DNA of 54,581 nucleotides, from positions 1 through 54,581 of the forward strand of contig SYJG01000283.1 of the NCBI GenBank assembly GCA_005798445.1, read 5' to 3'. Source of the stretch: Planctomyces sp. (GTDB lineage Bacteria > Planctomycetota > Planctomycetia > Planctomycetales > Planctomycetaceae). This document shows positions 1 to 54,581 of the stretch, piece after piece. Both the position numbers and the translations under genes were made by a program. The first letter of the stretch is position 1; each line of letters begins with the position of its first letter. The notes under the pieces are model-generated. The model searched no databases. It was not told the DNA's origin and saw only the letters and a program-made list of their open reading frames with translations.

Positions 1-48
1 AGAGGACTCATAATCCTTTGGTTCTGGGTTCGAATCCCAGCGGTCCCA
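1..48 (+). tRNA. tRNA with CAU anticodon, 3' part (Met or lysidine-type Ile)
   Basis: The window opens inside a tRNA. The anticodon stem GAGGA/TCCTT closes a 7-base loop CTCATAA, giving anticodon CAT. It is followed by a 5-base variable loop, a T stem CTGGG/CCCAG with loop TTCGAAT, the acceptor strand CGGTCCC (41-47) and discriminator A at 48. CCA is not encoded. The D arm and 5' acceptor strand lie outside the window, so elongator Met and Ile2 (CAU modified to lysidine) cannot be separated. A short hairpin (GCTGGC/GCCAGC, about 60-76) and IS debris follow directly. Confidence 0.9.
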
Positions 49-176
49 TTTTTGTTTCTGCTGGCACCGAGCCAGCATAGCCTTGTTCGCTCGCTGCAGT
101 GGACCTCAAGAGTTGGACAGTGGGATAAGAGAGAGTTTGGCCGATTCTGGAATCGAAGATTCCAGGAGGAGAGCAC

Positions 177-368
177 ATGGCCAAACCACGGAAAGTTCAT
201 GATTCGGGATTCAAGGCGCGCGTTGCGTTGGAATCTTTGAAAGAGCGCGAGACGGTGGGTCAATTGGCGAAACGTCACGGCGTTCATCCGACTCAGATTC
301 ACGAGTGGAAGCGTCGGTTGTTGGATCAAGCTGCGTCGGTGTTTGATCGCGGGAACGCAGCGAAGAAG
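177..368 (+). pseudogene. Truncated IS3-family transposase OrfA
   Basis: The frame opens with a good Shine-Dalgarno (AGGAGGAG) and ATG and encodes a helix-turn-helix OrfA N-terminus. Recognisable parts are FKARVALESLKERETVGQLA and HPTQIHEWKRRLL, as in IS3-family OrfA proteins. After about 60 residues the similarity stops and the frame runs into unrelated sequence, so only the 5' end survives. A possible left end of the element lies near 105-135. It is a different element from the one at 444-1309. The ~75 bp between them (369-443) are not recognised. Confidence 0.75.
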
Positions 369-458
369 GCAACGACAACCGACGCCCCATCAACAAGAGT
401 TGCAACCGCCATTGGACACCGGATGAGGTGCTTCAGTTTGCGCGGACAGTGCATTCTC

Positions 459-955
459 TTATTTCTGGGCGGTCAGTTGACACTCGAAGGCGGCTGGGGA
501 AACGTATCCCAGCGACGAATGGCGGCGTGAGCCGTTGTCGTAGCGGATGTCGTTGGACAGGTCACGCACCGCTTCGGAGCTGTTCGCGTACTCCACCAGT
601 TCGAGTTCTGTCTTCACCGTTCCAAAGCACGATTCCATGAACGCGTTGTCGTAGCAGCTTTCGGCGGCGCTCATGCTCTGTTGCATCGCCGACCTTCTCA
701 GCACGTCTCGGTATCGGCGCGAGGCGTATTGACCGCCACGATCCGTGTGATGGATCAAACCGACACCCGGCTGACGTTTCTGGATCGCACGACGCAACGC
801 TCCCAGCACCAAGTCCTCGCTTATCGAAGTTCCGTATTCCCAGCCCACGATCCGTCGCGAGCAGAGCGACTCACTTCCAGCAGATCACACACGGCCGATG
901 CCGCGAAACGCTCGCGCAGCACGATCTGATCGATCCCCGCGTACGCATCCCTCAC
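459..955 (-). pseudogene. IS3-family transposase OrfB, internal deletion
   Basis: The first ~32 codons from the GTG at 955 (RDAYAGIDQIVLRERFAASA) are the normal OrfB beginning. They are joined near 855 to the second half of the DDE integrase core in another frame (RIVGWEYGTSIS onward). The surviving part includes IHHTDRGGQYAS (second catalytic Asp) and YDNAFMESCFGTVKTEL (catalytic Glu) and a normal end, 15 bp inside the terminal repeat. The first catalytic Asp and roughly 120 residues are gone, with a frameshift at the join, so no active transposase can be made. Confidence 0.85.
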
Positions 956-1263
956 ACGTCCCGGCCGAAAATGCTCAACGCTTTTTTTAGGATGTCACGC
1001 TCACGCTCCACTCGTCGCAGTTCCGCTTCCAACTCCCGCACACGCGACTCCAGTCCCACGGCCGCCGGACCTCCTTGCCGCAGCAGACGTCGCTTCCAGG
1101 CATACAACAGATTCACGCCCGACAGCCCCAGCCGCTCACACACCGACGACGCGGTATGACCATCCAACAGCATCTGCACCGCTTCGGCTTTGAACTCCTC
1201 CGTGAACCGCCGCCGCTCCTGCGACCGACTCTCCACGACATTCTCAGACTTCTTCTTGGACAT
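952..1263 (-). CDS. IS3-family transposase OrfA
   Basis: A protein of about 103 residues with the usual OrfA layout: a basic start, a helix-turn-helix region (RRFTEEFKAEAVQMLLDGHT, then CERLGLSGVNLLYAWKRRLL), and a C-terminal leucine-zipper-like coiled coil (ESRVRELEAELRRVERERDI) ending at FGRDV. The ATG at 1263 follows GAGGAGCC; the frame could begin 13 codons earlier inside the terminal repeat, but the ribosome site favours 1263. The stop overlaps the GTG start of orfB, as expected for an IS3 pair that makes OrfAB by frameshifting. The gene is intact but its partner is not. Confidence 0.85.
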   Translation of the reverse strand: MSKKKSENVVESRSQERRRFTEEFKAEAVQMLLDGHTASSVCERLGLSGVNLLYAWKRRLLRQGGPAAVGLESRVRELEAELRRVERERDILKKALSIFGRDV

Positions 1264-1490
1264 CGGATGGCTCCTCGTGAGCCGTCCAGAATAGTGAGCC
1301 ACACTGTCCGAAAAATGCGAAGCAGGTCACTTGGCTTCCTTGCCCATGAGTCACTCCTTGAATGAGAATCTGCTCGTCAATCAAGCTTCATCCCACAAAC
1401 TGACACAACTCATCAATCCAAAGTTGGCGGACTACTCGCCGGAATTATTCATAGTTCGGGGGAATTTCGCCGCAGTGTGTTCTGAAATTG

Positions 1491-1544
1491 GCACGACGCG
1501 CAAGCGAGTGATCTCGTTTCTTGCCACTCGCTTGCGCGTCGTGC
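1491..1544. repeat. Perfect 20-bp inverted repeat, 14-base loop
   Basis: GCACGACGCGCAAGCGAGTG at 1491-1510 is exactly complementary to 1525-1544. It is the first of three palindromes in the 411 bp gap before ubiE. The long perfect stem without a T-tract looks more like a dispersed palindromic (REP-like) repeat than a terminator. Confidence 0.85.
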
Positions 1545-1608
1545 GAATTGCCACCCATGAAGACTGTGGGCGAGTCCGTTGCGATGCGATTAGCGCAAAA
1601 GCCTTTGA

Positions 1609-1630
1609 ACCACCGGGGAAGCCCGGTGGT
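1609..1630. repeat. Short palindrome (ACCACCGGG / CCCGGTGGT)
   Basis: Two 9-bp arms with a 4-base loop, the second palindrome upstream of ubiE. The CCACCG core resembles that of the palindromic elements at 3124-3220 and 44876-45094. Confidence 0.7.
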
Positions 1631-1675
1631 GTGAAAGTGCGCTGTAATGTTCGTTGAGATACAGGCAGGTCTGAA

Positions 1676-1706
1676 CCTCGTTCCCGCGCGGAGTGTGGGA
1701 ACGAGG
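1676..1706. repeat. Palindrome CCTCGTTCCC / GGGAACGAGG
   Basis: Ten-bp arms separated by 11 bases, ending 15 bp before the ubiE start codon, so it would form a hairpin in the ubiE leader. Its right arm merges with the purine-rich GAGGAAGAAAGAG tract that is the only candidate ribosome-binding region, so the hairpin could affect ubiE translation. That effect is inference. Confidence 0.7.
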
Positions 1707-1721
1707 AAGAAAGAGAATCTG

Positions 1722-2444
1722 ATGACTGTCGATAAATCGGAGAGTCGTGTTCGCCGGATGTTCGGCGAGATTTCGGCGAGATACGACTTCCTGAATCATC
1801 TGCTGTCGGGAGGGACTGACGTCTATTGGCGTTGGCGAGCGGTGCGGTTGGCTCGGCCGACGGGTGCGGCTCCGGTGCTCGATGTCTGCACGGGGACGGG
1901 GGATTTGGCACTCGCGTATTGGCGAGCCAGCGGGCGGCGCGTGTCGGTCGTCGGCTCGGACTTCACGCACGAGATGCTGGCGCTCGCCAGAGAGAAGTGG
2001 GCACGAGTCCGCGGCGTCGCGAACCCAGAGCAGATGCAGTTCGTCGAGGCGGACACTCAGCATTTGCCGTTTGGCGACGATCAATTTCAGATCGTCTCGG
2101 TCGCCTTCGGACTGCGCAACGTCACTCGGACGGACGTCGGGCTGCGCGAGATGACTCGCGTTTGTCAGCCGGGTGGCAAGGTCGTGGTGCTGGAGTTCTC
2201 GACGCCGATCAATCGGTTGTTCCGAGCGATCTACCTCTGGTATTTCCGCAACGTGCTGCCGTGGATCGGACAGGTGCTGATGCGGAATCAGCAAGCGGCG
2301 TACAATTATCTACCGCAGTCGGTCAGTGAGTTTCCTCAAGGGGAAGCGTTGGCCGATCTGATGCGGCAGGCTGGGTTGCACAGCATCGTTTGGAAGCCGC
2401 TGACATTCGGCATCGCGACGATTTATCTCGGAGAGAAACCATGA
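1722..2444 (+). CDS. ubiE: Demethylmenaquinone methyltransferase (UbiE/MenG family)
   Basis: A 240-residue SAM-dependent C-methyltransferase that would convert demethylmenaquinone to menaquinone. The family hallmarks are clear: VRRMFGEISARYDFLNHLLS with GTDVYWRWRA near the N-terminus, SAM motif I VLDVCTGTGDLAL (about 52-64), FGLRNVTRTDVGLREM, and VVVLEFSTPINRLF. The C-terminus (FGIATIYLGEKP) is typical. The frame is open upstream to 1647, but the family N-terminus fits the ATG at 1722, preceded by GAGGAAGAAAGAG. Its TGA overlaps the ubiX start (ATGA), implying translational coupling. The ubiquinone role of UbiE is unlikely to apply in a planctomycete, where menaquinone is expected. Confidence 0.93.
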   Translation: MTVDKSESRVRRMFGEISARYDFLNHLLSGGTDVYWRWRAVRLARPTGAAPVLDVCTGTGDLALAYWRASGRRVSVVGSDFTHEMLALAREKWARVRGVANPEQMQFVEADTQHLPFGDDQFQIVSVAFGLRNVTRTDVGLREMTRVCQPGGKVVVLEFSTPINRLFRAIYLWYFRNVLPWIGQVLMRNQQAAYNYLPQSVSEFPQGEALADLMRQAGLHSIVWKPLTFGIATIYLGEKP

Positions 2445-3088
2445 CCGCTCCCGCTGAGACGAACTTGCCTGATCTGGTCGTCGCGATCACCGGAGCCAGC
2501 GGAGCGATCTACGCGACGCGGCTGTTGCGTGTGCTGGTGGGCTCCGGTCGCCGCGTGCATCTGACGATCAGCCCGTCGGGAGCGGAGGTGCTTGACCACG
2601 AACTGGGCATCCGCGTGGACCTGACGAAGCTTGTTCCGCAACGTCTGTTGCTAAGTGATTCGGAGATCTGTCCGGTGGACGGTGCGCCGCCGGGCGAGCT
2701 GGTCTATCATCACTTCCAAGATTTCCGAGCGGGGATCGCCAGTGGATCGTTCCCGACCGGCGGCATGGTGGTTTGCCCGTGCTCGATGGGAACTCTCGCG
2801 AGCATCGCCAGCGGGCAATCGACGAATTTGATCCAGCGCGCGGCGGACGTGCATCTGAAGGAACGCCGCAAACTGATCGTCGTTCCGCGCGAGACGCCGC
2901 TCGGCAGCATTCAGCTTGAGAACATGAAACGGCTCGCCGATGCGGGGGCTGTGATCCTGCCAGCGATGCCGGGTTTCTACCACGGCCCGACCGCGATTTT
3001 GGATCTGGTCGATTTCGTCGTTGGCCGGATTTGCGATCAGCTCGGCGTGACGCATCGACTCTTCAAGCGCTGGGGCGATTCGAAGTAA
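2441..3088 (+). CDS. ubiX: Flavin prenyltransferase UbiX
   Basis: A 215-residue protein of the UbiX/Pad1 family, which prenylates FMN to make the prenyl-FMN cofactor of UbiD-type decarboxylases. Visible motifs are the FMN-binding AITGASGAIYATRLL (about 14-28), the active-site stretch CPCSMGTLASIASG, the RKLIVVPRETPL strand and PAMPGFYHGP near the end. Length is normal for the family. The ATG at 2441 overlaps the ubiE stop by four bases; the upstream in-frame extension lies inside ubiE and is rejected. A coupled ubiE-ubiX pair fits menaquinone or UbiD-dependent quinone synthesis; no ubiD is in the window. Confidence 0.93.
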   Translation: MTAPAETNLPDLVVAITGASGAIYATRLLRVLVGSGRRVHLTISPSGAEVLDHELGIRVDLTKLVPQRLLLSDSEICPVDGAPPGELVYHHFQDFRAGIASGSFPTGGMVVCPCSMGTLASIASGQSTNLIQRAADVHLKERRKLIVVPRETPLGSIQLENMKRLADAGAVILPAMPGFYHGPTAILDLVDFVVGRICDQLGVTHRLFKRWGDSK

Positions 3089-3123
3089 CCGAAGCGTCAG
3101 CGAGGGCGCGGCTCAAGTTGTCA

Positions 3124-3220
3124 ATCGTCGCTCCACCGAGGCAAGCTCGGAGGGGGCGTGAAGAAACAACAACGACGGTTCTAGTGGCCAATCATCGTTC
3201 CACCGACGCGAGGTCGGTGG
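3124..3220 (+). repeat. ~100-bp bipartite palindromic element, copy 1
   Basis: Two palindromic halves: CTCCACCGAGGCAAGCTCGG at 3131-3150, and TTCCACCGACGCGAGGTCGG from 3199, joined by a linker containing CTAGTGGCCAATCATCG. The same arrangement occurs at 44996-45094 and, inverted, at 44876-44977. It lies just downstream of ubiX and just before the IS remnant at 3236. It is a BIME/REP-like dispersed repeat. Confidence 0.8.
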
Positions 3221-3235
3221 TGCTCGGCAATTCAC

Positions 3236-3345
3236 GGACAGTGTGAGTCACTATTTTTGGCGGTCAAAAGGAGACCGTCAGATGTCCCTGAAGAAGGGTT
3301 TGAAGTCGTGTCGTTCGAGCCGTCGGTTCACGGAGGATTTCAAAC
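3236..3345 (+). pseudogene. IS3-family remnant: left end plus start of orfA
   Basis: The sequence begins with GGACAGTGTGAGTCACTATT, a near copy of the left end of the IS at 1309. A spacer and GGAGACCGTCAG precede an ATG (3281) encoding MSLKKGLKSCRSSRRFTEDF, the beginning of an IS3 OrfA related to the one at 952-1263. Similarity ends after about 22 residues, so the rest of the element is lost. It is a second, related but not identical element. Confidence 0.75.
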
Positions 3346-3367
3346 GAGTTTGGCAATTGTCGGCATC

Positions 3368-3403
3368 AAGAAAAAAGCCCAGCTTCGAAGGTCGAAGCCG
3401 GGC
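3368..3403 (-). terminator. Rho-independent terminator for the 6,189-codon gene
   Basis: In minus orientation, GCCCGGCTTCGA and TTCGAAGCTGGGC form a stem with one G:T pair and a tiny loop, followed by TTTTTTC. It lies about 140 bp after the stop of the giant gene at 3541, the only minus-strand gene reading toward it. Confidence 0.75.
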
Positions 3404-3470
3404 GATGGCGTTGGCCCGCCGTGGATCAGTTCATCCTTGAGGAATTCGTTCGACAGCGCACTTTTTGGTT

Positions 3471-3518
3471 GGAGTTCCGCCTTTAGGCGGTGATGGAACC
3501 GGCTAAAGCCGGGACTCC
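3471..3518. repeat. Double-hairpin intergenic repeat
   Basis: GGAGT (3471-3475) pairs with ACTCC (3514-3518) and encloses two small hairpins, CCGCC/GGCGG and CCGGC/GCCGG. It sits between the giant gene's stop and its terminator, so it would be in the 3' UTR. The form is that of a dispersed planctomycete repeat rather than a terminator. Confidence 0.6.
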
Positions 3519-3540
3519 AGCTCAAAGGTGCGCAGTCGGA

Positions 3541-6500
3541 TTAGAAGTTCAGTTCGTTGAAGATCGTCGACCGAATGCTGGTGAGCTTGAACAGCTCGTT
3601 GATCGTTTCGCCGATGCGTTTGTCGCCGGCCGTGTGGGTGTCGGTTCCGAGACCATCTCCGCCGAGCACCGTGTCCGTCCCGCCTTGGCCATCGAGCGTG
3701 TCGTCTTCGCCTCCTCCGACCATTCTGTCGTTGCCGGCACCGCCTAGAAGACTGTCAACACCGAGTCCACCCAGCAGGATGTCGTTACCCGCACCACCGT
3801 TGATGATGTCGTCGCCATCACCCCCGTCGACCAGGTCGTCACCGTTACCACCGTCGATGGTGTCGTTGTCCGATCCGCCCGTGATCGTATCGTTGCCGGC
3901 ATCGCCGTAGAGTTTGTCGAGTCCGTCACGGCCGGCGATCTTGTCATTGCCTGCGCCACCGCGGATCGAATCGTCGCCGGTGTCGGGGGTGTTCGGGTTG
4001 CCGTAGCCGCCATCCAGGAAGTCGTTGCCGATACCGCCATCCATGGTGTCGTTACCACCTTGACCCCAGATGGTGTCAAGGCCGTCGAGGCCGATCAGCG
4101 AGTCGCCATCCGCTCCACCCCAGATCGTGTCATCACCAATTCCACCGTTGATGGTGTCGATGCCGTCATTGCCGTCGAGGCTATCTCTGCCATCGCCACC
4201 GACCACAGAATCATTTCCGGCGTTGGCAGTGATCTTGTCGTCACCGGCTTCGCCCTGAATCGTATCGCCGGCGGCTGTGCCTTGGACCGAGTCGTTGCCG
4301 AGTCCCATGAAGGCTCGAATCGAGACCGTTTCGCTGGTTGAAAGCGAACCGTCGATCGTGTCGTTGCCGTCGCCGCCATTGATGTTCAGCACGGTCAGGT
4401 CGAGCACTCCGGCCAGATCGTTAAGGGTGACGAGGTCGTTTCCGCCATTCAGATTCAGCGTGAAGATTTCGACGCCGAGCAGAATCGTCGTGAACGTCAG
4501 GCCTGGATTCAGGCGAGCCAGAGCGATGCCTGTCGGGGTTGCTAAAGGATCGCCATTGCCTGCCAGCGTCATCGTAAAGATGTCGGCCAACGTCACGCCG
4601 CCGTTGAATGTGAACTTGTCATTCGAGCCACCTTGGCCGATCAACAAATCGTTGCCATCGTTGGAGAGCAACTCGTCGTCGCCAGAGCCACCGTACAGCG
4701 TGTCGAGGCCGTTGTTGCCGGCGAGCGTGAGGTTGCCATTGCCAGTGCCGGCACCGTCGAGCGTGTCGTTGCCATCGTTGCCGTTGACCGAGTCGTTGCC
4801 GAGGTTGCCTTCCAGGATGTCGTTCCCTCGACCACCACCGACGTAGTCGTTGCCCTCACCGCCATATGCGGTGTCGTCGCCGGAAAACAGCGAGTCGCCG
4901 ACATCGTCACCGTGGATGGTGTCATCACCCTTTTCGCCGTTGATGAAATCCTGACCGGCTCCGCCCAGCAAACTATCGCCGTCATCGCCTCCAGAAAGCG
5001 TGTCTTGGCCATCTTCGCCATCCAGCGTGTCGATGCCCGTTCCACCCGTCAGGGCGTCGCTGCCGATTCCGCCCGCCGCGATGTCGTTGCCAGTACCGCC
5101 GTCGATGATGTCGTTTCCGGCGTCACCCTTGATGCTGTCCTCTCCCGCACCTCCAGTGATCGTATCGGCCCCGTCACCGACAAGCGTGGTGGTGCCGTCG
5201 CCACCCAAAATCGTGTCATTGCCGTTGCCGCCGGACACCGTATCGTTCCCAGCGCCACCGGTCATGCTGTCGCTGCCAGATCCGCCCAACAGCGTGTCGT
5301 TGCCGCCTAATCCGTTCATCGTGACGGAGCCGCCGAAGGTCGAAGCATCAATCTTGTTGATACCACTTCCGGCGGTGATTTCAGCCCTTTCCGTGTTGGT
5401 CACCAAATCAAATTCGACTTCGGTGGTGGGCCGTTTGATCGAGAGTCGTGTGCTGGTCAACGTGATGTGGTCATTCTGAGCCAACGGATCCAACGGATTC
5501 GTCGTGTACCGGATGGCATCGTCACCTCCCAAACCGTCGATACTGTCGTTGCCGGCGTCACCAGACATCGTGTCGTCACCGAATCCACCGATCAGCGTAT
5601 CGACGCCGTTGCCACCAAACAGAATGTCGTTGCCGGCGTCACCCAACACGGTGTCGAGTCCATCGCCGCCACTGACCGTGTCGTCATCCGCACCGCCAGT
5701 GACCGTGTCATTCTCTGTCCCACCGTCGATGCTGTCGTTGCCGGCTCCACCATTGATGTTTTCGACGCCGGCACCTCCCAGAATCGTGTCGGCGTTGTCG
5801 CCGCCGTTGATCACGTCGTCGCCAGCATCGCCCGAGATGCTGTCGTCGCCAGCTCCGCCTTGAATCGTATCACTACCGCTGCCACCGCTGATGGTGTCTC
5901 CCTTGATCTTGCCATCGACGCCTGGAACGGTCTCATCACCGCCATTAATTGAGTCGTTGCCGTCACCACCTGTGATCGAATCGGCTCCCGCTTCGCCATT
6001 CAGAGTCACAGGCAACGTCGCGCTTCCCGCATTGATCGTGTCATCCCCAGCTCCTGCGTTAACGATCAACGCGAACGTCGATGCCGGACCGCCGCCGCTC
6101 AGTTGGATGAAGTTCTTGTCGTCATTGCCAAGGACGGTCAACAGCGTCGTCGGATTCCGGAAGGTGACGTCTTCAAACGCTCGCGCGCCGCCCGTGGTCG
6201 TGCCGCTGATGGAGGTTGACGTGTTGCCAACGGAAATCAGGATGTTGTCATCCGCCAAGTCGGCATTGGGAGCATGGAACGTGCGGCTGTCCGCCGTGGT
6301 GAGATCCGCGATTGGTTCCAGACCACTGTAAGTCACCGTGTAAGTTTCCGTTCCATCATCAAACACGACTGACCCTGCGTCGGCTGCGGTCGAGAAATAA
6401 TCCACTGTGACAAACGTCGCACCGATCATCTCGTCGAGAACGAAATTGCCGTTCAGATCCTCGAAGGCTTCCAACGTTCCGTTGTCATTGAGGTCCACTT

Positions 6501-9500
6501 CGGAGTCCAGAATCTTCAGCGTGTCCGCTCCCACATGGAAGAATCCGTTGACGGTCAGACCACCCGTGGGGATCGGATTTCCGTTCGTGACAAAGACGAT
6601 GAATAAGTCGTCCTGAGGCAGCCCACCAAAATCACCATCGATGATCACAGGTAAATTATCGACCGGCGTGTTGATGAAATTGGTGACGACCCCACCGGCT
6701 TCGACGAGATCGACGATGAGATTCCCTGTGACCGAGTCCAGATAGACACGCCAAATATCGGGCGGAGCGTCGTCATCCGAAATCGTGCCCGTGCCAGCAC
6801 CGGGCACTGTGTTCGGGTCCTCATTGCCGTTGATGAATCCCTTTGTGGCGCGCAGTTCAAACGTCTCGTCGGATTCGAACCGCAAATCGTCCAGCACGGT
6901 GACGGCAACATTCGCTGTCGTGTTGGTACCCGTGAAGGTCAATGTCTGGCTGACCGCGGTGTAATCGTCTGAACCAGCGGTCGCCGAGCCATCCTGAGTC
7001 TGCACGTTGGCGTTGATGGCCGCCTGCACCGGGACGCCATTGACTTCCGTGTAGACTCGCTGTTGCAGCGAAACAACGAAGTTGACGACATCGTTGGGAG
7101 CCAGCACCCCTTCCTGAGTTGGAGGCAACGGCGACGAAACATTGAAGCCCAGATCATCGTTGAAGATCGTGCCGACACCTTTGTCCTTGTCAAACTCGAA
7201 CGGCAGATCCGTCGAAGTCAGATTGACGAAGAACGTCTCATTCGCTTCGACCAATTGGTCAGCCTTCACCTTGACAGTGATATTTTGGGCGGACGGAAGT
7301 TGACCGTTCGAACCGGCGATAAAGGTCAGCGTACCGGTCGCCGAACCAACCGGCGCATAGTCCAAACCAGCGGTCGCTTTCGTGGCCGGGTCCGCGCCAT
7401 CCGCAATCGTGTAATTCACGAGGTAGGTCCGGTTGACGACGGCATTGATGGCATGAATGGCCGCTGTCGTGCTGTTGAATCCACGAACGACCGTGAACTC
7501 ATTGGTGCCCGCATCCACCGCCGTGACCTGCATCTGTTCGGAATCGATCTGAATGGTAAATGGTACAGTCGTTGGAAATGCGGCGACGCTTTCCAAATTC
7601 AATGTGGTCGTTGCGATCGTTGCCGCAGTCTGCAACTTTCCGGGCACCGTCGTCAGCAGGGCACCAACCACCGAAACCGAGAAGACATAATCCTGGTCCG
7701 CCGCCGTCGGATCCTTCTCGACCTTGTTGACGTTGCTGATCCGGATACCGGTATCGTCGGTCAGGATGTTGCCGATCGCCTGTGTGCGATCCAGTGTCGG
7801 AGTAAACGCGGCGTCGGCCGGAACCGACAGGTTGACCAGGAACTGCTCATCCGGCTCAATGGTCGTGTCGCCGTTGACCACGACTTCCAAAGTCTGGTTC
7901 AGTTGGTTCGGCGCGAAGACGACGTCACCGCTGGCATTGGCGAAGTCCTCACCCGCGAAGGCAGTATCTCCTTGCAGGGTGTAATGCACGCGGACTTCTT
8001 GAATGCTGGGCTTCGTCAGCGACAACGTGAACGTGAAAATCGTCGAGCCGCTGTTGCCCTCCTTCAGAGTGACGTCGTTGATCGTCACATGCACATCCTG
8101 CAACTCGACCGCACCAATATCGCTGTCGCTGTTGGTGGGACGATTGGCTCCGCGCTGATCGAACGGGTCTCCGCCGGAATTGTTGCCGGCGTCGATGATC
8201 GGACTGCCCGTACGGGCGGAATGCGTTGGAGTCGGTCCACCGTTATTCGCCAGTGATTTCAAAACCGGATCGAACGGGTTGGTTCCAGAACCAACTTGAT
8301 CGAAATTCGTACCATTGACGAAACTGAGACCACTATCGGCATTGTTGCCGATGAAGTTGTTGTTCTTCGAGATGAAGGTGCCGCGGACGTTGGGAGCCTT
8401 CGCTCCGGTGATTGCGGTCGAGGCATTGTTCGCCACGATCGTGTTGTGCACATTGACCGTCCCGATCAAGCTGTTGGACAAGCCACCGCCGCGATACGCG
8501 ACGTTGTCCACCACCGTGCTGTTCTCGATCGTGACTTGGCCGCTGACCGAGTTCCCCAGGGCGGCGTTCGTTCCCGAATCGTTGTTCGAAAGCGTGCTGT
8601 TCTTGATGGTGAGGATTTCTTCGTTGTAAATCGCCGCGCCCCGTGAACTGGCGAAGTTGTCCAAGAAAGTGCTCTGCTGAATGGTCGCCTGGTTTTGACC
8701 CACCGACGTCACGGTTGCTCCAGTGAGATGCGGCACGGCCGTCGTCCCAAGGATTCCGCGTTGCACCGTCAGCGTGTTGGTCCCGGGGTTGACGCTGGCC
8801 GTCATTTTTTCCGAATCGATTTGGATCGTGAACGATCCCACGGCGGGGAAGGCCGCCACGCTGTTGAGCGTGATCGTCGTGGCCGTCGCCGGGATCGTGA
8901 GCAGCGTCACAACAGCGTTCACCGCGTGAGCGGCAGCCGTGGTGCCATTGGCAGCGCGAGTGACCGTGAAAATGTTGCCCGCCACGGCCGTGACGACCAT
9001 CTGCTCGGAATCGACTTGGATCGTGAATGGAGTGACGTTGGGGAAATTGGCGGCGTTGACCAAGGTAATTTGAAGCGCGGCCGCCGTCACTGCGACTTGC
9101 AGGTTGCCGGCGACTGCCGCCAACTGCCCGGTCAGGGCGGCATTGTAAAGTCCGCCGCCACGCGATTGAGCCAGGTTGCCGCTGAACGAAGACTGCGTGA
9201 TGATCGCACTGCCCAAGTTATACATGCCACCGCCGTGACTGTTGGCGGTATTGCCCAGCGTCGCGAAAGCGGAAACCAAGTGCGTGGTCGCTACGGTGCC
9301 GTTGTAACCGCGAGTGACCGTGAACTCGTTGCCCAAAACTGACGTGACCAACATCCGCTCCGAGTCGACTTGGATGACAAACGGGCCACTTGTCGGAAAG
9401 TCGCTCACATCGGAGACAGTTACTGTCACGCTGGGCGTCACAGTGGTATTCGCTGTGTGCACGGCTGCCGTCGTGCCATTCACACCACGGTCCACGGTCA

Positions 9501-12500
9501 GTTCATTTCCGGCGACTCCTGTCACCAGCATCAATTCCGAATCCACCTGAATGACGAACGGTGTCGTCGTTGGGAACGCACTCGCGTTGACCAGCGTGAC
9601 GGTTGTGCTTCCAAGGGTGACATCGTTCTGCAGCTTGCCGATGACGAATGGGATCGCTGACGCCAAACGGCTGACGGCACCGATTTCCGAACGTAAGAGA
9701 GTCAAGACACCGTCGTTGTACAACGCCCCGCCATGCTGCACCGCTTGATTGCCTCGGAACAAGCTGTCTTCGATCGTCATTGTGCCAAGGTCGCCGTTGA
9801 AGATTCCGCCGCCGCGTCCCGCAGAGTGATTGATCAACAGGACGTTGTCCAGAATGGTCGTCCCCTGATTAAAGATTGCTCCACCGTCGCCAGTCGATGT
9901 CGCGTTGCCGTTCTCCAAAGTGAGGTTGGACAGCTTCAAACGGACTCCCGGAAAGATCTGGAAGAGGCGATCAATCTGCGCGGCGTCAATAAAGGTCAGC
10001 TCGGTGCCGGCCCCGATGATGTTGAGATCATCCAGAATATCGAGGTCGCCGGTCTCAGAACTGCTCGCGATGTTGCCGGCCGAGTTGCGCCGGAAGTCTT
10101 CCGCGCGGCCGGTCAGCGTCAGCGTGAAGATGCCTGGCCCCAGGATAATCGTGTCCTCGCCCGGTCGAGCATTCGCCTCCATGATGGCAGCTCGCAGTGT
10201 GCTGCGGCCATTCGCGTCGGCGTTGATGCCGTCGCCGGGATTCTCATCGACCGTGTCCAGGAAACTGTTGACGACGAAGCCCGACTCAAACGCACCGATA
10301 TCGACTGTCGCCACACCGTTGCCGTCGCCGTCGAAGACGCGATTCAGACCACGCTGATCGTTGAGCGTGACCGCGAAGTTATCCCCCGCATCGCGAGCCA
10401 GGCTGCCGAACAACAACGCGTGTGTCAGCGTCGGACCGCCGTTGTCTCGCAGAATGTCGAGTTGCGGATTTTGTCCCACGATGTCGCCATTGCCGTCGCC
10501 GTTGGCAATTGTCGTGGGAGTGATTCCGTCGGGCAGATACGCCGTCACAGTCCCCACGGTCTGGATCAGGTTGTGTCCGCCATTGATGAAATTGTCACCA
10601 TCAAGATCCGCGCCCGACGTACTGCCCGCCACAAGAGTATTCTTCAACGTGGCCGGACCGAAGGGCGGAGTTCCGAGGATGTTATTGGCAATCCCGGCAC
10701 CCACTGGCGCATTGTTGAGATACAGAGTGTCGTTCAGCAGCGACACCGAGCCGAAGTTGGCCAAGCCACCACCGCTGGTTGAGGCGGTGTTCGCCGACAA
10801 CGTGCTATTGGTCATCGTCAGCCCGGCCACAGACGTGTTGAAGATCGCGCCGCCGCGACGGGCCAAGTTATTGTTCAAGGTCGTGTCGTCGATCGTCAAC
10901 GACTGCGTCGATCCGCTCGTGAAGTCCGAGTTGTTGTAAATTGCGCCGCCGTCTCCGTTGGCCGACTTGTTATTCGAGAAGGTGACTTCATCGATCGTGG
11001 CTTGTGCAAAGTCATTGTTGACCAGCACGCCGCCGTTGATATCGGCCGAATTGCGGTCGAACGTGGTGCGTCGAACCGTCAATGTGCCGTCGCCATCGTT
11101 GAAGATCACGCCGGCGTCGCCGTGCGACCGGTTCAGTGTGAATGCCGCCGAGCGAATGTCAACGACGCCATCCTGGTTGAAGATCGCACCACCTTTGCCC
11201 GTGTTGGTGTCGCTCGGACGAATGTCAGTACCCGCTTCGTTGCTGAGGAATTGCGTACCGTTCCCCGCCGCGTCCAGCACCACCAGATTGCCAAAGTTTT
11301 GAATCGCCCCACCGTTGTCGCTGGCCGAGTTCGTCGTGAATAACCCCTGATTCAACGTCAAGCTGCCGCCCGAGGTGTTGACGATCGCACCACCGTTCTC
11401 GAGCGCGGAGTTCACTCCAAACGTATCGCGATTCAAGACCAGTGTGCCATCGTCGTTGTACAACGCTCCGCCGTTGCGGGCCGAGTTGTTTTGCAGCAGG
11501 CTGTCGTCCAGAACCAAAGTGGCCGAGGTCTCGTTGTAGATCGCGCCGCCATCGCCATTGGAGTCGCTGACGACACCATTGACCGAGGCGTCCGCCCGAT
11601 TGCCGCTCAAACTCGAAGTGCTGATCTTCAAAACCGCGGAGTTGTTGTTGTAAATCGCTCCGCCATCGCGTCCAGTGAAGTTGCTCGTGAAGGTGGTGGA
11701 GACCAGTTCCGCAGTCGCTTGGTTACCGTTGTAAATCGCGCCACCATCCGTCACGGCTTGGTTGCCCGAGTAGACTCCCTCCGTGATCGTGACTGCGCCG
11801 TTCTCGTTGTAAATCGCGCCCCCCTTGCCGAACTGTGAACCACTGGTCGTCGAGCCTGCGATGTTGTTCTGCAAATTGGAGCGATTGATGGTCGTCCAAG
11901 AGAGCAACGTCACGGCGGCATTTGCGGCATGGGCAGCGGGAGTCGTACCACCAAAGCCGCGTGAGACCGTGAATTCATTCGTGGCCGCGTTCACGACGGT
12001 GACTTGCATCTGTTCGGAATCAACCAAAATGATAAACGGCGCGGTGTTGGGGAAGGCCGCGACATTCACGAGCGTCAACGTTGCGGCGGCATTGGTTGCC
12101 GCAACTTGCAGAGATCCGATGATCCCGACTCGCGCGGTGATGAGCGAGACGGTGGCATTCACGGCGTGCGCGGCGGGATTGGTAACGCTGCGAATCACCG
12201 TGAACTGATTCGTGGCGACGTTCACCGCCGTCACCTGCATGAACTCCGAATCGACGAGGATCTGGAACGGAACCGTCGTTGGGAAAGAGGCGACACTGTC
12301 GACGGTAAGCGTCGTCACGTTCGCGTCGACAGCGACCTGCAGCCCCGCCGTAATCGGAGCGGAAGGAGCGGCGTTGTAAATCGCTCCGCCGTTGCCGTCA
12401 GCGATGTTGCCTTGCACCGTGGCACCGTTCGTCGTGCCCACATCGGAATCGTTGATCGTGAGCGTGCCGAGGTTGCGGATCGCGCCGCCACTCCGTTCGT

Positions 12501-15500
12501 AGACCACTTTGCCGTTGATGAGTTCGACGCCGCTGAACGACACGTTCGCACCGACCGTGAGATCGAACAGGCGGTCGTGCGACAGGTTGTCGATGTCCGA
12601 CTTGCCGTCGATGACCGTTCGCGGTTGCGGATTCCCCAAGATCGTAGTGGAATCGTCCTTGCCCTTTCCAAAAATCTGCACGCGGCCGGCACCCACGATG
12701 ACGTCCAAGTCGCCGATCCGCGACAAGTCTTCGCCAACCTGGAATGTCGCGGTGTCGGTCGTCGCCGTGAACGGCACGACGATCGTCGCCGTTGTCGCGG
12801 TCGTCACCAACTGATTGCCATTGGCCAGGCCGTCGAAGCTCAGCACATACACGCCATCGCGAGCGGCTTGCTTGTTCGAGAAAGTCAGTTCCCATTGCTC
12901 GGCGGCGTTGCCGAAGTTGGGAACTGCGGTGACCGGTGTGCCGACCGGCGGCGCGAGCGTGGCTTGGCTCAGGGCCACCGCTTGCGGCCCGAGTCCCGAA
13001 CCATCGTCGAATGTCAGCGTGAAATCATCGAGCTTCACCCCGGCCACTCGTTCGGTGAATTGCAAGCGAACTTTCGTGAGTTCATCGACCCGCACATGGT
13101 TGTTGAGCGGATTGGACGACACGTCCGCAAGGCGCACGGCTGCCGACTTGACCCAATTTCGAGTGACGATGCCGCCTGTCAAGTTGTTGCCTGCCGTATC
13201 CTTGACGGTGACGTTGGCTCCGACAGCGGGATTGAACGTCAGCACATAACTGCCATTGAGCGCCGTGAGAGCCTGGAAATTGATCGTGACGGCGGTACGA
13301 CCCGCGAAATTGGCCCCTTCGTTCGTAATCGGCGTCACCACCAAACCCGTGACCGGCACTGCGGGGTTGGGGCCGAGGCCATCAGGGTCTCGCGTCAGCG
13401 TGAAATTGCTCGCAGAAACTCCCGTCACCTTTTCGCTGAAGGTGACGGTCACGGTGCCTGCGTTCTGAATGAACTGATTGGTGATGATCGCGGGAGTGAT
13501 CGTCACCGACGGAGCGAAAGTATCTGTGCCGCGCACCCAATTCACATTGGCCGGTGCAGCCAGATTCAAGTTTTCGATATCGCGAATGTTGACCGGAGTC
13601 AGCACACCGTTGATGAGCACATTGGCCGTCGGATTGATCGTCAGGTTGTAGAAACCATTGGTCTGCGTCACGCTCGTCAAGCCCGTGTTCAGCACTCCGG
13701 CCGCGATGTCCGCCTTGTTCTCGATCTTGTAGATCAAGTCGCTGACTTTAGTGAGCTGAAACGTCGCCGCCGTCAATAGATTCAGCGACTGAGTCGGCAC
13801 GCCGCCGACCAGAGTGGTCCGAGTGAAGTTGAGGTGAGCCAGATCAATGCCCGCAACTCGTTCTGAGAACGTGATCGTGACCACTCCGACTCCGCCAGTC
13901 GTGATCGTCGCGAGCGGCACTCCGGTGATGCTGGCCACCGTCGGAGCCGTCGTGTCGGCGGTCAGACGCTTGAGCGAATAGACTTTGCCGTCCAGCATGA
14001 TCGCGCTCTCGCCGCCCAAGGCGTTCGATTCCATGATCGCCGCACGGAGCGAGGTTTGACGTAAGCCATCCTCAGCCAAGCCGTCACCAGTATTCACGTC
14101 GATCGAATCGTCAGTCGTGTTGACGAAGAAAGTACCAAATTCGAAGGCTCCGATATCCACCGCGTTGAAGGTGTTCAGCCCATCCAAGAATCGCAGCGCG
14201 CCGCGCTGATCCAGTGATGTCACACGGTTTTGGTCTGTGACATTGCCATCCAATCCGCGGTCAATCGCTGGATTGGGCAGCAGTCCTGTGGCGTCGAACG
14301 CCGGCAAGGCGTGAGTCAGAGTCGGACCACCATTGTTTCCCAACGGCTGCAAATTCGGATTGACGTTGAGCTGATCGCCAATCCCTGTGAAGCCAATCGC
14401 ATTGCCCAGCGTCCGTACGAGGTTGCCACCGAGCGACACGAATGTACCGGCGACGTCGCTCGGCGTGGGTGGTACTGCAGAGGTCGTCAATGTGTTGTCG
14501 GACACGATCGTGTTGCCAATCGTGACCGTGCCCAAGTTGCGCGAGATGCCAGCACCAACGTTCAACGACCGGTTGAAGGCGATGGTGTCATTGATCAGTC
14601 GCAAATTGCCATCGTTACGGATTCCGCCACCAGTCGCACTCTGCGCGGTGTTTCCCGAGATCGTTACTCCTTCCAACGTTGCCGAGAACGTGGCCGCGTT
14701 CATCAACGCGCCACCGTGACCGCTCCCACCCGTCGTGCGGTTTCCAGAGAGAATGCTGTTGTTGATGAACAACGTCCCTGCATTGCGAATCGCACCACCG
14801 GTCGCCACCGCGGTGTTGCCGGAGATCGTCGTCCGATTGATTGTCAGCGTGCCCGTGTTGTTGATGGCTCCGCCGTCGTCTTGCGAAGTACTGTTCTGAA
14901 TGACCGAATCCAGAATCGTCAGGTTGCCTGAGTTGCGGATCGCTCCACCATCTTCACTCCCCGTCACCGCACCTTTTTGGATCGTGACACCTTGGATGGT
15001 GACGGTCACATTCGACAGAATCTGGAACAGCCGGTCACGGTTGGTCGTCGTGGGTTGGTTGGCCAAAGCGGTGGCATCGATGATCGTGACGCCGACACCC
15101 TTGCCGCGAATGACCAGGTTTTGACGGATGTCGAGATCGCCGACGGCCGCGAAATCTTCTTGCACACCGGACAACGACAGCGTGTACGTCCCGGTTCCCA
15201 GTTCGATCACATCGTCACCGGCCAAGGCGTTTGCTTCCTGGATGGCTTGCCGCAATGAATACGAGCTGCCAGTACCGACCACTTCGTTGCCCGGACTCAA
15301 ATCGATGGAATCACCCACCGTGCTGGGACGCATCGTGCCGTCCTTGAGCCACGTCACGGTCTGCGGATTCTTCAATTCGACAGGGACCGCAGCCTTGTTC
15401 TTGATCAGACCATTCGCCAGCACCGTCAAGCGGTACGTTCCGTCCGTGCCGGTCAGCGTACTCAGGTTGATGCGATACTGGCTCTCGGTCACTTTTTGGA

Positions 15501-18500
15501 CCGGGATATTGTCCAACGAAACGGGAATCGCCACTCCGCCGGTCGCTTGCCGAGTCAGCAGGAAGTTCCTCGAGGCGTCGGTCAAATCGATTCCGGTGAC
15601 GTTCTCCGAGAAGTTGATCGTCAGCATGTTGACCGCGCGCAACTTCGTAAACCCTTGCAACGACGGGGCCGGATTTGTCACCGTGACTCGTCCCTGGTCA
15701 ATAAAGCTGGTGACTTGCGGACCCGACAGTGTGCCATCTTTGACCCACACGACCTCACTGGCGATGCCGGTCGCCGTCAGCGGATCAGAGTCATCTGCCA
15801 GTGAATTACCGGTCAGATCTCTCAGCGGCGAGGCCGTATCTGGAGTCGTTGTGTTGGAATTGAGCAGCCGCAAAGTGTAGGTGCCGTCCACATCGGTCAG
15901 TCCGGAGGCGGACAGATCGAGTGTGTAGGTGGTCGGTCCGGTCTGAGTGATCGTGACGTTCGCGAGCGAAATCGTGGCGGCCCCGCGAGTCAACCTGAAA
16001 TCCTTGAAGTCAACCGGGCTACTGCCGTTGATCTTCTGCAGTGGCTCGCTGAACGTCACCGTGACAATGCCGGCATTCGTCCCGCGCGGACTGGTGATCG
16101 CGTCGATCGTCCCGGTTGGTGCGGCGTCTGGACCATTCGTCCAAATGTCTTGAGCCGCAACATTGAATTGACCCGTCGCTGGGCCAACGGTGTTGAGGGC
16201 AACATCTTTGATCGTGCCGTCCGCCAGCAGCGAGAGAATGTACGTTCCTTGAGCGAGCGTGACTGACGACAGGTTCAACACAAACCGAGTGTCGGGTTGC
16301 GTGCCGGATTGCGGCACGACCGTCAAGCCGGTCAGAGAAACCGTGCGAACCCAACGTCCGCCGCCAGTGTAGATGTCACCTCCCGGAACGGGATTCACGC
16401 CCACCGCATCCCACAAGTCGAACGTGTCCGAGGTCACGCCCATCACCGTGAAGACGCCGTTGGCGTTCGTGTTTCCTTGCACGCCGAAAATGGTGATGCG
16501 ATCGCCATCGGACAATCCATGTGCCGCCGACGTCACGACGATCGTCCCGCCGTTCGCCGCGTCGGAAATCGAGCCAGCCGTCGCCGTGGTGCCGTCGTCG
16601 TAGGCGAGGACATAATGTGCCGAGGCATCCAAGGGGTTCAGCGGATCGCTGGGATTCTCGAAGGTGACCGTCTCGCTGAAGATCGTGTTGAGCGCATCCA
16701 CCGGAGTCTGCCGCGGGTCCGGTGCGACATCGACGATGTCCGCCAGCGGAGCCGCCACGTCCAGGACCCAAGACGTTGAAAAACTTGTCAAGAATGTGTT
16801 GCCGGCGATGTCCACGATGCCGGAGTTCAAGGGATTCACGGTCAACCGATAAGTGCCAGCCTCCGCTGCAAGGTTGAGCAGATTCAGTTCATACTGGCTG
16901 CCCGACAAGGGAAACAACGGGAACAGCGGGCCCGACAGATCGACCGCCAAAATGTCGATCTTCGACGTGATCCCATCCGTGTTGGTCAGCAACAACGTGA
17001 AGTCGCTGTTGTCGACGCCGCTGACGGTCTCGCTGAAGTTGAAGATGATCGAAGCCGGGTGCGCGTTCACCGGCGAGGTGATGCTGGTCGTCACCAGCGA
17101 ATCCGCGACCGAATTCACGAAGGGCAGCGTCGTGTCCACAAGCCACGAGTCGCTGTCGGCCACTTTCAGAGTGACCACGGCCGGCGTCAAATGCGACGCT
17201 GGGGTGGTGCCGTTGAACCCTCGTGAGACCGTCAACGTTGCTCCGCTGACGCCAGTCACCAGCAATTGTTCTCCCTCGATCTCGATCACGAATGGGACTT
17301 CGCTCGACGCGAAACTCGGAAAACCGGCCATGCTCGACAACGTGATTTCCGAATCGCTGGAGTTGATATCCAACTGCAACGTGGATGCGACCGGCTCCGA
17401 GACGGAGTTCCCAGCCAGGTCTCGTACCACCGTGTTCGAATCGGTCGAGACGAACCGCAGTTCATAGGTGCCTGGAGCGCCTGAAAGTTGGTTGAGATTC
17501 ATGGTGTATTCGGTGGAGCTCACCGCGATCACCGTGACGCTGCCAAGATTCACTGGGACTGGACCGAGCCCGCTGTCGCGGAACAATTGGAAATCAGCGA
17601 TATCGACACCCGTGACTGGCTCGTTAAACGTCACGGTGACGATTCCAGCCGCAGCATTCCGGGGATTCGGCGTGACGGGCGAGATTGTCGCCACTGGGCT
17701 TGCGTTATCGATCGAGAAGAGGTGGCTCAACGCGTAATCTTGCAACACTCCCGCGCCGTCCGTCACTCGCGTCAGTACGTTGCCCTGGTTATTGAACTGG
17801 GTATGAACGTCCCGGATCGCCGTAAACGTTGGATTGCTGGAATCCACTGCCAAGACTTGGAATTCGTAGTTGCCGGGCAACGACGTGACGGAGGACAGGT
17901 CGATCGTGTAGCTCTTGAAGGCATCGGGGCTGTATGGGTCTTTGCTGCTGTTCACGGGAGACGCAGCCAAGCCCGCTAACGACACCACGACTCCGTCCCT
18001 GAGCAGTCGGAAATCGGTGATATCCACGAAACGGACGAATTCGCTGAAATCCACGATGATCGTGGCGGGACTGCTGTTTCCCAGAGTGGGGAAGTTGCGG
18101 ACCGTCGGAAACACAAATGTCGGAGAATCGACGTTGGGGAACGAGAAAGTCCCCTGAAGGACCGAATCCCAAAGCGTGTCAATTCGGCCGTTGATCGTGG
18201 GCAGCACCCCGTTGGCAATGGCTTTGGACGTATCATCAAAGTTGTCATCACTCCCCGGACCTGGCCCTGGGCTGTGAAACGCAAAGCCCGCCGTCGATCC
18301 CGAATCATCGAACCCGGATTCCACTCGCAGAGTCGTCACCGGCGTATTCGGATTGGGCCCTTGGCTGATGAACGTATTATTCAGTTGCAAGGAAAAGTCT
18401 CCGGTTTGAACCCCGTAGGCACGTTCGTCAACACCGGGATAAACAAAGGCATATCCGTTGGCGAAAAACTGAGGATTTCCGTCAACCGCCAAGCGGGTCG

Positions 18501-21500
18501 CGTTACGTGGACGGGTGGCACTTACGAACGGTCCAGGTGGACCAGCCGACCGCAAGCGAGATTTGAAGACCGGTTCCGGGTTCGTGTACTCCGGAGCCGG
18601 GCGGATCACATCCATGCCGTTGCCCGAGTTTCCGGTCACGACCGCATTCACACGAATCAGCGGGTCCAAAAACATCCCGAAAACGTAGGTCGTCGTGTTC
18701 CATGTCCCCTCTGTCAGCGGTGGAATAATGGCTGTGTACGGGGCAATCACAAAGTCGTTACCAAAGTTGCCTTCGAACTCATTGTTGGTCACTCGCAAAT
18801 TGACACGGCCGTTCCCCGCATTCGGATCACCACTATTGGCACCAACTTCATTCGCATAGAAATCGAATGCGGTCCCAATGGGGTTGGCACCTTGACCAAC
18901 ACCAGCCGCCAAGACGACCAAGCCGCTGCCATTCACTTCCGAGACACCACCGGTCTGAATGCTGTCTGGCAGTCCGATGCCGTTGTTTCGAATGATGTTC
19001 ATCGAAACGTCGACCATCATGTCGGGTGCAAACGCAGCATCCGCACTGACAACATTTTGCGTGACACCCAACGGTTCAGCGGCCGTCGGAATAGTATCTT
19101 GACGGCCGTGTTGGCCACGCTCGCCCGTGTTGACGAGGCGGATGCCATCCAACTGATTCCTGAGGATCTTGTTCTCGCCGGCTTCCGTGCCATCACCGAT
19201 TCGCAATTGCATCGTCCCGGCACCGATATTGAGGATGTCGATACCACGACCGGCATTCGCGTCGACAAAGTTATTCAGAATCAGGCCAAAAAACAGACCC
19301 AAGTCGTCGTTGTTCTCTCGCAATGCGCCAATCGTGGACCGCACAAGCTCGATGCCAGTGATCTCAATTCCGTCGCCTTGCTCTCCGGTCGTTGCGTTAT
19401 CCAGTTGCTTGGTGACGACGTTATCCCGAATCGTCGCCGAGATCACTCCTCGTATGCCATTGTTCGTCGGCAAAGTGGGAATGCCGCGGACAAGTTGGAA
19501 ATCAATCCCTTTGCCGAAATTGGCTTCGATCTGGTTGTGACGGATATCGATCTTTTCGTCGGAACTTTCCACAAAGATACCAGAGCGGCCGTTCGCCTCG
19601 ACCCGGTTATTTGTAATCGAGACCGTGCCCACCGCGGTGCTCCGCTCGAGAATCCCTTGCGGTGTGTTGACGATGACACGTCCGAAAATCTGGATGCCGT
19701 TCAGACCATTATTCTGGATCAGGTTGCCTTGGCCCTCTTGACCAATCACCAAAGGTGTGGTGACTCCAGTCGCCTCATCAAACAGTCCATGTTTGCCCGA
19801 AATCTGGATGCCGCTGAACTCGTTGTTGCTGATCGTGTTGTTGATCCAGGTTCCGCCAATTTGACGCTTGTCTGTGCTGAAATTGTCAAACCGGTCATTC
19901 AAATTGATGCCATTGCCATCGTTAAACCGGATTTGGTTTTCCGAGATATTGGCCAACAGTCGCGCGTCTGCTTGCGTTCGCAGGTTGATCCCGTCGTCAA
20001 GATTTCCAATGTCCGTTCCATTCGCATCCACACCGATGAAGTTGCCACTGATGTCGAAGTCCAACAAATCGACGCTTCCGTTGCGGGCATCGAGCAGGAT
20101 GCCATTTCGGTTCAAGCCAAAGGTGTTTCCCGATACGGTGACGGCCCGGGTGCTGGGGCTCGATGCAACCAGCTCAGACTTGTCTTCGCGCAGAAACTGC
20201 AATCCTGCGTGTGAGTTGTTCAGCCCATTGTTTCGGAAAGTATTGTTCAAGATCCGCAAATCCTGAACGATCGAAGCTTCCTGGCTATTGATCAAGACTC
20301 CGTTCGCCGCGTTGGGTCCAGCCAGGCCAGTACGTGTGACACCGATGAAGTTGTCTTCAATCACTGAACTCTTCAGGATGTTGACTGCCTCTTGATTGCT
20401 GTTGGTTCCTTCCAAGACCACCAAGAGGCCATCCGGGTTCGTTGCTGTCACGGTTGAGACCACGGGAAAACTCGTCGAGTTCGTGATCTCGTTGTTGCGA
20501 ATCACGAAGCTGCCAATCGCGGTATCTTGCAACGCCAGCGACACGGCACTTCCCTGACTGCCGTCGATGGTGTTGTCGGAAAAATTCAGCGAGAAAGAGT
20601 CCTCACTGACCAAAGTCGGCCTGGCCACAAAGTTGATCAAGACCCCTTCTCGACGATTTGTCGCCGCTCCGCCTTGAAGGGTGTTCGCCGTGATGTCTGC
20701 CAAAAAACTTGTGTCCGCGCGACCTGTGACGACAATCCCTCGTCCGTTATTGGCAGTCAGGGTATTTTGTGTGATGCCGTTGGTATCGTTCGCGGTACCG
20801 TCGCCTTGAAAATCCAAGAGCAATGGGAAGCCCCCGTTTCCTGCCACAAACGTGCTGGTTGCGGTCGCCACGACGGAGATCGCAGCGGCGGGATTATTGG
20901 CGGTGCCCGACAGGTTGCTGATCGTGTTGCCTGCAATTCTGGCACCGGCGGATGCCACGCCAATATTGCCAAGGTTGCTGTCCGTGAGATTCAACACGAT
21001 GCCGTTGGCCGTCACGGCTCCGACACCACTGGCACCGCTGCCGGTGATGGTATTGCCGACGATTCGCAAGTTCGTGACGTCGGAACGCTGCGTTCCCACA
21101 GCATTGGTCGATGTGGCGTTGATGCGAATTGCGTCACGAATTGTGTCGTTGACCGCAAATCCGGAAACGTTGAAACTCGGGTTGTTTGAAATCGAGACAG
21201 TGCTCAATGGGGAGTCGGTCGTGGTGACCGCAACGCTGCGAAGATTGATGTTCTCTTCGACTCGTAGATCGCCCACCGTCGTGCGATTCAAGGTGTAGGT
21301 GATCCCGCGAGCGGCTGGATTGGCCGCCCCGTCTTGAATGCGGCTATTGCGGACGCTGGCCTGATCGATTGCCGAATACAAAATCGAATTCGGAGATGTG
21401 ACGACGCGGAAGCCTTCCACCGTCGAATCTGACATCGTCAACTCGCCAATGTGGGTGGACTTGCTGACGCTTTCCAGTGACACGTTGACGCCACTGGCGC

Positions 21501-22110
21501 TGGTGCTGCCCGATCGGATATTCGAGTTCTGGATGCTGACATCGACACCTGCAGCGCTGCTCATGTTCTTGAGGCTGACGTCCAGGCCTGTCCCTCCGGT
21601 TCCGGTGGGAGTCACATTGATTTGATCGACGGCCAACGACTGCAACGCGACGTTGTCCAGAGTGATGCTGATGCCTTTTTGATTGGCCCCGGCGGTGATG
21701 AATACGTTGTCGATCGAGATGTGATTCAACCCCGTCAGATTGCTGAGGTTGATACGGATGCCTTCGCCGGCTCCGCTGATCAACGTGGATTCAAAAGTCG
21801 CGGACTGCGAGACTCCAATCAGCAGGTCGTCGTAGTCGGAGATGCCGTCGTTATTCGGGTCCAGCAAGCTGTTGGTGATGCTGATGCCAGGGGTGCTGGC
21901 GGTGCTGGTGAAGACGTTCGTGCCCGTCACCGGATTGATGTCGATCACAAGCGGCCTGATGGACAGAAGCGACCGTTCTTCCAGGACTTCCGCCAACCGA
22001 GCGTGACGCAGATTCTGCCGACGGGAATCGGCCTGTTTGCGGCGAGCGCGGCTCAAGCGATGACGAGTGAACGACTGACGCAAAGCTCGAATCCAAGACG
22101 TCAGCAACAT
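3541..22110 (-). CDS. Giant LEPR-XLL surface protein (beta-helix, Ig-like, Calx-beta, RTX), 6,189 aa
   Basis: One uninterrupted frame. ATG 22110 follows GGGAGAAG. The N-terminus is basic (MLLTSWIRALRQSF) with LEERSLL at 43-49, a planctomycete LEPR-XLL-type signal. Order by approximate residue: right-handed beta-helix repeats (50-1150); Ig-like domains of the VTVTFSEPV type (1340-2260); three beta-helix regions each opened by a CSLREAI-like head (SLRQAIQEANA; SLRAAIMESNA; TLRAAIMEANA) and closed by NNGGPTxTHA...DIGA (choice-of-anchor Q type); Calx-beta domains (4670-5110); RTX calcium-binding nonapeptides (5350-6150). Eight copies of a ~70-residue module interrupt these domains. The C-terminus contains INELF, shared with the protein at 37954. 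Presumably exported and Ca-binding at the cell surface; substrate unknown. A terminator lies at 3368-3403. Confidence 0.93.
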   Translation of the reverse strand: MLLTSWIRALRQSFTRHRLSRARRKQADSRRQNLRHARLAEVLEERSLLSIRPLVIDINPVTGTNVFTSTASTPGISITNSLLDPNNDGISDYDDLLIGVSQSATFESTLISGAGEGIRINLSNLTGLNHISIDNVFITAGANQKGISITLDNVALQSLAVDQINVTPTGTGGTGLDVSLKNMSSAAGVDVSIQNSNIRSGSTSASGVNVSLESVSKSTHIGELTMSDSTVEGFRVVTSPNSILYSAIDQASVRNSRIQDGAANPAARGITYTLNRTTVGDLRVEENINLRSVAVTTTDSPLSTVSISNNPSFNVSGFAVNDTIRDAIRINATSTNAVGTQRSDVTNLRIVGNTITGSGASGVGAVTANGIVLNLTDSNLGNIGVASAGARIAGNTISNLSGTANNPAAAISVVATATSTFVAGNGGFPLLLDFQGDGTANDTNGITQNTLTANNGRGIVVTGRADTSFLADITANTLQGGAATNRREGVLINFVARPTLVSEDSFSLNFSDNTIDGSQGSAVSLALQDTAIGSFVIRNNEITNSTSFPVVSTVTATNPDGLLVVLEGTNSNQEAVNILKSSVIEDNFIGVTRTGLAGPNAANGVLINSQEASIVQDLRILNNTFRNNGLNNSHAGLQFLREDKSELVASSPSTRAVTVSGNTFGLNRNGILLDARNGSVDLLDFDISGNFIGVDANGTDIGNLDDGINLRTQADARLLANISENQIRFNDGNGINLNDRFDNFSTDKRQIGGTWINNTISNNEFSGIQISGKHGLFDEATGVTTPLVIGQEGQGNLIQNNGLNGIQIFGRVIVNTPQGILERSTAVGTVSITNNRVEANGRSGIFVESSDEKIDIRHNQIEANFGKGIDFQLVRGIPTLPTNNGIRGVISATIRDNVVTKQLDNATTGEQGDGIEITGIELVRSTIGALRENNDDLGLFFGLILNNFVDANAGRGIDILNIGAGTMQLRIGDGTEAGENKILRNQLDGIRLVNTGERGQHGRQDTIPTAAEPLGVTQNVVSADAAFAPDMMVDVSMNIIRNNGIGLPDSIQTGGVSEVNGSGLVVLAAGVGQGANPIGTAFDFYANEVGANSGDPNAGNGRVNLRVTNNEFEGNFGNDFVIAPYTAIIPPLTEGTWNTTTYVFGMFLDPLIRVNAVVTGNSGNGMDVIRPAPEYTNPEPVFKSRLRSAGPPGPFVSATRPRNATRLAVDGNPQFFANGYAFVYPGVDERAYGVQTGDFSLQLNNTFISQGPNPNTPVTTLRVESGFDDSGSTAGFAFHSPGPGPGSDDNFDDTSKAIANGVLPTINGRIDTLWDSVLQGTFSFPNVDSPTFVFPTVRNFPTLGNSSPATIIVDFSEFVRFVDITDFRLLRDGVVVSLAGLAASPVNSSKDPYSPDAFKSYTIDLSSVTSLPGNYEFQVLAVDSSNPTFTAIRDVHTQFNNQGNVLTRVTDGAGVLQDYALSHLFSIDNASPVATISPVTPNPRNAAAGIVTVTFNEPVTGVDIADFQLFRDSGLGPVPVNLGSVTVIAVSSTEYTMNLNQLSGAPGTYELRFVSTDSNTVVRDLAGNSVSEPVASTLQLDINSSDSEITLSSMAGFPSFASSEVPFVIEIEGEQLLVTGVSGATLTVSRGFNGTTPASHLTPAVVTLKVADSDSWLVDTTLPFVNSVADSLVTTSITSPVNAHPASIIFNFSETVSGVDNSDFTLLLTNTDGITSKIDILAVDLSGPLFPLFPLSGSQYELNLLNLAAEAGTYRLTVNPLNSGIVDIAGNTFLTSFSTSWVLDVAAPLADIVDVAPDPRQTPVDALNTIFSETVTFENPSDPLNPLDASAHYVLAYDDGTTATAGSISDAANGGTIVVTSAAHGLSDGDRITIFGVQGNTNANGVFTVMGVTSDTFDLWDAVGVNPVPGGDIYTGGGRWVRTVSLTGLTVVPQSGTQPDTRFVLNLSSVTLAQGTYILSLLADGTIKDVALNTVGPATGQFNVAAQDIWTNGPDAAPTGTIDAITSPRGTNAGIVTVTFSEPLQKINGSSPVDFKDFRLTRGAATISLANVTITQTGPTTYTLDLSASGLTDVDGTYTLRLLNSNTTTPDTASPLRDLTGNSLADDSDPLTATGIASEVVWVKDGTLSGPQVTSFIDQGRVTVTNPAPSLQGFTKLRAVNMLTINFSENVTGIDLTDASRNFLLTRQATGGVAIPVSLDNIPVQKVTESQYRINLSTLTGTDGTYRLTVLANGLIKNKAAVPVELKNPQTVTWLKDGTMRPSTVGDSIDLSPGNEVVGTGSSYSLRQAIQEANALAGDDVIELGTGTYTLSLSGVQEDFAAVGDLDIRQNLVIRGKGVGVTIIDATALANQPTTTNRDRLFQILSNVTVTIQGVTIQKGAVTGSEDGGAIRNSGNLTILDSVIQNSTSQDDGGAINNTGTLTINRTTISGNTAVATGGAIRNAGTLFINNSILSGNRTTGGSGHGGALMNAATFSATLEGVTISGNTAQSATGGGIRNDGNLRLINDTIAFNRSLNVGAGISRNLGTVTIGNTIVSDNTLTTSAVPPTPSDVAGTFVSLGGNLVRTLGNAIGFTGIGDQLNVNPNLQPLGNNGGPTLTHALPAFDATGLLPNPAIDRGLDGNVTDQNRVTSLDQRGALRFLDGLNTFNAVDIGAFEFGTFFVNTTDDSIDVNTGDGLAEDGLRQTSLRAAIMESNALGGESAIMLDGKVYSLKRLTADTTAPTVASITGVPLATITTGGVGVVTITFSERVAGIDLAHLNFTRTTLVGGVPTQSLNLLTAATFQLTKVSDLIYKIENKADIAAGVLNTGLTSVTQTNGFYNLTINPTANVLINGVLTPVNIRDIENLNLAAPANVNWVRGTDTFAPSVTITPAIITNQFIQNAGTVTVTFSEKVTGVSASNFTLTRDPDGLGPNPAVPVTGLVVTPITNEGANFAGRTAVTINFQALTALNGSYVLTFNPAVGANVTVKDTAGNNLTGGIVTRNWVKSAAVRLADVSSNPLNNHVRVDELTKVRLQFTERVAGVKLDDFTLTFDDGSGLGPQAVALSQATLAPPVGTPVTAVPNFGNAAEQWELTFSNKQAARDGVYVLSFDGLANGNQLVTTATTATIVVPFTATTDTATFQVGEDLSRIGDLDVIVGAGRVQIFGKGKDDSTTILGNPQPRTVIDGKSDIDNLSHDRLFDLTVGANVSFSGVELINGKVVYERSGGAIRNLGTLTINDSDVGTTNGATVQGNIADGNGGAIYNAAPSAPITAGLQVAVDANVTTLTVDSVASFPTTVPFQILVDSEFMQVTAVNVATNQFTVIRSVTNPAAHAVNATVSLITARVGIIGSLQVAATNAAATLTLVNVAAFPNTAPFIILVDSEQMQVTVVNAATNEFTVSRGFGGTTPAAHAANAAVTLLSWTTINRSNLQNNIAGSTTSGSQFGKGGAIYNENGAVTITEGVYSGNQAVTDGGAIYNGNQATAELVSTTFTSNFTGRDGGAIYNNNSAVLKISTSSLSGNRADASVNGVVSDSNGDGGAIYNETSATLVLDDSLLQNNSARNGGALYNDDGTLVLNRDTFGVNSALENGGAIVNTSGGSLTLNQGLFTTNSASDNGGAIQNFGNLVVLDAAGNGTQFLSNEAGTDIRPSDTNTGKGGAIFNQDGVVDIRSAAFTLNRSHGDAGVIFNDGDGTLTVRRTTFDRNSADINGGVLVNNDFAQATIDEVTFSNNKSANGDGGAIYNNSDFTSGSTQSLTIDDTTLNNNLARRGGAIFNTSVAGLTMTNSTLSANTASTSGGGLANFGSVSLLNDTLYLNNAPVGAGIANNILGTPPFGPATLKNTLVAGSTSGADLDGDNFINGGHNLIQTVGTVTAYLPDGITPTTIANGDGNGDIVGQNPQLDILRDNGGPTLTHALLFGSLARDAGDNFAVTLNDQRGLNRVFDGDGNGVATVDIGAFESGFVVNSFLDTVDENPGDGINADANGRSTLRAAIMEANARPGEDTIILGPGIFTLTLTGRAEDFRRNSAGNIASSSETGDLDILDDLNIIGAGTELTFIDAAQIDRLFQIFPGVRLKLSNLTLENGNATSTGDGGAIFNQGTTILDNVLLINHSAGRGGGIFNGDLGTMTIEDSLFRGNQAVQHGGALYNDGVLTLLRSEIGAVSRLASAIPFVIGKLQNDVTLGSTTVTLVNASAFPTTTPFVIQVDSELMLVTGVAGNELTVDRGVNGTTAAVHTANTTVTPSVTVTVSDVSDFPTSGPFVIQVDSERMLVTSVLGNEFTVTRGYNGTVATTHLVSAFATLGNTANSHGGGMYNLGSAIITQSSFSGNLAQSRGGGLYNAALTGQLAAVAGNLQVAVTAAALQITLVNAANFPNVTPFTIQVDSEQMVVTAVAGNIFTVTRAANGTTAAAHAVNAVVTLLTIPATATTITLNSVAAFPAVGSFTIQIDSEKMTASVNPGTNTLTVQRGILGTTAVPHLTGATVTSVGQNQATIQQSTFLDNFASSRGAAIYNEEILTIKNSTLSNNDSGTNAALGNSVSGQVTIENSTVVDNVAYRGGGLSNSLIGTVNVHNTIVANNASTAITGAKAPNVRGTFISKNNNFIGNNADSGLSFVNGTNFDQVGSGTNPFDPVLKSLANNGGPTPTHSARTGSPIIDAGNNSGGDPFDQRGANRPTNSDSDIGAVELQDVHVTINDVTLKEGNSGSTIFTFTLSLTKPSIQEVRVHYTLQGDTAFAGEDFANASGDVVFAPNQLNQTLEVVVNGDTTIEPDEQFLVNLSVPADAAFTPTLDRTQAIGNILTDDTGIRISNVNKVEKDPTAADQDYVFSVSVVGALLTTVPGKLQTAATIATTTLNLESVAAFPTTVPFTIQIDSEQMQVTAVDAGTNEFTVVRGFNSTTAAIHAINAVVNRTYLVNYTIADGADPATKATAGLDYAPVGSATGTLTFIAGSNGQLPSAQNITVKVKADQLVEANETFFVNLTSTDLPFEFDKDKGVGTIFNDDLGFNVSSPLPPTQEGVLAPNDVVNFVVSLQQRVYTEVNGVPVQAAINANVQTQDGSATAGSDDYTAVSQTLTFTGTNTTANVAVTVLDDLRFESDETFELRATKGFINGNEDPNTVPGAGTGTISDDDAPPDIWRVYLDSVTGNLIVDLVEAGGVVTNFINTPVDNLPVIIDGDFGGLPQDDLFIVFVTNGNPIPTGGLTVNGFFHVGADTLKILDSEVDLNDNGTLEAFEDLNGNFVLDEMIGATFVTVDYFSTAADAGSVVFDDGTETYTVTYSGLEPIADLTTADSRTFHAPNADLADDNILISVGNTSTSISGTTTGGARAFEDVTFRNPTTLLTVLGNDDKNFIQLSGGGPASTFALIVNAGAGDDTINAGSATLPVTLNGEAGADSITGGDGNDSINGGDETVPGVDGKIKGDTISGGSGSDTIQGGAGDDSISGDAGDDVINGGDNADTILGGAGVENINGGAGNDSIDGGTENDTVTGGADDDTVSGGDGLDTVLGDAGNDILFGGNGVDTLIGGFGDDTMSGDAGNDSIDGLGGDDAIRYTTNPLDPLAQNDHITLTSTRLSIKRPTTEVEFDLVTNTERAEITAGSGINKIDASTFGGSVTMNGLGGNDTLLGGSGSDSMTGGAGNDTVSGGNGNDTILGGDGTTTLVGDGADTITGGAGEDSIKGDAGNDIIDGGTGNDIAAGGIGSDALTGGTGIDTLDGEDGQDTLSGGDDGDSLLGGAGQDFINGEKGDDTIHGDDVGDSLFSGDDTAYGGEGNDYVGGGRGNDILEGNLGNDSVNGNDGNDTLDGAGTGNGNLTLAGNNGLDTLYGGSGDDELLSNDGNDLLIGQGGSNDKFTFNGGVTLADIFTMTLAGNGDPLATPTGIALARLNPGLTFTTILLGVEIFTLNLNGGNDLVTLNDLAGVLDLTVLNINGGDGNDTIDGSLSTSETVSIRAFMGLGNDSVQGTAAGDTIQGEAGDDKITANAGNDSVVGGDGRDSLDGNDGIDTINGGIGDDTIWGGADGDSLIGLDGLDTIWGQGGNDTMDGGIGNDFLDGGYGNPNTPDTGDDSIRGGAGNDKIAGRDGLDKLYGDAGNDTITGGSDNDTIDGGNGDDLVDGGDGDDIINGGAGNDILLGGLGVDSLLGGAGNDRMVGGGEDDTLDGQGGTDTVLGGDGLGTDTHTAGDKRIGETINELFKLTSIRSTIFNELNF
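3640..6070 (-). repeat. RTX (GGxGxDxU) nonapeptide repeat array
   Basis: More than 60 glycine/aspartate nonapeptides of the type GGAGNDSID, in several blocks separated by two non-repetitive spacers (about 5310-5500 and 4380-4620). Such repeats bind Ca2+ in a parallel beta-roll. On the opposite strand the periodicity produces long spurious reading frames. Confidence 0.9.
7430..7650 (-). repeat. Inserted VDSE-type module inside a Calx-beta domain
   Basis: The module (GKLQTAATIA ... FPTTVPFTIQIDSEQMQVT ... NEFTVVRGFNSTTAAIH) splits a Calx-beta domain. Upstream host strand: DYVFSVSVVGAL. Downstream host strand: YLVNYTIADG, continuing to the usual DYAPVGSATGTLTF. Removing the module restores a Calx-beta of normal length. 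Confidence 0.8.
8695..9125 (-). repeat. Two tandem VDSE-type modules within a beta-helix
   Basis: Two consecutive copies (FPNVTPFTIQVDSEQMVVT and FPAVGSFTIQIDSEKM, each followed by a T-V-x-R and a His segment) lie between the beta-helix rungs GGGLYNAALTG and ATIQQSTFLDN, where a single rung of about 20 residues would be expected. Confidence 0.75.
9245..9640 (-). repeat. Two tandem VDSE-type modules within a beta-helix
   Basis: Copies with FPTTTPFVIQVDSELMLVT and FPTSGPFVIQVDSERMLVT sit between LTLLRSEIGAVSRLAS and NTANSHGGGMYNLGS. A normal polymorphic beta-helix goes directly from the first to the second type of rung. Confidence 0.75.
11900..12352 (-). repeat. Two tandem VDSE-type modules within a beta-helix
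   Basis: Copies with FPTTVPFQILVDSEFMQVT and FPNTAPFIILVDSEQMQVT interrupt the beta-helix between DGNGGAIYNAAPSAP and TTINRSNLQNN. The next rung begins only after both modules. Confidence 0.78.
12745..13965 (-). repeat. Ig-like array inserted in a CSLREAI/beta-helix head
   Basis: The second CSLREAI-type head (SLRAAIMESNALGGESAIML ... KVYSLKRL) is cut at a strand that elsewhere continues TYTLSLSGVQEDF...GDLDI. Here about 400 residues of Ig-like domains (VGVVTITFSERVAG; AGTVTVTFSEKVTG; a third with FTERVAGVKLDDFTL) intervene before the head resumes at GEDLSRIGDLDVIVG. Another case of one domain nested in another. Confidence 0.7.
17155..17360 (-). repeat. VDSE-type module between Ig-like domains
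   Basis: A single more divergent copy (VPFVIEIEGEQLLVTGVSG, then LTVSRGFNGTTPASH) lies between the end of one Ig-like domain (ASTLQLDI) and the usual link to the next (WLVDTTLPFVNSV). Confidence 0.7.
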
Positions 22111-22776
22111 AGAACTTCTCCCGATCTCTGGGGGCGTTGGGGCTTATCGTTGCGCGGACGGACTGTCCAGCGTCACCGGTCGGCCGCGGGGTGCTTGCGA
22201 AGAGTTAGCTCAACATCCTTCATCACCCGGCAGAATCGTCACGATCGCTCGTGGTCGACTTTGGACTGCCTGGTGGTGGCGTTGGCCCGCACCCACTGAC
22301 ATGCTTGACGATGACGAAACAGACCATCCGCGCGCAGGGCGCAGAGTGGCTAATACTGTTTCGTCAAATCGAAAATTGCACTTTTTGACGACTGGCGATT
22401 TCGCCACCGAGGAGCGATCTCCGCGGGTCCGCACCATCCACAACGCATCCTGTCGTTGGTTTCGCTTTTGAGCGTCGTCTCGCTCTTTTGCGAATCGTCG
22501 GACCAATGGACGAATCCTGTTTCGCAGGTTCGACCCGAAAAATCCGACTGACCGGTGTGAGTTCCAATCTTGTTGTGGCCCGCGTGCGCTTCCCATCGGA
22601 ATTGCGGCATCAAAGTGACGAGCACCCCGATCGCAGTCAATCCCGCATTTTCAGAGTTATTGATTTCGCGGGAGGATTGGCCGCTCGCCCAACTCTCATG
22701 CTTCACTGCGGCGAGCAGCAACAGTCTACCCGACGATCGACGACCAGATATTCGACGAGGCACGGTTTCGGCAATT
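22111..22776. other. 666-bp intergenic region between the two giant genes
   Basis: No supported gene: the reading frames here lack recognisable motifs. It contains an 11-bp inverted repeat (TGACGAAACAG at 22312-22322, complement at 22356-22366). The leader and any promoter of the 6,189-codon gene must lie here or the gene is read through from the one upstream, but I cannot pick a convincing promoter. No clear terminator follows the stop at 22777. Confidence 0.5.
22312..22366. repeat. 11-bp inverted repeat upstream of giant gene
   Basis: TGACGAAACAG and its exact complement, with 33 bases between, about 200 bp before the ATG at 22110. It could be a regulator site or a leader hairpin; nothing else supports a role. 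Confidence 0.5.
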
Positions 22777-25700
22777 TCAGCTTCTCAATGCGATCAACGC
22801 ATCGAAGATGCCGTGGTAATCGATTTCGAACGCGGCAGCTTTTTCAGCGGCCGTATTGGAGGCATCGGTCAGCACGTCACTTCCAATTCCCGAGATGACA
22901 TCGGCATCTGCGCCCGTGCCGCTGATCAGCTTGTCGATGTCGAAATCTTCGAGGATCGGGGAGTCAGGATCGAAGGCACCCGACCACAGCTTGTCGGCAC
23001 CAGTTCCACCGTTGATGGAATCCTTGCCGATGCCACCGATCAGGATGTCACTGCCAATATCACCGCTGATGGTGTCATTTCCGGCTTCACCGTCGATGGC
23101 GTCATTGCCATCACCACCGCTGATACTGTCGTCGCCGGCTCCTCCGAGGATCGTGTCATTTCCCTTGCCCCCGCTGATCGTGTCACCTTTGACCTTGCCG
23201 CCAACCACTGGAGTGAACTCGTCACCGCCGTCGATTTGGTCGTCGCCCGCGCCTCCCGTGAGTTTGTCCTGTCCGGCCAAGCCTCTGATGATCATGGTCC
23301 CGGCAAATGTGCCACCGCTAATCGTGTCGTTGCCGGATGTGCCGATGAGTTCGGCAGCTTCGATTGTGTTGGGTATCAGCTTGTCGCTGCCACGGCCCGA
23401 CATCGTTGTGGGAGTCATCGACAAACTGGAGACGCCTGATTCCATAATCGTATCGCGAAGGCCGGCTCCGCCGTTAAACGTGTCGTCACCGAGTCCGCCA
23501 GTCAGCGAGTCATCGCCACCACCACCTTCCAGCACGTCGGCATTCGTTCCACCGATAAGTTTGTCAGCACTGTCGCCACCTTGCAGCGTTGTCTTTCCGG
23601 TAAAGAGATGGGCATCCAACGTGTTTTCGTCGTCGCCTCCGATCAGCTTCGCAGTCTCGATCGCGATCAAATCATCAATGCCCAGGCCGCTGAGCTGAGT
23701 GGGAGATAAGAATGTGAAGTCTACATTCCCGGACTCGAAGACTTGGTCGATGTCCGCCCCGCCATTGAGCGTGTTCGTGCCACCATTCCCGCTCAACGTG
23801 TCATTGCCAGTGTCGCCCGACAGCGAATCGTCGCCGTTGCCGCCGATCAAAACGTCGTTCTCGGCTCCCCCCTGCAACGTGACCGAACCCGTGAATGCTG
23901 CTGCATTCAGCGTGTTCCGGGACGCTCCACCAATGAGAACCGCGAAGACAATGTTGTTGAGCGTGTCCGATCCCAACGCGGACAAGACTGGTCCGGACAA
24001 CTTAAACCCGGACAAGTTCGAGTCCGTCAGGACAAAATTGACGTCGCCAGTTTCCTTGAGCGTGTCGGTGCCACCGCCACCATTGATCTCGTCGTCCCCT
24101 TCGCCGCCGGTCAGCACGTCGCCATTTCCGCTGCCGGTCAGGATATCGTTGCCTCCGGCACCATTGATCGTTGCTTTGCCGCCAAAGCCTGTCGCGTCGA
24201 TCTCATTGCCGCTCGATCCACCGGTCAGCACCGCAAATTGGAAGTTGCTGACAGCAGAATCGGTCACGAGTCCAACGGTGAGGCTGGTGCCGTTGAGTGT
24301 CATATTTTCGTTGGCCGTTTCGACCAATGTGTTGATCTCTGAAACGCCCGAGCCACCGTCCATGTCGTCACTGCCCGATGAGCCGGTCAGCGCGTCGTTG
24401 CCCGCTTCGCCGCGAAGGAAATCGTCACCGCTCCCGCCGATGAGCGTGTCATGACCGGCGCCTCCCAGCAATTCCAGATCACGTCCGAAGGCGGTCGTCG
24501 CCTTGAACAGATCGTTGCCGGTGCCCCCGTGGACCGTCACGTCCGGACCGGGCGTCGGGCCGGAGCTCGGATCTTCCAACGAATTGAGCAAGACGCTGTT
24601 GTCGCCATTTCCAACGTTAATCGAAAGTCTCGACAGAGTTGGGAAGAACACGGTGGGCGACGTGATCGATGAAAACTTGCTGACGTGATTGGTTGACACC
24701 CCGTCATCCGAGACAGTGACGACGTCAGACGCTGAATCGAAAACGAATTTCAACTCACTTGCAACTACGCTCGCGTCGAACCGAATCGTCTCCACGCCCA
24801 GCAGTTCAATCGGTCCAAAAATTGAGTCCGGATCGGTGATCGATGCAGAGTTCGCCGAGCTGAATTCCGTTTCAAGTTGATCGAACCCGGCATTCACGAT
24901 TCGAATCGTGTCGTTCATGCCGTCCCCATCGAACACCAAGCCTGAGGCACCCGTGGGTACGGGATCGCCACCGACATAATCCAACGTCAAAACATCTGCG
25001 AAATTCGAGCGTCCGTTGACGACAATCTCGGTCAAGAAGTTTGGGTCGCGAGCCGGGATGACGTCCTGCCCTGTGCTGGAGTTGCGAACGTGCAGCTTGT
25101 CGCCGAGGGGGCCAGTCGTCCGCACGAGTGTGAGCCCGGGCGTGCCGAGCCAATTCTCGGGTTCGATCGTCAGCGATTCGAAATCATCCGCCACACTGAC
25201 CACGATCGTTGCCGTCTTGGAGAGTCCCGTCGGGGCAACCAGGCTGTTGTCGGCAACCTTGACCTGAAGCGTGTATTCGGCCTTCGTTTCAAAGTCCAAT
25301 GCTGCGGAATTGGCGACTCGCAGGACTCCGTTCCTATCGACGGAAAATGCGTCATCGGTATTGCCCGACAGGATGCTGAATGACAGCAGATTCGCAGGCG
25401 TGTCAATGTCTTCGAAATCCAGCGTCAGAACTTCGGTCCCATCTTCGGAATTCTCAAGGATCGACGCCGTGCCGTCGGCAAGTGTCGGTGCGTCATTGAC
25501 CGGGTTGATCGTGACTTTGAAGGTTCGCTCAAAGAAAGTGACATTCCCATCGATCGTGTCATCGTCGGTGACTCGGACCGTGATATTCACGACGCCAAAC
25601 TCGTGAGCATTCGGAATAAGTTCGAATGTTGCTGTCCCATCGCCGTCCACATAAGTGATTAGCCCAGGGCTGGGGATGACCTCTTCATCGTCACTGGAGA

Positions 25701-28700
25701 CTTCGATCGTCAATTCTTGCGTCGATTCTGTTCCCCCCGGCCCTTCCGCGATTCCGGCCAGTGAAATCGAAATCGGAATCGCAGTCGGTTTTTCATCTCG
25801 GACGACATCGGCAATCGGATCGAGAGTCGGCGGATCATTGGTCGCGGTGCTGGCGACTTGGTATTTGAATGTCTTGGTGATGGATGTCCCATCGGCATCC
25901 GTGATCACCACAGTGATGAGAGTCGTCCCGGACACTAACGGATCCGGAACAACCGGCAAGACGGCGTCAAATCTCAGGACAGCGGTCTGGAGTGCGAGAC
26001 TAGGAGGAGTCAACGGGTCTTGCGTGAAAACAACCGGGATCTCTGTGCCGTTGAGGAACGCTGAACTGTCGTCATCCGCCGCGGTGGCGGTGATCGACAA
26101 GATTTGGGAATTCAAGTCGCTGTCACTAATGCCAGTCAGCGTCACATTGGGATCGACAGAGACATCTTCGATGAAAACGAAGTCGGAGGGCGAATCCAAC
26201 GTCGGTGCGTCAGCAACGTTGTTGACGTTGACCAGGAAGTCGCGGAAGTACACTGCGTTATCGAACGATGTCCCCTGCAGCACAACTTCGCCGCGTGTGT
26301 GAGCGACACCTAACGGACGAGCAGCCACCGTCAGAATGTTTCCGGCAACGCCGATGACCGTCATTACTTCGTTGCCGATCTTGATGTCGAAATTCGGCGT
26401 CGCACTCGTCGGGAAACCAGCAGCATTGGTGAGCGTGACTGTCGTCGCAATGTCTGAGATGTCCGCTGCCAGGAATCCGGACGTCCCGAGCACACCGTCT
26501 GGACCAGAGTCCTCGACGGCCACGCGGATCGTCGCTGACCCAAAGACATCTTCCCGGGGCGTGTAACGCAGAGTCCCGGTTGGATTCGCCGACGAGTAAT
26601 CCACCGCCACATGGGAAATCAGCGCTGACCCCACGAAGTCCACCGCGGTTCCAGCGATGGGTGTGCCAGCGACGGTTCCGTTGGCACGACGCTGCACCGT
26701 GAACGTGTTGAACGCCACGACCGAACTGGCAGTCGCAACCGCATGGTCTTGCTCCAAAGTTCCGTCTTGCGCACGTTCCACGGTCAAGACGTTGTCGGCC
26801 TTGCCAGTCACCAACATGACTTCCGAATCGATTCGGATCTTGTACGGGGATGCCGGCGTCGCGGTCGGGAAAGCGGAGGCATCGGTCAGCGTGACCGTGA
26901 GCGCACCGATCGGTGCGGCCGCGAACAACGAATTGGTGGGCGTGCCCGTGACCGTCATTTGTTCGTCGCCGAGCTGAATGGTGAAATTCGGTGTGGCGCT
27001 CTTCGGAAACGCCGAGACATCGAAATCCAACAAGGTGATCGTGTTCACGAGCTTCGAAGAGACATCGTTGGCAAGCGTTCCTCCCAAGAAAATCGGGCCC
27101 AACGAATCCGACAAGACCAACGGCGTGACTTTCAGCTTCTGAGACTCCAGCGGTCCCGCGGTGATACCTGTCAGCGGCACGGAGTTCTCTCCGGAATCTT
27201 CCAGAAGCAGTTTGGTCACTGCGGCACCGACGGCGTGCGCGGCGGCCGTGGTTCCGTTGGCCTCACGCAGCACAGTGAAGAGGTTGCCCGTCACCTTCGT
27301 GACAGTCATTTGTTCGTTATCGACTTGAACCGTGAAATTAGGCGTGCCGCTCACGGGAAACGCCGCGGGGTTGGCCACGGTGATCGTGTTGACGGTCGGC
27401 GAGACAACCGCAGTGACCGCAGAAGCCAGCGTTCCTGTCGGCCATACGAAAGTCACTGGAGCATCAACATCGTGCGTCGCGGCAACAGTTCCGTTGGCCT
27501 TTCGAACCACCGTGAAATTATTGCCTGTCACCTGAGTCACGGTCATTTGTTCGTAGTCGACCTGAATCGTGAAATTGGGTGTGGCACTCGCTGGAAACGC
27601 CGAGGCGTCGGTAAGAAAGATCTCGGTGTCGGTGTCGGTCATCGCGCCATCCAGTTTGTTGGATGGCAAAGCGATGGTCACAACAGCACCAGCGGCGTGC
27701 TTCGCTGCGGTCGTCCCATTGGCATTTCGCAGCACCGTGAAGGTATTGCCCGAAACCGCCGTGACGGTCATTTGTTCGTTATCGACTTGAATCGTGAAGT
27801 TGGGAGTGCCGCTCGCTGGAAACGCCGTAGCATTGGCCAACGTGATCGTCGTCACGGTTGGCGAGCTGACGGCACTGGCGAGCGTGCTGTTGGGCAACGC
27901 GATCGGATTGAGCGTTGGGAGATCATTCACCGGATTGACAGTGACCTCGATCGTCTTGGTGGTTGTCGCGTTGTCGGACGCCGTGCCGATCTTTCCATCC
28001 AAGCCGCCATCCATGATCGCGACTGTCAGAGTCGCTTTCCCCGATTTGAACGCAACCGGTGTGAAACTGATCGTCGCGTTGGTGTCCGGTACTGTGTTCG
28101 CCACCGTGGGATTTGGAATCAGCGCGGTGTTGTTACTGGTCGCCGACAGCACCAAGTAGTTCAAGGCATTCACCGGGGCGAACGGCTCGAACCGTCCCGC
28201 GTCGATGCCCGTCAGGTTGACCGTCTGTAGCGGAGCGCCCTCGGGGATCGGGGGCAGTGTGACCTTCGACGTGTTGACGACTGAGGTTCCATTGATGGTC
28301 GTGATATTCGGTTTGTCGTTGACGGGGTTCACCGTCACATTGATCGTACGAGTCTTCGTCAGATTGTCTGCCGCAGTGTTCGGCGCCGAAACGACGGCTC
28401 CCGCCAAATGCGCGGGAACGACCAGCAAGCCATTCACGTTGCGATCGACTGTGAAGGTTGCTCCAACTCCTGGCAAAGTGTCCGGAGTGATTCCCGTCAC
28501 CGTCATTTCTTCTTTGTTGATCCTGATGTTGAATCCTGGCGCGCTGGGGAACCGGCTGGCGTTGGCGACGAGTACGCTGCCATCCGAGTCCAAAACCTCG
28601 GCCGCCAGAAGATCGATCCCCAAGAGCTCGTCCGCGCCGCCATCGGTCACAGTGACGACGATGGACGCGGTACCGAATCGATCCGCTCCAGGAACGAAGG

Positions 28701-31700
28701 TCAACATCCCGGTCGTCGGAGGAGTCTCACCCGTGGATGGTTGCAAGTTCGACGGATTGTAGTTCAGTGCGAGGTTCGAGATCAGAATCGCCGTGACGTT
28801 GATGGGGACCGTGGCCCCATCATGTTTCTCGGCAGAGGTTCCGTTGACGGCGCGAGTGACCGTGAACATTGGCTGGGTTGGGACTGTCACATCAATCGCA
28901 GTGACAGTCATCTGCTCCTGTTCGACTTGGATTGTAAACGGCACTTTCGGCAAAGTGATCGGACTGGTGAGCGTCATGGTCAACTCGGTGTCCGCCATCA
29001 GCGAAGTCAATGTGCCGAGAATTCCCTGTCCACTCACGGCGTCCGACGTGGCAACCGTCACCATCAGATCTTGTGTGTTCGCGTCGTTGTCCGTGATGCC
29101 GAACAAACCAAATGCTGGCAGCACCAATGCGTCTTTGAGGTGAGCCACCTTCGTCGTGCCACCGAATGCGCGAGTGACCGTCAACGTGTTGCCCGACACG
29201 GCCGTGACTCGCATTTGTTCGGAATCAATCTGCACCGTCAGCGGCAGGACTTTTTGGAAGACGCTGCCGTCAACCACCACGATCGAAGTCTGAATGTTCG
29301 TGATATTGGCTGCGAGGGCGCTCGATCCATCTTCGTTGATCGTCAAATTCGCAATGTTATTGATCGTGGGCACGTCGCCGCTGGGTGCGACGGTGACCAG
29401 CAAGTCTCGAAAAGTCGTGTCGCTGAAGTCGGCTTCCCGAGTATCCAAATTGTTGTCCGAACCGCCGTCGAACACAGTCACTCTAATGACGGCAGCCCCA
29501 GACGTATTCGCTTTGGGAGTGAACCGAATCGAACCGGACGGATTTCCGTCGGTGTAGAAGACCGTAATCGGACCCGTCAGTGTCGGGTTGTCAGAAATGG
29601 CCACGACCTTCAGTTTTTGCCGCGCTCCGGCTCCTTCGCCGTCGCTGATGCCGCTCAGGGAAACGATCTGCTGCCCCGAACCTTCGGGAATCGTCAGCGT
29701 TCCCGGAACGGCGGGATTGGGCGAGATCACCGCCAAGGTCGGTAGATCGTTGACTGGCTTCACTTCGACGGGGATGTCGCGCGTGATGCTGAGGTTATCA
29801 AAGGAATCCGAATGAGCGACGACATCTTGAGCCAAATGCGCGGCCGCAGTCGTTCCGTCGATACCACGAGTGACTGTCAAACTATTCCCGCTAATACCCG
29901 TGACGCGCAGGGTCTCAGCGCCAATTCGAATCTTAAACGGCTGAACGACTTTGTCGTTGATCGGGTGGAACACTGCGTCCGTGCCATCTTCGCCGCGAAT
30001 GACCGTGAACGTATTGAACGCGACAACCGGATCATCGATGAAATGAGCCCCCTGCGACGTCCCGTCCTGGGCACGCAGAACTTGCAAGACGTTTCCATTC
30101 TTTCCGGTCACCAACAATACCTCGGCACCGATTCCGGTACCGATTCGGATCTTGTAGCCGGCTGTCGGTGTCGCGTTGGGGAATGCGGACGCGTCGTCCA
30201 GCGTGATCGTCGTCAAGGGCGGGGTGACCATCAACAGGTTAGCAACCAACTTATCGGTGGGAGTGCCCGTGACCGTCAGCACTTCGTTGCCGATTTGAAT
30301 CTTGAACGGGACCGACAGTGACGAGAATGGCGTCACATCGCTTAACGTGACCGTGGTGTCTGTTCCCGTCGCGGCTACGGCCAATTTATCGGTGAGGGGT
30401 GACAGATAGACTGCCGGATTTGCCACCGTAATCGTTGCGGCCGTGGCCGAAATGTTGGCGCTGAGCGCGGTTGCTTCTCCTGGCTTGAGATCTGGCCCAG
30501 CGTCGGTCAGGGTCACATGAAAGATGTCGAAGCCTGAGAGGTCTGCCGTCGGCTCGTAATTCAGCGGCCCGGCGTCCGCAGCAGTTGTGTACAAGTTCGG
30601 CTTCGTAAACAACGTCGTGTTGTTGTTCGTCACCGTGAACTGCAGGCTCTGAGTGCCCTCCCCAACACCAGCGGTCACCTGATTCAAATCCAACGACGAC
30701 AATGGCGTGTCTTCGTCGATGGTGATGGCCGATTCGAGCGGCACAAATGTGGGAGATTCCGTGACATCGAAGCGAAAAACGAGTCGCCGCGTTCCATTGT
30801 CCGAGGGAATACCCGGAGGGGCATTCAACACACCGTCCACGCCAGCGTCTTCCACGACGACTGTGATGAACGACGGCCCTCCCGCGCTGGTGTTGGTTTT
30901 GCCCGCAATGGGGCTGAGCTTCATGGTGGCGGTCTTGGCACCATCCACATAATCAATGGAGGGATCCGCAAGCAGCGCGGGGTTGCTACTCGTGGCGGTG
31001 ACTTTCAAGTTCTGATTCTCTTTGCCTCCGGCAGAGATCCCCTTTAGGGCGACATTGAACGGCAGCACATTCTTGGGGATGGAAATATCGGGAAGCGGGT
31101 TGATCGTGGGAACATCGTTCGTGGGCTTCACCGTGACATGGATCGTCTTCTTGATTTCGTTGTTATCGACCCGCGTCAACAAATCCTGATCGAATCCGGA
31201 ATCGACGACGGTGAGCGTGATGTTGGCTTCGCCGAAGCGATCCGTGTTGTTGGTGAAATTGAGAATCGCGAATCCGTTCGGTGAGACGTAGATGACTTGA
31301 GGGTCGGGAACGATCTCCGCGTTGTCACTGACGGCGATGACCTGCAGTTTTTGTAACTCGCCATCAAAGTGGCGGTCCAGAATGTCCACGATTCCGTCGC
31401 CGTTGACATCATCGGTGACGAATGCCCGTCCGCCACGATCCGTCAGACCAGTCAGCGGGAGCGGGTCGTTATTGACTGGCCCCGGGAGCGGAGAGCTATT
31501 GACCGTCAAGAGGTTCACATCCAGCCCGGCAAATTTTCCCGTGAACTCGACCCCAACAGCCGCTCCTGGCAACGAAGTTCCGCTGGTCTTGATGTCCGCG
31601 TTCGTCACGGACTGCAAGCGAACCAATGCATCGTGAACGCTGAGAGCTCCTGAAACGACGGGTGCCGCAAAGGCGACGGGATTGAGGATGGCCCGTTTTA

Positions 31701-34700
31701 GGTTCGCCGTCACGGTCACGGTTTGATTGCCTTGCTCCAGCGTCGAGATGCTGATGATTGGCCGCGGAAAACTGGGAGTCAGATTGTTATCACCCGTCAG
31801 AACAATCAACTGAGGATGATTGAGGTCGCCAGCCGGTCCTGAAAACGTGACGACAAACCGAGTGAATGGAAAGTTGGGGTCTTCCTGGACGGTCACACCG
31901 GTCAAGAAGGGAGCGTCAATGATCTGCAAGGCACTTTCAATATTATCGGCGGTGAGGCTGCCATCGGCTTGATCGTATTGGATGGGTTGCGTTGTGAAGG
32001 AACGCGACGGCTGGAAGTTGAATCCGTCACTGAAGGTCAGTTGGAACGTTCCACCGGTCGCTCCAAAGATGTCAATCTGCTGGCGTTCGTCGTTCGTCAA
32101 TGTTGCGCTGTTGAGTTGGTTGACCGGCGTCGGCGGGTTCACGGGAAAACTGATCGCCGGAACGTTTTGGTGCGCGTACTGGCCAGTAAATTCGATCGTG
32201 GCCGGACTCGACGATAATGGGCCACCAATCACGATGATGTCGCCCGGATTGATAATGTTTCCGGGCAAAGCCTCGAGTGCCGCTTGGATTGCTTCCGCAT
32301 CGGCGTCGTAGGGAATCGGGGCGGTCGTGGCCCCACCGAACACCAAACGGTACGTGCCACCTTTGGGGCCGGTCCCATTCACATTGAAGTTACTGCCGTT
32401 GAACTGCAACCTCTGAATTTGGTTTCCGGTCAGGCCACCATTGTCGGATGTCAAATTGTCGAGGTTCAACTTACCCAGCGTGTTGATGAACCTGATCGAC
32501 ACCGGCGCTGTTCCCAATGGACCACCGAGCACCTCCACTCCCGAAGGACCGACCACAGGAAGTGCGGCGAGAGCATTCTTGATCTCGAAGGAGTCCGCGT
32601 TGTAGGCAATGACGCCCGTCGTCAGGATCTGTGACACTCGCGATTGGTCCAAATGCAGCGGCGCGATGGTGGTGCCATTGACGCCACGATTGACGAGCAA
32701 TTGATCGCCAAAGACTCCCGTCACCAACATGTCTTCAGAGCCGATCCGAATTCCATACGGCTGGAACGGCGTCGCAGAGCTCAATACCTGGGGATCGACA
32801 ACCGTGATGATGTCGTCGATCTGCGTCACGCTCGGGAACACGCCGGGAACGAAAGGGACGCCAGGGATGCCGCTGGGGACTAAGCCGTCGCCATGTGCCG
32901 CAATCGAGGTTCCATTCACGCCGCGGACCACCGTCAGGGTGGTCCCAACGACTCTTGTGACAAACATGTCTTCGCGGTCAACCCGGATCGTGAAGTGGTT
33001 GTCAACGGCATCATTTGCCAGATGCGAGGCAAGTGCGGTCCCGTCTTGAGCACGCTGAACGGTTAGGGTCGTGGTAGCGGGGGTGAGCCCGTCGCCCACG
33101 GATGTAACGGTCATCACTTCGCTGCCGACCAGAATCTTGAAGGGGATGGTGAGCGGTAAGAATGCCGCCACAGAGTTGAGCGAGAGGATCGTATCGGTAG
33201 CGAGACTACCCACGCTGCTAGACAAGGAGTCTGTCGCGACGGATGGGAAGACCCCACTGGCATTCGTTGCCGTGATCGTCGTGGCGAGGTTGTCAATATC
33301 CGCGAGGAGCGGTGTCGACGGCGGTGCGTCCAAATCCGCTGGCTCGTTCAGGGCGGTCGTGCGTTGTTCGATGACGTTGGCAAAATCGGGATGCGCCGCC
33401 GGCGTGGTCCCGTGATAGCCGCGCTCGACTTTGAGAATCGCGCGGAAGGGATTCCCGCTGACCGGCGTGAAGGTGACATCTTTGACGAGCATCTCCTCGG
33501 CAGTCGTCCCAATCACGTCGATGGGATTCGCGAGCGATCCGTTGTGCGCGGGTGCATTCGCCCTACGATCGACCGTCAACACTGGCTGGGTTGGGAAGGT
33601 CAAATCAACAGCAGTGACGGTCATCTGCTCCTGTTCGACTTGAATGATGAACGGTGTCGGCGGAAGAAACGTGATCGGATTCGTGAGTGACAGCATCTCC
33701 GTCGTCGCCAAGATTGTCGCCGCCATCGCCGAATTCAATGTTCCCAGAATGCTCGATCCGACCGAAATCACATACGGGACGAATGGAGTGGCCACCGTCG
33801 GGAAACCAATGGTGTCATCAACCGTGATATCCATCACCTCCCCCGCCGTGGCGGTGGGGATCGCATCATCCAGGCTAGTGACCGCGCCGATGTTGTTGGC
33901 AAAGGTCAGCGTGAAATTCCCGCCAGTCGCGTTGCTGGACAGGCTCAGAGTTTCATCACGACTCACCGTGGCCGGTGCATCGTAGGGAATCAAATCGGAT
34001 GTGTAGGAGTGCGTGCCGTCGTTGAAGGTCAGCGTGAAAGCCCCCCCAAACGTCGTCACGGGCGTGATGCTGACGAGTTGTTGTTCATTGCCGATGGGCG
34101 ACGATCCACCACCGGCGGTGATGCCTGTCACCGTCACCGCGGTGACTCCCGCGAGATCATCTTCGTAGAGCACCACCGCGTTGATCAGCGTGACCGTTGT
34201 GTTGGAAACGTGCGTTGCAATCGTGGTCCCGTTCACTGCGCGTGTCACCGCAAACGTGCTCGTGCCATCGGGGTTCAACACCACGCTCGTGACCCGCATT
34301 CGTTCGTTTTCGACTTGAACCTCGAAATTGGGATTGGCGGTGGGCGGAAAGCGACTGCCATCGGCGACCGTCAGTGAGGAATCCGTCACTTGATTGTCGG
34401 CCGTTAGTTTCGTGGTGGCCGATTGAACGTCATCGACCGTGGGTGTGTCATTGGCCGGCGACACCGTAAATGTAAATGTCACTGATCGGGTGATGTTGTC
34501 GCGAGTCGCTGGAAAATTCGTGATCGTGAGGTTGCCGGTATCCGAGTCGTAGAATTTACCGACAATGTTATCCACTCCGCCGTCTTCGATCGTGACGGTG
34601 ATTGTCGCGCTGTTGTCTCCACTCTTCAAAACCGCGACTGGTGCCCCTTTCACCGGATTGATGATGAGTTTTCCAATCTTCGACATGTTCACGTCATCGT

Positions 34701-35466
34701 ATTTGACAGTCGGAATTCCCGTGAGAAAGGGATTTGTGGTGCCGAAGTTGGGATCGACATAGACCAAACGATTTTGCCCGTTGTTCTTTGGGTTATCCGC
34801 CCCCCCTCCGGCGGTGATGCCGGTCAAGTCAATGGACACCTGCGGCGTGTCTTCCATCACAGAGACGTTGGAAATGGCATCGATCGAAGGAACGTCATTC
34901 AACCGGACGGGAATGTCGAGTGTCCTGAAACCATCCGTCACCGTGATCGTCGTTGATCCATACAGAGCGGATCCTGGAGCGAAACGCACATAGGCTTCTG
35001 GCGACAGTGACTCTTGAAAAACATCCAGATCCGGGCTGGTCGAATTCGATAACGGGCGAACGATATTGAACCCGTCATTGAATTGAGTGATGTCGTTTGG
35101 CTGCGGATTGATAAACGCCCTAATGTCCGGGTTTGCGGAGAAGAATATTCCGCCACCAAATATACCACCGTCGGAAAAGGAGAGCGTGATCTGCGAGGGA
35201 TCCAAGGAATCTGGAACGTCCGTTTGAACCTCAGAAAAATTCGGTTCGCCCGAAGCCGCGGACGAATGCGAAATCAACATTGGCGAGATGACCGCATTGG
35301 GCACGGGTGGAAACTGGAATAAAAAAGCGGGCAATGCTCTCTCTTCCAGACGTTCCGTGCTTTGAGTCAAGTCGTAACGTCGACTTTTGCGGAGCTGTGC
35401 GCTGTTCTTGCGGTGAGAAAGGCCAGCAGCCTTTTTGAACGACTCAAGCCATGAAGACAGAAACAT
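22777..35466 (-). CDS. Giant LEPR-XLL protein (cadherin/Ig-like, nested modules, RTX), 4,229 aa
   Basis: The frame is open to 35718, but ATG 35466 is chosen: it follows AGGGAG at 7 bases and gives MFLSSWLESFKKAA, matching the start of the neighbouring giant protein, with LEERALP at 40-46. The body is a chain of cadherin/Ig-like units with the linker NDxPTL and motifs such as VVVEDAGVDGVL. There are also GGTYRLVF...IPYDADAEAIQAALEALP-type domains (about 480-1300), and a true cadherin-like unit (ILENSEDGTEVL) near 3320-3425. RTX nonapeptides occupy about 3620-4190. About 18 copies of the VDSE-type module sit in loops of these domains, several nested. The last residues (AAAFEIDYHGIFDALIALRS) lack the INE-F ending of the other RTX proteins here. 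Function unknown; probably an adhesive or structural surface protein. Confidence 0.92.
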   Translation of the reverse strand: MFLSSWLESFKKAAGLSHRKNSAQLRKSRRYDLTQSTERLEERALPAFLFQFPPVPNAVISPMLISHSSAASGEPNFSEVQTDVPDSLDPSQITLSFSDGGIFGGGIFFSANPDIRAFINPQPNDITQFNDGFNIVRPLSNSTSPDLDVFQESLSPEAYVRFAPGSALYGSTTITVTDGFRTLDIPVRLNDVPSIDAISNVSVMEDTPQVSIDLTGITAGGGADNPKNNGQNRLVYVDPNFGTTNPFLTGIPTVKYDDVNMSKIGKLIINPVKGAPVAVLKSGDNSATITVTIEDGGVDNIVGKFYDSDTGNLTITNFPATRDNITRSVTFTFTVSPANDTPTVDDVQSATTKLTADNQVTDSSLTVADGSRFPPTANPNFEVQVENERMRVTSVVLNPDGTSTFAVTRAVNGTTIATHVSNTTVTLINAVVLYEDDLAGVTAVTVTGITAGGGSSPIGNEQQLVSITPVTTFGGAFTLTFNDGTHSYTSDLIPYDAPATVSRDETLSLSSNATGGNFTLTFANNIGAVTSLDDAIPTATAGEVMDITVDDTIGFPTVATPFVPYVISVGSSILGTLNSAMAATILATTEMLSLTNPITFLPPTPFIIQVEQEQMTVTAVDLTFPTQPVLTVDRRANAPAHNGSLANPIDVIGTTAEEMLVKDVTFTPVSGNPFRAILKVERGYHGTTPAAHPDFANVIEQRTTALNEPADLDAPPSTPLLADIDNLATTITATNASGVFPSVATDSLSSSVGSLATDTILSLNSVAAFLPLTIPFKILVGSEVMTVTSVGDGLTPATTTLTVQRAQDGTALASHLANDAVDNHFTIRVDREDMFVTRVVGTTLTVVRGVNGTSIAAHGDGLVPSGIPGVPFVPGVFPSVTQIDDIITVVDPQVLSSATPFQPYGIRIGSEDMLVTGVFGDQLLVNRGVNGTTIAPLHLDQSRVSQILTTGVIAYNADSFEIKNALAALPVVGPSGVEVLGGPLGTAPVSIRFINTLGKLNLDNLTSDNGGLTGNQIQRLQFNGSNFNVNGTGPKGGTYRLVFGGATTAPIPYDADAEAIQAALEALPGNIINPGDIIVIGGPLSSSPATIEFTGQYAHQNVPAISFPVNPPTPVNQLNSATLTNDERQQIDIFGATGGTFQLTFSDGFNFQPSRSFTTQPIQYDQADGSLTADNIESALQIIDAPFLTGVTVQEDPNFPFTRFVVTFSGPAGDLNHPQLIVLTGDNNLTPSFPRPIISISTLEQGNQTVTVTANLKRAILNPVAFAAPVVSGALSVHDALVRLQSVTNADIKTSGTSLPGAAVGVEFTGKFAGLDVNLLTVNSSPLPGPVNNDPLPLTGLTDRGGRAFVTDDVNGDGIVDILDRHFDGELQKLQVIAVSDNAEIVPDPQVIYVSPNGFAILNFTNNTDRFGEANITLTVVDSGFDQDLLTRVDNNEIKKTIHVTVKPTNDVPTINPLPDISIPKNVLPFNVALKGISAGGKENQNLKVTATSSNPALLADPSIDYVDGAKTATMKLSPIAGKTNTSAGGPSFITVVVEDAGVDGVLNAPPGIPSDNGTRRLVFRFDVTESPTFVPLESAITIDEDTPLSSLDLNQVTAGVGEGTQSLQFTVTNNNTTLFTKPNLYTTAADAGPLNYEPTADLSGFDIFHVTLTDAGPDLKPGEATALSANISATAATITVANPAVYLSPLTDKLAVAATGTDTTVTLSDVTPFSSLSVPFKIQIGNEVLTVTGTPTDKLVANLLMVTPPLTTITLDDASAFPNATPTAGYKIRIGTGIGAEVLLVTGKNGNVLQVLRAQDGTSQGAHFIDDPVVAFNTFTVIRGEDGTDAVFHPINDKVVQPFKIRIGAETLRVTGISGNSLTVTRGIDGTTAAAHLAQDVVAHSDSFDNLSITRDIPVEVKPVNDLPTLAVISPNPAVPGTLTIPEGSGQQIVSLSGISDGEGAGARQKLKVVAISDNPTLTGPITVFYTDGNPSGSIRFTPKANTSGAAVIRVTVFDGGSDNNLDTREADFSDTTFRDLLVTVAPSGDVPTINNIANLTINEDGSSALAANITNIQTSIVVVDGSVFQKVLPLTVQIDSEQMRVTAVSGNTLTVTRAFGGTTKVAHLKDALVLPAFGLFGITDNDANTQDLMVTVATSDAVSGQGILGTLTSLMADTELTMTLTSPITLPKVPFTIQVEQEQMTVTAIDVTVPTQPMFTVTRAVNGTSAEKHDGATVPINVTAILISNLALNYNPSNLQPSTGETPPTTGMLTFVPGADRFGTASIVVTVTDGGADELLGIDLLAAEVLDSDGSVLVANASRFPSAPGFNIRINKEEMTVTGITPDTLPGVGATFTVDRNVNGLLVVPAHLAGAVVSAPNTAADNLTKTRTINVTVNPVNDKPNITTINGTSVVNTSKVTLPPIPEGAPLQTVNLTGIDAGRFEPFAPVNALNYLVLSATSNNTALIPNPTVANTVPDTNATISFTPVAFKSGKATLTVAIMDGGLDGKIGTASDNATTTKTIEVTVNPVNDLPTLNPIALPNSTLASAVSSPTVTTITLANATAFPASGTPNFTIQVDNEQMTVTAVSGNTFTVLRNANGTTAAKHAAGAVVTIALPSNKLDGAMTDTDTEIFLTDASAFPASATPNFTIQVDYEQMTVTQVTGNNFTVVRKANGTVAATHDVDAPVTFVWPTGTLASAVTAVVSPTVNTITVANPAAFPVSGTPNFTVQVDNEQMTVTKVTGNLFTVLREANGTTAAAHAVGAAVTKLLLEDSGENSVPLTGITAGPLESQKLKVTPLVLSDSLGPIFLGGTLANDVSSKLVNTITLLDFDVSAFPKSATPNFTIQLGDEQMTVTGTPTNSLFAAAPIGALTVTLTDASAFPTATPASPYKIRIDSEVMLVTGKADNVLTVERAQDGTLEQDHAVATASSVVAFNTFTVQRRANGTVAGTPIAGTAVDFVGSALISHVAVDYSSANPTGTLRYTPREDVFGSATIRVAVEDSGPDGVLGTSGFLAADISDIATTVTLTNAAGFPTSATPNFDIKIGNEVMTVIGVAGNILTVAARPLGVAHTRGEVVLQGTSFDNAVYFRDFLVNVNNVADAPTLDSPSDFVFIEDVSVDPNVTLTGISDSDLNSQILSITATAADDDSSAFLNGTEIPVVFTQDPLTPPSLALQTAVLRFDAVLPVVPDPLVSGTTLITVVITDADGTSITKTFKYQVASTATNDPPTLDPIADVVRDEKPTAIPISISLAGIAEGPGGTESTQELTIEVSSDDEEVIPSPGLITYVDGDGTATFELIPNAHEFGVVNITVRVTDDDTIDGNVTFFERTFKVTINPVNDAPTLADGTASILENSEDGTEVLTLDFEDIDTPANLLSFSILSGNTDDAFSVDRNGVLRVANSAALDFETKAEYTLQVKVADNSLVAPTGLSKTATIVVSVADDFESLTIEPENWLGTPGLTLVRTTGPLGDKLHVRNSSTGQDVIPARDPNFLTEIVVNGRSNFADVLTLDYVGGDPVPTGASGLVFDGDGMNDTIRIVNAGFDQLETEFSSANSASITDPDSIFGPIELLGVETIRFDASVVASELKFVFDSASDVVTVSDDGVSTNHVSKFSSITSPTVFFPTLSRLSINVGNGDNSVLLNSLEDPSSGPTPGPDVTVHGGTGNDLFKATTAFGRDLELLGGAGHDTLIGGSGDDFLRGEAGNDALTGSSGSDDMDGGSGVSEINTLVETANENMTLNGTSLTVGLVTDSAVSNFQFAVLTGGSSGNEIDATGFGGKATINGAGGNDILTGSGNGDVLTGGEGDDEINGGGGTDTLKETGDVNFVLTDSNLSGFKLSGPVLSALGSDTLNNIVFAVLIGGASRNTLNAAAFTGSVTLQGGAENDVLIGGNGDDSLSGDTGNDTLSGNGGTNTLNGGADIDQVFESGNVDFTFLSPTQLSGLGIDDLIAIETAKLIGGDDENTLDAHLFTGKTTLQGGDSADKLIGGTNADVLEGGGGDDSLTGGLGDDTFNGGAGLRDTIMESGVSSLSMTPTTMSGRGSDKLIPNTIEAAELIGTSGNDTISGGTFAGTMIIRGLAGQDKLTGGAGDDQIDGGDEFTPVVGGKVKGDTISGGKGNDTILGGAGDDSISGGDGNDAIDGEAGNDTISGDIGSDILIGGIGKDSINGGTGADKLWSGAFDPDSPILEDFDIDKLISGTGADADVISGIGSDVLTDASNTAAEKAAAFEIDYHGIFDALIALRS
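22900..24600 (-). repeat. RTX nonapeptide repeats of the 4,229-aa protein
   Basis: Blocks of GGxGxDxL repeats alternate with a recurring ~70-residue spacer (of the type SNFQFAVLTGGSSGNEIDA and IETAKLIGGDDENTLDA). Each RTX block plus spacer looks like a duplicated super-repeat, seen at least five times. The final block ends about 40 residues before the stop. Confidence 0.88.
26275..26463 (-). repeat. VDSE-type module, single copy
   Basis: FPTSATPNFDIKIGNEVMTV is followed by GNILTVAARPLGVAH. The second half is shortened and the NGTT element is lost. It interrupts a cadherin-like unit between EDSGPDGVLGTSG and SFDNAVYFRDFLVNV. Confidence 0.7.
26640..27082 (-). repeat. Nested pair of VDSE-type modules
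   Basis: The outer copy starts at GTLANDVSSKL and reads FTIQLGDEQMTVTGTP. It is then interrupted at 26938 by a complete inner copy (about 26713-26938; YKIRIDSEVMLVTGK, VLTVERAQDGT), and resumes at 26712 with FNTFTVQRRANGT. The two halves of the outer copy join without loss if the inner one is removed. Confidence 0.82.
27200..27890 (-). repeat. Three tandem VDSE-type modules
   Basis: Three closely similar copies (NFTIQVDNEQMTVTAV, NFTIQVDYEQMTVTQV, NFTVQVDNEQMTVTKV), each followed by FTVxRxANGT and a His. They sit between NDLPTLNPIALPNST and LLEDSGENSVPLTGITAG, which would otherwise form one continuous cadherin-like linker. DNA similarity between the copies is high, so tandem duplication is likely recent. 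Confidence 0.82.
28385..29330 (-). repeat. Three dispersed VDSE-type modules
   Basis: Single copies near 28385-28610 (FNIRINKEEMTVTGI), 28790-29020 (FTIQVEQEQMTVTAI) and 29110-29330 (LTVQIDSEQMRVTAV), in one or two adjacent cadherin-like units. The 29110-29330 copy separates TINEDGSS from FGITDNDANTQDLMVTVAT, which in uninterrupted units are contiguous. Confidence 0.75.
29805..30470 (-). repeat. Triple-nested VDSE-type modules
   Basis: The outer copy starts ATITVANPAVYLSP (30403-30470) and finishes QPFKIRIGAETLRVTG...RGIDGTTAAAH (29805-29943). Inside it is a middle copy: LTDKLAVAATGTDTT...VLTVTGTP (30259-30402) and FNTFTVIRGEDGTDAVFH (29944-30018). Inside that is an inner copy (30019-30258; YKIRIGTGIGAEVLLVTGK, LRAQDGTSQGAH). 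The middle/inner junction residues (TVTGTP and FNTFTV) are the same as in the nested pair at 26640-27082. Confidence 0.82.
32625..33895 (-). repeat. Five VDSE-type modules (two nested pairs and one single) in one host loop
   Basis: A GGxFTLTF...IxYNADxxxIxxALxALP-type host domain is cut after GGNFTLTFANN (about 33897-33925) and resumes at VIAYNADSFEIKNALAALP (from about 32617 downward). The insert of roughly 420 residues holds a nested pair (outer halves PYVISVG / GTTAEEMLVKDV), a second nested pair (outer halves GVFPSVATD / HFTIRVDREDMFVT) and a single copy (YGIRIGSEDMLVTGV). Confidence 0.75.
34180..34400 (-). repeat. VDSE-type module, first copy
   Basis: FEVQVENERMRVTSV, then FAVTRAVNGTTIATH, directly after the linker NDTPTVDDVQSATTK in the first third of the cadherin-like units. 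Confidence 0.75.
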
Positions 35467-35889
35467 CGAGTGACTCCCTGACGTTGCGAGGAGCGCAGCC
35501 GGACACGTTCCAGAAAAAATCGAACGACGCTGCAACTCCATCATGTTGGCCCGCGGGGACACAGCCTGTCCTCGCTTGTCCAAAATACCCGGCTGTTGGA
35601 GGGTGGGAAAGGCGGCTCCGGCAAATTTCTCCACGTTGTCCGCCGGGACGCCGCGACACAGCGGGAACGACGATCTCGACACGTTGAGAGGTTTTGTCAG
35701 TCCCGCCTGTCGCAGCAATTGGTGAATCTCGATTCCTCGAATTCCGTGGCCTCACGCAAAATCGAGCTCAAGTCCCGGATTCATCCCGCGCACCGAAAAC
35801 CGGGGGGCATGCTGTTGCGTACGGAATCGTCCTCCGAGATCGGAGGATCGCTCGTTGTCGCTAGCCTTTGCCACCTGTAGATTGTCCCC
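35467..35889. other. Divergent intergenic region
   Basis: Separates the giant minus-strand gene (start 35466) from the plus-strand radical SAM gene (start 35890), so promoters for both should be here. The only structure I see is a palindrome, TCCTCCGA/TCGGAGGA, at 35830-35847. It lies 43 bp before the radical SAM start. The open frame that extends the giant gene upstream to 35718 shows no domain. Confidence 0.5.
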
Positions 35890-37890
35890 ATGTTGTCGCG
35901 TCGTTCGATTCAACTCTTGCAACTCCCGATCCCGCAACCCGGCCTACAACCGGCCAAGGGGAACGTGCCGCTCGCCGCGGGCTACCTGAAGATGTATGCC
36001 CAGCGCCGCGGGTTGCAGGAGTTCTTCGACATTGAAATCTTCCCGCCAAGCCTGTCCAACACACTCAGCGATTGCGGCTTGGTTGAAGAAATCCTGACTC
36101 GTGACCCGTGGATGGTGGGCTTCACCTGCTACCTCTGGAACATCGACCGGACCCTCTGGATCGCCAGCCGATTGAAGGAACGCCGGCCGGACCTGCGAAT
36201 CATCATCGGCGGCCCCGAAGTCACCGCCGACAACGCCTGGGTGCTGCAACATCCGGCCATCGACTTCGCCGCCATCGGCGAGGGAGAGCAGACCTTCGCC
36301 GAACTGTTGGCTGCCTTGAGAGACCAGAACACTCTGCGCGAGCCGATCGCCGGGTTATTTGTTTGTGTTAGCGACGAGTCGCTCTGTGGCTGTGAAAGAC
36401 TTGGCGAGCGGGCCGGCGTCAGCCCCCCCGTGGTCATGGTGTCCGAGGAATACCGGGGGGCTGACGCCACCCCGCTCGCCTTCGCGTCAATTGGTTCACA
36501 GCCGCTCCGTGACTCGAATTCGAGTCACGAAGTGACTCGTCTGCAGTGCCTCGACAACAACCTCATCTTGCCTGCGTTCCGTCAGCCGCTTGCCAGTCTC
36601 GATGAAATCAGTTCGCCCTATCTGGAAGGGATCCTCGACGCGGCCGACGAAGAGATGCTGCTGCTGGAAACGATTCGCGGCTGCATCTTCAAGTGCAAGT
36701 TCTGCTACTACCCGAAGAGCTACGACGACCTCTATTTCGTCTCGCGCGAGAAGATCATCGCGAACCTGCAATACGCGCGGGAACGAGGCGTCAAAGAGGT
36801 CGTGTTGCTCGACCCGACGCTGAATCAGGCCCGCAACTTCGCAGAGTTTGTCCGCTTGCTGGCCGATCAGAATCCCGACCGCCAGTGGCAATACTTCGGC
36901 GAACTCCGAGCCGAAGGACTTACCACCGACATCGCGAAACTGCTCAGCGAGGCCAACTTCACGGAAGTCGAAATCGGACTGCAATCCATCGACCCGCTGA
37001 CGATGGAATTGATGGACCGCAAGAACAACATGAAAGCCTTCGAGCGTGGCGTGGGAGCGATGCTCGATGTCGGGATCAAAGTCAAAGTCGATCTGATCAT
37101 TGGCCTCCCCGGCGACACTCCCGACTCGGTTCGCCGCGGCATGCACTACCTGCGCGACACCGGGCTGTATTCCAGCGTGCAGGTTTTCAACCTTGCGATT
37201 CTGCCCGGAACGGCCTTCCGGCAAGAGGCCCAGATGCACGGATTGCAGTACCAGTCCCGATCGCCGTACTACGTCCTCAAGACGCCGACCATCGACCTGC
37301 CGACCATGTACGGATTGATGGAAGAAGCCGAGGAAATCTTCGACACCGAATTCGACGCACTCCCTTCGCCGGCCGAACGCCGAGAGCCGACAGCCGACAG
37401 CTGTGGTACCGTTTTCTTCAGCCATTCGGTGAACTTCGACAAATCCACTCGCGAGCCGCTCCCCTCCGCAGCACAGCGTAGCGGAACATTTGAATTGTTC
37501 TTCCAGGCTGCCGACTTTCGCCAGCACCGAGACGAAGCCTGTCGAATCATCTGGCAATTACTGGAGGACAACCCGCACTCGACGTTGCGGATCGTTCTCG
37601 AACCGACCAGCGATCCCGCGTCGTTGACGATGTCATTCCTGCAGGCGATCCGCACAGCCTGCCTGCAAGACCCGTCGTACCTCGACCGCTTCTATTCCAT
37701 GCAGCTCGGCCGGCCGAAGGGAGCGAAGCACATCGTCATTCGGCTGCCGTGGTCGGCCCGCGAGTCCGTGGGCCTCGATTGGATTGACGACGTCGGGCAG
37801 TTCGCGTCGATCGTCTGGACGGGCGAGAACATCCCCTCGGAAGACGACCTGAGTGAGGAACTCGAAGCCCACGAGTTCGTGCTGGCTTAA
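35890..37890 (+). CDS. B12-binding-type radical SAM protein, 666 aa
   Basis: An N-terminal cobalamin-binding-like Rossmann region (GNVPLAAGYLKMYA; MVGFTCYLWNIDRTLWIASR; RIIIGGPEVTAD) precedes a radical SAM core with the cluster motif C265-x3-C269-x2-C272 (GCIFKCKFCYYPKS). TEVEIGLQSIDPLTMELMDR and VDLIIGLPGDTPDSV follow. The C-terminal ~130 residues (FELFFQAADF to SEELEAHEFVLA) are a family-specific tail. Residues about 159-219 do not belong to the fold: they are encoded by a palindromic repeat (36375-36540) inserted in frame. A second low-similarity stretch lies near 497-530. The reaction cannot be named; relatives modify lipids, hopanoids, peptides or cofactors. A fragment of a paralogue's 3' end is at 44563-44779. 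Confidence 0.85.
   Translation: MLSRRSIQLLQLPIPQPGLQPAKGNVPLAAGYLKMYAQRRGLQEFFDIEIFPPSLSNTLSDCGLVEEILTRDPWMVGFTCYLWNIDRTLWIASRLKERRPDLRIIIGGPEVTADNAWVLQHPAIDFAAIGEGEQTFAELLAALRDQNTLREPIAGLFVCVSDESLCGCERLGERAGVSPPVVMVSEEYRGADATPLAFASIGSQPLRDSNSSHEVTRLQCLDNNLILPAFRQPLASLDEISSPYLEGILDAADEEMLLLETIRGCIFKCKFCYYPKSYDDLYFVSREKIIANLQYARERGVKEVVLLDPTLNQARNFAEFVRLLADQNPDRQWQYFGELRAEGLTTDIAKLLSEANFTEVEIGLQSIDPLTMELMDRKNNMKAFERGVGAMLDVGIKVKVDLIIGLPGDTPDSVRRGMHYLRDTGLYSSVQVFNLAILPGTAFRQEAQMHGLQYQSRSPYYVLKTPTIDLPTMYGLMEEAEEIFDTEFDALPSPAERREPTADSCGTVFFSHSVNFDKSTREPLPSAAQRSGTFELFFQAADFRQHRDEACRIIWQLLEDNPHSTLRIVLEPTSDPASLTMSFLQAIRTACLQDPSYLDRFYSMQLGRPKGAKHIVIRLPWSARESVGLDWIDDVGQFASIVWTGENIPSEDDLSEELEAHEFVLA
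36375..36540. repeat. Palindromic (REP-like) element inserted in frame in the radical SAM gene
   Basis: The central hairpin has 26-base arms (36403-36428 and 36455-36480) with only two mismatches and a 26-base loop. Outside it GGCTGTGAA (36388-36396) pairs with TTCACAGCC (36495-36503). A perfect 20-bp palindrome, GTGACTCGAATTCGAGTCAC, lies at 36509-36528. The insert adds about 60 codons with no stop, between GLFV and PAFRQPLASL. Confidence 0.85.
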
Positions 37891-37953
37891 GCGGGAAGCG
37901 GCTCGGAATTGCCTGTTTGATGTCGCGAAATTTTCCGGGGCTGCGACACAAGA

Positions 37954-40900
37954 TCAAAGCTCGAACGCGAAGACCGTGGCGAAGGCTTCGTTGATCTCTT
38001 CGATCGAACCCGCATCGAGCAGATCGCCGGTGTCTTTCTTGCTGCTACCTCCTCGTACCGCGCCGCCTTTGCCGCCGAGGCCGAAGTCACTGCCGCCGTC
38101 TCCAGAGAGGGAGTCGGCCCCCTGGCCGCCGATGACGGTGTCGTCGTCATTGCCGCCTCGGAGTGTGTCGTTGCCGGCTCCGCCGATGATTGTGTCGCGA
38201 CCCGCTCCACCCGACAGGCTGTTGGCGACGGCGTTGCCTAGTATCGAATCATCCGCCGCGCCGCCAGTCCCGTTCTCAAAGTTCGGTGCGAGCTTCGTGG
38301 CACCGGTCGCCGCCGTCTTCACGGTGCGGTTGGCGTGAGTTGCCAGCGCGGTTTCGCTGTTGAGATTGATCGCGACCGCAGTTCTCAACTCGCCGAAGTC
38401 CAACAGGTCGAGTCCTTCGTTGGAGAGTTCTTTGACCGTGTCGGTCTCGGCCGTCCCCGCATCGGTGAAGCGATAAGTGTCGTTCCCTTTGCCACCGGTC
38501 AGGGCGTCGTCGCCTGCACCGCCGTTGAGCAGATCGTTCCCAGCACCACCAGTGAGCAGGTCATTGCCGTCGCCACCCAGCAGCGTATTCAGCTCCGCGC
38601 CCGCCGACGCGGTGTCGTTTCCGGCTCCGCCGTCGAAGACCACGTTGAACGTGCTGACCGTGATCGTGTTGGAGGTCAGCACGTCGTCGCCGTCACCACC
38701 ATTAAAGACGATCGTCCCTTTGAACAGGATCGACTTGATTGAGCCAGCCGAATTCAGCGACTTGTCGAGGATCAGCGTGTCCGCCACCGAGCCACCGTTG
38801 ATCGTCAGCGTACCGAAGTCGTCCAACCGCACGGGCGTCACCGGCACGAACTCCGGCACGTTAAGTGTCAGTCCCGGCACCAAGAGAGTGTTGCCCAGTT
38901 TCGTGATCGTCAGCGAATTCGGCGTCGCTTCCGGCAGGTCCAACGTGAAGTCGAACGTCTGATTGGTCACGTTGATCGTGACCGGCCCGGTCTCGCTGGG
39001 CTTTGCGCCTGCGGCTCCCAGCGAGTCGGTCGCCATGATCATCAGCTTGTAAGTCGCCAGCGACTCGAAGTCGATCTTCGTTGCGTCGTTGACTTTGATC
39101 TCCCTGGTGATCGGGTCGATCTTGAAGGCGTTGCCCGCGTTACCTCCGGTGATCGCGAACGAAGTGATCGCGTGCCCTTCGAGATCGACCGCCGCCACCG
39201 TCCCGACGCTCGCGTTGTTGGCCGTAAATTCGGGAAGCTGGAACGTCACGGGGACGACGCGTGGCGCGTCATTGATCGGCCGCACCGTCAGCACGAACGT
39301 CTCTTCGGTGGTGGCACCATTGGAATCCGTCGCCGTGACCGTCATCGTCGTCATGCCAAATTGATTTGCCAACGGCACAAGCTTGATCGTACGACTCCCC
39401 GCACTCCCACCGAGCACGATGTTCGCAGGCAGATTCGGCACAAGATCCGTGTTTGACGACGTGGCCGTAATCGTCACTCCGTTCAAGTTGACCAGCTTGT
39501 CCTCCAGATCATCCACCTTGAAGGCAATCGCACCGGTCGCCTCGTCCTCGTCGATTGTCACGTCCGCAATCGCCGTGATCGTCGGCCCATCGTTGATAGG
39601 AGTCACCGAGATCAGAAACGTCTTCGAGGCGCTCGTATCCACGCCGCCTCTTGCTGTTCCTCCGTTGTCCTTTAACTTGACCGTGACAGTCGCGGTTCCA
39701 TTCGCGTTGGGGGCGGGTGCGTAGGCCAGCGTCCCGGTTGTGGCGTCGATCAGTGGCTTAGTCAAAAAGAGGGAATCGTTGTTGGTCGTCACCAGGAATT
39801 TCGACGTTTGTATTTTGTCGATGTCCCCATCCGCGATCCCGGTGGCGAAACCATTCGCGATCTGAGCACCCGCATCTTCAAGCACCTTTTGATCGGGACT
39901 CGCCGGTATCTCGAAAACCGGAGCTTTATTGGGTGTTGTGCTCGTTCGGGTCGCGGTCCATGTGCCGGTACCCGTTAAATCGCCGCTGATGTCGATCGTC
40001 CCACTGCCAGTAACTCCCGCTGTCGTCGCCACCAATCGCCCGCGAAAATCAATTTTCACAAACAGTTCAACTCCACGATAAAAAATAGGCCCACTATCAG
40101 AAACCTCCAAATTGCCTTCGCCGTCCACGGTTCCTGTTCCAGTTCCGCCAGTTGCGGGAAGATTTCCGATGACGTCTCCATCGGTGATCGTTGCCGTGAA
40201 TGACCTGTTCGCAATGATCGACTCCAGTGAAATTGATCGGGGGTCAGTGATTGTTCCACGGTACGACCCTGTGTATCCGCCATTGAAGACGGATGCGGAC
40301 TTGGCCACGACAATGTTGAACGTGTCGGTCGCTGTGGCACCGCTCGTATCTGTCGCCGTGACTTTGATCGACAGCGTACCGACGTCGGAATTCAACGGCG
40401 TTCCGGAGAAAGTCCGCGTCGTCGGCGTGAATTTCAGCCAGTTTGGCAACGCGGTTCCGTCAGACCTCGTCGCCGAGTACGTCAGCGAGTCCCCTGCATC
40501 CACATCCGCGAACGTGTTCGTCGCGAAGGCGAACGTGAACGCCGATTCTTCCGTCGCATTGCGATCGGGAATGGCGTTGGCCAACGTCGGCGCTTTATTT
40601 ACTGACGGTTTCAACAGCAGCACATGCAACACTCCACGATTCGAGGACACTCCTCCTGTGTCATCGCCAACAGCTCCAACGGCCAGATCGGTCACGCCGT
40701 CACCGTCCAGATCACCCAACGACGCCACAGAACCGCCGAACAAGTCAACGTCCGCGAGTGTGGAGCCGCCGTTGATCATGTTGGCAATCTTCACGCTGCT
40801 CTTCACTGTGCCGCTGGCGTTCAGCAGCAGCACATACGCGGCCCCGCGATCCGTGCCACCCGTATCATCGCCCCAGGCTCCGACAGTCAGATCCGACACG

Positions 40901-42546
40901 CCGTCACCGTCCAGATCACCCAGCGACGCCACGGAACGGCCGAAGAAATCTCCGTTCACGAGTGGGAGGACCCCGTTCGTGCTGCTGGCCAGCTTCACGC
41001 TGCTCTTCACCTCGCCGTTCGCGTTTAGCAGCATCACATACACAGCTCCACGATCCGTTCCCCGTGTGTCATTGCCATGAGCCCCGACGGCAAGGTCGGT
41101 CACGCCGTCGCCGTCCAAGTCACCCAGCGACGCCACGGAAATGCCAAGGTTGTCACCATTCATGAGAGTGGGGCTGCCGTTCGTGCCGCTGGCAATCTTC
41201 ACACTGCTCTTCACCGCGCCGCTCCTGTTGAGCTGCATCACATACACAGCCCCACGATCCGTGCCTCCCGTATCATCGCCCCTTGCCCCGACGACCAGAT
41301 CGGTCACTCCGTCGCCGTCCAGATCACCCAGCGATGCCACGGAAACGCCGAAGAGGTCGGTGTTCGCGAGTGTGGGGCCGCCGTTCATGCCACTGGCAAT
41401 CTTCACGCTGCTCTTCACCGTGCCGGTCTCGCTCATTAGCAGCACATGCACCGCCCCGCGACTCGAACCATTCGTGTCATCGCTATACGCTCCGACAGCC
41501 AAATCGGTCACGCCATCGCCGTTGAGGTCGCCGAGTGACGCTACCGAGCTGCCGAATCGGTCATCGTTCGCGAGCACGGGGCCGCCGTTCGACTCATTGG
41601 CGATCTTCATGCTGCTCTTCACCGTGCCGTCCGAGTTCATGAATTGCACATACAGAGCGCCCCGATCCGGTCCGCCCATGTCATCGAGAAAGGCCCCGAC
41701 GGCCAGATCGGTCACGCCGTCGCCGTTCAGGTCACCCAACGATGCCACGGAGCTGCCGAAGAAATCACCATTCGCGAGCGTGGGGCCGCCGTTCGTGTCG
41801 CTGCCGATCTTCACGCTCTTCGCACCATCGACCGTGCTGTTGCTGCGGCGGGTGATCGTCGCGGTGTAGTCTTCGACTTCACCACCGTTCGCCGATCCGG
41901 TCGAGTTTGCCGCTGCCACGTCCGTGCTCAGGCGAAACCGAGCATAGGTGGCTCCTGCCGTGGTGTTGATCGGGATGGTTGGGAACGTCAGCAAGAACGT
42001 GAGGTTGCTGGCTCCCGTGGGGACCGTCACCGAAGTCCGCTCGGTCGCGTCGTCGAACACGCCATCTCGATTGAAGTCGATCCAGCCATACAACGTCGCC
42101 GCCGAGCCGGTCGTGTTCGTCGCCCGTGCTCGCACGACCGGAGCCGTGCCGATCGTCAGCAACAAGTCCTGAGCTGGCTCGATCAAGCCGCCCTCGTCGT
42201 CCGGTAACGTCGTGATGTCGTCACCATTGGCCCTGGCGCTTTGAGTGGCATCGGCTTCGCCATCGACACGAGCACCCAGGAACAGCGTCGTCTGCGTCGT
42301 GTCGATGACATGACTCGGACCTCCGTTGGCCAGCAACGTCTGGTAATCGCCGGTCCCCGTCCCCGTGCTGATGTCCGGCGCATCGCCGAAGTCGGACGTC
42401 AGCATGATCCGCGTTTCCAAACGCTCCAACCAACATTGACTGTGAGCTAACGCCCGCTCACGACGGCGAGTCGCAGCGCATACGGCACGGATGCGTGCGG
42501 AATTCGTCCGAAAGAAAAACCGCTGGAGCCAGTTGGTCGGACGCAT
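37954..42546 (-). CDS. LEPR-XLL surface protein with GEVED, FG-GAP, cadherin-like and RTX domains, 1,530 aa
   Basis: The frame is open to 42687, but ATG 42546 (after GAAAGG) gives MRPTNWLQRFFF, matching the other LEPR-XLL starts, with LETRIML at 43-49. Then come a GEVED-type domain (FGDAPD to GGEVEDYTATI, about 52-240), six integrin-like FG-GAP blades (about 245-640), a dystroglycan-type cadherin/Ig unit (APTLANAIPDRNATEES), a beta-rich domain near 740-850 and two or three cadherin-like units. RTX nonapeptides (about 1280-1490) end in GDLLDAGSIEEINEAF. An exported, probably Ca-binding surface protein. It converges with the radical SAM gene across a 63 bp gap with no evident terminator. Ligand unknown. 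Confidence 0.92.
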   Translation of the reverse strand: MRPTNWLQRFFFRTNSARIRAVCAATRRRERALAHSQCWLERLETRIMLTSDFGDAPDISTGTGTGDYQTLLANGGPSHVIDTTQTTLFLGARVDGEADATQSARANGDDITTLPDDEGGLIEPAQDLLLTIGTAPVVRARATNTTGSAATLYGWIDFNRDGVFDDATERTSVTVPTGASNLTFLLTFPTIPINTTAGATYARFRLSTDVAAANSTGSANGGEVEDYTATITRRSNSTVDGAKSVKIGSDTNGGPTLANGDFFGSSVASLGDLNGDGVTDLAVGAFLDDMGGPDRGALYVQFMNSDGTVKSSMKIANESNGGPVLANDDRFGSSVASLGDLNGDGVTDLAVGAYSDDTNGSSRGAVHVLLMSETGTVKSSVKIASGMNGGPTLANTDLFGVSVASLGDLDGDGVTDLVVGARGDDTGGTDRGAVYVMQLNRSGAVKSSVKIASGTNGSPTLMNGDNLGISVASLGDLDGDGVTDLAVGAHGNDTRGTDRGAVYVMLLNANGEVKSSVKLASSTNGVLPLVNGDFFGRSVASLGDLDGDGVSDLTVGAWGDDTGGTDRGAAYVLLLNASGTVKSSVKIANMINGGSTLADVDLFGGSVASLGDLDGDGVTDLAVGAVGDDTGGVSSNRGVLHVLLLKPSVNKAPTLANAIPDRNATEESAFTFAFATNTFADVDAGDSLTYSATRSDGTALPNWLKFTPTTRTFSGTPLNSDVGTLSIKVTATDTSGATATDTFNIVVAKSASVFNGGYTGSYRGTITDPRSISLESIIANRSFTATITDGDVIGNLPATGGTGTGTVDGEGNLEVSDSGPIFYRGVELFVKIDFRGRLVATTAGVTGSGTIDISGDLTGTGTWTATRTSTTPNKAPVFEIPASPDQKVLEDAGAQIANGFATGIADGDIDKIQTSKFLVTTNNDSLFLTKPLIDATTGTLAYAPAPNANGTATVTVKLKDNGGTARGGVDTSASKTFLISVTPINDGPTITAIADVTIDEDEATGAIAFKVDDLEDKLVNLNGVTITATSSNTDLVPNLPANIVLGGSAGSRTIKLVPLANQFGMTTMTVTATDSNGATTEETFVLTVRPINDAPRVVPVTFQLPEFTANNASVGTVAAVDLEGHAITSFAITGGNAGNAFKIDPITREIKVNDATKIDFESLATYKLMIMATDSLGAAGAKPSETGPVTINVTNQTFDFTLDLPEATPNSLTITKLGNTLLVPGLTLNVPEFVPVTPVRLDDFGTLTINGGSVADTLILDKSLNSAGSIKSILFKGTIVFNGGDGDDVLTSNTITVSTFNVVFDGGAGNDTASAGAELNTLLGGDGNDLLTGGAGNDLLNGGAGDDALTGGKGNDTYRFTDAGTAETDTVKELSNEGLDLLDFGELRTAVAINLNSETALATHANRTVKTAATGATKLAPNFENGTGGAADDSILGNAVANSLSGGAGRDTIIGGAGNDTLRGGNDDDTVIGGQGADSLSGDGGSDFGLGGKGGAVRGGSSKKDTGDLLDAGSIEEINEAFATVFAFEL
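40610..41818 (-). repeat. Tandem FG-GAP (integrin-type) blades, six copies
   Basis: Units of about 63 codons, each reading KIA...NGG, FGxSVASLGDLxGDGVTDL, then AVGAxGDDTGGTDRGA and YVxLL. The Dx[ND]GDGxxD loop is the usual Ca2+ site of beta-propeller FG-GAP repeats. The copies are very alike at DNA level, so the array could change copy number by recombination. A closed propeller usually needs seven blades; a seventh may come from flanking sequence. Confidence 0.88.
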
Positions 42547-42671
42547 GTGGCAACCTTTCAAGAATGGTTGACTGCGACTCGTGCGAAGTCGTTCGTTGAA
42601 CGCACCGCAAAGTGGGAATCGGTTGGAGATTGGGCAGGTGAGTAGATGCGAGCGGTACGGTTGCCCGCAAG

Positions 42672-42770
42672 GGTTAGTCGTCCTCAATCAGCATCAGGCG
42701 TTCGATCTCCGTGGTCTTAAAACCCACAGCCATTGGTTGGCGGACGCCGGACAAGACGACCGAGTCAGAC
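42672..42770 (-). repeat. Cassette-spacing direct repeat, copy 1
   Basis: In minus orientation it encodes ...DSVVLSGVRQPMAVGF followed by KTTEIERLMLIEDD and a stop. It lies just downstream of the PIN toxin gene. Differences from copy 3 fall at third codon positions of this frame, so the sequence was selected as protein before it became a repeat. Confidence 0.75.
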
Positions 42771-42787
42771 AGATCAGTTGTCTGGGG

Positions 42788-43264
42788 TCATTCGGAAGGC
42801 AGTTTGGAAAAGGCCCGCAGGAACGAGACCGGATCGAGAATCGTGATTTGTGGAAAGGCCGCGCGGAAGGCTTGGCTTTCCGGACGTTGTGCGTCCATCA
42901 AGTCCAGAAGATCGTTGTCTCGACTGACGAGACACTCCGCGCGAGCAGCCACCGCGAGGTCCAGGTACCTCTCATCTTTGGGGTCGCGCGCGAGCGAAAC
43001 CACTCGTGGTACGTCACTCACCACCAGGGCAAACCGACTGACGCGTGCGAGAAACGCCGAGACCGTCTCGTCGGTCAGTGCCGAGAACCGGTGCTGCATC
43101 TTCGGACGAGTCAACACATCGTGAACCTCGCTCAGAATTTCGGAACTGATGCAAAGCTCGACGTGCCCCTTCTCGGCGAGTCGCAAACAAGCCGCCGCTG
43201 GCCCATCCGAATTCGCCGCGCCTTGCAAGAACACCATGCAATCGAAAACCACGCGGCGCGTCAC
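42788..43264 (-). CDS. PIN-domain toxin (PIN_3-type, VapC-like)
   Basis: A 158-residue PIN-domain ribonuclease, probably the toxin of a type II toxin-antitoxin pair. Acidic site residues are visible: D8 in VVFDCMVFLQG, the Glu of SSEILSEV, the DPKDERYLDLAVAA segment and D116 in LVSRDNDLLDL. The layout matches the 'putative toxin component, PIN family' group rather than classical VapC. The GTG start overlaps the stop of the upstream antitoxin gene (GTGA), giving coupled translation. Substrate unknown. The gene is followed at once by direct-repeat copy 1. Confidence 0.82.
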   Translation of the reverse strand: MTRRVVFDCMVFLQGAANSDGPAAACLRLAEKGHVELCISSEILSEVHDVLTRPKMQHRFSALTDETVSAFLARVSRFALVVSDVPRVVSLARDPKDERYLDLAVAARAECLVSRDNDLLDLMDAQRPESQAFRAAFPQITILDPVSFLRAFSKLPSE

Positions 43265-43518
43265 CGACCAGCCCCTTGTTTGTCGCAGTGGACCTCGTCT
43301 CGCGATTCTTCAAAGAAAGCGGTCAGCTCGGATTCGGACATGCCGCTCTCCGCCACCTGTCGGCGAAATGGGGCCAAGATGTCGTCCAGTGTCGGCTCAC
43401 TGTTCAAGCTGCGTTCGATCAGCTCACAGGCCAGCGTTTCAACGTCCTGTCCGACGCGAATCGCCCGTTCAACCAGCTTTCGCTGAGTCTCAGGAGCCAT
43501 CGTCAAAGTAATCGTCAT
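43261..43518 (-). CDS. Antitoxin partner of the PIN toxin
   Basis: A small acidic protein of 85 residues. The first half (MTITLTMAPETQRKLVERAI, then GQDVETLACELIERSL) is helical and resembles ribbon-helix-helix-like antitoxin N-termini. The second half (TLDDILAPFRRQV, then ESELTAFFEESRDEV) is a typical toxin-wrapping tail. ATG 43518 follows GGAGACGGAG, so this start is preferred to the in-frame one at 43677. It overlaps the toxin gene by four bases. The identification rests mainly on context and on this layout. Confidence 0.7.
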   Translation of the reverse strand: MTITLTMAPETQRKLVERAIRVGQDVETLACELIERSLNSEPTLDDILAPFRRQVAESGMSESELTAFFEESRDEVHCDKQGAGR

Positions 43519-43667
43519 CACTCCGTCTCCTCGAATTTGCCACGAACGACACGGCGTAACATACCCCAACGAAAATCTCTCCGCACGCCGAATCTCGATG
43601 AATCCACCAGGGGCCGGGACAGCGATTACTTCAAACGGAAGTTTGAAGACCTGCTCCAGAGTTTTAT

Positions 43668-43737
43668 TCGTCCTCAATGAGCATCAGCCGTTCGATCTCG
43701 GTCGTCTTAAAGCCGGCCGCTATCGGCTGTCGGACAA
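43668..43737 (-). repeat. Cassette-spacing direct repeat, copy 2
   Basis: In minus orientation encodes NIVRQPIAAGFKTTEIERLM, then LIEDE and a stop. It lies between the retropepsin-like gene (stop at 43747) and the antitoxin gene. Shorter than copies 1 and 3: the part encoding DSVxLxG is absent or diverged. Confidence 0.75.
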
Positions 43738-43746
43738 TGTTTTGTG

Positions 43747-44160
43747 TCAGGCCGGCAGCGGATCACAAGCGGCAATTTCCACGCGGTGGCTGCGAGCGGA
43801 ATAATTCAGGTCGAAGAACTCGAAGAAGCCGCGAGTGCCAAGGATGGCATAAGACATTGTGAGGTCCACGAAGCCAACGCTCGCTTTCCAGCGAACGACA
43901 TCGGGAGGCCGACGCAGTTCCAGCGTCACGTCACGGAGCCGATACGAGCACTTGCCACCAACGGCCGCGTTGACCATGCCATCTGGCTGACTGCTCAAAT
44001 CAAAGCCAAGTTGTTCCGCCAAGTGCTGCGGAAACAGGCTGATGTCGGCTCCGGTGTCAATCAGCGCGTCAATCAGAACGTAACGTCCATCGTCGATCTG
44101 CAGCTTGACGGGAATTAACGGTCGATGACAGCCACGTCTCAAAGTCGTGGGAAACTGCAT
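43747..44160 (-). CDS. Retropepsin-like aspartic protease
   Basis: A 137-residue single-domain protein with the retroviral-type aspartic protease signature LIDTGADISLFP (catalytic D35 with T-G-A) and the second psi-loop element YAILGTRGFFEFF. Such proteins act as homodimers, each subunit giving one Asp. The start is 3 bp after the stop of the DUF5678-like gene, so the two are co-transcribed. Families like this are common in planctomycetes and cyanobacteria next to small proteins of this kind; their targets are unknown. Confidence 0.8.
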   Translation of the reverse strand: MQFPTTLRRGCHRPLIPVKLQIDDGRYVLIDALIDTGADISLFPQHLAEQLGFDLSSQPDGMVNAAVGGKCSYRLRDVTLELRRPPDVVRWKASVGFVDLTMSYAILGTRGFFEFFDLNYSARSHRVEIAACDPLPA

Positions 44161-44163
44161 GAG

Positions 44164-44388
44164 TTACAGTCCTCCGACGATAATCGTGTCCGCTGACAGG
44201 ATGTGGTGGTAATAGATCGGATGTCCGGAATCGAACACCTCTTTCGCGGCACGAACCACGGGGCCGAGTTCTCGATCGTGTGCCACAACCTCGCGCGTGA
44301 TCGTGTCCCAGGCGATCCACTCGCCTTCGTAGAGGTCGTCGATTTCGGGAGGAATGTCGGTGGATTCGGCAGCGCGGTCAGTGCTCAT
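44164..44388 (-). CDS. DUF5678-like small protein
   Basis: A 74-residue acidic protein. The core reads LYEGEWIAWDTITREVVAHD, then LGPVVRAAKEV, a pattern I associate with DUF5678-type proteins that pair with retropepsin-like proteases. ATG 44388 is preferred to the in-frame start at 44463 because the intervening codons continue from the direct repeat. Biochemical role unknown; an antitoxin-like or substrate role for the neighbouring protease is possible but unproven. Confidence 0.6.
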   Translation of the reverse strand: MSTDRAAESTDIPPEIDDLYEGEWIAWDTITREVVAHDRELGPVVRAAKEVFDSGHPIYYHHILSADTIIVGGL

Positions 44389-44454
44389 AGAATTACTCCT
44401 CGTCATGTAAAGCCTTGGGAAACAGTATATCTGGCGGGAACGCTGACGGGGAGT

Positions 44455-44557
44455 TGTCTTCAATGAGCATCAGGCGTTCGATCTCCGTGGTCTTGAAGCC
44501 CACGGCCATCGGCTGTCGGACGCCGGGTAAGATAACCGAGTCGTATAGTTCGCGACC
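44455..44557 (-). repeat. Cassette-spacing direct repeat, copy 3
   Basis: In minus orientation encodes ELYDSVILPGVRQPMAVGF and KTTEIERLMLIED, but the stop codon present in copies 1 and 2 is missing. It lies upstream of the DUF5678-like gene and abuts the orphan radical SAM fragment at 44563. Confidence 0.75.
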
Positions 44558-44562
44558 GAACC

Positions 44563-44779
44563 GTCTTACTTCGACCGCTTCTATTCGATGCAGCTCGGCC
44601 GGCTGAAGGGAGCGAAGCACATCGTCATCCGGCTGCCGTGGTCGGCCTATGATTTCGCCGGACTCGTTTGGATCGACGACGTCGGACCGTTCGCGTCGAT
44701 CGTCTGGACCGGCGAGGACATTCCGGCGGAAAACGACATGAGCGAGGAACTCGAAGCCCACGAGTTTGTGTTGGCGTAG
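44563..44779 (+). pseudogene. Orphan 3' end of a second radical SAM gene
   Basis: Encodes YFDRFYSMQLGR and continues to SEELEAHEFVLA and a stop. It matches the last ~70 codons of the radical SAM gene at 35890-37890, with substitutions (for example GRLKGAKHIVIRLPWSAYDF against GRPKGAKHIVIRLPWSARES). No radical SAM core precedes it; the sequence upstream is direct-repeat copy 3. It is the relic of a paralogue truncated by rearrangement. Confidence 0.85.
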
Positions 44780-44875
44780 TGTCGGGCACCTCGGCTGGCT
44801 AGTTTTTCGTCTGCGACTTGTAACCCGAAGCGTTAGTTTTGAAGCTGCGCTTTGGTTGATGTTGAAACTGCTCCC

Positions 44876-44977
44876 CACCGACCCGTGTCGGTGGAAGCCG
44901 TGATTGACCACTAATACGACGAGGACGGAAAGACTTGGCCCCCAATGAGCTCGTCTCGGTGGAGCCGTGATTGGCAA
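44876..44977 (-). repeat. ~100-bp bipartite palindromic element, copy 2 (inverted)
   Basis: Read on the minus strand: ATCACGGCTCCACCGAGACG, then a linker with TTAGTGGTCAATCACGGCTT and CCACCGACACGGGTCGGTGG. This is the same two-part arrangement as the copies at 3124-3220 and 44996-45094, in opposite orientation. Confidence 0.8.
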
Positions 44978-44995
44978 CTCGAACGCCCGTGAAGA

Positions 44996-45094
44996 TCATC
45001 GCTCCACCGAGACAAGCTCGGCGGGGGCGGAAACACTCAAACCAGGTCGTTTCTAGCCGCCAATCATCGTTCCACCGACACGAGGTCGGTGGGG
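44996..45094 (+). repeat. ~100-bp bipartite palindromic element, copy 3
   Basis: CGCTCCACCGAGACAAGCTC at 45000, a linker containing TTCTAGCCGCCAATCATCG, and TTCCACCGACACGAGGTCGG followed by TGG. It faces the inverted copy 20 bp away and ends about 30 bp before the ECF sigma gene, so it lies in that gene's promoter/leader region. Confidence 0.82.
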
Positions 45095-45123
45095 ACGTGA
45101 GAAGCAACAGGTGGGATCGGGCC

Positions 45124-45711
45124 ATGTCCGCAGAGACCTCAACGAGCTTGTTGGATCGCGTGCGCAATCGCGGCGATGCGGCGTCGTGGCAGACGTTGGT
45201 CGAGATTTACACGCCGCTGATTCGCGGCTGGCTCCATCGGAATTCGGGGCTCGACCAAGACTCCGACGACGTGATTCAAGAGGTGCTGACCGTTGTCGTA
45301 CGCCGGATCGCCGAGTTTCATCGCGAGCCGCATGTGGGAGCGTTTCGAGCGTGGCTGCGGAACATCACGGTCAATTGCCTGCGAGACTCCTGGAAGGCTC
45401 GCAAGCGACGTCCGTCGGCCGAGGCGGATCGGCAAATCGAAGACATGTTGCAGCAACTGGCCGATCCGGGCAGCGGGTTGAGTCACGTCTGGGACGCGGA
45501 ACATGATCGGCATGTCACGCAGAGGCTGCTCGAATTGATCCGGGGGGAGTTTGCCGAGAAAACCTGGCTGGCGTTTCAACGATTCGCCTTGGCGGACGAA
45601 CCTGCGGAATCCGTGGCGGCCGATTTGGGGATGACCGTCAACGCCGTTTTCATCGCCAAATCGAGGGTGCTCGCCGCTTTGCGACGCGAGGGAGCGGGAT
45701 TGCTGGACTGA
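45124..45711 (+). CDS. ECF-type RNA polymerase sigma factor
   Basis: A 195-residue protein with sigma-70 region 2 (WQTLVEIYTPLIRGWLHRN, then DSDDVIQEVLTVVVRRIAEF; residues about 20-85) and region 4 with a helix-turn-helix (FALADEPAESVAADLGMTVN, VFIAKSRVLAAL; about 150-190). The short linker means regions 1 and 3 are absent, as in ECF factors. The ATG at 45124 gives the expected N-terminus; the open frame upstream runs through the palindromic repeat. The neighbouring kinase carries a zinc-finger-like segment that could act as its anti-sigma element. ECF-kinase pairs are known in planctomycetes. Confidence 0.9.
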   Translation: MSAETSTSLLDRVRNRGDAASWQTLVEIYTPLIRGWLHRNSGLDQDSDDVIQEVLTVVVRRIAEFHREPHVGAFRAWLRNITVNCLRDSWKARKRRPSAEADRQIEDMLQQLADPGSGLSHVWDAEHDRHVTQRLLELIRGEFAEKTWLAFQRFALADEPAESVAADLGMTVNAVFIAKSRVLAALRREGAGLLD

Positions 45712-45735
45712 TGGATCGAGAGTCCTCATTTTTCA

Positions 45736-45795
45736 CCCTCCATCTTTTGCCATCTCTTCCGGAAAGTCGGTCAGAGGACGGCAAAAGATGGAGGG
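45736..45795. repeat. Perfect 16-bp inverted repeat between sigma factor and kinase genes
   Basis: CCCTCCATCTTTTGCC at 45736-45751 is exactly complementary to 45780-45795, with a 28-base loop. There is no T-tract after the stem. In the sigma-kinase transcript it would form a stable hairpin that could set the ratio of the two products. Confidence 0.75.
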
Positions 45796-45872
45796 CGGAA
45801 ATTGGAGGACATGACAAACTCCAGTGAGTGTGAAAGGTTTAGCAGACGAGAGACATTCCCTTTTGAGTCATC

Positions 45873-48005
45873 ATGAACATGCCTGCCAACGCTGTCCCTC
45901 GAAACCCAGATCGCTCGGATCAACGGCATCCGACCACCGAGCAATTGCGGGCGTTCGGACTGGGGCAACTGAGCGAGGCAGAAGGGGCGCTCGTCGAACA
46001 ACATGTCGAAACGTGCGACGCCTGTTGCCGCGTGCTGAGTGACGTCCCCGACGACACGGTCTTGGCGAAATTCAAAAACTGCGACACTGTCACTCATCAA
46101 GGACCGACGCAGGAATCGCCCATCGAGTCGGAGACCGCTCGCGGGCAGATTCCATTGGCGCTGCAGGAGCACCCGCGTTATCGCGTTCTCAAAATGCTCG
46201 GTCGAGGCGGCATGGGAGTTGTCTACAAGGCCGAGCATCGGCTGATGGAGCGGCCAGTCGCGTTGAAGGTCATCAGTCGGAGATTGATGGCCAATCCGCT
46301 GGCTATCGAACGCTTTCAGCGAGAAGTGCGAGCGGCGGCGCGGCTGACGCACTCGAATATCGTCGTCGCTCACGATGCCGAGCAGGCGGGCGAGCTACAT
46401 TTTCTCGTGATGGAGTTCGTGGATGGCGTCAGCTTGGCTCAGTACGTCGAACGCAAAGGACCGTTGCCGCCGGCGACCGCGAGCTTGTTCATTCGGCAGG
46501 CGGCCCTGGGGCTGCAACATGCGGCGCATCAGGGGATGGTTCATCGCGACATCAAGCCGCAGAACTTGATGCTGACGCGCAAGGGTCAGATCAAGATTCT
46601 CGACTTTGGGCTGGCTCGATTTGCACGTGAAGAGTCGTCTTCCGATCCCATCAACTCGGATCGCCTCACGGACAGCATCGCAGCGGACGCAGGTTTGACC
46701 GAGATCGGCATGATCGTCGGGACGCCGGACTACATGGCTCCCGAACAAGCCTCGGACTCCAGCAAGGCGGACATTCGAGCGGATATCTACAGCCTGGGCT
46801 GCACGCTGTATTTTTTGCTGAGCGGACAAGCTCCGTTCGCCGGAGATTCGATCACCCGGACGCTGAAGTCTCATGCCGATCGTCAGCCCCGCGCGCTGCG
46901 GCAACTGCGAAACGACCTGCCTCCCGAACTGCTTCGCATCGTCGAGCGGATGATGGCCAAAGACCCGGCGGCTCGATTTCAGTCCCCGGTCGTTCTGGCA
47001 AAGGCCCTGGCTCCGCTGGCCGTCGGCGGATTGGCCGCGGCGGGAACTTTCGAATCCATTTCCAAGCGGTCTCTGCCGACACTCCCAAAAACGGTACGCA
47101 CTGAATCAGATGAGCCGCCGACGACCATCCAGCTTGTTCGACGTGGACACTGGGCGACCATTCGCAACCGAGGGATGTACGAGTTCCGAAAATACTTTCG
47201 GTTACAACACCGCCGCGTGATCGCGGTCGTGGGCGTCATCTTGGCGACGATCGCGACTACGGCGTTCCTGGCGGATCGATTCGGCCCCAGTGTCGTTTCG
47301 GCTCCGCAGTCTTCGCCAGACTCTCCACGGACAGATCCGCTGCGTCCTGCGTTGCCGTCCGCTCGTCCCGCTCCGAGGAATTCCTCGGCCAACATTGAGC
47401 CGACCGCAATGCCTGCCAGCCCATCGGCAGTCTCGGCGGTTCAAAAGCCGATCGCGTTCCTGGTCACTCTGAGCGAATTCTACCTGGAAGATTTTCAGGC
47501 GTTGCGTCGTGAGTTCGACGCGCGGGGCATCCCCGTGGTCCTGGTCTCTTCGCAGCGCGGCTGGGCCACTCCCAAAGGGAGCGAGGTCGGTGGCGAGCAC
47601 GACGCCTGGGTGGACCTAGCGATCGCCGACATTCGACCCGGACAGTTTGATGCCATCGTCATCATCCCGGCCGGCCAATCCGAATTCGTGAGCGACGCCG
47701 CGTTTCGTGAACTGACTCTGCAACGTCTTCGCGAGCAGTACGACCGCGGAACTTGCCTGGCGACCATCGGCAACTCGGTCATCCTGCTGGCCGAGTACGG
47801 CTTCCTGAACGGCCAAAAGGCCATCGCTCAGGACTGGATCCGCAACCAGGAACGGATCAAGAAACTCAACGTGAATTGGACCACCTCCGAACGAGTGGTT
47901 TCCAGCGGAAAGCAGGGCCGACTCATCACGGCCCACGACTTCAACAATGCTCCCGAACTGGTTGATCGAATTCTGAAGACGATCAAAAATCAGAAGAATC
48001 CCTGA
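45873..48005 (+). CDS. Membrane Ser/Thr protein kinase with C-terminal DJ-1/PfpI-like domain
   Basis: A 710-residue protein. Residues 15-60 resemble an anti-sigma zinc finger (H44-x3-C48-x2-C51). The kinase domain (about 99-375) is complete: GRGGMG loop, K132 in VALKV, HRDIKPQN (D226), DFG (D244), GTPDYMAPEQ. A proline-rich linker and one transmembrane helix (VIAVVGVILATIATTAF, about 447-467) follow. A DJ-1/PfpI-like domain (about 525-705; IAFLVTLSEFYLEDF to GRLITAHDFNNAP) would lie outside the cytoplasm. At the nucleophile elbow, where the neighbour has ALCHGVS, it reads ATIGNSV, so the Cys is replaced by Gly and the domain is probably a binding module. The ribosome site is weak; ATG 45879 is an alternative start. 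Confidence 0.9.
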   Translation: MNMPANAVPRNPDRSDQRHPTTEQLRAFGLGQLSEAEGALVEQHVETCDACCRVLSDVPDDTVLAKFKNCDTVTHQGPTQESPIESETARGQIPLALQEHPRYRVLKMLGRGGMGVVYKAEHRLMERPVALKVISRRLMANPLAIERFQREVRAAARLTHSNIVVAHDAEQAGELHFLVMEFVDGVSLAQYVERKGPLPPATASLFIRQAALGLQHAAHQGMVHRDIKPQNLMLTRKGQIKILDFGLARFAREESSSDPINSDRLTDSIAADAGLTEIGMIVGTPDYMAPEQASDSSKADIRADIYSLGCTLYFLLSGQAPFAGDSITRTLKSHADRQPRALRQLRNDLPPELLRIVERMMAKDPAARFQSPVVLAKALAPLAVGGLAAAGTFESISKRSLPTLPKTVRTESDEPPTTIQLVRRGHWATIRNRGMYEFRKYFRLQHRRVIAVVGVILATIATTAFLADRFGPSVVSAPQSSPDSPRTDPLRPALPSARPAPRNSSANIEPTAMPASPSAVSAVQKPIAFLVTLSEFYLEDFQALRREFDARGIPVVLVSSQRGWATPKGSEVGGEHDAWVDLAIADIRPGQFDAIVIIPAGQSEFVSDAAFRELTLQRLREQYDRGTCLATIGNSVILLAEYGFLNGQKAIAQDWIRNQERIKKLNVNWTTSERVVSSGKQGRLITAHDFNNAPELVDRILKTIKNQKNP

Positions 48006-48082
48006 AAGGTAGCCGCCACCGCCGCCATTTCTCTTGGACATCACTTCCTTGCGGGCCACGCAAGAAACCAAGGGGAAACATC

Positions 48083-51000
48083 ATGGCGATGAAACATCGG
48101 GCAAGCGGCTTGGGAAATCGGCGGCTGGGAAATCGGCTGCAAGGCGGAGTTCTTGGAATCCTCGGCGACCTCTGGCGAGCCGCGGGATTTGGTATCGGCC
48201 GGTCGCGACGACGACACAGCCGCGATGGCTTCGGGCATGTCGAGAATCTTGAAGCGCGGCAGGTCATGTCGGCCACGCCGATGCAGATCGGGATGAACCT
48301 CGATCAGGTCGTCGATTACGTTCCCAACTGGATGTTTACGGACGTGTTTCAGTCGTCGCGGCCGTGGGTCAGCCATTCGTTCAACACCGTCACGCAGGCG
48401 TCCGACTTCAACGGCGGAGCGTTCATCCCCGTGCAGACCGATGCCAACGGCTGGCCGACGCAACTCGCGACGTGGACCAATGCGCACGGGCACTTGATGC
48501 AGCAGCGGCTCGGCACGTTGATGTTTCGCGAACTCAACGGGCAGTACCCGGCCGGAACATATCGGGTCGAGTGGGACGGGACCGGCGATGTCGTCTTCAG
48601 CTTCGATGCGCGAGAGACTTCGCGTGGTCGCACGGCGGACGGGCACAACTTCGCTTTGCTCAATGTCACCCCGGGGAGCGGCGGGATTTATCTTGGCATC
48701 AACTCGATGAGTTCGAGCGATCCGATCCGCGACATCCACATCTGGATGCCGGACTACAACGGGCAGAGTTTTGTTGGCCAGCGCTGGACTCCGGGAGCGG
48801 ACTTCTCGCCGTTCCATCCGCTCTACAAGGAGCGGATCGACGACTTCGGCATCATCCGGTTCATGCAGACGCAAGAGACGAACACGTCGGACATTCGGAC
48901 GTGGGCCGATCGCCGTGACGCGAGCGACTCGCGACAGAGCAGCAGCAGCGGTTTCGCCAATGGCATCTCGGTCGAGCACATGGTGCAGCTTGCGAACGAA
49001 CTCGACGCCGATCCGTGGTTCAACATGCCGCACATGGCCGACGACACGTTCGTCCGCAACTTCGCGACGTATGTTCGCGACAATCTCGAACCGGGGCTGA
49101 CCGCCTACGTCGAATGGTCGAATGAAATCTGGAACTTCGCGCCGGGCTTCGAGGGGTATTACTGGATCGCGGACCAGACGCGCCTGCCGGAGAACGCTGG
49201 GATGACGCACTGGCAGATCGCCGGGCGCGAGACGGCTCGCGACATGAATGTTTGGAGCGACGTCTTCGCCGGGCAGACTGACCGCATCGTGCGAGTCGCA
49301 GGCGGATGGGCAGTCAACCCGTGGGTCACGGAACGAGTCATCGAGAACATGGGAGGCTCGTTCGACGCGATCGCGATCGCTCCGTACTTTGGGCCGAGCG
49401 ACACGCAGCGAGCCTCGTACTCGGCAACGACGACGGTCGATCAAGTGCTCAACGACATGCGAGGCAACATCGCGTTCTCGGCTCAGATGTCGCTCAATCA
49501 TCAGCGGCTCGCAGACGATTACTCGACGCGGCTTGGCCGAGACATCCAAGTGCTGGCCTACGAAGGGGGCCAGCATCTCGACGGTCGCGGAGCCTCGTAC
49601 CAGAACGTTTTCTACCAGGCGACACGCGACCCGCGAATGGCGGACGTCACTCGCGACTACTTGCGGATGCAGAACGCGACGGGGCTGGACGCCTACGTCC
49701 ACTACAAGCTGACCGATCGCGACATGGCGACGCAGTACGGCCTGTTCGGCGTCCTGTTCGCTCAGAACCAGCCGACCAGCGAGGCTCACGTTTATCGTGC
49801 GTTGCTCGAAGCGGATGCCGGGACGCTGTTCACCTCAACGCCGACGCTCGTGACGCTCAACGCGGCCGATCCGCAAGCTCACGAAGCGGGACTCGGAGTC
49901 GCGACGTTTCGAGTCACTCGCGGCGGCGATCTGTCGCAACCGTTGACGGTCAATTACTCGGTCAGCGGCAACGCGATCGCGGGGGCCGACTACAACGCCC
50001 TGAGCGGCACGGTCACGTTCCCGGCCAACGAGAACACGGCCTTCATCACCGTCACGCCTCGCAACGATGCGACCATCGAATCCAGCGAGACCGTCACCGT
50101 CACGCTGCAACCGGGAGCCGGTTACTCGCTCATCAGCTCGGCAGCATCAACCGGCAATGTGAGCATCGTCAGCGACGACCTCCCCGCGAATCAGGCGACC
50201 ATCAACATCGTCGCCTCCGATCCAAACGCCTCCGAAGCGGGTCGCGATCCCGGCGTCTTCACGGTCACACGCTCCGGCAACACGACCGGCTCGACGACGG
50301 TGTATTTGACGAACGGACTCCAGACCGCGCAGGCCGCCGACTACGACTCGATCCCGCTGAGCGTCACGTTCGCGGCAGGACAGACAACGGTCACGCTGAC
50401 CGTGCGGCCCGTCGATGACACGACCGTCGAAAACACCGAGAGCGTGATCCTGAGCATCAACCCGACGCTGACCTATCGGCTTGGCCCGAATACGGCGGCT
50501 CGTGTGAACATCACCGACAACGACGCCGCTCCGCCCCCCGTCACGCCGATCATCACTGTCGCCGCGACCGACTCGGCCGCTGCGGAAGTCGGCAACAACA
50601 ATGGCGTCTTCACGCTGACTCGCACCGGCAACCTCAACAACACGCTCGTCGTGCGGTACACGGCCAACGGCACCGCGACCGCCGGGCAGGACTTCGCTCC
50701 GCTGAGCGGCTTCGCGTACTTCGCCTACGGTCAGGCGACCACGACCGTCACCGTCTACCCGTATGACGACCGGATCGTCGAAGCGGTCGAGACCGTGACG
50801 CTCAACCTGACCGACGGCGATGCGTATGACCTCGGCGCGACTCGCTCCGCAACGGTCAACATCACCAGCGACGATGTCGCGACCGCGCTGCCGACCGTGA
50901 CGCTCGCCGTGACCGATGCAAACGCCGCCGAACTCAACCGCGATGTCGGCCTGTTCCGAGTCACGCGCACCGGCTCGACCACCGCCTCGCTGACCGTGAA

Positions 51001-53266
51001 TTATTCTGTTGGCGGGACAGCCACGAACGGCTCGGACTACGACAACCTGAGCGGCTCTGTCGTCATTCCCGCCGGAGCGACGTTCGCCACGATCACAATG
51101 CGACCGATCGACGACACGGCCGTCGAGTCGAACGAGACCGTCACGCTGACCCTCAGCACGAACGCGGCCTACAACCTTGGCACCGCTCGCACCGCAACGG
51201 CGACGATCGTCAGCGATGACGTCGCTCCGGTGCTCCCGACGATCACGCTGGCGACGACCGACGCAACTGCCGCCGAAGCCAATCGTGAAACCGGCACGTT
51301 CACCGTCACTCGCACCGGCGCGACAACCAACTCGCTCGTCGTGAACTACTCCGTGAGTGGCTCTGCAACGAACGGCACCGACATCGACAACCTCACCGGC
51401 AACGTGACGATCGAAGTGGGACAGACCTCGGCGACGATTACCGTTCGACCAGTCGATGACACGGCCGTCGATGCCGACGAGACCGTGACCGTCACTCTCT
51501 CGGCCAACGCGGCCTACACGCTCGGCACAACGACGGCCGGAACGGTCACGATCGCTGACAACGACGTCCCGGCCGCCACGCCGCTGCCGGTGCTGATCGT
51601 CATCGCCAACAACGACTTCTACTACACCGAGTACTCGCTGCCACGAGCGGCTCTCGAAGCGGCCGGCATCCCGGTTGTTGTCGGTGCAGGAACTCGGACG
51701 TTGTCCGTCCCGCACGCGAACACCGGCTACACGAGCGGCAACGGAGCGGTCATGCCGGACATCGCACTGGCCAACGCACGGGCTTCAGATTACTCGGCCA
51801 TCGTCTTCGCCGGTGGCTGGGGAGCGGCCCAATATCAGTTCGCCTTCCCCGGCACCTACAACAACGCGGCGTACAACGGCACGCCCGCGATCCGCGACGC
51901 GGCCAACCGGCTCATCAACGAGTTCGTCGCTCAGGACAAGATCGTCACCGGCGTCTGTTACGGTTCCACCGTTTTGGCTTGGTCGCGAGTCAACGGCCAA
52001 AGCCTCCTGCAAGGCCGCGCCGCGACGACCGCCGAGTTCAACTCGCCGACCAACAACCTGCCCGAAGCGCTGCGATATCGCTGGCACTTGGAGACCAACG
52101 GCGCGACCGCCTTCACCGGCGGCGAACTGGGTCAACCGGTCTCTCGATTCGATGACGTGGTCGTCGATGGCCGCATCATCACCGGCGAGAATTTTGATTC
52201 CGGCCGCCTGCTGGGCGAGACGCTGGCCGACCGATTGCTCAACCGCAATCAGCCGACCACGACGCTCGCCGCGACCGATCCGACCGCCGCCGAAGCCAAT
52301 CGCGAAACCGGCACACTGACGGTGACTCGCACCGGCACGACCGCCGCCGCGATCGCCGTGAACTACACGCTCGGAGGGACCGCGACGAATGGCAGCGACT
52401 ACGACCAACTGCGCGGCACGGTCGTCATCCAACCCGGTCAGGCAACGGGAGCCATCACCGTGCGACCGGTCGATGACGCGACGTCGGATGCCAACGAGAC
52501 CGTCAGCGCGACGCTGTCAGCGAACTCGGCCTACGCTCTCGGAGCAGCGACCTCCGGCACCGTGACGATCGCCGACAACGACGCGCCGACACAAACTCCG
52601 CTGCCGGTCCTGATGGTCATCGCCAACCGAGACTTCTACTACCAGGAATACGCCGACCCACGAGCACAGTTCGAGGCCGCCGGCATCCCGGTCGTCGTGG
52701 CCGCCGGACGCCGAGAACTCTCGACCCCGCACGCGAACTCCGGTCAGGGGAGCAGCAGCGGCGAAGTCATGCCGGACCTGGCACTGTCTGACGTCAACGC
52801 CTCGAACTACTCCGCGATCGTCTTCGTCGGCGGTTGGGGAGCCAGCTCGTACCAGTACGCCTTCAACGGTACCTACAGCAACTCGGCCTACAACGGCACG
52901 GTCGCGATTCGTGACCGAGTCAATCAGCTCATCAACGACTTCGTGGCTCAGGAGAAACTGGTCACCGCGTTGTGCCACGGAGTCAGCATCCTGGCCTGGG
53001 CACGAGTCAACGGCCAAAGCCTGATCGCCGGACGCACGGTCAGCACCTACGGCGGCCAATCTCCTGCCAGCAACATTGCCGAAGCCCAACTCTCCCGCTG
53101 GCACAGCGATGTGAACGGCGCGACGGTCTTCACCAACGGCTCCGTCGGCAACACCGGCACGACCACCGACGACGTGGTCGTCGATGGCCGCATCATCACC
53201 GCCGAGAACTTCGATTCGGCCCGGCAGTTCGGCATCACGATCGCAAATCGCCTGCGGAATCCGTGA
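48083..53266 (+). CDS. LEPR-XLL exported protein: GH-A-like domain, six Calx-beta, two DJ-1/PfpI domains
   Basis: A 1,727-residue protein, ATG after AAGGGGAAACATC, 77 bp downstream of the kinase. LEARQVM at 56-62 is the LEPR-XLL-type signal. Residues about 70-585 look like a TIM-barrel glycoside hydrolase of clan GH-A type: YVEWSNEIWNF places a likely acid/base at E348, and VLAYEGGQHL a likely nucleophile at E494. Five Calx-beta domains follow (about 595-1160), then DJ-1/PfpI domain A (about 1168-1390, C1292 in GVCYGST), a sixth Calx-beta, and DJ-1 domain B (about 1510-1725, C1631 in ALCHGVS). The last two Calx-beta/DJ-1 units are a tandem duplication. Both DJ-1 copies keep the nucleophilic Cys. 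No RTX repeats. Substrate unknown. A terminator is at 53347. Confidence 0.9.
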   Translation: MAMKHRASGLGNRRLGNRLQGGVLGILGDLWRAAGFGIGRSRRRHSRDGFGHVENLEARQVMSATPMQIGMNLDQVVDYVPNWMFTDVFQSSRPWVSHSFNTVTQASDFNGGAFIPVQTDANGWPTQLATWTNAHGHLMQQRLGTLMFRELNGQYPAGTYRVEWDGTGDVVFSFDARETSRGRTADGHNFALLNVTPGSGGIYLGINSMSSSDPIRDIHIWMPDYNGQSFVGQRWTPGADFSPFHPLYKERIDDFGIIRFMQTQETNTSDIRTWADRRDASDSRQSSSSGFANGISVEHMVQLANELDADPWFNMPHMADDTFVRNFATYVRDNLEPGLTAYVEWSNEIWNFAPGFEGYYWIADQTRLPENAGMTHWQIAGRETARDMNVWSDVFAGQTDRIVRVAGGWAVNPWVTERVIENMGGSFDAIAIAPYFGPSDTQRASYSATTTVDQVLNDMRGNIAFSAQMSLNHQRLADDYSTRLGRDIQVLAYEGGQHLDGRGASYQNVFYQATRDPRMADVTRDYLRMQNATGLDAYVHYKLTDRDMATQYGLFGVLFAQNQPTSEAHVYRALLEADAGTLFTSTPTLVTLNAADPQAHEAGLGVATFRVTRGGDLSQPLTVNYSVSGNAIAGADYNALSGTVTFPANENTAFITVTPRNDATIESSETVTVTLQPGAGYSLISSAASTGNVSIVSDDLPANQATINIVASDPNASEAGRDPGVFTVTRSGNTTGSTTVYLTNGLQTAQAADYDSIPLSVTFAAGQTTVTLTVRPVDDTTVENTESVILSINPTLTYRLGPNTAARVNITDNDAAPPPVTPIITVAATDSAAAEVGNNNGVFTLTRTGNLNNTLVVRYTANGTATAGQDFAPLSGFAYFAYGQATTTVTVYPYDDRIVEAVETVTLNLTDGDAYDLGATRSATVNITSDDVATALPTVTLAVTDANAAELNRDVGLFRVTRTGSTTASLTVNYSVGGTATNGSDYDNLSGSVVIPAGATFATITMRPIDDTAVESNETVTLTLSTNAAYNLGTARTATATIVSDDVAPVLPTITLATTDATAAEANRETGTFTVTRTGATTNSLVVNYSVSGSATNGTDIDNLTGNVTIEVGQTSATITVRPVDDTAVDADETVTVTLSANAAYTLGTTTAGTVTIADNDVPAATPLPVLIVIANNDFYYTEYSLPRAALEAAGIPVVVGAGTRTLSVPHANTGYTSGNGAVMPDIALANARASDYSAIVFAGGWGAAQYQFAFPGTYNNAAYNGTPAIRDAANRLINEFVAQDKIVTGVCYGSTVLAWSRVNGQSLLQGRAATTAEFNSPTNNLPEALRYRWHLETNGATAFTGGELGQPVSRFDDVVVDGRIITGENFDSGRLLGETLADRLLNRNQPTTTLAATDPTAAEANRETGTLTVTRTGTTAAAIAVNYTLGGTATNGSDYDQLRGTVVIQPGQATGAITVRPVDDATSDANETVSATLSANSAYALGAATSGTVTIADNDAPTQTPLPVLMVIANRDFYYQEYADPRAQFEAAGIPVVVAAGRRELSTPHANSGQGSSSGEVMPDLALSDVNASNYSAIVFVGGWGASSYQYAFNGTYSNSAYNGTVAIRDRVNQLINDFVAQEKLVTALCHGVSILAWARVNGQSLIAGRTVSTYGGQSPASNIAEAQLSRWHSDVNGATVFTNGSVGNTGTTTDDVVVDGRIITAENFDSARQFGITIANRLRNP
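51235..53263 (+). repeat. Tandem Calx-beta + DJ-1/PfpI duplication
   Basis: Two consecutive units, each a Calx-beta (ATDATAAEANRETGTFTVTR / ATDPTAAEANRETGTLTVTR) and a DJ-1/PfpI domain (LPVLIVIANNDFYYTEY / LPVLMVIANRDFYYQEY). Order and spacing are the same, and both end near DDVVVDGRIIT. One duplication of the pair explains both. Confidence 0.85.
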
Positions 53267-53284
53267 TCGCAAATCGTCACTACC

Positions 53285-53341
53285 GCGAGGGTCCACCAGT
53301 TGCCCGCTGAGACCCTCGCCGCAGGCTCGCGTTGAGCCTGC
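53285..53341. repeat. Two hairpins in the 3' untranslated region
   Basis: GCGAGGGTC at 53285-53293 pairs with GACCCTCGC at 53311-53319; GCAGGCTC at 53321-53328 pairs with GAGCCTGC at 53334-53341. They precede the terminator at 53347. Confidence 0.65.
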
Positions 53342-53346
53342 GAGAG

Positions 53347-53384
53347 CGGGAGGTCGTGATGACCTCCCGTTTCTTTTCTTTTTC
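53347..53384 (+). terminator. Rho-independent terminator of the sigma/kinase/surface-protein cluster
   Basis: CGGGAGGTC and GACCTCCCG form a 9-bp perfect stem with a 5-base loop, followed by TTTCTTTTCTTTTT on the plus strand. It lies 80 bp after the stop at 53266 and ends 8 bp before ribD, which reads toward it from the right. Confidence 0.9.
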
Positions 53385-53391
53385 GCCGGAG

Positions 53392-54564
53392 CTACCAGAC
53401 ATGCCCGGCGACGCGGCCGGAGAGCTGCACGTCACCGTCAAGCACTTCGACCCGCAAGCCTTCCAACAGCCGAGCTTTTGCCAACGGATCGCAACCCTGG
53501 CCGCCGACGGGACCGGGTGCCGTTTGGCCGCCGATGAGCTTAGAGCCGATGAAGACCTGCACTTCGTCGATCAGGTCGAGATCGGCGAAGGCTCCCAAGA
53601 TCGCTCCGCCTCCTTCGACCAGGACGTTCGTCATGCCGCGCCGGCCCAGCTCGGCGAGCACCGCGAGCGGTTCGACCGGCCGGATCTTGCGGAGTTCCTT
53701 CGCGGTCGCCGGCGCGGCCGACTGCTCGGCGTCGACCCCCAACAGGCAGACTTCGGCACTCGCCGCACGCAGGCGAGCGACATTGTCGGTCGGAGCATCC
53801 GGGCCGGTGAGAATCAGCAGCGGAGATTCGCTCGCCGTGCGCACCAACTGCGAGTCCGTCCGCAGCGAGGCGATTGAATCGAGCACCACGCGCGTCGCGA
53901 CTCGTGCCCCGGCCGGCCGAGCGGTCAACAGCGGATCGTCACGACGCGCCGTTTCGGCTCCGACGACAATCGCGTCCATGCGTCCGCGCAGTTGATGGAC
54001 GACGGCTCGCGAGGCTTCGTTGCTGATCCACTTCGAGTCACCTGATCCGGTTGCGATCTTGCCGTCCCAGCTCATCGCCCACTTCGCGATCACCCACGGC
54101 AGACCGATCGTCACTCGTTTGGCGAACGGCGCGGTGAGCCGCTTCGCCTCATCCTCGAGCAGTCCGACTTCAACCTCGACGCCGGCCGCTCGCAGTTCGG
54201 CGATGCCGCCGCCAGCAACTTGCGGGTTCGGGTCTGTTCGCCCGATGACGACCTTGCGGATGCCGGCTGCAAGGATCGCTTGCGAACAGGGGAGCGTCTT
54301 ACCGAAGTGGCAGCACGGCTCCAGAGACACGAACAGCGTCGCGTCCTTCAGCTTCTTCTTGCGGCGACGCTTCGTCGCGTCGGCGATCGCCTCGATCTCC
54401 GCGTGCGGCCCGCCGAACTGCTGATGAAAACCCTCACCCAACAGGCTGAGCGATTCATCCACGAGTACCGCTCCGACCATCGGATTCGGCTCGACGAACC
54501 CCTGCCCTCGAGCCGCTAGCTCGAAAGCACGTCGCATCACGGAGGGTCGGTCGGGGACTCGCAT
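53392..54564 (-). CDS. ribD: Bifunctional riboflavin biosynthesis deaminase/reductase RibD
   Basis: A 390-residue protein. The N-terminal domain is a zinc cytidine-deaminase-like fold with HAEIEAI (H54, E56) and EPCCHFGKTLPC (C84, C93), which deaminates the pyrimidine intermediate. The C-terminal domain (from about 150) is a dihydrofolate-reductase-like reductase: KWAMSWDGKIATGSGDSKWI, RMDAIVVGAETARRDDP, and NVLVEGGGAILGAF. Both steps of riboflavin synthesis after GTP cyclohydrolase II are covered. The ATG at 54564 is 17 bp from the window end, so the upstream region and any ribosome site are only partly visible; M10 is an alternative start. Confidence 0.95.
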   Translation of the reverse strand: MRVPDRPSVMRRAFELAARGQGFVEPNPMVGAVLVDESLSLLGEGFHQQFGGPHAEIEAIADATKRRRKKKLKDATLFVSLEPCCHFGKTLPCSQAILAAGIRKVVIGRTDPNPQVAGGGIAELRAAGVEVEVGLLEDEAKRLTAPFAKRVTIGLPWVIAKWAMSWDGKIATGSGDSKWISNEASRAVVHQLRGRMDAIVVGAETARRDDPLLTARPAGARVATRVVLDSIASLRTDSQLVRTASESPLLILTGPDAPTDNVARLRAASAEVCLLGVDAEQSAAPATAKELRKIRPVEPLAVLAELGRRGMTNVLVEGGGAILGAFADLDLIDEVQVFIGSKLIGGQTAPGPVGGQGCDPLAKARLLEGLRVEVLDGDVQLSGRVAGHVW

Positions 54565-54581
54565 GTGAGGGGCGAGGGGCG

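Follow-up and report, generated by a model that had tools for sequence, protein, structure and literature searches.

Nested copies of a putative phage-type beta module in a giant planctomycete protein and their filled and empty states in related genomes

How can a protein module come to lie inside a copy of itself that in turn lies inside a third copy, with the reading frame kept throughout? The question is raised by a giant protein encoded on the window, that is, the whole 54,581-nt contig SYJG01000283.1 (GCA_005798445.1), whose own genome is coded G000 below, its relatives being coded G005, G006 and so on. The open reading frame lies at 22777-35718 on the minus strand, as do all the features of this protein and of its giant neighbour given here; it encodes 4,313 residues from a TTG codon, or 4,229 from the in-frame ATG at residue 85, and it has orthologues in G005 and G006. 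The protein combines repeated host domains carrying modules, one cadherin match and C-terminal RTX calcium-binding repeats. Pfam recognises Cadherin at 3417-3509 and HemolysinCabind; neither Pfam nor NCBIfam gives a family above cut-off for the module region, and the host domains around the nests, for which "cadherin-like" is a label of our own, are themselves without a Pfam match. A role in surface adhesion or decoration would be our guess, made from the RTX and Cadherin matches and from the phage relatives described below. The neighbouring giant protein (3541-22110; 6,189 residues) gives eight good module matches, and the nested-pair scan finds no nested pair in it. Elsewhere in the window, positions 48083-53266 encode a 1,727-residue protein having Calx-beta repeats and two DJ-1/PfpI stretches, and the adjoining kinase also has a DJ-1/PfpI domain.

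One module in two halves

The triple nest fills a loop of the host domain at 29734-30756, which was aligned with paralogous host domains holding no module or one in the same loop. Its pieces, whose coordinates were worked out by hand from the protein listing and the profile matches, follow one another in the direction of translation: the N-part of the outer copy (TALSANIS...VYLSP, 30397-30471), the N-part of the middle copy (LTDKLAV...TVTG, 30265-30396), the inner copy with its linkers (TPTDKL...VVAF, 30016-30264), the C-part of the middle copy (NTFTV...NDKVV, 29944-30015) and the C-part of the outer copy (QPFKIRIG...AQDVV, 29818-29943). Against a 74-position profile made from nine uninterrupted module copies, the fragments are complementary, the outer copy covering positions 1-22 and 28-74, the middle copy 2-46 and 51-74, and the inner copy 8-74. 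Alone, the halves of the outer copy score 13.6 and 63.4 bits, and rejoined they reach 82.6; those of the middle copy score 47.4 and 28.7 bits alone and 75.4 when rejoined, a value somewhat favoured by the inclusion of the G005 and G006 middle copies in the scoring profile. For reference, 152 intact copies have a median of 75.4 bits and a 10th percentile of 47.6. The other nested sets of the window, rejoined in the same way, give 54.9 bits (second site), 71.0 (third set) and 37.4 (fourth set, the weakest). Of all eight split copies, those in other proteins and genomes included, seven score between 54.9 and 82.6 bits and the eighth 37.4. When a half was joined to random host sequence, the median was 32.0 and the maximum 50.0 bits (200 trials); when halves were crossed between different split places, they were 36.8 and 62.5 bits (38 chimeras).

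The remainder of the giant protein is built from the same pieces. The second nested site has an outer copy at 26944-27084 (N-part) and 26638-26709 (C-part), recognised by the profile and by comparison with relatives, around an inner copy with linkers at 26710-26943 (TPTNSL...VVAF). The third set (32878-33315) is two deep, with an outer copy at 33232-33315 and 32878-33000, which is split in the very loop that is occupied in the outer copy of the triple nest, and an inner copy at 33001-33231. The fourth (33364-33852), also two deep and more diverged, has an outer copy at 33754-33852 and 33364-33501. Three intact modules stand in tandem at 27214-27873 (27676-27873, 27451-27654 and 27214-27414). 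Single intact modules lie at 26281-26472 and 28387-28608, in host loops like the one that holds the triple nest, and, as found by the profile search of the own genome, at 28804-29010, 29122-29316 and 34189-34407; the profile places a further single module at 32644-32832. The 23 profile matches in the protein divide, in a sorting that we made ourselves, into nine intact modules and 14 members of the four nested sets, with zero leftover fragments, and a pairing as complete as the one observed arose in 1,023 of 1,000,000 random orders of 23 pieces. The total is 18 modules.

The first-pass annotation had described a module of about 70 residues split by a second copy itself split by a third, and this description holds: the halves are complementary, rejoin to full scores and, compared with the controls, align as two parts of one module rather than as independent repeats, the nesting being in frame, of one module family and three deep. 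Its figure of about 26 modules fits the two giant proteins taken together (18 and eight), the nested one alone having 18. Stronger evidence than the scores or the order statistics is provided by the relatives discussed below, in which the middle copy is uninterrupted.

The module appears to be a small, self-folding beta domain of the phage-virion kind. Folded alone with 34 sequences, it is modelled with a pLDDT of 93.7 and six strands (3-6, 16-19, 33-37, 40-48, 51-55 and 71-73), and all eight split copies are interrupted in loops of this confident model. Three are split before the third strand (the outer copy of the triple site, the third set and the copy on C377, which lies in a third protein of the own genome), one at the turn from the third strand to the fourth (the fourth set) and four in the hairpin between the fourth and fifth strands (the middle copy, the second site and the cases of G330 and G023, which belong to two other genera). 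The AlphaFold model of the host domain with the triple nest, made from a 7-row alignment, has a pLDDT of 46 and does not display the nest, its host part reaching block values of about 58-88 ahead of the insert and of 74-79 in the strand that follows. The alignment was kept to seven rows, as single modules aligned across mixed halves and would bias the pairing. A geometry in which each outer copy is closed around its guest, the guest being extruded from a loop, is what we would infer from sequence; the modules might instead pair across copies by domain swapping rather than rejoin their own halves.

The kinship with phage virions comes from structure and from profiles. Among the best 50 of 964 matches to solved structures are the phage virion chains 8jov_1 (TM 0.83), 9in6_M (0.79) and 8rk3_b (0.75); 8jov_1 is the sole one with E under 0.001 among these best 50 of 964, and RNA polymerase is absent from the same 50. 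In viral structure models, 75 match at E up to 0.001, with TM up to 0.90. The families phrog_7578 (function unknown) and phrog_1101 (tail protein) each match 20 of 34 module members, and phrog_11439 (tail fiber) is also among the related phage families. By tblastn on phage records, 28 records encode module relatives, and the one annotated record that was opened carries a single module copy, within a tail sheath protein. When viral contigs were scanned with one module, 95 pattern matches came up, and tblastn confirmed none of them as a relative.

Filled and empty loops in relatives and in unrelated proteins

Both giant genes are present in the same-genus genomes G005 and G006; with 86-87% identity in the second giant protein, these two and G000 are close relatives. 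At the triple locus, G005 and G006 have the outer and middle copies only, the middle copy reading straight through the position that the inner copy occupies in the window. In G008 the corresponding host loop, placed by a shared DGEGAG motif just downstream and by blastp (which gave several overlapping alignments for the repeated domains), carries a single module. The depth at this locus is thus one in G008, two in G005 and G006, and three in the window. As other host-domain copies of the window have no module or one in the same loop, the comparison of paralogues and relatives indicates that this kind of host loop holds zero, one, two or three modules. The second nested site is filled in the window and in G006 and empty in G005. 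Rearrangement within the gene is also visible: the tandem of three modules in the window and G006 corresponds to one apparently hybrid module in G005, and the G006 orthologue begins with a divergent allele of ~2,600 residues, with 46-71% identity to the window against 75-89% for the remainder.

Nesting was sought further in 56 stretches, namely the window and 55 others chosen for their richness in modules, so that its frequency there is not that of a random sample. The nested-pair scan gave 302 positive-scoring matches, 232 of them near full length, and 14 rows, of which two cross-pairings of unrelated fragments were dropped. The 12 accepted pairs comprise five in the window, three in G006 and one each in G005, C377, G330 and G023, the G330 case being that of two tandem modules inside one module. 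Three further pairs in G005 and G006 were found by eye, the scan having missed outer copies at two G005 sites and one G006 site, whose N-part was below threshold. No second three-deep case appeared in the 56 stretches. When the two related inner copies are counted as one event, seven insertions can be distinguished in three genera.

The module itself is widespread. It gives 47 matches on four contigs of the own genome, all in stop-free open frames of 583 residues or more; among relatives, a match occurs in 24 of 40 genomes, counting the own one, and it occurs in 95 of 297 genomes drawn from the class, a survey in which at most 19 candidates were scored per genome. One of the own contigs, C216 (L047, four matches), agrees with contig C329 of G007 (L048) at 99.98% identity over 6,241 bases; the two genomes are counted as different species, and this near-identity may reflect cross-contamination of bins or a very recent transfer.

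Its hosts are unrelated. In the own genome, an amino-acid permease (C144, L049:2021-3769; PF13520, E 2.9e-60) has one module between two hydrophobic stretches. When nine same-genus homologues, 65-70% identical to it, were aligned, the module was found in G005 only and eight were without it; G006, G003, G009 and G011 seem to belong to a somewhat separate subgroup, and the eight empty sites may therefore not all be strict orthologues; G008 and G002 gave no permease homologue at the threshold used. In another genus, an M64-type peptidase (L094:1-1161) is seemingly interrupted, with its Pfam match at 84-159 and the module at 163-232. An SU10-type phage capsid protein in a bacterial genome (L114:1258-2430) has the module within the capsid domain match, and another host protein has a TadE/G-like match below cut-off. 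A family with a single module, of about 573-675 residues, occurs in many genomes of the taxonomic family (L100-L104, L108, L109, L111, L112 and L116); Pfam found Ig-like domains in the two members scanned, and a resemblance to PilO-type pilus-assembly proteins is only an impression. One module family thus sits at non-equivalent places of unrelated proteins: the host domains, the permease, the peptidase and the capsid protein. Together with the other nested sites, these cases bear out the earlier suggestion that the module enters loops repeatedly, its own among them.

Origin of the nests

The model that we propose, and towards which we lean with modest confidence, is that of an insertional domain that loops tolerate, those of the module itself among them, with recombination passing filled copies from module to module. 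The DNA for one whole module would enter a gene by illegitimate insertion, a step that we infer, and the insertion would survive when it falls in frame within a surface loop of a folded domain. The accepting loops of the module would chiefly be two, the hairpin turn that joins the strands 'EqMTVT' and 'fTVtR' and the loop that precedes the 'PFkIqig' strand; because its own fold offers such loops, modules would also accept modules. Since the sequences flanking the slot are alike from one module copy to another, recombination between copies could turn an empty slot into a filled one, or the reverse. Such exchange would spread, deepen or erase nesting without a new insertion each time.

Several observations touch on this second step. 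The inner copies of the triple and second sites form one clade (support 99/96) and have alike linkers, TPT[D/N]..L and VVAF; on account of this common clade and these linkers, a filled module was probably copied between the sites. The third level would then probably not require a fresh insertion, a filled slot having been passed from one module to another. The DNA flanking the hairpin slot is only moderately alike, with mean identities of 69% for the 18 bases before it and 74% for the nine after it, taken over 53 copies picked by protein pattern; some copies share nearly the same DNA in both flanks. In the module tree, which rests on 71 columns and leaves many forks without resolution, the inner copy of the triple site branches off before the inner copies that the window and G006 have at the second site diverge from each other. 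Because it branches early, its absence in G005 and G006 may be a loss and not a recent gain in the window; gain in G000, loss in both G005 and G006, or import from an unsampled lineage may each account for it. The outer copies of the second site hint at a loss in G005, for the empty copy of that genome and the filled one of G006 cluster with each other (95/63).

The nested blocks could also have been made elsewhere, in phages or in other lineages, and imported whole by allelic recombination, no nesting taking place in this lineage. The divergent allele that forms the N-terminal part of the G006 orthologue, and an inner copy at the triple site older than the split of the second-site inner copies, speak for such imports. 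Against them, the window and G005 differ by the inner copy despite 80% identity in the surroundings of the triple site, and the insertions counted in three genera are seven. We regard an origin by import as rather unlikely.

Could a mobile element at the level of DNA, open in one frame, be inserting itself into genes and into its own copies, in the manner of the Rickettsia palindromic elements or the PARCELs? The many dispersed in-frame copies, the unrelated genes that are hit and the self-insertion, as seen in transposons, would fit; the DNA itself makes this explanation improbable. Six inserts have no notable terminal repeats, palindromes or RNA folding: the inverted matches shared by their first and last 45 bases are of six bases at most (3.8 expected for that one), and their folding energies are ordinary (z -0.5 to 1.1). 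Near-identical DNA copies were not found, the best identity between copies in the own genome being 79% (494 of the 561 pairs of 34 near-full copies, in a gap-friendly alignment), and these pairwise identities give no sign of a transposon burst. All 47 own-genome matches lie in the long stop-free frames mentioned above, and among the ORFs of 60 residues or more in the 56 stretches, none under 250 residues has a match. Furthermore, the codons of the module have dN below dS (between G000 and G005, 0.124 and 0.401, a ratio of about 0.31, as compared with 0.102, 0.441 and 0.23 for the host parts): the module is under purifying selection.

A third explanation does without any insertion and supposes that tandem copies lost complementary pieces, the end of one and the start of the next, and so mimic nesting. 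Tandem arrays do exist (27214-27873) and vary in number, G005 having one module; but two matched deletions would be needed for each split copy, all five split copies in the giant protein are complementary, and relatives have two of them in one piece at the same locus (the middle one of the triple site and the outer one of the second site), which leaves complementary loss with little probability. Finally, that the halves are independent short repeats, or that the stretch forms one continuous different fold, is hardly credible: the model of the triple region, with its pLDDT of 46 and no clear insert structure, would allow it, but joined halves score as whole modules where mismatched joins mostly do not, the intact module is confidently folded, and the middle copy is uninterrupted in relatives.

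Returning to the tolerated insertional domain, is the process still going on? Because copies in the own genome are at most 79% identical in DNA, no fresh event has been caught. We think it unlikely that some specific or phage-borne process continues, in this living genus, to insert the phage-type module into the loops of unrelated genes and of the module itself. If this were true, nesting depth would be a changing character and the step of domain insertion, long unclear, could be watched. With depths of one to three and with loops filled or empty, the relatives open domain insertion and spread to direct test, and they link a virion-type phage module to the growth of giant bacterial proteins.

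Comparison with known systems

The first-pass annotation knew of no described mechanism that produces such an arrangement; self-nesting, however, is on record. HABAS domains (sandwich-barrel hybrid motif) are reported to be self-nested in the beta-prime subunit of RNA polymerase, in the cyanobacterial Si3 (PMC11515920), and the nesting in cyanobacterial RNA polymerase reaches six levels in one case, according to the portion of the account cited here (PMC13114784). In systems of this kind the nested copies fold as separate domains and are in some cases domain-swapped, as described for Si3, and the cited part of the first paper states the insertion mechanism to be unclear (PMC11515920). The HABAS domain itself is a four-stranded open sheet with a GD-box-like motif. 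What the two cases have in common is a small beta domain that has entered unrelated proteins and, recursively, its own copies. By that description, the present case is set apart in that the HABAS nesting is mainly ancient, whereas here depths of one, two and three are found among members of one genus, and in that the module here sits in a giant protein and has relatives in phage virions. In the open-access literature searched for self-nested domains, no paper on the nesting of this module was found.

The Rickettsia palindromic elements resemble the module by their in-frame insertion into the genes of unrelated proteins, and are described in the excerpt cited as palindromic DNA families of about 150 bp (PMC10969869). 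Unlike them, the module has no palindrome or terminal repeats in the six inserts and no near-identical copies, and it is a folded domain of 70 residues with mutual nesting. The PARCELs offer another partial likeness, in that they encode a repeat that transfer and shuffling have carried into surface proteins; they are tandem repeats of 25 residues with dyad symmetry, and nesting is not mentioned in the part of their description cited here (PMC2996958).

The phage virion beta module (phrog_7578, phrog_1101 and phrog_11439; 8jov, 9in6 and 8rk3) is related by profile and alike in fold; in the one annotated case that was opened it is a single copy in a tail sheath protein, whereas the bacterial module is nested. 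Self-nesting being already known from HABAS, what our sequence comparisons would add is the variation of nesting depth within one genus, in a module of apparent phage type that has settled in unrelated hosts.
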